IMG/VR virus record: IMGVR_UViG_3300037805_000338 | Coordinates: 1 to 41,474 of that record | From: a virus | Direction: 5' to 3' (one strand) | Length of the DNA stretch: 41,474 nt | Shown here: piece after piece, positions 1 to 41,474 of the stretch | Layout: each line of letters begins with the position of its first letter | Numbering within the stretch: position 1 is the first letter of the stretch | Position numbers and translations under genes: made by a program | The notes under the pieces: model-generated | Database searches by the model: none | Told to the model about the DNA's origin: nothing | The model's input: only the letters and a program-made list of their open reading frames with translations

Positions 1-2
1 TA

Positions 3-1859
3 TTAGTACAGAATAAATTAAAGGGTGAATCCTTAGCGGTTCAAGATGCTCTTTCTCTACAGAACGTAAAGCAACGTGGTCTTGTAGAGTCTATGAATCT
101 ATTGAAGAAGGCCACAGGCGGCAGTATCCCTGAGATGCAACGCTTGCTTGGCTCATCTGAGTCTCTGGCTACTATATTATCACTCACTGGTGCGCAATCA
201 TCGCTTGTAGCCAAGCAGATGGATGCTATGGCCGATGCTCAGGCAAGGGCTGCAACGTTCGCAGATGCTTTGAAGGTAAAGCAGGAGACCACTGAGTTTG
301 CATTGAAGAGATTAAAAACCAGTGTTGATGCCGTAGCGGTTACGTTCGGTGAGGTGTTTGCGCCAACCATTAATGCCGCTGCTAACGCCTTGAGTGCTAT
401 TGCTCAGAGAATGTCCAAGTTAAGTAAGGGGCAGATTGAGTTTATTGCAGGTGTTGCGAAGGTAGCTCTAGTTATTACAGGTCTCACGGCAGCATTGGCC
501 ATTCTAGCTCTTGGTTATTTGAAAGTAAAAGCCATATTGATTGCTACGAACAATGTTTTTAAAATATCAGCCATTGGAATAAAGATTTACAATGGGGCTT
601 TAATATTAGGTCAGCGTGCTGCGAAGATTTTCGCTACAGGAATGAAGCTTGCTACGGGATCTGTTAGAGGTTTAGCAGCGGCTACAGGAATAGGTCTTGT
701 GGTTGTTGCTCTTGGATTATTGATTACGAATTTTAAAGAGGCTAAGGCCGTTGCAGCTGGGACGTTTAAATCCGTTGGTACTGTGATAGATGCTTTTGTA
801 AAGCAGGCTTCAAACTTACTTGGTAGCCTAGCAGATATCCTTGTGGGTGCGCTGACATTGGATTTCGGTAAAGTTAAGTCTGGTCTTGCAGGTATTGGCG
901 ATGGTCTAGGTACGGCTTTTAATGAGATAGGTAAAAAATCCGGGGATGCTTTTAACGAAGGCTATGCTCAGTCTATAGCTGAGAGTGATGCTGCTGAGGC
1001 CTTAGAAGCTGAGGGTGGTGCTGATGATGGTACTGCGGCCTTAAAATCACAGCTTGAAAAAGAACAGGCTGTTAGGGATGAAGCTGCTGAGATAAAAAAG
1101 CAAAAAGAGGCTGAGCTTAATGCCGAGAAGGTTGAGGTAGATGCTGAGAATAATCAGATTAAGACCGAGAATGATGACCTTATAAACCAGCAAGAGTTAG
1201 AAAAACTAGACGCGAAACTTCTTACAGCGGCTCAGATTAAAGAGAAGATGGCTATTGCTGAGCGCAAAAAAGAGATTAACCGTAGAAATAAATTTAAAGA
1301 AGATGAGATCAAGCACGGTACTGAGGTTGCGGAGTTCAAACAGTTCTTAGCATCGGATGAGGTGAAACTTGCCGGTGATACTGCCAACAGCTTGGTTAAA
1401 TTAACCAACTCTAAGAACTCAACTCTCAAGGGCATAGGTAAGGCCGCAGCGTTGGTTAACATAGGTATAAGAACAGCAGAGGGTGCGCTTAGCGCGTATG
1501 CATCGCTTGCACCTATACCATTCGTAGGGCCAGCGCTTGGAGCCACAGCAGCGGGTGCTCTGATCGCATTCGGGGCTGAGCAGGCATCCAACGTATTATC
1601 AGCACAACGTGGCGGGGTAGTTCCAGGAGGTCAGGGTGGTGCTAGAGATAGAATCCCTGCACTGCTTGAGCCTGGTGAGGTTGTAATCCCGAAGGCAGTG
1701 GCGCCTGATTTTCAACAGGCTTTCGGTAGACCTGAAGGTGGAGTTGAGGAGAGTGGTGGAAGCTCCACAGAGGTTACTATTCAGTTTAAAGACGAGGCTT
1801 TCGAGATTATAGAACAGAAATTATCAGAGCGCAGAGCTATAGGCGTAGGGAGTTTTTAA
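3..1859 (+). CDS. Tape measure protein, C-terminal part (5' end outside window)
   Basis: The frame is open from base 3 with no stop upstream, so the gene enters from outside; the first internal ATG at 93 is probably not the start. The visible 618 residues are Ala-rich and helical. They include a hydrophobic stretch (VALVITGLTAALAILALGYL), a charged coiled-coil rich in Glu and Lys, and a Gly-rich C-terminal segment (GGVVPGGQGG then IPALLEPGEVVIP) that is typical of siphophage tape measures. Such proteins set tail length and pass into the cell envelope with the DNA. The next gene starts on its stop codon. A complete, different tape measure lies at 37338-39062, so this one is redundant within the window. 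Confidence 0.85.
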   Translation, partial: LVQNKLKGESLAVQDALSLQNVKQRGLVESMNLLKKATGGSIPEMQRLLGSSESLATILSLTGAQSSLVAKQMDAMADAQARAATFADALKVKQETTEFALKRLKTSVDAVAVTFGEVFAPTINAAANALSAIAQRMSKLSKGQIEFIAGVAKVALVITGLTAALAILALGYLKVKAILIATNNVFKISAIGIKIYNGALILGQRAAKIFATGMKLATGSVRGLAAATGIGLVVVALGLLITNFKEAKAVAAGTFKSVGTVIDAFVKQASNLLGSLADILVGALTLDFGKVKSGLAGIGDGLGTAFNEIGKKSGDAFNEGYAQSIAESDAAEALEAEGGADDGTAALKSQLEKEQAVRDEAAEIKKQKEAELNAEKVEVDAENNQIKTENDDLINQQELEKLDAKLLTAAQIKEKMAIAERKKEINRRNKFKEDEIKHGTEVAEFKQFLASDEVKLAGDTANSLVKLTNSKNSTLKGIGKAAALVNIGIRTAEGALSAYASLAPIPFVGPALGATAAGALIAFGAEQASNVLSAQRGGVVPGGQGGARDRIPALLEPGEVVIPKAVAPDFQQAFGRPEGGVEESGGSSTEVTIQFKDEAFEIIEQKLSERRAIGVGSF

Positions 1860-2680
1860 TGGCTGCACAGATTAAGTTTTTTAATAAAAATAAATTAGAT
1901 ATTGACAACGTAGACGTGAACATAACCGTAACTGATGCTGTTGCTACAGACGATGGCGAGGCTCTATTAGATCTTATGCGAAATAGAAACAACGCCTCCG
2001 CATGGATAACAACCGGCTCTACTGATGCTGCAAACACAACTTTGGTTTTTGACATGGTAGACGAACGTCCTGTAAGCGATATAATCATCGTGAAACATAA
2101 CTTGAAAGCATTCACGGTGAAGTACTGGGACGGGGCAGTTTATCAAGATTTCTCAACAGCCATAAGTGAGACGGTCAATACTGAGGAAACAAGTTACTAT
2201 TCTTTCACAGAGGTTCAAACCTCTAAACTCCAGTTAATTATCACTGGAACTCAAACGGTTGATGATGATAAAACCATTCGTCAATTTATAGCTACCGATA
2301 AACTATTAACGGGTCAGCTAGTGGGTTGGCCTATAATTAAATCACCTCGTCATAACTCCTCTAAGCAGATTAACAAGATGTTGTCGGGGAAGGTTAACGT
2401 TGTTGAATCGGTTGGTGCTTTTTCCTTCAGCTTAACAGTGAGTAACTGGACCAAGGATGCTGATCTAAATATTGTTGAAGAGATTTATTTTGGTCGCAAG
2501 GGCGTGCTGGTTTCATTATCAGGTGGTGACGATGCTCAGTTCACGAACCGGAGAATCGGTTATAGGAAAGAGGATATATACTTGATGCGAACTGTTAATG
2601 ACTACTCGCCAGAATGGAGCAAGGGTATATACACGAACGGTTTAAAGATTAACATGAAACTAGCGGAGTCTATAGACTAA
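1859..2680 (+). CDS. Distal tail / tail-tip protein (alternative module)
   Basis: This 273-residue protein overlaps the tape-measure stop (TAATG). Its middle part (DMVDERPVSDIIIVKHNLKAF, followed by a segment on strand-like spacing) resembles the galactose-binding/discoidin-like beta-sandwich often grafted onto distal tail proteins. The C-terminal part (INKMLSGKVNVVESVGAFSF and onwards) looks like tail-ring material. Position directly after a tape measure and before a hub-like protein is the classic place for a distal tail protein. The family assignment rests on position and fold impression, not on a diagnostic motif. It is the positional counterpart of 39059-39835, to which it has no obvious sequence similarity by eye. 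Confidence 0.55.
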   Translation: MAAQIKFFNKNKLDIDNVDVNITVTDAVATDDGEALLDLMRNRNNASAWITTGSTDAANTTLVFDMVDERPVSDIIIVKHNLKAFTVKYWDGAVYQDFSTAISETVNTEETSYYSFTEVQTSKLQLIITGTQTVDDDKTIRQFIATDKLLTGQLVGWPIIKSPRHNSSKQINKMLSGKVNVVESVGAFSFSLTVSNWTKDADLNIVEEIYFGRKGVLVSLSGGDDAQFTNRRIGYRKEDIYLMRTVNDYSPEWSKGIYTNGLKINMKLAESID

Positions 2681-3912
2681 TGGCTGTAAGATCTAGAATT
2701 AGAGTTTATTTCAAGCCAAGGGATGTTAACGGCGTTTTAACCGACTGGGTTGAGGTGTCTGAAGACATTGATTTTAATTCCCTTGGCAAGGTGTCTTTGC
2801 TTATTGATAACGATGAATATAACGTTGGCCTTTTCAATTATAATGATCTGTCATTAAATTTAAGAAACGATCATGGGAAGTACTCTGATATCACTGAGCT
2901 ATCAAGTATATTTAGATACAAGCGCGGTGGAAGTCCTGTGAAGATTACCTGGCAAGTTCAAGAGGATTTACCCGTCTGTGGGATAGCCATATGCGGAGAA
3001 GCGATCTTAGGGGCTGAGGAGAATATACTTACTGGTGTTTTGAACGATGAGGCTACGAACTTAAACGCTGGGAACCAGCAAGTTAATTTTAAGATTCTTA
3101 CAAAGGAGTCTATATTTAGTTCTCTTGAAACTCCTCACGCATCTATTTCAGCCTTGGATACGTATTCTGACACGATATTTCTAGTATTAAACCAGGCCGG
3201 AGTCACTGAAACCTTAACGGTTGATGCCGGTAATATAACAGTAGGTCTTGATCTAGCTATGGATGTGGTGACAGAGTTTGAAAACACTACGGTGAAAGAG
3301 GCGCTAGATGTTTTATTATTTCAATCAAACTCGGTTTTATTTATCGAAAACGATATAGTTTATGTTGAGTCAAGAGATGGCGGAACGGTTTCGGAGAAAA
3401 CTTTCTACGGCCAAGGATCAAACAATGGTCTCGAGGATATTCTAGATTTATCTGGTATCACCACAGGGCTTAAGAATGTATTTAATTTTTGGACATGGGC
3501 TGACACGGCTCTAGTTAGTACTGATGTTTCAAGCATTACAGCCAACGGTATCCGTAAAAAAGAAATCGAGTTCAAGGAGATCACAGACACGGGTAAAAGA
3601 AACTCCGTTCTAGATGCTCAGAAGACAGAATTTTCATCAAAAAAACAGGAGCTAAATTTAACAACGCCTATGACTTACGAGAACCTAGGCGTTGGGTTAT
3701 TAGATCGCGTTAACGTTGATTATCCTCCGGTTTATTATTTAACGGATCCTGACGGTGAGTTTCCTTTATACGGATCTGCTATTTACGGAACGGCTGTATA
3801 TCCACTTACTGATGTTTCAATAAACATACTTCCAACAACGAACTATAAAGTCATGGGCAAGACCGTGCAATTCAAGAAGCAAACTATAACTTTTAAACTG
3901 AAGGAGCAATAG
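2680..3912 (+). CDS. Tail hub / baseplate hub-like protein (alternative module)
   Basis: 410 residues, starting on the last base of the preceding gene's stop. The N-terminal part has the alternating beta pattern of tail-hub proteins. Residues near 100-115 carry CGIAICGEAILG and residues near 360-375 carry LYGSAIYGTAVYP, short repeating Tyr/Cys-Gly motifs also seen in the hub at 9412 (YGDNINYGENYVYGG). A plausible role is the hub under the tape measure that opens to release DNA. Asparagine is written mostly AAC here and mostly AAT in the 9412 gene, which suggests a different recent origin. Function is inferred from position and those motifs. Confidence 0.5.
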   Translation: MAVRSRIRVYFKPRDVNGVLTDWVEVSEDIDFNSLGKVSLLIDNDEYNVGLFNYNDLSLNLRNDHGKYSDITELSSIFRYKRGGSPVKITWQVQEDLPVCGIAICGEAILGAEENILTGVLNDEATNLNAGNQQVNFKILTKESIFSSLETPHASISALDTYSDTIFLVLNQAGVTETLTVDAGNITVGLDLAMDVVTEFENTTVKEALDVLLFQSNSVLFIENDIVYVESRDGGTVSEKTFYGQGSNNGLEDILDLSGITTGLKNVFNFWTWADTALVSTDVSSITANGIRKKEIEFKEITDTGKRNSVLDAQKTEFSSKKQELNLTTPMTYENLGVGLLDRVNVDYPPVYYLTDPDGEFPLYGSAIYGTAVYPLTDVSINILPTTNYKVMGKTVQFKKQTITFKLKEQ

Positions 3913-3913
3913 A

Positions 3914-4711
3914 ATGGGGACTAATTCCATACCATCGGCAACCACAGGGAACGTAATCCCAGCGTCCGATCATAATTCAATTCAAGAGGCAATGGCAGGA
4001 GACTTAGTTCCAAGAAACGTTAGTGGTGTTGCCACTGCTGATGGCGGAGATGTTGGAACGACGGCGTTACCATTTAAGAGGGCTGCTATTACTGCAGGTT
4101 ATTTCTTCGCAGGTCAGATTATTTCAATGCATACCTATAACGGCTTATTAAGTCCTGGTCATGGTTGGATGAAAATGGACGGTCGTATAATAAATGAAGC
4201 TAACTACAACACCGAGCATGGGGCTGGCTCTTGGGCCACATATGTTATTTCAAGTGCTCTTAATGGGAAGTATTTGCCTGACACTACTAGTAGATTATTC
4301 TTGTCTGGTAGGTCCACAACAACGGAGGACGGCTCTGTAGCTATAGCCACTGAAGGTAACTCGTTTAATCAGATAGACCTTCAGCATAGTCATACGATTT
4401 CAAATCATACGCACACAATCCCTGATCATAATCACCAATGGTATGATAATACTGGTACTGGAGCAACTCCAGATAATACTTACAACTCCGGTGGAGGCTC
4501 TACAAACATAACCTTGAACTCTAAAACTGGCGGGAACCATGTTGTTATGAGTAATTCTGCGGGGAATGCACCAGCTGATTCTTATACCGACACACATGTG
4601 TTCGGAACAACTGGAGCAGGTGGAACTTCTCCAACAGCGAATGCTTTGACAACTAACCAAGACATTCAGCCTTATTCTATCGCAGTAATTTACTACATGA
4701 GGATTATATAA
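3914..4711 (+). CDS. Tail collar-domain fibre protein with HxH metal-site cluster
   Basis: 265 residues. The N-terminal 60 residues are linker-like. Residues ~75-150 (FFAGQIISMHTYNGLLSPGHGWMKMDGR and following) match the phage tail collar domain. Residues ~156-176 hold a run of His-x-His pairs (HSHTISNHTHTIPDHNHQW) like those that bind iron along the axis of trimeric fibre tips such as T4 gp37. The C-terminal IQPYSIAVIYYMRII is the usual ending of collar-domain fibres. It is likely a short trimeric fibre for adsorption. It follows the hub gene by one base and belongs to the 1-6079 module, with no counterpart elsewhere in the window. Confidence 0.8.
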   Translation: MGTNSIPSATTGNVIPASDHNSIQEAMAGDLVPRNVSGVATADGGDVGTTALPFKRAAITAGYFFAGQIISMHTYNGLLSPGHGWMKMDGRIINEANYNTEHGAGSWATYVISSALNGKYLPDTTSRLFLSGRSTTTEDGSVAIATEGNSFNQIDLQHSHTISNHTHTIPDHNHQWYDNTGTGATPDNTYNSGGGSTNITLNSKTGGNHVVMSNSAGNAPADSYTDTHVFGTTGAGGTSPTANALTTNQDIQPYSIAVIYYMRII

Positions 4712-4712
4712 A

Positions 4713-5129
4713 ATGGCATCAATATCTAGTTTAATACCAACGAGGGTAAACGGTCAGACCATTTTCGCGGCCTGGTTTAACACAATAAGGTCAGTTTTAG
4801 AAACACTAAACGGTGCTGAAGCTACAACACTAACGGCTTTCTCAGGCATAGCTTCACAGACTGGTGCTAACGTAACCGATCTTGTTTTCAGCAGTGCATC
4901 AACGAGAAGGGCGGATGTGGAATACGTTATCGTGACGGCAACGAAGGTCGAGTCTGGAAGTTTCGTCTTATTATATGACGGCACGAACTGGACTTTTTAC
5001 GGTGGTTCTGTTCAAGGGGTTGATTCTCTAATCTCATTAGATGTTAATTCTGGCACGGGTCAGGTTGAGTATGATAGCGATGCTGAGACCTTTACATTAA
5101 ATTATAAAACGACTACTTTTAACATATAG
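4713..5129 (+). CDS. Small tail-associated protein, unknown function
   Basis: 138 residues, one base after the collar fibre and eight bases before the signal-peptide fibre. The start (MASISSLIPTRVNGQTIFAAWFNTIR) resembles short N-terminal modules that anchor fibres to the tail. The rest is predicted beta-rich (SSASTRRADVEYVIVTATK; SGSFVLLYDGTNWTFYGG). No catalytic motif is visible. It could be a small tip or fibre-connector protein. I do not recognise a specific family. Confidence 0.55.
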   Translation: MASISSLIPTRVNGQTIFAAWFNTIRSVLETLNGAEATTLTAFSGIASQTGANVTDLVFSSASTRRADVEYVIVTATKVESGSFVLLYDGTNWTFYGGSVQGVDSLISLDVNSGTGQVEYDSDAETFTLNYKTTTFNI

Positions 5130-5137
5130 GATTTGAA

Positions 5138-7330
5138 ATGAAAAAAAGATATTTATTACTTATACCATTCTTGTTTTTACTGACGGCGGCCTCCCCACAA
5201 ATATACAGGTCTCTTCAGATCGGTTTCGGTGTGCAACCTTCAAGCTCGTTGTTTGATGTTTATTCAACCACTCAAGGATCTAGACCATATCCAACTATGA
5301 CGAGTGCTGAGCGGGACGCGGTAGCAACTCCCGCTACTGGTTTAGGTGTTTATAACTCCACCGACGATAAGATTAATTTCTATAACGGCACGGCATGGTT
5401 TGAGCCTGGTTCTGTTCTTGATTATCAGACTTTCGTAGAGCTTGCGGCCACGCCTACCACGCCATCGGCTGGTGAGAAGTTATTATATTCTAAGACCGAC
5501 GGCAAGGTATATACTCTAAACTCAGCAGGTAGTGAAGTTGAGATAGGTGCCGGTGCCGGTGGAGGCGGCGAGGGTGGAGTTAATTATGTGATTAACTCTG
5601 ATGCTGAAACCAACATTGATGATGTGACAGTAACTGCGAATATAACCAAGGCCGCAGAGACTACGGCTCCTTTGTTTGATACTCAGTCTTTTAAATTAAC
5701 AACTGCTACGATTGCAACCACGGCTGATTATTTCGAATTTGACATGAACAATGTGGATCTTGTTTATGTGGAGGGAAGCAGGGAATTACTCGTTGGATTC
5801 TGGTATAAAACAGATGCCAACTACACATCAGATGATTACCAGATTGTTTTAAGAAACGTAGATACGCCTGGCGATATTATAATTACAAATGAAAACAGCG
5901 GTAAGCTTCAAGCCTCCACTACGTCGAAGTATTTTTTAGGCAAGGCTCAGGTCGCTGATCCTGATAATACTTATTCATTAAGAGGCAAGGTGTTGGTCGC
6001 GCCAACCGTTGCGTCATTAATCACAATGGACAAGGTTACGGTCGGTCCAGAGGAGTTCGCTCCCGGTGCTATAATTACCGAGTGGGAAGCTTATACGCCA
6101 ACTACTCAAGGTTTCGGTACAGTTTCTAGTGTAGATTGTTGGTGGAGGCGAGTTGGTAGTAATTACGAACTGTCTATAGACTTTAACACAGGGACTAATA
6201 CAGCAACAGAAGCTCAGGTTGGATTACCTAACGGTAAAGTGGTTAAGAGTGGTATTTCTCCTTCGTCAAAAAGTTTAGGGTCTATGGCGACAAGTTACGG
6301 CGCTGCTATAGACTTAAATGTTTTGGCTACTAGTGGAGACGCGTTCTTAAACATGGGTAGAGAAGATACGGCAACGTCAGGTTTAGTTGCTTTAAATGGT
6401 AACACTTTAGGGAATACAGTAGATGTTTCGTTTACGGTTTCTGTTCCAATTGAAGGACTGGCAGCATCTAATCTAGTTTCAACGACTGAGACTTTGTTTA
6501 GTAGCGCAAAAACTCAGTTAAATATTACTTCAAACCAAACAGTTTCATCTACCAGCCCAACCAAAATAGCCTTTGATAGTGTGATCTTCGATGCTACTGG
6601 AGCTTCAGACATAGGCAATAGTCGTATATTAATTCTTAAATCTGGATACTATTTAATAAATGCACATTGCTACATGAATGGAGTCACAAGTACCGATTTA
6701 ATGACATTGAGTATTTATAAAAATGGAGTTTCTCTTTATAGATCGTTAGATAACGCAGAAAGCGCAACAGTTACTCTGACATCAAGTCGAGTCGTACTAT
6801 TGGCTAAGGGTGATTACATAGAGGCGTTCATAGACTCACAAACGGACGCATCTTACACAGTTGTTGGCGGAACAAACGATAGCTTTTTAGAGGTAACTTA
6901 CCAGCAAGACTTTTCAGTGTTCGGTGTCTTTGGCGAGACTGCTTATGTTGAGGCAAAATCATCTACATCGGCAGGGTGGGCTTTTACATCAAACACTTAC
7001 GGAGTTATCACCAGTATAGTTGTTGACCCTGGTGAGCAAGTGCTTGAGTTTAGTGTTATTGGACAAACCACTGCTGCGAACGGTGTTTATGATATACGTG
7101 CGGCAATAGACACAGTTGGAGGAACCAGTGCTCCAACTTTAAACTATGCAGACAATGCAATGTTTGATGTTTACACTAACGTGTCATTTGAAGTTAAGAC
7201 TTTAACCTTAACTGGCTATAGGGTGAACCCGGCGGTGGCAACGACTTATTATCTTAAAGGTTTTGTCAACGGAAACATCTCTAACCAAAATTTAACTGCT
7301 TATAAATTTTCAGCAAGGAAGTTTAAATAA
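5138..7330 (+). CDS. Fibre / receptor-binding protein with signal peptide and C1q-like tip
   Basis: 730 residues. Residues 1-19 are a textbook signal peptide (MKKRYLLLIPFLFLLTAAS), which is odd for a virion protein. Residues ~30-90 form a small surface-type domain (DVYSTTQGSRPYPTM then YNSTDDKINFYNG). A Gly-rich linker sits at ~138-147, followed by a carbohydrate-binding-like sandwich (NYVINSDAE) to ~310. Residues 315-356 (EWEAYTPTTQGFGTV and onwards) are the segment encoded identically at 41348-41474. Residues ~468-590 (GYYLINAHCYMNGV, SIYKNGVSLYRS, GDYIEAFIDS) look like a C1q/TNF-type jelly roll, a common trimeric binding tip. The promoter-proximal half belongs to the 1-6079 branch and the distal half to the circle, so this exact fusion may be an assembly product. 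Confidence 0.7.
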   Translation: MKKRYLLLIPFLFLLTAASPQIYRSLQIGFGVQPSSSLFDVYSTTQGSRPYPTMTSAERDAVATPATGLGVYNSTDDKINFYNGTAWFEPGSVLDYQTFVELAATPTTPSAGEKLLYSKTDGKVYTLNSAGSEVEIGAGAGGGGEGGVNYVINSDAETNIDDVTVTANITKAAETTAPLFDTQSFKLTTATIATTADYFEFDMNNVDLVYVEGSRELLVGFWYKTDANYTSDDYQIVLRNVDTPGDIIITNENSGKLQASTTSKYFLGKAQVADPDNTYSLRGKVLVAPTVASLITMDKVTVGPEEFAPGAIITEWEAYTPTTQGFGTVSSVDCWWRRVGSNYELSIDFNTGTNTATEAQVGLPNGKVVKSGISPSSKSLGSMATSYGAAIDLNVLATSGDAFLNMGREDTATSGLVALNGNTLGNTVDVSFTVSVPIEGLAASNLVSTTETLFSSAKTQLNITSNQTVSSTSPTKIAFDSVIFDATGASDIGNSRILILKSGYYLINAHCYMNGVTSTDLMTLSIYKNGVSLYRSLDNAESATVTLTSSRVVLLAKGDYIEAFIDSQTDASYTVVGGTNDSFLEVTYQQDFSVFGVFGETAYVEAKSSTSAGWAFTSNTYGVITSIVVDPGEQVLEFSVIGQTTAANGVYDIRAAIDTVGGTSAPTLNYADNAMFDVYTNVSFEVKTLTLTGYRVNPAVATTYYLKGFVNGNISNQNLTAYKFSARKFK
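6080..6206 (+). repeat. 127-bp exact direct repeat, internal copy
   Basis: Identical to 41348-41474 over 127 bases. Both copies lie in fibre genes, start on a first codon position (GAG) and encode the same 42 codons. Immediately upstream the two copies differ at silent or near-silent positions (ATT ACC here, GTT ACT there). The flanks are therefore homologous but diverged, while the repeat itself is perfect. Confidence 0.95.
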
Positions 7331-7875
7331 TGAAATATTTAGTGGAAAGAAATGGAGTTAAATTTATAGAAGATGCCACAAGAGCCCCAGCCGATAATAT
7401 CGGTGAATGGACATACGGTATCAGTGAAGATCCAAGATGGATCATTGCAACAGATGGTGTGCTATCTATAGACTTTGTTGAAAAAGCTGCCGTACAGGCT
7501 GCTGATGCTTTAGCTGCTGTAGAAACTGCAAAGGCTGTGGCTATATATAATGAATACGTAACTTTAAACACTGTTGTTTTGGCTGATGTAAAAGCTAAGT
7601 TGTTTGCTGAGTCTCCGGAGTCTGCAACAGCTAATTATCTTGAATTAATTATGATGCGTGACTCTCCAGCTTCGTTTAGTGGTCAAGGGCTATTAGCAGA
7701 GGTTGATGTTAAGCAATCAGATTTAATAACAAAAATTATTGATAAGGGTGAACCTTTAGATACGGATCAGAAATGTTTAGACTATGCCACAAGACTTATT
7801 GAGATATCTATTGAATACGCTATTTATAGGCATAAGAAAAAAGATGAGTTTAGAGCTTATAAGGCCTCTTTATAA
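7330..7875 (+). CDS. Fibre-associated protein, possible tail-fibre assembly or adaptor protein
   Basis: 181 residues, starting on the last base of the fibre stop. The N-terminal part is a small sandwich-like unit (MKYLVERNGVKFIEDATRAP, DPRWIIATDGVLSID). The middle is an Ala-rich helix (AAVQAADALAAVETAKAVAIYNEY) and the C-terminal part is charged. Genes right after a fibre often encode chaperones or tip proteins needed for fibre folding, which is the best inference. No catalytic residues are visible. In the circularised reading it follows the 919-residue fibre. Confidence 0.5.
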   Translation: MKYLVERNGVKFIEDATRAPADNIGEWTYGISEDPRWIIATDGVLSIDFVEKAAVQAADALAAVETAKAVAIYNEYVTLNTVVLADVKAKLFAESPESATANYLELIMMRDSPASFSGQGLLAEVDVKQSDLITKIIDKGEPLDTDQKCLDYATRLIEISIEYAIYRHKKKDEFRAYKASL

Positions 7876-8141
7876 TGAACTGGCTGTCCTTGTTCTTACA
7901 ATCTAAGAGTATAAAGGCTAGCGGAATAGCAGTTGGATCAAGTGGAGTAGTAGCACTACTGCTAGGGGTTATCGACCATAAAGATAAGTCTATTAGAGAG
8001 ATGGTAGATCTTAAGAACAAGACTATTATGACTAAAATAGATAATATAGAGACCGGACAGGGCGATATAAAAAAGATGTTGATTCGTATAGACGAACGCC
8101 TTTATTATTTACATGAAGATAGTAAAAAAAATAATAAATAA
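7875..8141 (+). CDS. Small membrane-anchored coiled-coil protein (holin or inner-membrane spanin candidate)
   Basis: 88 residues, overlapping the previous stop (TAATG). One hydrophobic segment at ~15-33 (SGIAVGSSGVVALLLGVI) is followed by a long charged amphipathic helix to the C-terminus. One N-terminal membrane anchor plus a coiled coil is the layout of inner-membrane spanins and of some single-span holins. The endolysin and a lipoprotein are encoded within 1.2 kb downstream, supporting a lysis role. No family signature is seen. Confidence 0.5.
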   Translation: MNWLSLFLQSKSIKASGIAVGSSGVVALLLGVIDHKDKSIREMVDLKNKTIMTKIDNIETGQGDIKKMLIRIDERLYYLHEDSKKNNK

Positions 8142-8154
8142 AAAGGATGTATAT

Positions 8155-8400
8155 ATGTCAGACATAATAAAAGTAGACGCAAAACAAGTTCTTCTTGATG
8201 AGTTAAAAAAACAAGGGTTAGATATAGCTGAGGACGCTGCAATGTCTACGGTAAAGGCTGTAATTAAAGCACTACCACAATTTTTCTTATCTACAGAGAA
8301 CAAATATGATGATATTCTAATCGGTATCTTGCCAATTATTGAGCCTTCTTTGTTGAAGATTATAGATGACCTTGATGGTGAAGCAGATATTGCTGTTTAA
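8155..8400 (+). CDS. Small protein in lysis region, unknown function
   Basis: 81 residues. I chose the ATG at 8155 because AAAGGATG lies just upstream; an ATG at 8113 would overlap the previous gene by 29 bases. The protein is helical, acidic at the end (LLKIIDDLDGEADIAV) and has no convincing membrane span. Its stop overlaps the next start (TAATG). It shares the lysis-module operon, but nothing in it shows a role. Confidence 0.55.
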   Translation: MSDIIKVDAKQVLLDELKKQGLDIAEDAAMSTVKAVIKALPQFFLSTENKYDDILIGILPIIEPSLLKIIDDLDGEADIAV

Positions 8401-8738
8401 TGGAAACAAAAGCGATTGATGCTGTAGAGCTGATTAAGCAAAACATAGTCTCCTTAGTGACTAAATCCCTTGTGGAAAAAATAGTAAAGAGAGCCACTTT
8501 TATGGCTTGGGGACCACTCAGTTCTATAGCATCATATTTTATAACTAAGTTAATAAGAAAGGCCGTCGAGCGCACGGTGCTTGAATTATATATTTTAAGA
8601 GTTCATTATCAAGTAAATAAGCAGGTTAAAAAAGTTGATGAAATTTTAAAAGATATACATTCAGAAATGGATAAGGATAAGGAGAATGAGGTTGACTCGA
8701 AACTTAATGATGCTTTTGACGAGCTTTTTAGTATTTAG
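8400..8738 (+). CDS. Small basic amphipathic protein, possible holin-related
   Basis: 112 residues, starting on the last base of the preceding stop. A moderately hydrophobic segment at ~33-52 (TFMAWGPLSSIASYFITKLI) is followed by a charged coiled-coil tail. The segment might insert in the membrane, so a holin-like role in the lysis cassette is possible. The hydrophobic run is interrupted and short, so this is tentative. The end overlaps the following lipoprotein gene by about 50 bases. Confidence 0.5.
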   Translation: METKAIDAVELIKQNIVSLVTKSLVEKIVKRATFMAWGPLSSIASYFITKLIRKAVERTVLELYILRVHYQVNKQVKKVDEILKDIHSEMDKDKENEVDSKLNDAFDELFSI

Positions 8739-9009
8739 TGGATGTTCATTAAAATTGCCTAATGTTGAGTTTTGTGGAAAGCGCATTGACGGTGGCCGTT
8801 GCAAATATATACTTGATAATCGAGCAAGGGATATTAGTGAAGAGGAATGGAATATGCCAGGGCGTGTATCTATGAGCTTACATGATTTTGGTGAGCTTAA
8901 AAAATATATGATTGAGGCCTGTGCCAGAGTTAAGAGTTGTAAAATAACAACAGAGCAAGAACTACAAGCGGAGAGGTTTATAAATGAACAAGAATATTAT
9001 TCCGATTAA
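8686..9009 (+). CDS. Phage lipoprotein next to endolysin (outer-membrane spanin candidate)
   Basis: 107 residues with a short basic start, a hydrophobic core and lipobox FSGC with the acylated Cys at residue 20. The mature part has five further cysteines (EFCG, GRCKY, EACAR, KSCK pattern), a spacing I associate with small phage lipoproteins encoded near lysis genes. AAGGAG is one base from the ATG at 8686 but seven bases from an in-frame TTG at 8692, so TTG may be the real start. It overlaps the previous gene by 53 bases and the endolysin by 26. It could fuse or disrupt the outer membrane at lysis; the Cys-rich mature part is unlike the Pro-rich Rz1 of lambda. Confidence 0.65.
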   Translation: MRLTRNLMMLLTSFLVFSGCSLKLPNVEFCGKRIDGGRCKYILDNRARDISEEEWNMPGRVSMSLHDFGELKKYMIEACARVKSCKITTEQELQAERFINEQEYYSD

Positions 9010-9415
9010 TCTTAATCAAAAAGTACCTGGCTGTAACAACTTTTACTGGTATGAGCTTGTTTATCTCAGTGGGCTTGATTCTTACATATATACGAGTAAG
9101 GAAGTAAAAGAAAACCTAATTGATATATGCAAAAGGCTTCAAAAAATAAGAGATATGTTCGGTAAGTCTATTAAAATCACTAGTGGGTATAGGCCTGCAT
9201 TATATAATAAACACATTAATGGCGCAGCAAAGTCCCAGCATGTACTTGGCAAGGCTATTGATTTTAAAGTTAAGGGTGTTAGTGCTGATAGGGTTAGAAA
9301 AAAGATTCTACCTGAGCTTGAGAAGTTAGGGCTTCGTATGGAAGATTTGCCAAAGTCTACTTGGGTTCATATAGATACTAAGAAGGTTGGCAGAAAAAGG
9401 TTCTTTCAACCATGA
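8984..9415 (+). CDS. M15-family peptidase endolysin
   Basis: 143 residues. SGYRPALYN at 67-75 followed by SQHVLGKAIDF gives His86 and Asp93, and WVHID gives His129. This is the zinc triad of peptidase M15 (VanY / D-Ala-D-Ala carboxypeptidase fold, DUF882-like), which cleaves peptidoglycan cross-link peptides. There is no wall-binding domain and no signal peptide, so access to the wall would need a holin. GAGAGG precedes the ATG at good spacing. The start lies inside the lipoprotein gene and the stop overlaps the hub gene (ATGA). Confidence 0.88.
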   Translation: MNKNIIPINLNQKVPGCNNFYWYELVYLSGLDSYIYTSKEVKENLIDICKRLQKIRDMFGKSIKITSGYRPALYNKHINGAAKSQHVLGKAIDFKVKGVSADRVRKKILPELEKLGLRMEDLPKSTWVHIDTKKVGRKRFFQP

Positions 9416-11655
9416 GCTTTGAACTAACCGAAAACGCAGAGCTAGCATCAAAAGAAGGGTCATTAACCCCCAATATAGTGCTTGAAATAGAGGGTATTTC
9501 GACCGTATTCGGCACTGTTTCTATTAATAAATACCTAGTTTATGGTGATAATATTAATTATGGTGAGAATTATGTTTATGGTGGGTTAATACCTATTGAA
9601 GATCAAAAGCCATATATATCTTTTTCAGCTGGCACTACTACTACTATTAAACAATCTTTAAATATAGATCGTGGAACTGGCGAGAGTATTAGTTCTATTA
9701 ATGTTGCATTGATTGATAAGAATGAAGAGATTACAGCAATGATCACTCCTGGCAATACAGTTAATGAACTGCTTGGGAGGAAATGTCGTCTTTGGATGGG
9801 GTTTGAGTCCACTGCCTGGAAAGATGATTATATAACAATATTTCGTGGCAATATAAATGCTATTGAATCAAAGCCTGGCGTTATTAGTTTAAAGATATTG
9901 CATCCTGATAATAAAAAGAACTCAGCTATATTTGCAAAGACTGAAACAACTTTAACATCTGACTTTAATATTGGAGATACGGTTATTAACGTTGATGATA
10001 CGACTGACTTTCTAGTAAAAGCATTAGGTCCTGCTGGTACATACGATAGTTCAATTTTGTTTTACGTAAGAATAGGCGATGAACTTATAAGATATGACGC
10101 TAAGTCTGGCGCGCAATTTTCCACATTAACTCGTGGAGCTCTTGGAACGGTTGAGGCTAATCATTCGGACGGGGCTACTGTTGATAGCTTTATTAGATTA
10201 GTTGGCAACCCGATTGAATTGGCATTGAAGATAATGGCGTCTGGTAAGAACGGCGCTTATGTGACAGGTGTTGATGTAACTCATTTTGGACGAATATCAG
10301 CTACAGAGCTTGTAACTAATTCTATATTTTTTAAAGATGTTAATGTTGAAGTTGAATACAATTTACAGATAGGTGATTTTGTCACTACCACGGGAGCGGC
10401 TCTAGGAGCTAATAATATTAGTTTATTGCCAATTACTGCTATCACTCAAACAATAGATGGATCTTATATAACTATTGGGTCAGCATCTTTATTAGAGGAA
10501 AACGATAGTGCCGCAGTAATGTCCATAAGATCACAGTATGATACTTTAGGCGACGGTTTAAAGATGGATAATGATGAGATCGATATAGCAGAGCACTTAG
10601 CTATTAATAGTCGTTTTACTTCTACGTTTTCAATGGATATATATATTAAAGATACTTTAGATGATGTTAAGGCATTTATATCTGAGCAATTATATAATCC
10701 AGTTGGGTGTTTTTCCTTACCTCGTAAGAGCCAGTCTAGTCTTGGCATTCACAATCCACCATTGCCGGATGCCTCTATTAAAACATTTAACGAGAATAAT
10801 ATTAAAAATGCATCCTCTATTAAGATTGAGAGATCATTAACTAAGAATTTTTTTAATGCTATTATTTATAAGTTTGATGAGCAGGCATTGGATGATAAGT
10901 TTCTAGCAGGTCTTACTACGATTGATGGTGATAGTAAAACAAGATTTGGCGATAATGTTGGCAATAAGGTTTTAACTATTGAGTCTAAGGGATTGCGCTC
11001 AACTATTGATGCGAATGCTGTTGCTAATACATCTACACAGAGGCGATTAGCTAAGTATAAGTTTGGAGCTGAGCATATTAGAGAGATGAAGTTATCTTTT
11101 TCTGATGGATTTAATAAAGAGGTTGGTGACGTTATACTGCTTGAGATGGCAGGTCTTAAGATGTCTGACATTCAATCAGGTACAAGAGATGGTGTTGCAA
11201 GGTTATGGGAGGTTGAGAATAAATCCATTAACCTAAAGACTGGTGATATCGTAGTGGCATTGACTGATACTAATTTTGATAAGGATGCTCGCTATGGTTT
11301 AATATCTCCAGCATCGTTTATTAAGTCTGGCACTAGCAATACTGTGTTTGTAATTGAAGAGAGTTTCAGTAGTGCATTTGGCTCGAATGAATTTAAAAAA
11401 TGGCAAGGGTTAGAAAATGTTGCAGTTAGAGTTCGTACAGTTGATTTTGTTACTATTGGCACATCCACTATCAGTGGTATTAGTGGCAACACTATTACTG
11501 TGGCAGATGATTTAGGATTTACGCCATCGGCTGGAATGATAATGGAGTTTGATGTTTACACTAATCAAACAGATAGTATTAAGTTAATATATGCGTTTAT
11601 GAGTGACGGTTCTAACGACTTCGCTGATAGCGGTAAAGTTTATCAACAATTTTAA
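9412..11655 (+). CDS. Large tail hub / central tip protein
   Basis: 747 residues. The N-terminal ~150 residues (YGDNINYGENYVYGG, then RKCRLWMGFESTAW and FRGNINAIE) resemble the first domain of siphophage hub proteins, with a DTVINVDDTTDF/YVRIGDELIRYDAKSG beta module at ~190-240 like those in hub insertions. The C-terminal half (RDGVARLWEVENKSINLKTGDIVVAL) fits a phage tail-tip protein. In the circular map it is the only hub, lying after the fibre and the lysis genes instead of directly behind the distal tail protein. It starts inside the endolysin stop (ATGA). Confidence 0.6.
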   Translation: MSFELTENAELASKEGSLTPNIVLEIEGISTVFGTVSINKYLVYGDNINYGENYVYGGLIPIEDQKPYISFSAGTTTTIKQSLNIDRGTGESISSINVALIDKNEEITAMITPGNTVNELLGRKCRLWMGFESTAWKDDYITIFRGNINAIESKPGVISLKILHPDNKKNSAIFAKTETTLTSDFNIGDTVINVDDTTDFLVKALGPAGTYDSSILFYVRIGDELIRYDAKSGAQFSTLTRGALGTVEANHSDGATVDSFIRLVGNPIELALKIMASGKNGAYVTGVDVTHFGRISATELVTNSIFFKDVNVEVEYNLQIGDFVTTTGAALGANNISLLPITAITQTIDGSYITIGSASLLEENDSAAVMSIRSQYDTLGDGLKMDNDEIDIAEHLAINSRFTSTFSMDIYIKDTLDDVKAFISEQLYNPVGCFSLPRKSQSSLGIHNPPLPDASIKTFNENNIKNASSIKIERSLTKNFFNAIIYKFDEQALDDKFLAGLTTIDGDSKTRFGDNVGNKVLTIESKGLRSTIDANAVANTSTQRRLAKYKFGAEHIREMKLSFSDGFNKEVGDVILLEMAGLKMSDIQSGTRDGVARLWEVENKSINLKTGDIVVALTDTNFDKDARYGLISPASFIKSGTSNTVFVIEESFSSAFGSNEFKKWQGLENVAVRVRTVDFVTIGTSTISGISGNTITVADDLGFTPSAGMIMEFDVYTNQTDSIKLIYAFMSDGSNDFADSGKVYQQF

Positions 11656-11667
11656 GGAGTTTTAGGC

Positions 11668-12141
11668 ATGGCAGATATTCCATCAATTGAAGACAAGATA
11701 ACAGACACAGAGGTTGGTTTTAATCAACCAGTATCAGAACAGTTGAATACCCGTTATGGTGGTAACGTAAATAATTTGATTGATGAGAATAATGCTCAAC
11801 AAGTTACTATCAATAGTAATACTAGTCGTATAACTGCAATTGAAGTATCTTTTGTAAAGATAACTATGACGTTAATTACAGGGACTTATAGATATACTGT
11901 GCCTGCTGGTAAGTTTTTAAAAGGAGGAGTAGCATTTAGTATATCTACTGGTCCGATAGTTGTATCGGTAGAGGTGGAGAATGAGTCAGGTAGTGGAGGG
12001 GCCTTTTCTGCTAGATCTGCTACATTCGACAACGGAGACTATACATCATTAATGTTCTTGGCTGGACCAGGTGATATAGTTAAGGTAGGTGGTAACGCTG
12101 TAGCTTCACCTATTATATATGGACACCTAATAGACGCCTAA
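11668..12141 (+). CDS. Small tail-tip / fibre-like protein
   Basis: 157 residues behind GGAG with the hub gene 12 bases upstream. The N-terminal 50 residues form a coiled coil (NNVNNLIDENNAQQVTINSN pattern), followed by a beta domain with jelly-roll-like strands (GTYRYTVPAGKFLKGGVAFS, GPGDIVKVGG). A trimerising stalk plus a beta head fits a short tip fibre. It is the last late gene before the convergent early block. No family is recognised. Confidence 0.5.
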   Translation: MADIPSIEDKITDTEVGFNQPVSEQLNTRYGGNVNNLIDENNAQQVTINSNTSRITAIEVSFVKITMTLITGTYRYTVPAGKFLKGGVAFSISTGPIVVSVEVENESGSGGAFSARSATFDNGDYTSLMFLAGPGDIVKVGGNAVASPIIYGHLIDA

Positions 12142-12178
12142 TACCCAACTGGTATATGAAGTGCCACAAAATGTAGAA

Positions 12179-12222
12179 ATATAACTAGGGCAATCCAAAA
12201 ACATATCCATAAAAAGTTATAT
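12179..12222. terminator. Weak inverted repeat between convergent operons
   Basis: ATATAACT at 12179-12186 pairs with AGTTATAT at 12215-12222 around a 28-base loop, between the late plus operon (ending 12141) and the early minus operon (ending 12217). The stem is AT-only and no clean U-tract follows, so it is a poor intrinsic terminator. I report it because nothing better is visible at this convergence. Confidence 0.2.
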
Positions 12223-12516
12223 AGATTTTGCATTTGGCTGCCAGTTACCATAACGGTTTGCTGTCATAATATCTTCAAGAGAGTTAAGTTCTCTCATTAA
12301 TCTCTTGTTATCTATAATTACTTTATTAAGTATAGCATCTGTGTCTACCAGCTTAAGTTTAAGTTTCTTAAGCTCATCCTTTGCCATATGCAATTGTCCA
12401 ATAAAATCATTATTAGATATTCTTAGTTTAGAATTAACTGTTCTTTCGTTTTCGTATTGATCTTTATAAAACTTTAGCTTTTCAGCATAAGTTGCATTAG
12501 TTGATATAAAAGCCAC
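12217..12516 (-). CDS. Coiled-coil protein, unknown function
   Basis: I choose a GTG start at 12516 (product begins VAFISTNATYAEKL, 99 residues). AAGGGGGG sits just upstream at 12521-12528, whereas an ATG at 12540 would overlap the preceding gene. The protein is almost entirely a charged helix with heptad-like spacing (YKDQYENERTVNSKL, AKDELKKLKLKL). It is the last gene of the minus operon. Function unknown. Confidence 0.55.
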   Translation of the reverse strand: MAFISTNATYAEKLKFYKDQYENERTVNSKLRISNNDFIGQLHMAKDELKKLKLKLVDTDAILNKVIIDNKRLMRELNSLEDIMTANRYGNWQPNAKSI

Positions 12517-12532
12517 GTATCCCCCCTTGGCA

Positions 12533-12748
12533 TTAATCACAATGTCTGTCTAAATAATTCCCATATCTATCGGTGGGGACTTGGTCCCCATTTTCATCAA
12601 TTGTTGAGTACTCACATTTGTCCATTTGAATATCATGTGCCTTTTGAATAGCTTTTACTGTTGCAATATGTTGCTTATAAGCATCAATAGTCATTACATG
12701 TAGTTTATCCCCTACCCATACTTTTTTATATCCTGGTGTCATCAACAA
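12533..12748 (-). CDS. Small early protein, unknown function
   Basis: 71 residues, overlapping the gene upstream in the operon by 7 bases. It contains a helix (YKQHIATVKAIQKAHDIQMDKC) and a C-terminal segment with DRYGNYLDRHCD. The His/Cys content is suggestive but no metal-binding spacing is clear. There is no recognised family. Confidence 0.55.
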   Translation of the reverse strand: MLMTPGYKKVWVGDKLHVMTIDAYKQHIATVKAIQKAHDIQMDKCEYSTIDENGDQVPTDRYGNYLDRHCD

Positions 12749-13080
12749 TGCCCGTCGTCAAAAGGATTTAAAAGTGTATCACACAACCATTTAGCCATCT
12801 TTGCTTTCCATCCATTGCCAAGTTTATGACGTTTTAATCTTGATGTAAGTAGCCATTCTTTTGGTAGTTCTTGAAATATCAGACTTCCGAATAATATGTT
12901 AAGTAAAACATCATATAATAGGCCCATTATAAGCACTGGAAAAGCTAGTATTCTTATAATTGGATTAAGAGTTTTATCATCACGCTTCATCTTTAATTTC
13001 ATTATATAAATATAAGAAATATATGTGATTACAAAAACCACGGACATTAGTACTAAGTATTGATTTATAAATTCTTTCAT
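12742..13080 (-). CDS. Membrane protein of a family common in phages (C-terminal FD-HC box)
   Basis: 112 residues. Membrane segments are at ~8-27 (YLVLMSVVFVITYISYIYI) and ~45-65 (ILAFPVLIMGLLYDVLLNIL). The C-terminal part has LPKEWLLTSRLKRHK and ends CDTLLNPFDDGHC, a pattern I recall from small membrane proteins of many tailed phages whose role is not settled. It is the first gene after the operator-bearing promoter at 13135-13203, with GGGGG four bases before the ATG. It probably acts in the inner membrane. Confidence 0.65.
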   Translation of the reverse strand: MKEFINQYLVLMSVVFVITYISYIYIMKLKMKRDDKTLNPIIRILAFPVLIMGLLYDVLLNILFGSLIFQELPKEWLLTSRLKRHKLGNGWKAKMAKWLCDTLLNPFDDGHC

Positions 13081-13134
13081 TTAATCCCCCACATCATTTA
13101 AGATGTTTATCCTGTTTACATCATCTTTGTTTTA

Positions 13135-13164
13135 ATTCTCACTATTATGTGAATATTAAGTCAA
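13135..13164 (-). promoter_or_regulatory. Minus-strand promoter overlapped by an operator
   Basis: Reading the minus strand, TTGACT (13164-13159) is followed after 18 bases by GAGAAT (13140-13135), a plausible sigma-70 promoter for the genes from 13080 downwards. The -10 and most of the spacer are covered by the imperfect palindrome at 13135-13154, so a bound repressor would block it. The -10 is only a 4/6 match. Confidence 0.45.
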
Positions 13165-13203
13165 ATAGTATTTTTTGCTCGATATTCTCATTATTGTGAG
13201 AAA
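13135..13203. promoter_or_regulatory. Pair of operator-like palindromes
   Basis: ATTCTCACTATTATGTGAAT (13135-13154) and ATTCTCATTATTGTGAGAAA (13184-13203) match at 16 of 20 positions in the same orientation. Each has dyad symmetry (TTCTCA / TGAGAA in the second copy is perfect). Centres are 49 bp apart. The layout resembles two sites for a dimeric regulator that could loop or cooperate. No regulator with a clear helix-turn-helix is seen in the window, so the protein could be of host origin. Confidence 0.55.
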
Positions 13204-13281
13204 ATCCCCTCCCCACTACTCAGATAAAAACGGCATGTTCCTTTTTGAGTTAGCTGCGTGGTTCGGGGTTAAAATTATAAA

Positions 13282-13722
13282 TTACTCTCCGTTTTTGTTA
13301 ACTGGTGGTTGGCTCATTAACTCGGGAGCCCATGGCCTGGCTTCGCTTAAAGCGCTTTCCCTAATTGTATGTAAGGCCACATTTCTTAAGAGAGCATCAA
13401 CATCAATAAAATCATCTTCAGCTTTAGGACCATCATATCTGCTACTAAATACATACCCATTACTATGTCGTGATTTTGGCGTGTTCCAAACTTTAGCTTC
13501 TTTTGATTTGTATAAAACATGATGCAAAAACCCCTCTAATTCTTTATAGGTGTATTTTCTCATCAACAAACCGCCAACATCATCCCATCCCCATTCTTTG
13601 GCTGATTCTCTTAACTTTTCGTTAGCGGAATCAACAAGAGTAGCTGTCCCATATGGGTGTTGCTGTACAACCCACTTGGCTAAATTACCGCATAAATCAT
13701 TGATCGTTATTAGCTGTTCCAT
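13282..13722 (-). CDS. Early protein, unknown function
   Basis: 146 residues, preceded by GGGAG at about nine bases. The N-terminal part is helical (MEQLITINDLCGNLAKWVVQ). The middle contains WGWDDVGGLLMRKYTYKELEGF and KVWNTPKSRHSNGYVFSSRYDG. The C-terminal part is a helix with many Arg/Glu. There is no catalytic motif. It lies upstream of the promoter at 13164, so it probably belongs to the preceding transcript. Plus-strand frames across it are shadows. Confidence 0.55.
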   Translation of the reverse strand: MEQLITINDLCGNLAKWVVQQHPYGTATLVDSANEKLRESAKEWGWDDVGGLLMRKYTYKELEGFLHHVLYKSKEAKVWNTPKSRHSNGYVFSSRYDGPKAEDDFIDVDALLRNVALHTIRESALSEARPWAPELMSQPPVNKNGE

Positions 13723-13759
13723 ATATAATTTACTCCCTTACTTGCGTTGGCTGTTAAAG

Positions 13760-13981
13760 TTACGAAATAATCTCTATGCTTTTTATATGGTAACTATTGG
13801 TTTGTTTGAATGGTCTCTCGTTACCTATGTGTTCGTCTAATTCGCATAATATAAAATCATAGACATCTTTTGATTTTGTCTCTTCAGCAACATCAACGGA
13901 GTGCTTCATTTCAAAAGACTTTCCGCTTCCACCTTGGTAGTTGTCCCAGTGAAAATCTATATATTTAATTAAAACCCGCAT
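13760..13981 (-). CDS. Small early protein, unknown function
   Basis: 73 residues behind a strong GGAGG six bases upstream. The sequence begins as a beta strand (MRVLIKYIDFHWDNYQGG), has an acidic helix (DVYDFILCELDEHIG) and ends with a strand (HIKSIEIIS), suggesting a compact alpha/beta domain. There are no recognised motifs. It is part of the run of small minus genes. Confidence 0.55.
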   Translation of the reverse strand: MRVLIKYIDFHWDNYQGGSGKSFEMKHSVDVAEETKSKDVYDFILCELDEHIGNERPFKQTNSYHIKSIEIIS

Positions 13982-14002
13982 TCAATCCTCCTAAAGGTTC
14001 TG

Positions 14003-14242
14003 TTAACTTGTGGCAAAATTCGCTTTACTTATTACAATCACCTTAGCTAAACATTTTTTATGCAAGGCTTTTGGGTCATCGGGTTCTTTTTCTGTATAAC
14101 AGACTGAAAACTCATCGGGATAAACTCCTATTTTTTTATCACATAAATAGCAGTATATATTCCCGTCCGATAAGTCAGATCCACAGTAACAGCAATTTTT
14201 ACACCCATCTCTTATACATTTTTCATGGTTACAACCACTCAT
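14003..14242 (-). CDS. Zinc-ribbon-like small protein
   Basis: 79 residues with a Cys-rich N-terminal half: C4, C9, C14, C17, C18, C20 and then YCYLCD. The CxxCxxC and CxxC spacings indicate one or two zinc knuckles. A GAGG precedes the ATG. Small zinc proteins in phage early blocks usually bind nucleic acid or a host protein, but no target can be read here. The C-terminal part (LHKKCLAKVIVISK) adds one more Cys. Confidence 0.6.
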   Translation of the reverse strand: MSGCNHEKCIRDGCKNCCYCGSDLSDGNIYCYLCDKKIGVYPDEFSVCYTEKEPDDPKALHKKCLAKVIVISKANFATS

Positions 14243-14260
14243 TTATCACCTCGTAATATG

Positions 14261-14413
14261 TTAATTTCTCGCATAATACCATAACCAAAATTCAAGAAAA
14301 TTGTCTAATAACGATTCCATATCTGTATTGTAAACAATACTCATTTCATAGACTGAGGCCATTGGTTGCCCTAACCAATACTCTATAAATTGTGATTCAC
14401 TTACTTCGTACAT
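14261..14413 (-). CDS. Small early protein (start reassigned)
   Basis: 50 residues from the ATG at 14413 (MYEVSESQFIEYWLGQ), which has CGAGGA directly upstream and begins 19 bases after the preceding stop. A longer reading from 14485 would overlap the 14433-14588 gene by over 50 bases and has no ribosome site. The product is rich in aromatic residues (FLEFWLWYYARN at the end), perhaps a protein-binding surface. No family recognised. Confidence 0.5.
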   Translation of the reverse strand: MYEVSESQFIEYWLGQPMASVYEMSIVYNTDMESLLDNFLEFWLWYYARN

Positions 14414-14432
14414 AAATCCTCGTTTGTTAAAC

Positions 14433-14588
14433 TCACGAATACCATTTAGGGATTTGTTCAAATGCCGATAAAATCTCTGCGTCATCTATGTATTCCATCA
14501 ACAAATCGTCTGCATTTATATGCGCAATTTCGGGGTCATCAGAATTTTCCAATTTCTTAAGCTTTTCTATTAATTCTTCTTTAGTCAT
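14433..14588 (-). CDS. Small acidic early protein
   Basis: 51 residues, from an ATG with AAGGA eight bases upstream; stop TGA at 14433-14435. The sequence begins MTKEELIEKLKKLEN and continues with acidic helices (NADDLLMEYIDDAEIL). It is too short for common gene-finding cut-offs. It sits in line with its neighbours and explains the start chosen for 14261-14413. Function unknown; a small helical binding protein is likely. Confidence 0.55.
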   Translation of the reverse strand: MTKEELIEKLKKLENSDDPEIAHINADDLLMEYIDDAEILSAFEQIPKWYS

Positions 14589-14603
14589 TTAATAGTCCTT
14601 TTG

Positions 14604-14792
14604 TTAAGGCTTTGTAGTTTCTGGTGTAAAGTTTTCGAGAGCCACCTCAACACCTTTTTGTATTGAGTCGTAAAAGTCAGCGCAGGGCATGCTAGAGTTA
14701 TTTGTAGCTATTTTAAAAATACCAGCTTGTACACCATCGCTTATTGCTTGGTAAATTTTATCTTCATCTAGATTTTCTATAATTTCATTCAT
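14604..14792 (-). CDS. Small early protein, unknown function
   Basis: 62 residues, AAAGGA upstream at good spacing. An acidic helical N-terminal part (MNEIIENLDEDKIYQAISDG) is followed by DFYDSIQKGVEVALENF. No motif points to a function. It is one of the small genes in this minus-strand run. Confidence 0.5.
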   Translation of the reverse strand: MNEIIENLDEDKIYQAISDGVQAGIFKIATNNSSMPCADFYDSIQKGVEVALENFTPETTKP

Positions 14793-14816
14793 TTTATTTC
14801 CTTCTTTCTGTGTTAA

Positions 14817-14951
14817 TTAGTCGTTACGTTTACCGCATTCTTTACAAAATACATTTCCGTTTTCATCTTTAACCCACTTGTGTCCATCAATTCTACATTC
14901 CCAAAAACTTAAAACTTCATCTATTGTCGGTATAAAATCAAATAATCCCAT
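14817..14951 (-). CDS. Small zinc-finger-like protein
   Basis: 44 residues, missed by length cut-offs. ATG at 14951 with AAAGGAA six bases upstream; stop TAA at 14817-14819. The sequence starts MGLFDFIPTIDEVLSFWECR and has Cys19, His24 (GHKW) and a later CKEC, giving a C-x4-H / C-x2-C arrangement that could hold one zinc. These tiny zinc modules are typical of phage early regions. Function unknown. Confidence 0.6.
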   Translation of the reverse strand: MGLFDFIPTIDEVLSFWECRIDGHKWVKDENGNVFCKECGKRND

Positions 14952-14976
14952 ATCAATTCCTTTGTTAAAAGTTGTG

Positions 14977-15210
14977 TTAAATTTCCGCTATTACTTCGGT
15001 GATATCGTTAACGAGTGGATAAGGCAGTACAACAAAACCAACTTCTTCTCCAGCTTTTACGCCCCAAAAATCAGGTCTTTCCGGTAGCCAAGATATCTTA
15101 CCCATTTCTGTGGGCTGCAATATTTCATCATCAACATTATCAAATAAATGTAATTTTATGCCTAAAGCAATATCGCCAGTGTTTTTATTCATTATTATGT
15201 ACGCTTTCAT
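14977..15210 (-). CDS. Small early protein, unknown function
   Basis: 77 residues with GAGGG just before the ATG. It begins as a beta hairpin (MKAYIIMNKNTGDIALGIKL), has WLPERPDFWGVKAGEEVGFVVL in the middle and an acidic end. It could be a small beta-barrel. No motif is recognised. The plus-strand frames opposite it are shadows. Confidence 0.5.
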   Translation of the reverse strand: MKAYIIMNKNTGDIALGIKLHLFDNVDDEILQPTEMGKISWLPERPDFWGVKAGEEVGFVVLPYPLVNDITEVIAEI

Positions 15211-15230
15211 AAACCCTCATTTGTTAAAAA

Positions 15231-15791
15231 CTAAATATCAACCTCATTTAACCCACGCTTAAGCACTATAACTCTCACACCATCATGTACTTCATCATAT
15301 GTTTTCTTTGGGTGAGTATGACCACAAATAATTACACTTGCCTCAAAATCTTTAGCCTTCTTAATTAAATTATTAATCATCTTTTGCTTAGGCTTATGCT
15401 TACCAAACTTTTCAAATACCTTTAAAGATCTAACCCATAGATTTCTTTTGAACCAACCAGCACCATGCTTTTTTGATCTATAAGCTATAGCTTTCTTATC
15501 GCCCCAAGCTTCAAAATCACCATGCACAGCAATCACAGCAATCACGCTGTTATGAATCATTAAAACTGTGTTGTTTAAATCTATGCGCTCGTGGTTCCCA
15601 TCTACCCAACCTAAAGATCTCGTTGCTAATTCCCAACGAATTTGTTTAGCTTTCTCTAAATGCTTCTTTTTACAATTAGCTAAATCAACTATATCGCCAA
15701 TGAAATAGGACTCACTAACCTTAGTAATCTTGTCCTTTGAAACCATTGGACTGTATAGGTGCATGTCTGTATATATTCTTATCTTGCTCAT
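15231..15791 (-). CDS. Calcineurin-like metallophosphoesterase
   Basis: 186 residues carrying the full motif set of this superfamily: D9-x-H11 (TDMH), GDIVD at 32-36, GNHE at 65-68, H90-GD and GHTH at 157-160. These residues bind two metal ions. The substrate could be a phosphodiester, phosphoprotein or nucleotide; motifs alone do not tell. Early position suggests DNA metabolism or a host-directed task. A second, unrelated-looking member lies at 21161-21871. It overlaps the gene upstream by 71 bases. Confidence 0.88.
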   Translation of the reverse strand: MSKIRIYTDMHLYSPMVSKDKITKVSESYFIGDIVDLANCKKKHLEKAKQIRWELATRSLGWVDGNHERIDLNNTVLMIHNSVIAVIAVHGDFEAWGDKKAIAYRSKKHGAGWFKRNLWVRSLKVFEKFGKHKPKQKMINNLIKKAKDFEASVIICGHTHPKKTYDEVHDGVRVIVLKRGLNEVDI

Positions 15792-15972
15792 TCCCGTTCT
15801 CCCTTAAAGCCTGAATACAATGTTTAATATCTCCACTAATCTGATAACACTCATGCAGTGCCTTTTCACACTTCATAACCATTAAGCCATCAGTAGACCC
15901 CTCTTTATTAAACTTCTCATGCATGACAGGATTACTACAAACAATCGCTACTAGAAATGTTACATAACTCAT
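15721..15972 (-). CDS. Small exported or membrane-anchored protein
   Basis: 83 residues, AGAGG upstream of the ATG. A hydrophobic start (MSYVTFLVAIVCSNPVM) could be a membrane anchor or weak signal peptide. The rest is polar with Cys pairs (KCEKALHECYQ, HCIQAL). The last 71 bases overlap the metallophosphoesterase start, a longer overlap than usual for this operon, so the real stop context or start may differ. Unknown function. Confidence 0.5.
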   Translation of the reverse strand: MSYVTFLVAIVCSNPVMHEKFNKEGSTDGLMVMKCEKALHECYQISGDIKHCIQALRENGNEQDKNIYRHAPIQSNGFKGQDY

Positions 15973-15991
15973 ATACTAACCTCTTTTTTTA

Positions 15992-16006
15992 ATGTAAATT
16001 TTACAT
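15992..16006. promoter_or_regulatory. Palindrome abutting a start codon
   Basis: ATGTAAATTTTACAT is a perfect inverted repeat (7 bases, 1 centre, 7 bases). It ends at the base before the ATG of the VRR-NUC gene and lies within the 34 bases between two divergent start codons. No Shine-Dalgarno is present for the plus gene. It may be a repressor site or a structured start for a leaderless message. Confidence 0.5.
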
Positions 16007-16510
16007 ATGAATGGAACTAAAAACGCTCTTCTTAAATACTCTGAAAACCTACTTAAAGCAAATGAAAAACAACCAACAGGTAGAAAAAACAATAAGCCTG
16101 AAGAGGAAGTCAATAGTAATTTGCGTAATTGGTTCAAAGCTAATGGCTGGTCAATGGGTAGAGTTGAATCAAAAGGCGTGTACTCAGAGCGCCATCAAAC
16201 TTATATATTATCAGAGACCGAGAAATACACATCAGACTGGGTAGGGTGCTCACCACAAGGCCTTGGCGCCTTTATCGAAGCAAAGGCTGAAGGTAAACGA
16301 TCAACGCTATCAGAAGGGCAAAGGGGTTACTTAACTGAGAAGATTAACTGTGGTGCATTTGCTGTTTGTGTAGATGGTGTGGATAACCTTGTGGATCATG
16401 TGGAAAAGTTTTCAAAATGTGTGGGGAGGGCGGAAAGAATAAGGCTGTTACTTGACCTGTTACCAAAACCACCTAAGTCCCGGGGAGGCGACTTATCCTT
16501 TTTCGATTAA
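16007..16510 (+). CDS. VRR-NUC domain nuclease
   Basis: 167 residues. The C-terminal domain has DWVG at 77-80, FIEAKAEGKRSTLSEGQRGYL with the E91-x-K93 pair and Gln105, then CGAFAVCVDGVDNL. This is the VRR-NUC fold of the PD-(D/E)xK superfamily, found in phage Holliday-junction-type or structure-specific nucleases. It likely acts in recombination or replication with the Sak4-like ATPase nearby. It is on the plus strand inside a minus-strand block. The frame closes at a stop 12 bases upstream of the ATG and no ribosome site is visible. Its 3' end overlaps the convergent gene by 18 bases. Confidence 0.82.
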   Translation: MNGTKNALLKYSENLLKANEKQPTGRKNNKPEEEVNSNLRNWFKANGWSMGRVESKGVYSERHQTYILSETEKYTSDWVGCSPQGLGAFIEAKAEGKRSTLSEGQRGYLTEKINCGAFAVCVDGVDNLVDHVEKFSKCVGRAERIRLLLDLLPKPPKSRGGDLSFFD

Positions 16511-16825
16511 CTCATCTGTTAGTATTAGCCTTATCTTTCTAATAAAAAACTTATGCTCTATATTAAGATTATTACAATACATCTCGCAAGCCTCTCCATA
16601 AAGATCAGATAAAAATTGGCTCAAAGTCGGTGCCGATAATTCACCATGTTTTTGAAACTTAGTTACCATCTTTGGTTTTTTCTTGTGTGCATTATTGTAT
16701 ATTTTATGAGCGTCTGTGACGAAAGTAGCAAGTATAGCCGTAACTAATAAATGCTCTGGAGTAATATCAGAGTCGTAGTATATTTGATCATAATCCTTGA
16801 ATGTAAAAAACCTATCCCTGGTCAT
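16493..16825 (-). CDS. Early protein, unknown function
   Basis: 110 residues. The start region is polar and aromatic (MTRDRFFTFKDYDQIYYDSD). A helical middle (HLLVTAILATFVTDAHKIYNNAHKK) might be partly hydrophobic but is too broken for a clear membrane span. The C-terminal part is helical and basic. No clear ribosome site precedes the ATG. It overlaps the convergent VRR-NUC gene at the 3' end. No family recognised. Confidence 0.5.
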   Translation of the reverse strand: MTRDRFFTFKDYDQIYYDSDITPEHLLVTAILATFVTDAHKIYNNAHKKKPKMVTKFQKHGELSAPTLSQFLSDLYGEACEMYCNNLNIEHKFFIRKIRLILTDELIEKG

Positions 16826-16849
16826 TCATTAAGTCTGGCATATAAATTG

Positions 16850-16859
16850 TACTATAGTA
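16850..16859. promoter_or_regulatory. TACTATAGTA palindrome with -10-like TATAGT
   Basis: A perfect 10-bp palindrome between divergent genes (16825 minus, 16879 plus). TATAGT at 16853-16858 could serve as a -10 for the plus peptide gene, but no good -35 is visible. Because the site is symmetric, TATAGT also reads on the minus strand. Confidence 0.3.
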
Positions 16860-16878
16860 TAGCAAAAAGGAGATAAAT

Positions 16879-17046
16879 ATGATTGCAGCGTTTATAATTG
16901 TATTAGGAATAGGCATTGGGGTGTCAAATAACGGCAACACAGAGGTTGATGCATATATGAACTATTATGAAATGGATGATTTTGCCATCGAAGATAGCTC
17001 ATATATGTTTGATGAGTATAGTTTTGATGAGAATGGGTTTAATTAA
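16879..17046 (+). CDS. 55-residue acidic membrane peptide
   Basis: AAAGGAG lies seven bases before the ATG at 16879, a near-perfect ribosome site; stop TAA at 17044-17046. Residues 2-15 are hydrophobic (IAAFIIVLGIGIGV), followed by a very acidic tail (EVDAYMNYYEMDDF, DEYSFDENGF). The peptide would sit in the inner membrane with a negatively charged tail. It is isolated on the plus strand among minus genes and overlaps the stop of the SSB-like gene by four bases. Acidic phage peptides often bind or mimic nucleic-acid partners, but that is only a possibility here. Confidence 0.6.
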   Translation: MIAAFIIVLGIGIGVSNNGNTEVDAYMNYYEMDDFAIEDSSYMFDEYSFDENGFN

Positions 17047-17543
17047 AAAGGTAACTCTTCATCAGATTCAAATGCAGGCACAGGAGCATGATTAACAATG
17101 CCGTCTTCTCTGACTGATCCTTTAAATAAATCATTAATCATTACATTCTGGTTACGGTATTGACCATCATCAGAGTCTTTATAATTAATATATATCTCTG
17201 CATGTAATTCTTTAGCATTTAAAAGCTTTGCAGATCTAGTTAATATCTCACCAGTGTCTTGTAGGTCGGCCAGTTGTTCTTTAATTTCAAGCTTAGACAT
17301 ATTCATCTTATACATATTACGAGCCTTTTCAGTTGCCCATATTTTTTGAAAAGCACAATAATTATTAAAATCACCACCGTTTATTCGCCATTGGATATTA
17401 AGATATGGTGTACCGCCTTTAGTCTCTGCCGCCTCTGCTTTTTCAAGCTTAGCAATATGTTTACCCTCTGCTATTTCTTTGTACTCTTTGGTGTCATTTT
17501 CACCTTGTGTTATATCATCATCCCAATTCCATCCATCTGACAT
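17043..17543 (-). CDS. SSB-like / DUF669-type single-strand binding protein
   Basis: 166 residues behind a perfect AAGGAGG. The core (EIAEGKHIAKLEKAEAAET, GTPYLNIQWRINGGDFN, KIWATEK) resembles the DUF669 family, whose members accompany phage Sak4/RecA-like recombinases. The protein ends ESDEELPF, close to the acidic tail of bacterial SSB (DDDIPF) that recruits repair and replication partners. It likely coats single-stranded DNA in phage replication and recombination, together with the ATPase encoded just upstream. Confidence 0.72.
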   Translation of the reverse strand: MSDGWNWDDDITQGENDTKEYKEIAEGKHIAKLEKAEAAETKGGTPYLNIQWRINGGDFNNYCAFQKIWATEKARNMYKMNMSKLEIKEQLADLQDTGEILTRSAKLLNAKELHAEIYINYKDSDDGQYRNQNVMINDLFKGSVREDGIVNHAPVPAFESDEELPF

Positions 17544-17597
17544 GTTGACCTCCTTATTTTAGTTTGGTTTAATTTACTTAGTTGTTTTCATGTTGTC

Positions 17598-17610
17598 AGG
17601 TGCGGCACCT
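17598..17610. repeat. Short GC-rich palindrome in 111-bp intergenic gap
   Basis: AGGTGCGGCACCT has six-base arms around one base and lies between the Sak4-like gene and the SSB-like gene. As RNA it could form a five-pair stem with a three-base loop. There is no U-tract, so it is not a terminator. It might tune expression of the SSB-like gene or be a binding site. Confidence 0.3.
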
Positions 17611-17654
17611 AGGATCTTTACCGGTTTAACGTGTCGCCCCTGGTTTCTTCTTAA

Positions 17655-18374
17655 TTATTTAATTTTGTTAAGTTCATCTATTAAAACTTTAGCATCCATA
17701 GGAATAAGTTCAGGCAGCATCCCTGACCTATCTCCAGCCATTATCTCTTTTGTCTCTTTGGTTTGTATCCATCTTTTACCATCTTTATCTGAAAAGAAAT
17801 AAAATATAAAATCAGACATTTTATGGACAGGTTTTTTTGCGCGTTTATGCAAAGTGGTGGTTATTTGTAATAACTTATTGTTAGCATCTAGCTCTGGCGC
17901 ATCCCTGTGAGATATAAACATTATTCCTAATCCGCTATTTGCTAACTTATTTAACACTCTGCCAAACTCAGCTGGAATATCAGTATACATTCTCCCCCAC
18001 TTCACGTCAGATTCATGTGATACATTTTTCTTAGCCAACAAATAATCTCTACACCACTCCCATATGTCATCTACTACATCTATTGCAATCATAGAAAAAT
18101 CATGTTTTTCAGTCTGTAATTCATGACAACAGGTTAGAAAATCTATCCAACAGTCGGGACTAACGTCTTTGCCATTAGTTTTATTTTTTTTAGACCATTT
18201 GTAAATATCTTGAAATTTATGTCCAGGCTCTGTAGTAAAAAATAATACTTTATTATCTTTATCTCCAAACCTTGAACATATGGTTGTCTTACCAACTTTT
18301 GGAGTTCCGTATATAGTATAAATGTATTGAGTATAATGATAATCATACTTAGATTTCTTTGTTGGCAAAGACAT
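17655..18374 (-). CDS. Sak4-like RecA-fold ATPase (AAA_24)
   Basis: 239 residues. The Walker A motif is GTPKVGKTT at 23-31 and Walker B is FSMIAIDVVDD with Asp99. The HKRAKKPVHKMSDFIFYF region and the overall length fit the Sak4 / AAA_24 family of phage RecA-core single-strand annealing ATPases. It would promote homologous recombination in replication with the SSB-like protein. The start has TAGGAGG upstream. It is the first gene after the leader RNA and terminator at 18474-18503, so its expression may depend on readthrough or an unseen promoter. Confidence 0.82.
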   Translation of the reverse strand: MSLPTKKSKYDYHYTQYIYTIYGTPKVGKTTICSRFGDKDNKVLFFTTEPGHKFQDIYKWSKKNKTNGKDVSPDCWIDFLTCCHELQTEKHDFSMIAIDVVDDIWEWCRDYLLAKKNVSHESDVKWGRMYTDIPAEFGRVLNKLANSGLGIMFISHRDAPELDANNKLLQITTTLHKRAKKPVHKMSDFIFYFFSDKDGKRWIQTKETKEIMAGDRSGMLPELIPMDAKVLIDELNKIK

Positions 18375-18473
18375 GCTTACCTCCTAAAATGTTTTAATTC
18401 ATATTACTAATTGCGCTAAGATTGTTATTGCGTGGAAAAATATTTAATTCAAATGATTTTGCATAGGGCCATT

Positions 18474-18503
18474 AAAAAAATAACCCGTCCTTTTACAGAC
18501 GGG
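18474..18503 (-). terminator. Strong intrinsic terminator (minus strand)
   Basis: On the minus strand CCCGTC (18503-18498) pairs with GACGGG (18489-18484) around an eight-base loop and is followed by TTATTTTTTT (18483-18474). It lies about 100 bases upstream of the Sak4-like gene. No minus-strand gene lies upstream of it until past 22434, so it must end a short transcript made locally. Confidence 0.8.
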
Positions 18504-18580
18504 CTAAGGCGCATTTAGTGAGTGGAGGTTAGTCACACTCGGTACCTGATCGAAGCGACGTCATGGAGACATCCAGGTAA
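18474..18580 (-). ncRNA. Candidate structured small RNA or attenuator leader
   Basis: The minus-strand interval between the promoter at 18614-18586 and the terminator at 18503-18474 encodes about 105 nt. It contains TACCTG pairing with CAGGTA (18578-18573 with 18547-18542), GAGTG pairing with CACTC, and the terminator stem. No open frame with a ribosome site is seen in it. It could be a free phage small RNA or a 5' leader whose terminator controls the early minus operon. No known RNA family is recognised. Confidence 0.5.
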
Positions 18581-18585
18581 GTTTA

Positions 18586-18614
18586 TTTTTATTTTCATTT
18601 GCTTTTAATGTCAA
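18586..18614 (-). promoter_or_regulatory. Sigma-70-type promoter for leader RNA / early minus operon
   Basis: On the minus strand TTGACA (18614-18609), a perfect -35, is followed after 17 bases by TAAAAA (18591-18586). Initiation would fall near 18580. It lies within the 312-bp divergent region between the minus early block and the plus primase gene. It is the best promoter match in that region. Confidence 0.6.
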
Positions 18615-18686
18615 TCTTTCGCATGGTAGTCGGTACGCATTTAAAAATTTTGCAAAAACTACATTTTAAAAAAGGGGTATCTGGGG

Positions 18687-20222
18687 ATGGATCAAATTAA
18701 TTCTAATGAAGAATTATTAAAATACATGAAGGCTCTGGTTGATTTAAGTGAGGCTACTGACGTGCCAACACCTATGCTGGATAAGCTCGAAAACAAAAAT
18801 AAAGAAAAGAAAAAACAAAAACTAATCGATAACGGGTTCTATAGAAACTTTCCCATTAAAAACACCAAAGGTGAGATTACTGACTGGAAATCAGAGCCAG
18901 ACTACTACGCCTTTGCAAGGTATGTTATGGATAACTACAGCCTTATGACCGATGATTCATATAGGCTTATCTACGAAAATAATTGCTACAACCATGCCTC
19001 TAAAACTCGAATGATGAATTTAGTTTGTGATCTAACACAAGATAAAGCAAAACCTCATGAGGTGGATAGCTTTTTTAAAATCACTACAGCTAAAGCCTAT
19101 AAAAAGAAAATAGATATAACAGATCCTTATAGAAAAATTAACCTTAAAAATGGCGTATATGATTTAGAGAATAAGAAATTATTAGAACATTCTTCTGATT
19201 ATTTTTTTAGATATCGATTAGACCATGAGTATGATCCTGGTGCTAAATGTCCAAATTTTATTAAATTCTTAAACTTTGTTTTAAATAAAGACCAAGAGCT
19301 TATCTCACTAACTCAACAAATGTTTGGATATATCTTAATGGGTGGCGACCCTGTGGCACATCGCGCATTTTTATTATATGGCGACGGTCGAAATGGAAAA
19401 TCAACACTACTTGATACTTTAAGGTATCTAATAGGTGATCAAAATTGCTCTGCAGTATCGATGAAAGTAATTGATAAGCCTTTTTCCATGGTTCAAATGG
19501 ACGGAAAATTAGCTAATATAGTGGAGGAATCACCTGCTCAAATTGATGCGGAGGCCTTTAAAAATATAGTTGGCGGCGGCACCGCTACAGCTTCATATAA
19601 AGGTAAGGATGAATTTCAAATGAAAATAAACGCTCGTCTTGTGTTTGCCTGTAATTCATTGCCTACATTTAAAGATTCGACTAGCGGAACAAACGATAGG
19701 CTTATTATACTCCCTTTTAATAGGTATATTAAGCCGGACGAGCGCGACACAGGGATTAAAAACAAGATCTTTGCCGAGATATCAGGAATACTAAACTGGG
19801 CAATAGAGGGCTATACAAGCTTTAAATATAATGAATATAAATTCGTACAATCAGATACTGTGTCAAAAACCTTAGATGAATATCGGGTTGAAACAGATAG
19901 TGTTTACGCATGGTGTAAGGAAAATATTAGCCACTCTGAATCAAAAGATGTGATTACGGTATGCCGAGTTGCTTATGATTCATACAGCGATGATTGTAAG
20001 GAGGACGGATATGGCCCTGTGGGTAAGCGAAAATTTCTATCAAGATTGAAAAGCTATATAAATAATGAGCTTAATATTGAGGCAAAATCTAAGACAAAAT
20101 CCGTACTTTCGGTGAATCAGAAGGTTTATGAAAAAATTTACTGCCGATCCCAGAGTTATGTAAATATGTTTACAAATCAGACGAGTGCGTATAAACATAG
20201 CAAATTAACTGGAGGTAGCTAA
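18687..20222 (+). CDS. D5-type primase-helicase (SF3 helicase)
   Basis: 511 residues. The D5 N-terminal signature INLKNGVYDL is at 151-160. The SF3 helicase part has Walker A YGDGRNGKST at 231-240, KLANIVEESP as Walker B, LVFACNSLPTFKD as the sensor strand and GTNDRLIILPF at the arginine-finger position. The C-terminal part (VYAWCKENI, RKFLSRLKSY) is a winged-helix-like D5-type tail. I see no primase catalytic motifs in the N-terminal 150 residues, so it may be helicase-only. AAGGGG lies nine bases before the ATG. The iteron array directly downstream suggests it acts on a local origin. Confidence 0.85.
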   Translation: MDQINSNEELLKYMKALVDLSEATDVPTPMLDKLENKNKEKKKQKLIDNGFYRNFPIKNTKGEITDWKSEPDYYAFARYVMDNYSLMTDDSYRLIYENNCYNHASKTRMMNLVCDLTQDKAKPHEVDSFFKITTAKAYKKKIDITDPYRKINLKNGVYDLENKKLLEHSSDYFFRYRLDHEYDPGAKCPNFIKFLNFVLNKDQELISLTQQMFGYILMGGDPVAHRAFLLYGDGRNGKSTLLDTLRYLIGDQNCSAVSMKVIDKPFSMVQMDGKLANIVEESPAQIDAEAFKNIVGGGTATASYKGKDEFQMKINARLVFACNSLPTFKDSTSGTNDRLIILPFNRYIKPDERDTGIKNKIFAEISGILNWAIEGYTSFKYNEYKFVQSDTVSKTLDEYRVETDSVYAWCKENISHSESKDVITVCRVAYDSYSDDCKEDGYGPVGKRKFLSRLKSYINNELNIEAKSKTKSVLSVNQKVYEKIYCRSQSYVNMFTNQTSAYKHSKLTGGS

Positions 20223-20228
20223 AAGTAA

Positions 20229-20417
20229 AGTTAGGAAAATGGCCTGTTAAGTTAGGTAGAGTTAGGTAGAGTTAGGCGTCTTTTGTTGATTTTATTACTC
20301 TTTTATATGTTTTCCTAACTCTAACTTTAAAAAAGAAGATATCTAAATTTATAGAGAATAAAATATATCTCTAGAAACAGAGGTACTAAAACCCTAGAGT
20401 TAGGTTATTAAGTTAGG
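20229..20417. repeat. AGTTAGG iteron array, probable replication origin
   Basis: Six direct copies of AGTTAGG start at 20229, 20250, 20260, 20270, 20398 and 20411. An inverted copy (CCTAACT) is at 20314 and a near copy (TCTAACT) at 20320. The first four are spaced 21, 10 and 10 bp, about two, one and one helical turns. Between the clusters lies a very AT-rich stretch. The array fills the 235-bp gap after the primase-helicase gene, the arrangement of iteron-type origins. The initiator protein is not identified; the helicase itself or the 20458 product are candidates. Confidence 0.7.
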
Positions 20418-20457
20418 TTTTTATAAGAATAATTTTAAGAAATGATCGGGGGATCTT

Positions 20458-20682
20458 ATGGGGATATTTAAAACGATAGGGCGGCTTATAGGGATGTTAC
20501 CGCCAAAGGATGGACATGAAGTTATTAAAAACTTATATGCGCTTAGAGAACGACCTGGTGAGGATTATGACTATCATCAAGATACGTCGTTAAAGCAACG
20601 TATGGATGTTAGCGTGACTTACTTCGATGAATTAAAACAATTAGAGAAAGAACAGGGAGCTTATGATGAAAACAAAAATTGA
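20458..20682 (+). CDS. Small protein downstream of origin, unknown function
   Basis: 74 residues with GGGGGA before the ATG. The start (MGIFKTIGRLIGMLPPKDG) is amphipathic and basic, the middle acidic (ERPGEDYDYHQD) and the end a charged helix. The amphipathic start could touch a membrane. No family recognised. It overlaps the next gene by 17-20 bases. Confidence 0.5.
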   Translation: MGIFKTIGRLIGMLPPKDGHEVIKNLYALRERPGEDYDYHQDTSLKQRMDVSVTYFDELKQLEKEQGAYDENKN

Positions 20683-20893
20683 AATGACTTTTGATGAAAC
20701 TCAACGTAGTGAACGTAACATAATATTGTTTGCTGATGAATTATGTTGTGCAGTTAATGAATTTGAAACTTTTCTCAGAGACTTATATAAATATGGTGAG
20801 TTTGAATCTGATGAAGGATTGCAGCTTGTTGAAGCCATTCGCGATAGCTATTATAACACTATTGGTGAAGTTAATAGTAAAATTGAAAGCTAA
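20666..20893 (+). CDS. Small acidic helical protein, unknown function
   Basis: 75 residues from the ATG at 20666, seven bases after GGGAG; an adjacent ATG at 20663 is closer than usual. Helical and acidic (FADELCCAVNEFETFLRDLY, EVNSKIES) with a Cys pair. It overlaps the gene before it. It might form a complex with that protein, but the overlap is the only evidence. After it comes a 267-bp AT-rich gap with palindromes. Confidence 0.5.
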   Translation: MKTKIEMTFDETQRSERNIILFADELCCAVNEFETFLRDLYKYGEFESDEGLQLVEAIRDSYYNTIGEVNSKIES

Positions 20894-20981
20894 ATCATAT
20901 ATATTTACATAGTTTTTTAGATATATAATTCGTATATATACATAGATTTACAGATATTGACTAATAGTAAATATCTTTATT

Positions 20982-21059
20982 ATGCATTATAATGCATCTT
21001 AATAGGCTACTATAATGTACTATAATGCATGTTTTTATAGTTTTTAGACCACTATAATA
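20982..21059. repeat. Palindrome and phased TATAATG repeats
   Basis: ATGCATTATAATGCAT at 20982-20997 is a perfect 16-bp palindrome. TATAATG recurs at 20988, 21011 and 21021, with TATAATA at 21053; spacings of 23, 10 and 32 bp are near whole helical turns. Each copy also contains a perfect -10 hexamer. The stretch lies in the AT-rich gap at 20894-21160 and may be a second protein-binding or origin element, or clustered promoters. Confidence 0.5.
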
Positions 21060-21066
21060 TGGTATT

Positions 21067-21093
21067 GACCCAATTAGGTTCGATAATCGGGTC
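21067..21093. promoter_or_regulatory. Hairpin GACCC / GGGTC upstream of metallophosphoesterase gene
   Basis: GACCCAATTA at 21067-21076 pairs with TAATCGGGTC at 21084-21093 at nine of ten positions, leaving a loop with TTCG. No U-tract follows in either direction, so it is not a classical terminator. It lies about 70 bases before the 21161 start and could be an RNA element in the 5' leader. Confidence 0.4.
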
Positions 21094-21160
21094 ATACTCG
21101 ACCTTGCTCTATATTTAGTGGTTCACTTAGACATAGCTGTAAGACTTTGTAAGATAAGTC

Positions 21161-21871
21161 ATGCTAAGACGAAATAAGTGTATTTTAGTTATCTCAGATT
21201 TTCATGCTCCCTATAATCATCCAGACGCTATCGCATTCCTTGCTGAAATAAAAAGAGTTTATAGTCCAGATAGGATAGTAAACATTGGCGATGAGGCCGA
21301 CTGGCACTGCATGAGCTTTCACGATACTGATCCTGATTTATTCGCACCATCAGAGGAATTGTGTCGTGCTATTAAGCATTTAAAGCCAATGTATGAGCTT
21401 TTTCCTAAGGTCGATGTAATTCACAGCAACCACGGATCAATGGTTTATAGAAAACAAAAACATCACGGCATACCTAGGTCAGTGTTTAAATCATACAACG
21501 AAATACTAGAGGCTCCTAGAGGATGGAAGTGGCATGAGGATCTAACTATAAAAATGTCTGATGGACTTATGGTTTATTTTCATCACGGCAAAAGCGCTAG
21601 AGAAATTCAACTATCCCTATCTGCCGGAATGTCCGCCGTCTCTGGCCACTATCACGAAAAATTCTGCATTAACTACTGGACCACACCACAGCAAGATAGG
21701 TGGCAAATGTTCGTTGGATGCCTTATAGATAATAAATCAATGGCATTTGCCTATAATAAAAACTTCTCTAAAACTCCTATCATTGGCTGCGGCATTATCA
21801 TCGATGGACAACCTAAACTTATTCCACTACTCATGGATAAAAAAGGTAGATGGATAGGTAAGCTTAAATGA
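21161..21871 (+). CDS. Metallophosphoesterase (second in window)
   Basis: 236 residues. Motifs in order: D13-x-H15 (SDFH), GDEADWH at 43-49, NHG at 90-92, HHG at 141-143 and GHYH at 162-165. The GDEAD form instead of GDxxD followed by a hydrophobic residue, and the NHG, mark a phage subgroup often found beside replication genes. Substrate unknown. An in-frame stop two codons upstream fixes the ATG as start; its ribosome site is weak. The stop overlaps the next gene (ATGA). Confidence 0.8.
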   Translation: MLRRNKCILVISDFHAPYNHPDAIAFLAEIKRVYSPDRIVNIGDEADWHCMSFHDTDPDLFAPSEELCRAIKHLKPMYELFPKVDVIHSNHGSMVYRKQKHHGIPRSVFKSYNEILEAPRGWKWHEDLTIKMSDGLMVYFHHGKSAREIQLSLSAGMSAVSGHYHEKFCINYWTTPQQDRWQMFVGCLIDNKSMAFAYNKNFSKTPIIGCGIIIDGQPKLIPLLMDKKGRWIGKLK

Positions 21872-22173
21872 AAATACCTACATCATTTAAAATTAAAGGT
21901 AAGAAATGGCGAATTTGTCACAAGTGGAACCTTCTTGATGATGATGGAACTCACGTTGATGGATTATGCTGTGTTAAAAAAAGGATCGTTTACTTAGATA
22001 GATCCTTAGTAAAAGAAGATAAACAATCAACACTACTACATGAACTATTCCATGCATTGATTTATGAAATTGGATTACACCAAACATCATTAACCTTAGA
22101 TGTTGAAGAACTCATTGTTGAAAACCTATCATTATTCATGCTGGAAACATTTAACATTCGACTAAAGAGATGA
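21868..22173 (+). CDS. Small HExxH metallopeptidase-like protein
   Basis: 101 residues. HELFH at 58-62 is the zinc-binding HExxH motif, and VEELIVENLSLF downstream supplies Glu residues (near 88) that could be the third ligand, as in gluzincin-like minimal domains. The N-terminal part is a small beta unit with CHKW and GLCC. Such proteins are common in phage genomes near replication genes; targets are unknown. Overlaps both neighbours by four bases, so it is translationally coupled. Confidence 0.7.
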   Translation: MKIPTSFKIKGKKWRICHKWNLLDDDGTHVDGLCCVKKRIVYLDRSLVKEDKQSTLLHELFHALIYEIGLHQTSLTLDVEELIVENLSLFMLETFNIRLKR

Positions 22174-22397
22174 GTGATATGGAAATTTATGAAAAAGAAG
22201 ATGACGACATTGTTGAATATTATATTAAAACTGCACCTGATGGTTGTTCTATTACTCTTACTATAGTTTGTGGAACGCCTATATCACAAGGACAATACGA
22301 AGCAATGTTGTTATCCTTCGTTGAAGATCTTAGAGCAGGTAGCTCATCAGGACATAGCGAGTGGCTGTTGGATGAATCGGCTGATAATATGCAATAA
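22170..22397 (+). CDS. Small acidic protein, unknown function
   Basis: 75 residues, coupled to the HExxH gene (ATGA). Acidic at both ends (MSDMEIYEKEDDDIVEYY; LLDESADNMQ) with a beta-rich middle (CSITLTIVCGTP). Last gene of the replication operon. It is followed at once by a hairpin that terminates the convergent minus transcript. Function unknown. Confidence 0.5.
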   Translation: MSDMEIYEKEDDDIVEYYIKTAPDGCSITLTIVCGTPISQGQYEAMLLSFVEDLRAGSSSGHSEWLLDESADNMQ

Positions 22398-22415
22398 AAA
22401 AGGGGCCGAAGCCCC
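22396..22415 (-). terminator. Intrinsic terminator of lipoprotein cassette
   Basis: On the minus strand GGGGC (22415-22411) pairs with GCCCC (22406-22402) across a TTCG tetraloop, followed by TTTTTT. It ends the 22434-23143 minus transcript. In the plus direction the stem has no U-tract but may still slow readthrough from the replication operon. Confidence 0.85.
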
Positions 22416-22433
22416 GTAACCAGTGATATGTAA

Positions 22434-22967
22434 CTAACGCCGGTCTAAAATATTCTCTAAATAAGTATAACTCCTCCAGCTGACATATAGTAACTCGCCA
22501 GAGATTCTGTTTATTTCTATATAACAAGATCCATACCAGTCGCCAAAAATATTAGAAGGTGTAACAGTGTGTGAAGCACCATCTTTATCAAAACGCACGT
22601 TCCAATTAGGCTGGCCATTGTAATTAGATGCCTGCCTACCAAAGAAAAAGTCTTGATCTATACCAATGACCCAGTTTTTTAACATTTTACATTCGTAATA
22701 ATGGGGAGCTCTATATAAATTCTCATCCGTTTCATACACAGAGCCTATTTCATAAGGAAAATAATCATAATTTATTTCCTCTTGAGTAGGTATTCTTCTC
22801 CAGCCATCAATAAATAGTCGATCATGCTCACTTATCGTTTCATCTGCTGAATCATCTGTTGGCTCTGTCGAAGGCGTAGACTCAATAAATCCGCCCTCCT
22901 CAGCTTTCTTACAGCTTATCGCTCCGAATAAGAATATTATTAGAAGTAATAGAATTAGTTTTTTCAC
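22434..22967 (-). CDS. Secreted lipoprotein (possible superinfection-exclusion or moron gene)
   Basis: 177 residues from a GTG start with GAGGAGG upstream. A Lys-Lys start and hydrophobic core lead to lipobox GAISC with acylated Cys19. Then comes a Ser/Thr/Asp-rich linker and a compact C-terminal domain with many Tyr/Trp and two Cys that could pair (EC near 93, SC near 147). It would sit in the cell envelope of the host. Opposite orientation to its surroundings and an own terminator are moron traits; lipoproteins of this sort can block reinfection, but that is inference only. Confidence 0.65.
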   Translation of the reverse strand: MKKLILLLLIIFLFGAISCKKAEEGGFIESTPSTEPTDDSADETISEHDRLFIDGWRRIPTQEEINYDYFPYEIGSVYETDENLYRAPHYYECKMLKNWVIGIDQDFFFGRQASNYNGQPNWNVRFDKDGASHTVTPSNIFGDWYGSCYIEINRISGELLYVSWRSYTYLENILDRR

Positions 22968-23143
22968 ACTACCTCCTCTTTGTTAAGGTTTGAAGTTAGT
23001 GTTTTTATTATCTCCTGAACCTCTTCTCTTGCTTTATGTAAATCATCTATTAACACTGTATTTTTTAATACAGGGCTTTTTACTTCTTTTATTATCTGTG
23101 AATATATTTGTGATTCTAATTCTATTAATTTATCTAATTTCAT
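22964..23143 (-). CDS. Small helical protein coupled to lipoprotein gene
   Basis: 59 residues, not found by usual length cut-offs. ATG at 23143 with AAAGGA upstream; stop TGA overlaps the GTG start of the lipoprotein (GTGA). The product is a charged amphipathic helix (MKLDKLIELESQIYSQIIKE, DDLHKAREEVQEIIKTL). It is likely co-translated with the lipoprotein. It could be its regulator or partner. The opposite-strand frame at 22990-23184 is a shadow. Confidence 0.6.
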   Translation of the reverse strand: MKLDKLIELESQIYSQIIKEVKSPVLKNTVLIDDLHKAREEVQEIIKTLTSNLNKEEVV

Positions 23144-23292
23144 ATAAATCCTTTGTTAGTTACATAAGACTTATCGGTAATTAGTCTAGAAACTTTAGAA
23201 CTTTAATCCTTTTGTTTGACAAATTAGTTGCTTTTAGCTGCTTTATCGTCCCATAATTGGACTTTACTAACTCAAGATGAGACAATTTTTAT
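23144..23292. promoter_or_regulatory. Divergent region between lipoprotein cassette and late operon
   Basis: 149 bp that must hold the promoter for the plus late operon. TTGACA at 23217-23222 is a perfect -35, but the best downstream -10 (CTTTAT, 19 bases later) is weak. TTGGAC near 23258 with GACAAT further on is an alternative. No operator-like repeat is seen. Phage late promoters often need an activator, which would fit the weak -10. Confidence 0.35.
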
Positions 23293-23679
23293 ATGGATGA
23301 TAAAAACCCAGTGGGTAGACCTACTAAATATAAAGAAGAATATTGTGAAATGATTGTTGAGCATATGACTAATGGTGATTCCGCTATTTCTTTTGCTAAA
23401 ACTATTGATGTTTGCATGGCTACATTAACTCAATGGCAAAAAGATTTCCCTGAATTTTCAGTAGCATATAAAAAGGGACAGAACTATTGCGAAGACCATT
23501 GGATGAAAGAAGGCCAAAAAGGCATGTGGAACACCCCTGGCCAGAAGACATTAAATACTGGGGTTTGGGCATTCTATATGAAAGCTCGGTTTGGTTGGAA
23601 AGATCGTCAAGAAATATCTATGGGCAATGCTGACGACGACGATGGACTAACTATTAACTTCAGTAAAAAAGAAGGCTAA
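23293..23679 (+). CDS. terS: Terminase small subunit
   Basis: 128 residues. The start GRPTKYKEEYCEMIVEHM and the HTH-like TIDVCMATLTQWQKDFPEF match the common phage small-terminase family. VWAFYMKARFGWKDRQE near the end is its second conserved block, and an acidic tail follows. It recognises the packaging site and hands DNA to the large subunit. The large-subunit gene starts on its stop (TAATG). The ribosome site is poor, so expression may depend on the leader. Confidence 0.88.
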   Translation: MDDKNPVGRPTKYKEEYCEMIVEHMTNGDSAISFAKTIDVCMATLTQWQKDFPEFSVAYKKGQNYCEDHWMKEGQKGMWNTPGQKTLNTGVWAFYMKARFGWKDRQEISMGNADDDDGLTINFSKKEG

Positions 23680-24947
23680 TGGAATTTAATCCATTTGATA
23701 TTCAAGAGGAAATACTTCTAGATGCTATAGCTAAAGAACATCGATATAAGTTCCTTTTTGCAGCTAAGCGTGGTGGTAAATCAGAGACATGTTATGTGGA
23801 AACAGTAATTAAAGGTCAAAAGAAAATAGGCTTTTTAGATGATGGTGACCCTTATCTAATGGCTATTGTCGCCCCCACTCAAGATATGCTCACTCGCTTA
23901 GTATGGCCTAAGTTTAGAATGTTTGCTAAGAAATATGAAAAGAGATTTGTATCTAAGCCTGATATATTTGAATTTAAAAATGGTTCTATCGTCTACGGCA
24001 TTAGTGCAGAGAAGATAAATAGAATGGAGGGTTTGAAGTTATATCATGTGCATTTAACTGAAGCCTTTCAGATGAAGCAGACATCATTACTTGAATCAAT
24101 GGCGAGGACGCTTGACACTAAAGGAACTATTACAGTAGATGGATCTTTAGGGCCACAGTTGATTAACCCTAAGCAACACTGGCTCTATAAGATGGTTAAG
24201 GCTCAAGAGTTTAAAAATTCAAAAGTTTGGGAATGGGCTACTTTAGATAATCCATATATAGATAAAGAAGAAATAGAAACACAAAGAGAAATCTTAGATC
24301 CAGTTACCTTTAGAGCAAACTATGAAATCACATGGGACACGATACCTACTAATGCAGTTTATGATTCATTCTCTGATGATAACGTAATGCAAACATACAC
24401 CTACAACCCATTGCTACCTACATATGTAGCAATCGACTGGGGTTGGAGCCATCCTATGGCCGCTGGGTTTTTTCAAGTAGATAATGCTACGAACACTGTT
24501 TATCTGTTTGATGAGATTGTTAGCTCAAAGTTAAAGATTGAAAGACTCCACAAACAAATTCTAGCTAAACCTTATAAGATAAACGGTTGGTGTTGTGACA
24601 TTGCAGGAAATCAAGAACGTGAGCAAACTGGTATGAGTAATATTAATTGGTTTAAAACTAAAAACATTCATATGAAGCATCGTAGAACAGCTGTCACGTA
24701 TGGCATTCCAATACTTAGGTCATATATTAGAAACGGCAAGGATGAAGTAAAGTTTTATATCTCGGCTAGCTGTGTTAAATCTATAGATGGGATGCGACAA
24801 TATCGTTACAAAGAAAAAGATGGTGTTATATTAAATGAGAACCCTTTAAAAGAAAATGACGATGCTGTTGACATGATTCGTTATTTCTTCTTAAATTACA
24901 TGGATAAGAACCTAACGCCTTCAAATGTTAAAATGTTGGCAAGATAG
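23679..24947 (+). CDS. terL: Terminase large subunit
   Basis: 422 residues. The Walker A-like loop is AAKRGGKS at 28-35. LYHVHLTEAFQM is the Walker B region, with the catalytic Glu in an unusual T-E instead of D-E pair. The nuclease half has AIDWGW, CDIAGNQ and NDDAVDMIRYFF, supplying the acidic residues of the RNase H-like fold. It powers DNA translocation and cuts at the end of a headful or at a cos site; which one cannot be told here. It is translationally coupled to the small subunit. Confidence 0.92.
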   Translation: MEFNPFDIQEEILLDAIAKEHRYKFLFAAKRGGKSETCYVETVIKGQKKIGFLDDGDPYLMAIVAPTQDMLTRLVWPKFRMFAKKYEKRFVSKPDIFEFKNGSIVYGISAEKINRMEGLKLYHVHLTEAFQMKQTSLLESMARTLDTKGTITVDGSLGPQLINPKQHWLYKMVKAQEFKNSKVWEWATLDNPYIDKEEIETQREILDPVTFRANYEITWDTIPTNAVYDSFSDDNVMQTYTYNPLLPTYVAIDWGWSHPMAAGFFQVDNATNTVYLFDEIVSSKLKIERLHKQILAKPYKINGWCCDIAGNQEREQTGMSNINWFKTKNIHMKHRRTAVTYGIPILRSYIRNGKDEVKFYISASCVKSIDGMRQYRYKEKDGVILNENPLKENDDAVDMIRYFFLNYMDKNLTPSNVKMLAR

Positions 24948-24959
24948 TAAAGGATTACT

Positions 24960-26525
24960 ATGGCAAACCCAGATCTTATGGACAAATCAGTCCGAATTAA
25001 TATTATTGATGAGATTAATAATGATGAAAATGTGCAGCGCAAGAAAGAATCTCTTAGGCGTTTTGAAATGTTTAAGAAGCGTCAAGCTAGATATATACTA
25101 GATCGACTTAGGTCTGAGTTTAGTGAAAAAACAGTTAGAGAAATGCGTAAGGTATTATCGATTAACTTAGTTGAGCGCATTATAAAAGAACAAGCATCTA
25201 TATATAATAATACTCCAGAGCGAGTGTTTTCTGATTTTACAGACAGTGAGATAGAAGCTCTAGAGATGCATTACGATGCCTCTAATGTGAATGTAATGAT
25301 GAAAAAAGCTAATCAATTCTACAAGCTATTTGATCAATGTGCATTAATGGTAGTTCCTAAAGGCGGGAAGATTACGCTGAAGGCTATGGCTCCTCATTGG
25401 TACGATGTTATCCCTGATGAGAATGATCCTGAAAAACCATATGCTTATATATTAAATATATTAGATAAACATCAATGGGTTGGACAGCATAGTGATGCAA
25501 GCTATGAGCATGATAACTCTTTCGGTACTGGCACAACCAGACAGTTGGAAGGGCGTGATGGCTCTGATGGTATTAATCAATCTATCGGTGACGGTGATGA
25601 TTATAAGAGTGAGAATAATAAATATATTGTTTGGACTAAGGACACTCATTTTGTAATGAATGGCAGAGGTAAGATTGTAACTGAAGAGGTTGATAATCCT
25701 ATTGGTGAACTACCTTTTATTGACATTGCTACCGATAAAGATTTTGAATACTTCATTAGAAAAGGATCATCAGTTGTTGACTTTGCTATTGATTTTGGGG
25801 TTCAGCTTTCAGATCATAGTAACATATTGCGTTTACAAGGGTACTCACAAGCGATAATCTCTGCTGAAAAACAGCCTGATAACATGGTAGTAGGACCTAA
25901 TCATATTTTATTTCTACAGCAAGATCCTAACAGTAATTTATCACCTGACTTTAAGTTTGCATCTCCTGCGCCGGATTTATCAGCGTCTATTGCAACACTT
26001 GAAATGCAGATGAAATTATTCTTATCAGATAACGGTAAAGATCCTAAGACTATTGTTGCAAGTGGTGAAGGTAAAACATTCGCATCAGGACTTGATAGAT
26101 TGCTATCTATGATTAGTGAGTTTGAAGCTAACCGTACAGATATGGATTTGTTTCAATGGGTTGAGCAAGAGTTATTTAGATTAATAGTGTTATGGAATAA
26201 TGTATTACAAGACGCCAATGATCCTGCTATTGCTCTAGATGATAGTTTGAAAAACGGTATGATAAGCGAATCGGGCGAGATGGATATTACTTATAGTGCT
26301 CCTGAATCAATTCAAACTAAATCTGAAAAAGAAGATAGTATAATTAAGCGTCAAAAAGAGGGGTTAATTTCTAAGCTAGAAGCTATTATGGAAGATAGGG
26401 GTGTTGATGAAACGGCGGCTCAAGAGATCTTAGATAAGATTCAATCAGATAAGGAAGTTAATTTACCTTTAACATTTGGAATCCCAGGGGCGACTAATGG
26501 CGAAACCGAAGATAACGAAGAGTAG
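24960..26525 (+). CDS. Portal protein
   Basis: 521 residues, AAAGGA before the ATG. Helical N-terminal part (RKVLSINLVERIIKEQASIY), the wing region with LMVVPKGGKITLKAMAPHWYDV, a stem-like segment and a long C-terminal crown helix (IQTKSEKEDSIIKRQKEGLI). It directly follows the terminase and is the right length for a portal. It forms the 12-fold DNA gate. A hydrophilic insertion (about 182-215, Gly/Asp/Ser-rich) is not typical. The end overlaps the next gene. Confidence 0.85.
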   Translation: MANPDLMDKSVRINIIDEINNDENVQRKKESLRRFEMFKKRQARYILDRLRSEFSEKTVREMRKVLSINLVERIIKEQASIYNNTPERVFSDFTDSEIEALEMHYDASNVNVMMKKANQFYKLFDQCALMVVPKGGKITLKAMAPHWYDVIPDENDPEKPYAYILNILDKHQWVGQHSDASYEHDNSFGTGTTRQLEGRDGSDGINQSIGDGDDYKSENNKYIVWTKDTHFVMNGRGKIVTEEVDNPIGELPFIDIATDKDFEYFIRKGSSVVDFAIDFGVQLSDHSNILRLQGYSQAIISAEKQPDNMVVGPNHILFLQQDPNSNLSPDFKFASPAPDLSASIATLEMQMKLFLSDNGKDPKTIVASGEGKTFASGLDRLLSMISEFEANRTDMDLFQWVEQELFRLIVLWNNVLQDANDPAIALDDSLKNGMISESGEMDITYSAPESIQTKSEKEDSIIKRQKEGLISKLEAIMEDRGVDETAAQEILDKIQSDKEVNLPLTFGIPGATNGETEDNEE

Positions 26526-27063
26526 TGTTGAACAGACTATAGATCTTGAGGAGTTGTTTGGGGTATCTTTTAAAGGTGCCACTCAGCTCAAAGAGGCTAT
26601 AGGTCAGGCTATTATAGATCGTATTGTATCTCGCACCGAAGCTGGTGTTGGTATGAGTTTTAATTCTCAAGGCAAAGGTCAGACGTTAAAATTGAAATCT
26701 CCATATTCAAAAGCTTATACTAAATCCACTGAGTTCAAAGCTCATGGTAAGTCTAAGAATAAGATAAACATGAAATTAACAGGTGATATGTTGGGTTTAA
26801 TGGATATTAAAAAGCAAACTGGTAACTCAGTTACAATTGGTTGGGATAAAGGTGACGGTCAAGATGCTAAAGTTTTCAATCACCAAACGGGTGACACGGT
26901 CCCTAGGCGCCCTTTCTTTGGAATTTCAAGAACTGAATTATTAAAGATAAAGAGTGAATTTAATCCCGATGTTAAGGAGGCTTTATCTATTAAAAAAGAT
27001 GAGGGTAGGGCTGCGTTTAATAAGTTTGTGTTGGGATTAATTAAAGAGGTGGGTGAGGAGTAA
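26497..27063 (+). CDS. Virion morphogenesis / tail-completion-like protein
   Basis: 188 residues. I start at ATG 26497 (MAKPKITKSS), just after AGGGG; an ATG at 26476 is deeper in the portal gene. The sequence LTGDMLGLMDIKK, then VFNHQTGDTVPRRPFFGIS, resembles the conserved end of phage virion-morphogenesis or HK97 gp10-type proteins (the H-x-P-R-RPF motif). Its place here, before the scaffold, is earlier than usual. Overlaps portal by 29 bases. Confidence 0.6.
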   Translation: MAKPKITKSSVEQTIDLEELFGVSFKGATQLKEAIGQAIIDRIVSRTEAGVGMSFNSQGKGQTLKLKSPYSKAYTKSTEFKAHGKSKNKINMKLTGDMLGLMDIKKQTGNSVTIGWDKGDGQDAKVFNHQTGDTVPRRPFFGISRTELLKIKSEFNPDVKEALSIKKDEGRAAFNKFVLGLIKEVGEE

Positions 27064-27299
27064 TGGCTAGAAGTAACTGTGTGATAGAAGTTGAATTTGA
27101 TTTTAAAAAGATTGAAGATCAGTTAGATAGTATCAGGATAATAAAAGAGGCATTGGAGTATTACTCGGATGATAGTAATTACCATCGAAATGGTAATGGG
27201 ATGTTTCCAGTAGTCACTGATAACGGAACGACTGCTGATTTTGCTGTAGATGAGTTTAAAAAAATATTTGATGAGTTGGTTAAAGATGGCAGCTTTTAA
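27063..27299 (+). CDS. Small protein between connector genes, unknown
   Basis: 78 residues, starting on the last base of the previous stop. It is acidic and helical at both ends (EFDFKKIEDQLDSIRIIKE, AVDEFKKIFDELVKDGSF) with a Gly/Asn-rich middle. No motif is recognised. Overlaps the next gene by 14 bases, so all three genes are coupled. Confidence 0.5.
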   Translation: MARSNCVIEVEFDFKKIEDQLDSIRIIKEALEYYSDDSNYHRNGNGMFPVVTDNGTTADFAVDEFKKIFDELVKDGSF

Positions 27300-27825
27300 G
27301 GTTAAAGGCATTCGTAAACTTGAGATAAAGGTTAAGAAGAAATTCTTAGCTATCCAAAAAGATAAGAAGATGCTTAACGAGATTGGAAAGTTCCACGTGG
27401 AACGTATTAAAGCATTTGCTAGAAAAGGTAAGCCTTTGAGGTCATTAAAGTATGGCAAGCCTGGTAGATTTCCTATGTTAGCTGACGCAACACCGGCAAT
27501 GAGGAAAGAAATTGCGAGGAATAACCAAACACACAAGACCTATGGCAAGTCTGGGAAGAAAAGAAACTTAACTATCAGTGGCCAATTGATTGAGGCTACT
27601 AAATATAAAATAAAGCAAACTGTGATCTCTATATTTGTTCAAGGCCGAAGGAAGAAATACAGAGATCAAAAAGGTAAGCGAATCGATGGCCCCTCCACAA
27701 ATCAAGAACTCTTTGATGACTTATTAGATAGGAGTTCGAGATATAACTTCTTAGGTCTAGACAAATTAGGATTAAAGCGCATTAATTTAATTATTAAAAG
27801 CAATTTAAGGCGACTACTTAAATAA
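27286..27825 (+). CDS. Basic virion-assembly protein, unknown
   Basis: 179 residues from ATG 27286 (MAAFKVKGIRKLEIKV); an in-frame ATG at 27271 is also possible. Strongly basic throughout (IKVKKKF, YGKSGKKRN, QGRRKKYRDQ). The GxxRxLTISGQLIEAT segment near residue 95-110 is like the L-T-x-S-G-x-L motif of neck or gp10-type proteins. The charge suggests DNA contact inside the head or at the neck. Confidence 0.5.
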   Translation: MAAFKVKGIRKLEIKVKKKFLAIQKDKKMLNEIGKFHVERIKAFARKGKPLRSLKYGKPGRFPMLADATPAMRKEIARNNQTHKTYGKSGKKRNLTISGQLIEATKYKIKQTVISIFVQGRRKKYRDQKGKRIDGPSTNQELFDDLLDRSSRYNFLGLDKLGLKRINLIIKSNLRRLLK

Positions 27826-27869
27826 TTAGGTCTAGGTAGTTGCATAATAAAACTAAAGGAGTAGAATAA

Positions 27870-28466
27870 ATGGATAATGCAAACCAGCCCAGTGGGCAAA
27901 CTGATAACACTAGTAGTGACGATCAGACAACAAATCCCCAAAACCATAGCGCCAGTGGCGACACAGTAGCATACGGAACTCATAAGAAGTTATTAGCTGA
28001 AAAGAAAAACCTTCAATCACGTTTTGAAGAGATGGAAAAACAGTTTAACTCTATGAATGAAGATAAGCTTACTTCTGAGGGTAAAAAGGATGAGTTACTT
28101 GAGGCATATAAAGCGAAGCTAAATGGATATGAGGAGAAGTTTAATAACTTTGCCTATTCAGCAGTTTCAAACAATGTTGCTCTTGAGGCTAATAAAATGG
28201 GATGCGTAGATCAAGATGCTTTGGTTAAACTAGTTGATTTAACCTCACTAAACGTCGGTGACAATTTTAGTGTAGACAAGGACGAGGTAAAAGTAATGTT
28301 AGAGGATGTTAAAAAGCAACGCCCTTATTTATTTAAAGCCATTAATCCTAATATCAATACAGGTACGCCAAAGGATTTCAATAGTGCAGGAGCTAAAGGA
28401 CCAGACTTCAGTAAGATGACTCAAGCTGAAATGGTAGCTTATGCAAACAAAAATGGAATTAAATAA
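27870..28466 (+). CDS. Scaffold protein
   Basis: 198 residues with AAAGGAG before the ATG. The first 30 residues are low-complexity polar (NANQPSGQTDNTSSDDQTTN). A coiled coil follows (KKLLAEKKNLQSRFEEMEKQ) and a helix with KMTQAEMVAYANKNGIK ends it. This order and the position just before the coat gene are typical of phage scaffolds, which guide coat assembly and are later lost. No protease gene is present, so exit without cleavage is likely. Confidence 0.82.
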   Translation: MDNANQPSGQTDNTSSDDQTTNPQNHSASGDTVAYGTHKKLLAEKKNLQSRFEEMEKQFNSMNEDKLTSEGKKDELLEAYKAKLNGYEEKFNNFAYSAVSNNVALEANKMGCVDQDALVKLVDLTSLNVGDNFSVDKDEVKVMLEDVKKQRPYLFKAINPNINTGTPKDFNSAGAKGPDFSKMTQAEMVAYANKNGIK

Positions 28467-28493
28467 TTTTAATATTTTACAAGGAGTGTAAAA

Positions 28494-29327
28494 ATGGCTG
28501 ATGTAGTATCAACCCCCGGATTAGCCGCTGAGTTAATCAGTGCAAAAGTACAAAGAGAATTAGCGTTCGCATCTAAATTAAGAAATTACATTACTGATGT
28601 TTCTTCTTTCGCAGAAAAAGGTAAAGACACGATTTCTTTCCCTAAACTTTCTAGCTTCACTGTCGTTGACAGAGCTGTTGGTGTAGCTGGTGATGCAACT
28701 GCATTAACTGACACTAAGGATAGTTTATTGTTAGATAAGAATGCTTACGTTGCTTGGATCATTGATTCAATGTCTAGCGTTCAGACTTCAATCAATGCTC
28801 AGTTAGAAAATGCTGGACGTGCGTCTGCGGCTCAAGGTCGTTATGTTGACACACAAATCATAGCCCAAGCTGAAACTGATGGTGAAGCTATTACTACTGT
28901 TTCGCCTCTAGTAACTAGAGACGTAATTTTAGAAATGCAAGAGGACCTTCTTTTAAGAGACGCTAATCTTGACAACGTTTCTTTCTGGATTAACCCAACT
29001 CAAAGAACTGCGCTATTAAAAATTGCTGAGTTCACAAGAGCTGATGCTTATGGTTCTTCTAACATCCCTGGTGGTGTTGTAGGTTCTGTATTTGGCGTTC
29101 CAGTAATCATGCATAATGGTTTGGGTGCGGCTCAATACTTTATGGTTGAGAAAGAAGGAATGGCTATTGGTTTTCAAAAAGGTCTTGCAATGGATGAGCA
29201 AGGTGCTAACGAATTTGGTGTTGGTGCTAAGCGAGCTGCTATGGATCAATTATTTGGACTTAAAGGTCTACAAATCGGTCAAAGCGGAGCTACTGCTTCT
29301 GCATTAATCGCTAAAGATAATAACTAA
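28494..29327 (+). CDS. Major capsid protein (HK97 fold)
   Basis: 277 residues, AAGGAG before the ATG. Features fit the P22-type / Ala-rich HK97 coat family: N-arm (AAELISAKVQRELAF), a conserved ITDVSSFAEKGKDTISFP, the INPTQRTALLKI segment and IPGGVVGSVFGVPVIM. No N-terminal delta domain is visible, matching a separate scaffold. It uses a much higher share of Ala and Gly codons than its neighbours, as highly expressed coat genes often do. Confidence 0.88.
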   Translation: MADVVSTPGLAAELISAKVQRELAFASKLRNYITDVSSFAEKGKDTISFPKLSSFTVVDRAVGVAGDATALTDTKDSLLLDKNAYVAWIIDSMSSVQTSINAQLENAGRASAAQGRYVDTQIIAQAETDGEAITTVSPLVTRDVILEMQEDLLLRDANLDNVSFWINPTQRTALLKIAEFTRADAYGSSNIPGGVVGSVFGVPVIMHNGLGAAQYFMVEKEGMAIGFQKGLAMDEQGANEFGVGAKRAAMDQLFGLKGLQIGQSGATASALIAKDNN

Positions 29328-29333
29328 TAGTTA

Positions 29334-29549
29334 ATGTCTTTTAAGTCGGTTCCGATAACGGAGATACCACACTTTTTAACCTCTGAAGATGAAATAGAGC
29401 TTCAGAGGTTAATGCTTTCTAACAACATTCTTTGGGGTGTTGTTTTTAAGTATGATATTACTTTTGCAAAAGGCAAATGGTATGCATGGTATCGTCACGA
29501 TATTGTAGAGACTAATAAAAAAAATAGTGAAAAGAAGGGGGCTAAATAA
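29334..29549 (+). CDS. Small protein after coat gene, unknown
   Basis: 71 residues, six bases after the coat stop. EIPHFLTSEDEIELQRLM, KYDITFAKGKWYAWYRHD suggests a small alpha/beta domain with basic end (KKNSEKKGAK). Possibly a minor head protein or a regulator of coat translation. No motif. The next gene begins on its stop. Confidence 0.5.
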   Translation: MSFKSVPITEIPHFLTSEDEIELQRLMLSNNILWGVVFKYDITFAKGKWYAWYRHDIVETNKKNSEKKGAK

Positions 29550-29845
29550 TGGCTATACCTTCTGAGAGATTGCATAGAGATCAGTTAGCTTATAAGGAAA
29601 ATTCAACAGAAATTGGTGCTGTAGATAGGCGAGTAAATGATTCTGATGCAAATGCAAAGTTAACAGGTGTTGGCGGACTACTGCATGGTATTACATACGA
29701 TGCTGTAGGCGTTACTTATCCTACTGCCACTACAGAGATATACTCTTTTTACACTGGTGGTTTAGTCGGGGCATTGGTTGCAACTATTACTTTAGTTTAC
29801 TCTAACTCTACTAAGGCAGATTTAGTTAGTGCGGTTAAAGTATAA
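29549..29845 (+). CDS. Small head-associated protein, unknown
   Basis: 98 residues with GGGGG upstream. The N-terminal 45 residues are polar (YKENSTEIGAVDRRVNDSD). The rest is beta-rich (GGLLHGITYDAVGVTYPTATTEIYSFYTGG) and looks like a small virion protein. Start and stop overlap both neighbours by one base. Likely a decoration or fibre-base protein. Confidence 0.5.
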   Translation: MAIPSERLHRDQLAYKENSTEIGAVDRRVNDSDANAKLTGVGGLLHGITYDAVGVTYPTATTEIYSFYTGGLVGALVATITLVYSNSTKADLVSAVKV

Positions 29846-30222
29846 TGGGATGGCGATTTAATCCGTTCACAGCAAATTTTGATTTTGTTGACACAACAAC
29901 AGCACAAGCGAATGTATGGGAAAGGTTTAGTGGGACTGTTACAGCTAGTACTAGTAGTAACGTGGATACTATAGCTTTAACTAATTTTAATAGTGTGAAA
30001 TATATTATTAGTTTGTACAACTCAACTAATAATGAGGTTAAACAATTAGAAATCGGAGTAGCTAATCATACGACAAGCGTAAAAGATACGCTGTATGGTA
30101 AGGTAAAGGGAAGTTTAGATATAGATATTAATTCAAACTTAGTTGGTTCTAACTTTGAACTAGAATTTATAAATAATGAAACTTTTGATATAGATTATAC
30201 AATAGCTAAAGTAGAATTTTAG
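29845..30222 (+). CDS. Virion protein with GWRFNPFT start, unknown role
   Basis: 125 residues. The start MGWRFNPFTANFDFV is a short motif I recall from phage structural genes that follow a coat gene. The rest is a beta domain (NVDTIALTNFNSVKYIIS, IDIDYTIAKVEF pattern) like a small sandwich. A capsid decoration or head fibre component is the best guess. Confidence 0.5.
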   Translation: MGWRFNPFTANFDFVDTTTAQANVWERFSGTVTASTSSNVDTIALTNFNSVKYIISLYNSTNNEVKQLEIGVANHTTSVKDTLYGKVKGSLDIDINSNLVGSNFELEFINNETFDIDYTIAKVEF

Positions 30223-30244
30223 TTAAAAAGCAGGGAGGCTTAAA

Positions 30245-31036
30245 ATGGCAAGACATGGATTTTCAATAGAACAACTGTTAGAGATAACAGGATTAAACGC
30301 TGATGTTGGCGTACATATATTACAGGGAAGTGGTGTTCCCGGTGGTGATACTGGTGTGCAAGATGACGCTCCTATAGGGTCGGCATACTTAAGAACAAAT
30401 GGCGATCTTTATACTAAGGTTGCTGATACTAATGCGGTTTCCGATTGGGATATTAAGGCGAGTGGTTTAATAACTGCACCTTATACACCTGCAAACGGTA
30501 CTGTTGCTGTTGGTGATACTAATCAAGAGGCCATAGAAAAGTTAGATGGAAACCAGGCTGATATTCAGACTGCCTCAGGTCTTGCTCAAGGTGATGTTGA
30601 TTACGGAACTTTCACAGGCACAGTTATACCTGATGCATCTACATCAAAGCAGGCGTTGCAAGCGTTAGAGACTGAGATAGAAGGCATCTCTGGCGGTTCG
30701 TTAGACACAGCTGCTGGTGTAACTACAGCTACTAATGTTAGTTGTGTTCTAGTTGATGATGTACAAGGTGCTGAGTGGGAAGTTGTTTTAGAAGATGCTG
30801 CTACACCTGCTAATAAGAAGTTTTTTAAAATTTCTGGATTGCATAACGGTACTGGCGCAGCTGATGCTACATTGGTTGATGATACTGTGTTCGCTAAGTT
30901 AAGAGTGGGCGCTAACTTTAACTCTAGTGCTGCGGTTGTTATCACTGGTGTTGGTGTTGCTCAGCAGTTTTGTTTAGAGATTACATCTACTGAAGCATCA
31001 GGAGTTAATGTATCAGCTAGAAAGACTTTAATATAA
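30245..31036 (+). CDS. Virion decoration / head-fibre protein
   Basis: 263 residues behind GGGAGG. The opening (MARHGFSIEQLLEITGLN; QDDAPIGSAYLRTNGDLYTK) has the pattern of fibre anchor modules that display small beta repeats. A coiled or linker middle (TSKQALQALETEIEGISGG) leads to a beta domain. The last ~100 residues resemble host-surface-type sandwich folds. Probably a head fibre or spike subunit. Four such proteins follow one another to 33409. Confidence 0.5.
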   Translation: MARHGFSIEQLLEITGLNADVGVHILQGSGVPGGDTGVQDDAPIGSAYLRTNGDLYTKVADTNAVSDWDIKASGLITAPYTPANGTVAVGDTNQEAIEKLDGNQADIQTASGLAQGDVDYGTFTGTVIPDASTSKQALQALETEIEGISGGSLDTAAGVTTATNVSCVLVDDVQGAEWEVVLEDAATPANKKFFKISGLHNGTGAADATLVDDTVFAKLRVGANFNSSAAVVITGVGVAQQFCLEITSTEASGVNVSARKTLI

Positions 31037-31037
31037 T

Positions 31038-31685
31038 ATGAGTTATGATAAAGCGTTCGAAGTCGAACATGGTTTTTTAATAGAGAATGGTCCTTTCGTT
31101 ACTGGAGGGGCCGCATCACCTATTGGATTAAATTACCCGACCGATACGCTTTATTTACAAAATACAGTTAATGGAGTATTGCTTTGGATGAAATTCAGCA
31201 CAGGCGTAAATGACTGGCGTAGAATTTCAGCCAAAGATATTCCATTTGATCCTTCTACTTCATCGCTCGTGTCTACAACAACTCAAACGGTGATTGAGGA
31301 ATTAAATACGTTATTAAATAGTGGCGCTGTGGCATCACCTGGCTACCACTTCTCTCGTGGCGGTCTGGTTCAGGCAGGTACTTATCTTTATGCTGGGCAG
31401 AATGTTTCTAATAAGACTGGTTTGCCTATATTAATGAATAATCCTGTAGTTCAATTTATTAGGTGCGAATCTACATTTACTTCTACTTATGAAGTAAGCT
31501 TATATACTCATTTTGGCAACACTGTTGGCGGCATACTAGTTGGCGTTGTTAATGTTACGCCTACTGTTAGGTCTTTTTCTGTAAATTGGACTAATGTAAA
31601 CCCTGCAGCTCAATTAGCTTGTAGAATTACATCCGGTTCAGTTAAAGGATCTAGTATTTCTTGTGTAATTAAGGGAGATTCTTAG
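31038..31685 (+). CDS. Virion fibre-like protein with beta-sandwich head
   Basis: 215 residues. A stalk-like start (PIGLNYPTDTLYLQNTVNG) is followed by WMKFSTGVNDWRR, then VSRGG-like SRGGLVQAGTYLYAGQNVSNKTG, and a strand-rich end (VQFIRCESTFTSTYEVSLYT). Such sequences form jelly-roll heads on capsid or tail fibres. One base separates it from the gene before, none from the gene after. Confidence 0.5.
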   Translation: MSYDKAFEVEHGFLIENGPFVTGGAASPIGLNYPTDTLYLQNTVNGVLLWMKFSTGVNDWRRISAKDIPFDPSTSSLVSTTTQTVIEELNTLLNSGAVASPGYHFSRGGLVQAGTYLYAGQNVSNKTGLPILMNNPVVQFIRCESTFTSTYEVSLYTHFGNTVGGILVGVVNVTPTVRSFSVNWTNVNPAAQLACRITSGSVKGSSISCVIKGDS

Positions 31686-32018
31686 ATGGCATTCTTAATA
31701 GTAAATCATACCGCGTCTATTCAGCCAATTGATGATATTGGTTTTGAAGTTCCGGCGAGTTCGTATTTAGATTTAGCTAATGTAGAAAATGGTATTTTGG
31801 CAGATAGCGTAGATTTAAAAACATTAGTTGATGCTGGCACATTATCTATTAAGCTATCAATAGGGTATCTTGACGGAAAGCATACTTTGGCTGGTTGGAG
31901 TTGTTTGCCAATGTATGAAAGTATTGAAATTGAGGACGGAGCGGTTAGTATAAATACTAAGTATGAAAAACAAGGTGGGTTTATAAAACACACAGGCTTT
32001 ATTAAAGGAAGTGCTTAA
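31686..32018 (+). CDS. Small virion-associated protein, unknown
   Basis: 110 residues, directly abutting its neighbours. Beta-rich (FLIVNHTASIQPIDDIGFEVPAS; IEIEDGAVSINTKYEKQGGFIKHTG) with no hydrophobic span. Possibly a connector between the two fibre-like proteins around it. No family is recognised. Confidence 0.5.
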   Translation: MAFLIVNHTASIQPIDDIGFEVPASSYLDLANVENGILADSVDLKTLVDAGTLSIKLSIGYLDGKHTLAGWSCLPMYESIEIEDGAVSINTKYEKQGGFIKHTGFIKGSA

Positions 32019-33409
32019 TGTCATTAAATGGGTTGAAAGAAATACTACTAGGTGCAGATCCTGGCACAGGTATAAATCCTGATGTTGGTTATATTTTCAA
32101 ATGGATTGAGAAGGTAGGTGCTGAGTATATCTATAAGGGTAAGGATTCGGCAGGTACTGTATTTAACATTGGTACAACTGGCGGTATTACTCAATTATGG
32201 GAGTTGTTTGGTGAAGGCGTTCGACCTGCTAGTAATCGTGAAGTTGCAATAGGACAAGCCGGCGGAGATGGTGGGCGCGAGCTTGTAGCTGGTGAGGGTG
32301 ACTCTTATAACAGTACGGGTCAGCTAATTGTTAAATCATATAACGGAACAGTTTACGCTGATGAGACAACAAATATTCAGTCTGAAGATGCTAATAAGTT
32401 AGATTTTCCAAACAATAATGACGGAACTATAATTTATATGGCTTCAGAGGTAACAAGTGGTGGGGATCAAATAAAGCATCCTGGTGTTAAAATTAAGGTT
32501 GATACAGGGGTAACACTTGGCGCAGGTGACATAGTTTTTGAATATTATAATGGGTCTGCTTGGACTGAGTTCAATCATATGATTACAAGATCTTCTAGGC
32601 CTTTTACTCATTATGCAAATGATAGATTTACTAACACTGGTAGTTTTCAAATTAGATATGATCAACAAATGTTATCAGATCAAGTTAAGACAACTGTTGA
32701 TGGCGATAATAGGTTTTGGATTCGTTGGAGAATCAGCGGTGGAATTACTACGTCGTTTAGTATTGATACTTTGAAGCTACATTCAAATAGGTGGGAAGCT
32801 AATCCGGATGGTTTTATTGAGTATTTCGGTAGTGCAAGAGCTGTTACTAGGCTGCCAGTAACATGGGGTTCTTTTCAGGCCGCAAATGCATCTCCTGGAA
32901 ACCAAGATGTTTATTTAGCTGACAATATAGGCGTTGGGAGGAGCGAAAACTTATTTGAGGAGGAGGCTATTGACCGACAGGCTTTAGTTCAGTTTGCGCC
33001 ACAAAATTTAGATACATCTAGTAAGTTAAAGATAGTTTTTTCATTTGCTGGCGATTCATCTTCATCTGGAGATGTTTTATTTAAGGTAAGGTGGGCTAAG
33101 TCTGCCACAGGTTCTGATGTTTATGACAACACAGGAGATGCGCCAGGTACAGCTCCTGGCGAAAAGATATTCTCTGGGCTATTTAGTTTTGCATCTAATA
33201 ATGATGATATTCAAAAATGCGTAAGTGTTCCTATAGATTTTCCATCATTGTTGTTAGATAATACTGATAGTTGTCCAGAAAGTTTATGGGTTAGTTTTGA
33301 GCGCACAGGCACTGACGGTTCAGACACTTACCCTGGAGATGTAGCATTGATTGACGTTGCTGTTTTTTATCATCAATGGTGTGAGGGTGGACATCCTGAT
33401 AACTTTTAA
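32018..33409 (+). CDS. Large decoration or head-fibre protein
   Basis: 463 residues, starting on the previous stop. An anchor-like start (GYIFKWIEKVGAEYIYKGKD) precedes three predicted beta blocks; YYNGSAWTEFNHMITRSSRPF and a C-terminal VDVAVFYHQWCEG are the clearest pieces. The length and modular look suit a displayed virion protein that may bind carbohydrate. It closes the run of five displayed-type genes inserted between the coat and the neck genes, a place where dispensable surface proteins tend to accumulate. Confidence 0.5.
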   Translation: MSLNGLKEILLGADPGTGINPDVGYIFKWIEKVGAEYIYKGKDSAGTVFNIGTTGGITQLWELFGEGVRPASNREVAIGQAGGDGGRELVAGEGDSYNSTGQLIVKSYNGTVYADETTNIQSEDANKLDFPNNNDGTIIYMASEVTSGGDQIKHPGVKIKVDTGVTLGAGDIVFEYYNGSAWTEFNHMITRSSRPFTHYANDRFTNTGSFQIRYDQQMLSDQVKTTVDGDNRFWIRWRISGGITTSFSIDTLKLHSNRWEANPDGFIEYFGSARAVTRLPVTWGSFQAANASPGNQDVYLADNIGVGRSENLFEEEAIDRQALVQFAPQNLDTSSKLKIVFSFAGDSSSSGDVLFKVRWAKSATGSDVYDNTGDAPGTAPGEKIFSGLFSFASNNDDIQKCVSVPIDFPSLLLDNTDSCPESLWVSFERTGTDGSDTYPGDVALIDVAVFYHQWCEGGHPDNF

Positions 33410-33419
33410 GGAGTTGTAA

Positions 33420-34268
33420 ATGAATTTATATGGAGTTTTAGATATACCAACAAATCAAGTTATTGCTCATTACGAGGGTAAAAGAGAAACGTATGTTTAC
33501 CCTTGGTCAGACAGGGTTCAGTTTATGCATTTTCTAGTGGCTCCTGGCAATTACGCCGAGGGTTACTCTTTGGATGGAAATAATAACTTAATTTATGATG
33601 TTGGTTATCAACCGCCTATAATAAACGCGGTAAAAGTTATAACACTTTCTGATGATGGTGGAGGTGGGAAGCACTTCCATAATATTAATTATAATACAGA
33701 ACTCAGCCAGAGCATATTCCCTAAGCGAGTATTTACTAAGGGTGAGCTAACCTCTGTTGTATGGTATAGTGACCAGTTATTAACGAATAAGCTACTAGAT
33801 GTAACTATGGTTTATGTTAGAGACGCTATGGGTTTTGCTGTTTCAAGGACCACTACTAGAAAGTGGGTAAGAGAAGATGAGTCGTTTCATCCTTTATTTA
33901 AAATAACTACTAAAAGTTATACTATTAACCCGATTGATCAGATTTTAGAAGGTAAGCGTCGTAGGTCTAACATAGTTGATGGTGTTCAGTTGCCAGTGAT
34001 GAGCTTTTTATTAGAAACTCAATCAGGTACATTAACTCAAGGCGAGATATTACTAATGGGTCGTGACTTTTTAGACGCTATGGAGCCATTTTTTAATAGG
34101 TTCGTTAAGAATTCAAGCTCAATAAATGATGTTGCAAGTCCTGATTTCGGTAAAAAGGAGATTGTGGTTGAATTTGAAACATCTACGGACGCATGGCTAG
34201 ATGACCTTCCTGCTGCTTTAGGCGGTGCTACTATTAGGCAATATCTAATAGGGGAGTTTAGTATATGA
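33420..34268 (+). CDS. Structural protein, head-tail region, unknown
   Basis: 282 residues behind AAGGAG. It has a short N-terminal beta unit (MNLYGVLDIPTNQVIAHYEG) and an Arg/Lys patch near residue 180 (EGKRRRSNIVDGVQ). The C-terminal part is helical (ALGGATIRQYLIGEF). Its position before the permuted-papain gene and the connector suggests a neck-region part. It overlaps the next gene by four bases. Confidence 0.5.
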   Translation: MNLYGVLDIPTNQVIAHYEGKRETYVYPWSDRVQFMHFLVAPGNYAEGYSLDGNNNLIYDVGYQPPIINAVKVITLSDDGGGGKHFHNINYNTELSQSIFPKRVFTKGELTSVVWYSDQLLTNKLLDVTMVYVRDAMGFAVSRTTTRKWVREDESFHPLFKITTKSYTINPIDQILEGKRRRSNIVDGVQLPVMSFLLETQSGTLTQGEILLMGRDFLDAMEPFFNRFVKNSSSINDVASPDFGKKEIVVEFETSTDAWLDDLPAALGGATIRQYLIGEFSI

Positions 34269-34777
34269 AGTTAGTGTGGACTAGATCGACAATGTTAGAA
34301 AGAGTAAGTAAGGACAATGATTTTCTTGGTTTTTTCTTAGGTGAGCCTGCTAGCCACTTTGGTTTAATGTTTGAAGATGGCAGAGTGATGCATTGGTCGT
34401 TTCGCGGTTTCATCACAGAGACTGAGTTCGAGTTTTTAGAGAATAGGACTGTGGTTTTTGAAATAGATTATGATGTTTCTAAATATAAAGAAGATGTTCT
34501 ATTTGAGAAACTTAAGTATAAGTACAGAGGGTCAACGTATGATTATGCATATTTCTTTTGGATAACATACAGGGCGATACTGAGAACTGTTACTATTGGT
34601 TATTGGAAAATTCCATACAGAGAACCTTTTGGTGATACGACTAACAACATGATTTGTCATGAGGCATTAGAGGCGTTGCCAGAAGATATTAGGCCTGAAT
34701 ATGATAGGGATAAGTCAAATACACCATATAGATTATATTTAGAACTAGAAAAGGGGCTAAAAGATGTTATTTCCTAA
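34265..34777 (+). CDS. Permuted papain-like (YiiX/LRAT-type) enzyme candidate
   Basis: 170 residues. A His in ASHFGL (His31) comes first and a Cys in NNMICHEAL (Cys131) comes later. That is the order of circularly permuted NlpC/P60-type enzymes such as YiiX and LRAT, the reverse of classical NlpC/P60. Between them are strands (RVMHWSFRGF) and helices fitting that fold, and the C-terminal TPYRLYLELEKG is also seen in this group. It might cut peptide or acyl bonds in the cell wall or process a virion protein. The sequence fit is by eye only. Confidence 0.5.
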   Translation: MKLVWTRSTMLERVSKDNDFLGFFLGEPASHFGLMFEDGRVMHWSFRGFITETEFEFLENRTVVFEIDYDVSKYKEDVLFEKLKYKYRGSTYDYAYFFWITYRAILRTVTIGYWKIPYREPFGDTTNNMICHEALEALPEDIRPEYDRDKSNTPYRLYLELEKGLKDVIS

Positions 34778-35465
34778 GTTAAATTTCGAGTCTGTTTTAC
34801 AGGTTAACGATAAGACTAGACTTTATGCTGGCGGTAGTTATGTAACTAAGGATGAAGTTGCTTTAACTGTAGTTGAAATTGAGCCTGAGGCTGGCGCAGG
34901 ATTTATAAGTGTGTTTGCAACTAGCGAGCGCGATTGGTTTTTAGATTATGAATATGCCACGGACGGCGCAAAGGTCGTGACAGTTCGCGTGGACAATGGA
35001 AGTACACCAGTCACGGCTACTTTTAATATAACTGTATTGACAGAAGTTGCAGATTATTTATTCTCAACTGATCAGGATATTAAGTCTTTAAAGACAGAGG
35101 TTATGAAATGGTTGCCGGATGGCAAGAGCTCTTATAAATATGTACATAGAAAAGTCCAGACTTTAATTATGGAATTTTTCAATGAGATCGGGAAGACTGA
35201 TATTAATGGTGATAAGTTAACTAAGGCTGCTATTGTTAATGTGGACGAGGTTAGACAATGGTCTGCATATTATGTTTTGTGGTTGATTTATTCTGATTTG
35301 TCTAATGCTGTTGATGATGTATTTGCAGAGCAAGCTAAATTGTTCCAGACACAAATGCTGGACAAGAGAAAGCGTGCATTTGTAAGATTAGATATTGACG
35401 GAGATGCGGTTATAGATAAGCATGAGGGTATTAATACTTTGACTATGGATTTGGTTAGGTTATGA
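34764..35465 (+). CDS. Neck / connector protein with EF-hand-like loop
   Basis: 233 residues. The N-terminal ~95 residues look like an Ig-like sandwich (DEVALTVVEIEPEAG, VVTVRVDNGSTPVTATFNIT). The middle is helical (KSLKTEVMKWLPDG; LIYSDLSNAVDDVFAEQAK), as in head-completion proteins. Near the end RLDIDGDAVIDKHEG has Asp210, Asp212, Asp214, Asp218 and Glu221 in EF-hand calcium-loop spacing. Overlaps the gene before by 14 bases and the next by four. Confidence 0.55.
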   Translation: MLFPKLNFESVLQVNDKTRLYAGGSYVTKDEVALTVVEIEPEAGAGFISVFATSERDWFLDYEYATDGAKVVTVRVDNGSTPVTATFNITVLTEVADYLFSTDQDIKSLKTEVMKWLPDGKSSYKYVHRKVQTLIMEFFNEIGKTDINGDKLTKAAIVNVDEVRQWSAYYVLWLIYSDLSNAVDDVFAEQAKLFQTQMLDKRKRAFVRLDIDGDAVIDKHEGINTLTMDLVRL

Positions 35466-35887
35466 GCGTTACTTTAGTATTGCCTTTATTTAGAACACGC
35501 ATGGATGATTTAGGGTATAGAGAATGGACTGATGGCTTTAATGTCGAGAATATTCCATCCACTATTATAGATAAGTCATATCATTTAGAAGTTAATGACG
35601 GTTCAGGTGGGGTTATAAATCAGCATGTGCAGAATATATCTATGCCTATTACTTTAAGAGTGTTCAGGAATGGTTTTAGAGATCCGGCTTCGATGCGGGA
35701 CGAAATGCTAGGCGATATGGAAGCGATTGTTTGTGATATATTATTGCCTGCGGTAAGGTTATCTAGTGGTATTAAGAATATTGTATTCGATTCGTTTTCG
35801 TTACTTCCATTAGATGTCAGCAATGATAATTCAGTTATTTTAGAAATGAATTTTACAAATATTATAATGTTACAAGGATTTAATTAA
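35462..35887 (+). CDS. Tail terminator-like protein
   Basis: 141 residues, overlapping the connector gene (ATGA). Helix-strand pattern, FRTRMDDLGYREWTDG near the start and FSLLPLDVSNDNSVILEMNFTNI at the end, in the size range and position of tail-terminator (gpU-like) proteins that cap the tail tube before the major tail protein gene. Assignment is by synteny. Confidence 0.5.
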   Translation: MSVTLVLPLFRTRMDDLGYREWTDGFNVENIPSTIIDKSYHLEVNDGSGGVINQHVQNISMPITLRVFRNGFRDPASMRDEMLGDMEAIVCDILLPAVRLSSGIKNIVFDSFSLLPLDVSNDNSVILEMNFTNIIMLQGFN

Positions 35888-35909
35888 TTAAAGGTCAAGG
35901 AGGACAGTA

Positions 35910-36785
35910 ATGTCAGGATCAGCAAACAATATAGCCATTACACCAATGAATGTGTTTTGGAGAATAGAGGCAGAACATCAAATCACAGCTGTGGCAGACG
36001 TTGCAGATAGTTTAGATGGAACATATTTTACATTATTTAGTGACTACTACGTGTGGTTTGACGGTGTTGCAGCAGCAGATCCAGCTCCAGCAGGTAAGAC
36101 TGCCATTGCGGTAGCTTATACAACTGCAGACACAGCAGCAACTTTAGCTGGTTTAATACAAGCAGCTATTGACGGCGTAGCAGGACTTACCTCAACAGTT
36201 TCCGGTACAGTTGTAACTGCTAAGGTTGATGTGGTAGGCGAGCAAGATGACACAGTGGATGTGGACTCTGGTGTTAGCGTAACTATTTGTAGAAAAGGTA
36301 AGAATGTTGATCTTGGTTTAATCGAAGGCGAGCCATCTCCTACGAATGAAGTTGATAACTTAGACGTGACTGCACAGCAAACAGGTACAGTGCCTATAAC
36401 TTCTATACATAGAGGCAATAAGCCCGGTGCTGAGTTAACTTTGTTGGAAACTACTAAATCACAGTTAAAAGAAATGTTCGCAATTTACGGTGGAACTTTT
36501 ACGCCAGCAGCTGGTACTGAAGTTTTTGGCATGGGAACATCTGCAATCGGTAAAAATATGTTAGTTGAAGCGGCTCGATTAGAGTTTGTCCCAGTTAATA
36601 TTATTAGCTCTGAAATTAGTTATAACTATACAGTTATGCTAAGCCTTCCTGTTCCAGGATCTTTGATCTTCTCTGGTGAAAACCCTAGAACATTAGTAGT
36701 TACTTTTTCTGGATATCCTGATCTTTCAAAAGATACTAGAGTTAACTCTGTATTAATTGGCGATCCAACACAGACAGGAATTTAA
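35910..36785 (+). CDS. Major tail protein (tail tube)
   Basis: 291 residues with AAGGAGG before the ATG. Ala/Thr/Val-rich, with an Ig-like or insertion segment (AGKTAIAVAYTTADTAATLA then TVSGTVVTAKVD) in the first half. The tube-like second half includes LDVTAQQTGTVPITSIHRGN and SLPVPGSLIFSGENPRT. Strong ribosome site and place before the chaperone genes agree with the tube protein. Length is above average for the family because of the insertion. Confidence 0.75.
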   Translation: MSGSANNIAITPMNVFWRIEAEHQITAVADVADSLDGTYFTLFSDYYVWFDGVAAADPAPAGKTAIAVAYTTADTAATLAGLIQAAIDGVAGLTSTVSGTVVTAKVDVVGEQDDTVDVDSGVSVTICRKGKNVDLGLIEGEPSPTNEVDNLDVTAQQTGTVPITSIHRGNKPGAELTLLETTKSQLKEMFAIYGGTFTPAAGTEVFGMGTSAIGKNMLVEAARLEFVPVNIISSEISYNYTVMLSLPVPGSLIFSGENPRTLVVTFSGYPDLSKDTRVNSVLIGDPTQTGI

Positions 36786-36788
36786 TAG

Positions 36789-37046
36789 ATGTTAGAATTT
36801 AACACTGAAGATAATATAAAAAAGGTAAAAATTGACGGGGACGTCTATAGCGTTAGACTCCCTTCGATTGTTATAGCTAGAGACTTAGCAAAGCAAATAG
36901 AAAAGGCAGACGATGACTATGCTAATATTGATATAATGATTAGTTTTTTAGAGTCGTCTGGCATTCCAAATGGAGTGTTGGAAAGGTGTTCTATTGAGCA
37001 AGTTGAATCTTTAGTGCAAGTAGCTATGCCTAGTAAAAAAAAATAG
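36789..37046 (+). CDS. Tail assembly chaperone, short (G-like) product
   Basis: 85 residues ending MPSKKK. It follows the tail tube gene by three bases. RLPSIVIARDLAKQIEKADDDYANIDIMISFLE and GIPNGVLERCSIEQVESLV match the small phage chaperones that coat the tape measure. The frame ends right after a run of nine A residues, which is a slippery site for the longer product. Confidence 0.75.
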   Translation: MLEFNTEDNIKKVKIDGDVYSVRLPSIVIARDLAKQIEKADDDYANIDIMISFLESSGIPNGVLERCSIEQVESLVQVAMPSKKK

Positions 37047-37345
37047 TTGAGTTTGACTATCAAAAAGCTAGGCTTGCTTATTATTACAAGTGGAGTGATG
37101 AGTACATAAGTGGATTAACTGTAGATCAATTTAATAGTTATTATATAGCATCGGGAGTAATAGAGAAAGAAAACATACTAGGACAAATGTCGGCTTCACT
37201 ACTTCCGAATATGAAAAAGGAAAAAATAAAAAGTCAAGTTAAGGATTTGCAGAGTAAGATTAAGTCAAGTTTTGTAAATACAGTAAGTAAAGCAAACGCA
37301 GAATATTTAGCACAGCAGTTACTCAAGGATGAATTAGATGGCTGA
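36789..37345 (+). CDS. Tail assembly chaperone, -1 frameshift (G-T-like) product
   Basis: At the nine-A run (37035-37043) a -1 slip continues into the next frame: codons IVEFDYQKARLAYYYKWSDE and on to VSKANAEYLAQQLLKDELDG, stop TGA at 37343-37345. The fusion is 185 residues. This frame has no good start codon of its own, fills the gap to the tape measure gene and overlaps its ATG. This is the conserved G/GT arrangement of long-tailed phages, in which the T-part binds the tube subunit. Frameshift is inferred from layout and slippery sequence. Confidence 0.78.
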
Positions 37346-39062
37346 TGATAGTATAGAGATTGAGATAGTCTTAGATGATGGAAAAATCATTAAAGGCTTT
37401 CAAAAAATTGAAAAGAAGTCTAAGAAAACTGGTAGTAATATTGGCAGTAACCTTAATAAAGGTTTGGTTGCCTTAAGCGGCACTGTGCTAGCGGTGGGGG
37501 CAGCGTTTGCATCAGCATTTGCAGGTCGTAAAGTTATTGAAGCAGCACAACAGCAAGAAGTTGCTATTAATAAGCTAAATATAGCCCTTTCTCAGTCTGG
37601 CAAATTAGCTAAAGGCGTGTCAGAGGATTTTCAAGCATTCGCAAGTGAGTTGCAAAAAGTAACCACAATAGGTGACGAAACTACTTTAGAGACAGCGGCC
37701 TTAATTCAATCTTTAGGACAATTAGAGGTTAGCGGTTTAAAAAGAGCTACTATTGCAGCGGCAGATTTAAGTGCTGCTTTAGGTATTGATTTAAAGGCTG
37801 CGGCATTACTTGTGGGTAAAGCAGCGGCTGGTGAGGTGAGCTCATTTAGTCGATATGGTTTAGTAATTAAAAAAGGTGCAACAGAGGCAGAGACTTTTGA
37901 AAGAGCGTTAACCGCTCTTGAGGGTAAGTTTGGAGGCTCGGCACAAGCTCAGGTGAATACATTTTCAGGTAGACTGCAACAAATGTCTAATGCGTTTGGA
38001 GATTTGTTAGAGGAGATCGGTTTTGTTATAACTAGATCACCGGCGTTAGTGTCTGTGTTTAAAGTAATATCAGATGCTATATTGGGAGCTTCGGATCAAG
38101 TTAAAGGCTTTAGGGAAGACAATAAAGATCCTTTCAGTGGGTTAATAACAGGGGCTATTACTTTCGGTGCTGTGATCGCAACATCTGTAGTTGCTCCGAT
38201 TGAGGTTATGTCTAATGTTATTCAATTAGCTTTCAATGGTATTAACTTAATTATCCAAGGAACGATCTCAAGTCTAGCAGATGCTGCGTCTAAGATAGTT
38301 AGTTTTTTTGCACCAGAAAGTGATCTCGCAAAAAACTTAAATACATTTAAGGAGTCATCGTCTGCAGTTTTTGATGAGTTTGCAAACGATGCTGGGACTA
38401 GTTTAGATAATGTTTTTAAAGCAGATATGACAGAGGATATAACTACTTTTTTAGCTCAGTTACAGGGTGCGGTTGATCAAGCTAAGCCAATTACGGATCA
38501 GTTTGCTACTAACACAGAGGCTTCGGTTGAGGCCATGGGTAAGGTTTTTATATCAGTGAAGCAAAAAACAGGCTTATTGCAAAAAAGTTTAGTGTCTGGT
38601 TTTACAGCTTTAGGTGGTGCTTTAGCTCAAGGTAAGAATGGTTTTGAAGCATTCGGGAAAGCAGTGCTAGGGATTATAGGTGATTTAGCTATTAACATTG
38701 GTTCTACTTTAATCGGCATAGGATTAGGTGTTGAAAAATTAAAGGCATCATTGACAACCTTAACTGGTGGGTTTGCTATAGCCGCAGGTCTTGCTCTGGT
38801 TGCATTAGGTGGTGCCCTGAAATCATTAGGCGGTGGTGCCGGGTTAGGCTCTGCAGGTGCTAGCACTTCTGGTGACAGCGTTGCATCAGGAGGAGAAGAA
38901 ATCTTAGGTGATGTAGACGTGGATAATGATTTAGAATCACCAGGACAGAACCTTGTGGTTAACGTAGAGGGCACTGTATTAGATCCGGCTGGAGTAGGAC
39001 AACAGATTGTTGATGTATTAAATGAGGCTGGTTTTACAAACGGATCAAGGGTTATAGCATGA
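37338..39062 (+). CDS. Tape measure protein (complete)
   Basis: 574 residues. The start (MADDSIEIEIVLDDGKIIKGFQKIEKKSK) is the usual tape-measure opening, with a helix and coiled coil. A membrane-type segment follows (LVALSGTVLAVGAAFASAFAG). A central hydrophobic block at ~260-320 (ITFGAVIATSVVAPIEVMSN) and a Gly-rich C-terminal part (LGGALKSLGGGAGLGSAGAS) complete it. Its ATG lies inside the frameshifted chaperone. This is the only complete tape measure in the window and belongs to the circle. It looks different from the one at 3-1859. Confidence 0.88.
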   Translation: MADDSIEIEIVLDDGKIIKGFQKIEKKSKKTGSNIGSNLNKGLVALSGTVLAVGAAFASAFAGRKVIEAAQQQEVAINKLNIALSQSGKLAKGVSEDFQAFASELQKVTTIGDETTLETAALIQSLGQLEVSGLKRATIAAADLSAALGIDLKAAALLVGKAAAGEVSSFSRYGLVIKKGATEAETFERALTALEGKFGGSAQAQVNTFSGRLQQMSNAFGDLLEEIGFVITRSPALVSVFKVISDAILGASDQVKGFREDNKDPFSGLITGAITFGAVIATSVVAPIEVMSNVIQLAFNGINLIIQGTISSLADAASKIVSFFAPESDLAKNLNTFKESSSAVFDEFANDAGTSLDNVFKADMTEDITTFLAQLQGAVDQAKPITDQFATNTEASVEAMGKVFISVKQKTGLLQKSLVSGFTALGGALAQGKNGFEAFGKAVLGIIGDLAINIGSTLIGIGLGVEKLKASLTTLTGGFAIAAGLALVALGGALKSLGGGAGLGSAGASTSGDSVASGGEEILGDVDVDNDLESPGQNLVVNVEGTVLDPAGVGQQIVDVLNEAGFTNGSRVIA

Positions 39063-39835
39063 GTATTTCGACGTTTAGTTTATTTTATTACGGATATGAA
39101 ATTGATCGTACAAACAATATAATTAATTTTGATGAGGGTGGGTCTGAATTAACCGCTACTATTTCAATAGGTAAGTATACGGCAACCACATTACAAACAG
39201 CTATTAAGACAGCAATGGATAGTGCTGGGGCCGAGACCTTTACTGTCATATTTGATCGTGATACCAGGTATTACACTATCGCATCAACGGGCACTCTAAG
39301 CTTATTGGTTAATTCAGGAACACAAAAAGGTTTATCACCATTTACGTTGTTGGGTTATACATTAGCTTCCGATCTTACGGGGTCTAGTTCTTATACATCT
39401 GACAGCGTATCTGGTGATGTTTATGAGCCACAGTTTATATTACAAGACTATGTTAGGCCTGAGCACAATCAGGAAAAGGTTGACGCTACTATTCATGAGT
39501 CAGCAAATGGCGATATTGAGACGGTGTCGTTTGGTACAAGGCGATTTATAGAGATGAATATGATGTTTATAAATAATTTTGCACAAGACGGTAAGGTGAT
39601 AAAAAATAACGCAACAGGCGTTGAGGATGTGGAGCGTTTTCTTCAGAATTTAATAACTAAGGGCGATGTTGAGTTTATGCCAGACATATCTGTTAAGGGT
39701 AACTTTCTGTCATTAAAGATTGAATCGTTAAATGGTAATTCTAAGGGCACAGGTTATATGCTTAAGGAAGAGATAGGAAAAAATCTGCCTGGATATTATC
39801 AGACAGGTAAAATGAAATTTAGAGTTACGGAGTAA
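39059..39835 (+). CDS. Distal tail protein
   Basis: 258 residues, starting inside the tape-measure stop (ATGA). The N-terminal domain INFDEGGSELTATISIGKYT, FTVIFDRDTRYYTIASTGTL and SLLVNSGTQKG is a conserved beta module I know from phage tail proteins. The second half (SANGDIETVSFGTRRFIEMN, FMPDISVKGNFLSLKIE) fits a tail-ring fold. It probably forms the ring between tail tube and fibre. It is the circle's counterpart to 1859-2680. Confidence 0.65.
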   Translation: MSISTFSLFYYGYEIDRTNNIINFDEGGSELTATISIGKYTATTLQTAIKTAMDSAGAETFTVIFDRDTRYYTIASTGTLSLLVNSGTQKGLSPFTLLGYTLASDLTGSSSYTSDSVSGDVYEPQFILQDYVRPEHNQEKVDATIHESANGDIETVSFGTRRFIEMNMMFINNFAQDGKVIKNNATGVEDVERFLQNLITKGDVEFMPDISVKGNFLSLKIESLNGNSKGTGYMLKEEIGKNLPGYYQTGKMKFRVTE

Positions 39836-39838
39836 TAG

Positions 39839-41474
39839 ATGGCTATTAGTGATGGACAAAAAGTTAATGCGTTAAATTCAAATGCTGCATGGGTCTCTAG
39901 AACAAGTGATTCAAATACTGTTGGTAAGTTAGATTTAGAAAACACTGATGTTGCATCTGGTGATAGTGTTATCAATGCACAGAAAGAGCATAATTCTAGT
40001 GCAAGCTATACTGGTAAAACAGTAGGCACTACTAAAGATGATGTACCGACTTATTCAAGCGATGCAGTGGGTATTGCTAATGAGGATCTCACAGCAAGAG
40101 CAGGTGCTTTAACTGCACAAGTAGGAACTAACGTAACTGGTATTGCAACAAATGTGGCGGATATCGCTGCAAATGCGTCAGATGTGGCGGATATAAGAAC
40201 CACTACAGGAACTGTCGATGGTGATACTGATATGGGTGCAATGACCGGTACAGTTTTGACATCTAATACTACGGCTAAGGCTAACATTCAGGAGCTTGGA
40301 ACGCAGGTTGATACTAATACATCTGACATTGCTACTATTACATCTAGCCCTGTCTTTACATTCCAAGGTAACTACGATGTGGTGACTAATACGCCGACAT
40401 TAGTTGATGGCACTGGTACAATCGGTCATTCGTATAAGTTAACAACAGCTGGCACAAGAGATTTTGGTGCAGGAAATATTAGTTTTATAATTGGAGATTT
40501 AATTTATTATTCTGGCACTGTCTGGGATAAAGATAAGGAACCGGTGGCATCTGTCGCAGGTAAACAAGGTGTAGTTACATTGGTGGCGGCAGATGTCACT
40601 GATTTTGATACTGAGGTTACTAATAATACAACCGTTGTTGCTAACACTTCTAAGGTTTCAGCTAGTGGCTCCATTGATGAACATTCGGATGTAGATATCA
40701 CTACAATTGCTCCTACTTTGGGCCAGGCACCTATATGGGACGGGACTAAGTTTGTTCCTGGTGATGCTGGTGGTGGATCAGGGCAAGGCGGTATTAATTA
40801 TATTACTAACCCTGATTTTGAAACAGACTTAACGGGATGGTCTTTATATAAAGATGCTGCAGCTTCAACTCCGGTTGATGGCACTGGCGGAACGGCTTTA
40901 GAGATTACTTCAACCGCATCTGTTGTAGTTGCAGATGTTCTACGTGGAACACAGAGTTTAAAATTAAATTCTTCAGGTTCAGCTTCAGCTCAAGGTGAAG
41001 GTATTTCATACGACTTTGCTATTGACAATATAGATCAAGGCGGGAAGTTAAATTTAAGTTTTGAATACGAAACTCCAAACGCTAGCTACAACACTGGTGA
41101 CTTTCAAGTATTTATTTATGACATTGATAACGCCACATTGTTGGGCCGTGTAAGAAGTGATGAGAATGGCGGCATTATTAATAACATCGGATCACCTGGA
41201 ACATTTAGAGGTGATTTTGAAACCACTAATAGTGCTAACTATAGATTAATCATACATTGTACGGTTCCATTTTTATATCCACAGGAATTAAGAGCAGATA
41301 ATTTTAAAATAGGTCCTGAGCAATTTGGTCCTGGAGCTATAGTTACTGAGTGGGAAGCTTATACGCCAACTACTCAAGGTTTCGGTACAGTTTCTAGTGT
41401 AGATTGTTGGTGGAGGCGAGTTGGTAGTAATTACGAACTGTCTATAGACTTTAACACAGGGACTAATACAGCAA
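39839..41474 (+). CDS. Tail fibre, 5' part (runs off the window)
   Basis: 545 codons with no stop before the window ends. No signal peptide. The start (MAISDGQKVNALNSNAAWVS) is a tail-attachment module; a coiled coil of NxSD repeats follows, then VASVAGKQGVVTLVAADVTD, a motif of many fibre proteins. A Gly-rich linker at ~308-319 leads to a carbohydrate-binding-like domain (NYITNPDFETDLTGWSLY), parallel to that in the 5138 gene. The last 42 codons are the 127-bp repeat. Joined in frame to 6207 it gives a 919-residue fibre with a C1q-like tip. Confidence 0.8.
   Translation, partial: MAISDGQKVNALNSNAAWVSRTSDSNTVGKLDLENTDVASGDSVINAQKEHNSSASYTGKTVGTTKDDVPTYSSDAVGIANEDLTARAGALTAQVGTNVTGIATNVADIAANASDVADIRTTTGTVDGDTDMGAMTGTVLTSNTTAKANIQELGTQVDTNTSDIATITSSPVFTFQGNYDVVTNTPTLVDGTGTIGHSYKLTTAGTRDFGAGNISFIIGDLIYYSGTVWDKDKEPVASVAGKQGVVTLVAADVTDFDTEVTNNTTVVANTSKVSASGSIDEHSDVDITTIAPTLGQAPIWDGTKFVPGDAGGGSGQGGINYITNPDFETDLTGWSLYKDAAASTPVDGTGGTALEITSTASVVVADVLRGTQSLKLNSSGSASAQGEGISYDFAIDNIDQGGKLNLSFEYETPNASYNTGDFQVFIYDIDNATLLGRVRSDENGGIINNIGSPGTFRGDFETTNSANYRLIIHCTVPFLYPQELRADNFKIGPEQFGPGAIVTEWEAYTPTTQGFGTVSSVDCWWRRVGSNYELSIDFNTGTNTA
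41348..41474 (+). repeat. 127-bp exact direct repeat, terminal copy
   Basis: Identical to 6080-6206 and ends exactly at the window end. The next base is unknown, so the true identity may extend further. A repeat of exactly 127 bases at a contig end is a common sign of a de Bruijn assembly that used k = 127 and stopped at a branch. Confidence 0.95.

Follow-up and report, generated by a model that had tools for sequence, protein, structure and literature searches.

A 127-bp terminal repeat in a viral record is very probably an assembly overlap that joins two phages sharing a tail-fiber segment

The viral record IMGVR_UViG_3300037805_000338 ends by repeating, exactly, 127 bases from a site some way inside itself. 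The question is whether this repeat is a feature of a phage genome or a product of assembly, and which parts of the record (41,474 bp, analyzed whole and called the window here) belong to one virus. A sequence-only reading had proposed that the last 127 bases equal 6080 to 6206, that joining the copies closes a 35,268-bp circle (6080 to 41347), and that the remaining 6,079 bases are a branch. Self-comparison of the window confirmed the identity letter for letter (127/127), and the 41,474 bases contained no further repeat of at least 20 bp in either direct or inverted orientation. An exact match of this length is far beyond chance. The flanks to the left of the two copies differ at once, with C at 6079 versus T at 41347. 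Similarity nevertheless continues upstream at lower identity (94.5% at the nucleotide level over 6044 to 6206), which places the repeat within two genes that, judged from their sequences, are related tail-fiber genes. Their products are 44% identical over 188 residues ending in, and including, the repeat. Because one copy is internal, the record does not carry the same sequence at both ends, as a direct terminal repeat would require. Feature coordinates are collected in Table 1.

A scan of IMG/VR with the 730-aa open reading frame (ORF) across the internal copy matched both ends of contig 3300037842_000770 (38,197 bp). The final 6,205 bases of this contig are 100% identical to window 1 to 6205, and its initial 126 bases equal window 6336 to 6461, with the first mismatch at contig base 127 (window 6462). 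Elsewhere, the contig resembled the window only in short patches. Here, "phage B" denotes this contig and "phage A" denotes the circle from 6080 to 41347. Because the contig runs on unbroken upstream of window base 1, the window starts inside a B gene, apparently midway in the predicted tape measure gene.

The arm (1 to 6079) encodes the 3′ part of this tape measure gene, tail proteins of 273, 410, 265, and 138 aa, and the 5′ part of the B fiber gene. Its tape measure protein belongs to phrog_28/991, unrelated to the phrog_27166 protein of A. At 42.9% GC, the arm lies above both circle A (36.5%) and the remainder of B (39.1%); its assignment to B therefore comes from sequence identity and not from GC content. 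Tetranucleotide composition showed a mild preference for B (correlation of 0.56, versus 0.46 with A). The arm is best described as a predicted tail module of phage B, and its earlier description as a branch held, with the branch now matched exactly to the 3′ end of another near-complete phage contig.

Table 1. Features of the 41,474-bp window (columns: feature, position, strand, basis)
Foreign arm, predicted B tail module	1..6079	+	identity to 3′ end of 3300037842_000770 (with 6080-6205)
Apparent 730-aa fiber ORF	5138..7330	+	probable artifactual hybrid of B N-terminal and A C-terminal parts
First overlap copy	6080..6206	+	exact repeat; branching vertex of the k=127 model falls exactly here; B arm and A end meet
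A/B common segment in tail-fiber gene	6080..6461	+	382 bp; 126 + 126 bases seen at B contig ends
Phage A genome	6080..41347	+	35,268 bp closed; self-loop unitig in k=127 model; one module set
A terminase large subunit	23679..24947	+	phrog_5653, E 3.8e-23
A major capsid protein	28494..29327	+	phrog_267, E 3.8e-19
A tape measure protein	37338..39062	+	phrog_27166, E 1.1e-9
Phage A fiber, 5′ part	39839..41474	+	continues at 6207-7330; open across join
Second overlap copy	41348..41474	+	exact repeat of 6080-6206; assembler end overlap

Beyond these tail genes, the contig carries a core different from that of A. B encodes terminase small and large subunits (phrog_51 and phrog_2), a portal (phrog_113), a protease (phrog_328), a capsid protein (phrog_371), a tape measure protein (phrog_991/28), a primase (phrog_2249), a helicase (phrog_62), and a protein of the tail-lysozyme type. 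In addition to the proteins in Table 1, A encodes a weakly matched portal (phrog_533), a D5-type primase (phrog_864), a Sak4-like annealing protein (phrog_124), and an M15 endolysin, and its terminase large subunit had no match in the B contig. The claim that the circle holds one copy per expected module was borne out for terminase, portal, capsid, tape measure, primase, and lysin. Each part of the window is thus linked to its own TerL, portal, capsid, and primase families, and A and B appear from their gene content to be two separate phages, each with a full set of tailed-phage modules in unrelated protein families. This goes further than the sequence-only reading, since the branch would come from a second phage whose capsid, packaging, and replication genes differ from those of A. 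The possibility that the arm came from a strain variant of the same phage was rejected because the B core genes fall into other PHROG families.

Relatives of the A terminase were only 22 to 26% identical among the matches listed, and those in IMG/VR were mostly short fragments, none of which was seen to cross the fork. A 747-aa tail protein had no relatives in cultured phages or in a further search, and a scan of genome contigs with the primase found none, so that these searches pointed to no host. No tRNA genes and no Rfam matches were found.

A comparison of circle A with closed circle B found a single common stretch longer than 126 bases, the 382-bp segment at 6080 to 6461. The B contig ends at the equivalent of window 6205 and begins at that of 6336, so the directly observed identity covers 252 bases, and the middle 130 (6206 to 6335) are inferred for B and taken from the window. 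Downstream of this segment, the A and B fibers are about 58% identical in amino acids. Joined across the repeat (39839 to 41474 plus 6207 to 7330), the A fiber gene encodes 919 aa with a single terminal stop at 7330, in agreement with the earlier claim that the two copies share a codon phase. The B fiber joined to its own 3′ part is also open and encodes 733 aa. By comparison, the 730-aa ORF of the window is probably an artifactual B/A hybrid, the protein of neither phage. The 3′ part of the B fiber had a weak C1q-like match slightly under the Pfam cutoff, and no matches were found for the fiber in the PDB, for the fiber protein among cultured phages, or for window 1 to 8000 in a DNA search of cultured phages. 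The fiber gene, a gene for a 181-aa protein, and the lysis genes form a homologous block in the same order in A and B despite their unrelated cores.

Two further contigs indicate which upstream half belongs with which downstream half. Contig 3300028045_000130 combines on one molecule, in this order, structural genes and an N-terminal fiber part that are B-like, followed by a C-terminal fiber part and lysis genes with 87 to 93% amino acid identity to B versus 33 to 57% to A. In contig 3300038701_002687, the B tail genes (tape measure, 273, 410, 265, and 138) occur in B order and are followed by a more distant fiber. These layouts pair the arm with the downstream half of B, and by exclusion the end of A joins window 6462 onward. 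Contig searches found no other contigs with the exact A sequence around the fork, and a relative showing closure of A directly was looked for and not found. Closure of A is probable on the combined grounds of the graph, the open reading frame, and this exclusion, and we infer a circular or circularly permuted form for A in nature.

Modeling of de Bruijn graphs reproduced both deposited sequences. For this purpose, circle A was 35,268 bp (41347 minus 6079, as the sequence-only reading had calculated), and circle B was the contig plus window bases 6206 to 6335, or 38,327 bp. With both circles at k=127 and k-mers as nodes, one unitig was identical to the deposited B contig at every base; because window bases were used to close B here, the independent fact is that both contig ends overlap the common segment by the same 126 bases. 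This overlap is the signature of a graph edge. When circle A was instead combined with a B fragment that enters but does not leave the common segment, the k=127 edge convention gave exactly two unitigs, window 1 to 6206 and a self-loop from 6080 to 41474. Overlapped by 127 bases, these give the exact 41,474-base record. Contig ends at repeats and shared regions are known to overlap by maxK in metaSPAdes and MEGAHIT and by maxK-1 in IDBA_UD, in work whose simulations took in regions common to different genomes (PMC10914622). The overlaps found here, 127 in the window and 126 at both B ends, would fit this rule with 127, a standard k, as maxK. The difference suggests that the window record and the B contig came from different assemblers. 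The two bases preceding the shared 127-mer (C at 6079 and T at 41347) stand at the ends of upstream sequences from two phages.

On these results, the record very probably follows a k=127 graph along a mixed path, with an arm of B placed before circular phage A. A, with a 35,268-bp circular map, and B, with a circular map of about 38.3 kb, would share an identical 382-bp fiber segment, which is longer than the 127-bp overlap, and this sharing gives rise to the fork at 6080. In the sample that gave the window, B sequence would have been retained from about 6 kb upstream into the common segment and its exit lost, a pattern consistent with low B coverage. The 127-mer at 6080 to 6206 would then be a vertex entered by both the B arm and the end of A and left only by A. 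An assembler following this graph would write the B arm, then all of A, and halt on reaching the same 127-mer again, leaving the apparent terminal repeat. The earlier proposal of a graph fork with two predecessors is strengthened by the model and by a contig that ends at the same fork, and the self-loop unitig favors the proposal that the real genome is the circle. The evidence supports the terminal repeat being an assembly-graph overlap, not a biological feature.

Because a single 73.6-kb circle yields a graph identical to that of two separate circles, the graph alone cannot tell these pairings apart; gene content and synteny can. Such a molecule, a cointegrate or tandem prophages with both gene sets in series and two 382-bp copies, would have the window and 3300037842_000770 as its halves, and the window path does run from the B arm into A. 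However, it would have to carry every core module (terminase, portal, capsid, tape measure, primase, and lysin) twice, as complete sets unrelated to each other and each as large as a normal phage genome, and a scan of genes identified neither an integrase nor a host flank. The start of the window in the middle of the B tape measure gene and the independent contig linking a B-like fiber to B-like lysis genes also argue against it, making it extremely unlikely. A true 127-bp direct repeat, terminal or internal, of a single linear phage genome would explain the exact match, but only one copy is terminal, the length equals a standard assembler k, and closing the circle restores a full fiber gene. 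The outer 6,079 bases belong to another phage, as contig 3300037842_000770 shows, and this explanation is almost certainly wrong.

Recombinant phages in which the B tail module and upstream fiber are joined to the A fiber end could form a subpopulation in which the hybrid junction is real. Homologous exchange could naturally occur in the common segment, the 730-aa hybrid ORF has no internal stop, and recent domain shuffling in tail fibers has been documented (PMC10684548). Nevertheless, no further contig with the hybrid, or with the downstream sequence of A, was found, and a recombinant is not needed because the graph model accounts for the record to the base. A real hybrid junction is very unlikely, and it is similarly improbable that A and B are actively swapping fiber modules through the 382-bp segment in real virions, with one recombinant caught in the window. 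Under the favored mixed-path explanation, the biology that is left would be ordinary tail-fiber mosaicism of a documented kind, seen as near-identical sequence at 6080 to 6461 (the middle 130 bp inferred for B) with divergent flanks in otherwise unrelated phages.

Short elements elsewhere in A also resemble B. A 68-bp element at 13202 to 13269 (contig 8223 to 8290) is 92.6% identical, lies mostly or wholly outside the listed ORFs, and had no Rfam match; it is possibly a common regulatory element or terminator. At 22393 to 22444 (contig 14984 to 15034), 52 bp that are 94% identical contain a GGGGC/GCCCC hairpin beside an A-run, resembling a common transcription terminator. Near the terminase genes, a 270-bp region at 22927 to 23198 (contig 15311 to 15583) is 84% identical with a 48-bp exact core at 23120 to 23167, though the terminases themselves are unrelated, and could be a small gene with its leader or a regulatory or packaging region. 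The sequence TTAACAAA precedes several minus-strand genes (14430, 14607, 14968, 15227, and 22986), often followed by a Shine-Dalgarno-like GGA/GAGG, and the same arrangement occurs in phage B at 10157 and 9203. It is possibly a recurring gene-junction motif, in a small number of instances. At 29845 to 29900 (contig 22808 to 22863), the first 19 residues of position-matched A and B genes share 84% identity (MGWRFNPFTANFDFVDT...) and are the only part of the proteins with reported similarity, and contig 3300024299_000011 also contains a match to the first 25 residues. This may be a common N-terminal tag on otherwise different structural proteins.

As deposited, the record gives a false picture of one phage genome, with 6.2 kb of excess length, tail genes from a second phage, and a hybrid fiber ORF. 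Uncorrected, it would mislead analyses of host range, synteny, completeness, and clustering. Splitting the record at 6080, closing A, and trimming the copy at 41348 to 41474 leaves a probably complete 35,268-bp genome. The repeat is an artifact of assembly at which two phages were joined; recognizing it helps to correct the record, and its novelty is low. It can also serve more widely as a clean test case, in which a k-length repeat shared by the end of a contig and a site within that contig signals a foreign arm that a check limited to repeats at both ends would miss.

The closest known parallel is the maxK end-overlap breakpoint described with COBRA (PMC10914622), where a contig end of 127 bases likewise recurs at a fork that arises from sequence common to more than one genome. 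Unlike those breakpoints, the overlap here leads back into the record itself, at an internal position, because the foreign arm had been placed ahead of the circle. As in other chimeric viral contigs, a segment longer than k that is common to two genomes brings them together in one mixed path. In this case the partner genome has its own deposited record (3300037842_000770), which allows the chimera to be checked base by base. The fiber genes resemble recent tail-fiber domain mosaicism (PMC10684548) in combining unrelated cores with a near-identical fiber segment and divergent flanks, and differ in that the segment is only about 380 to 460 bp, lies in the middle of the fiber gene, and comes from uncultured phages.
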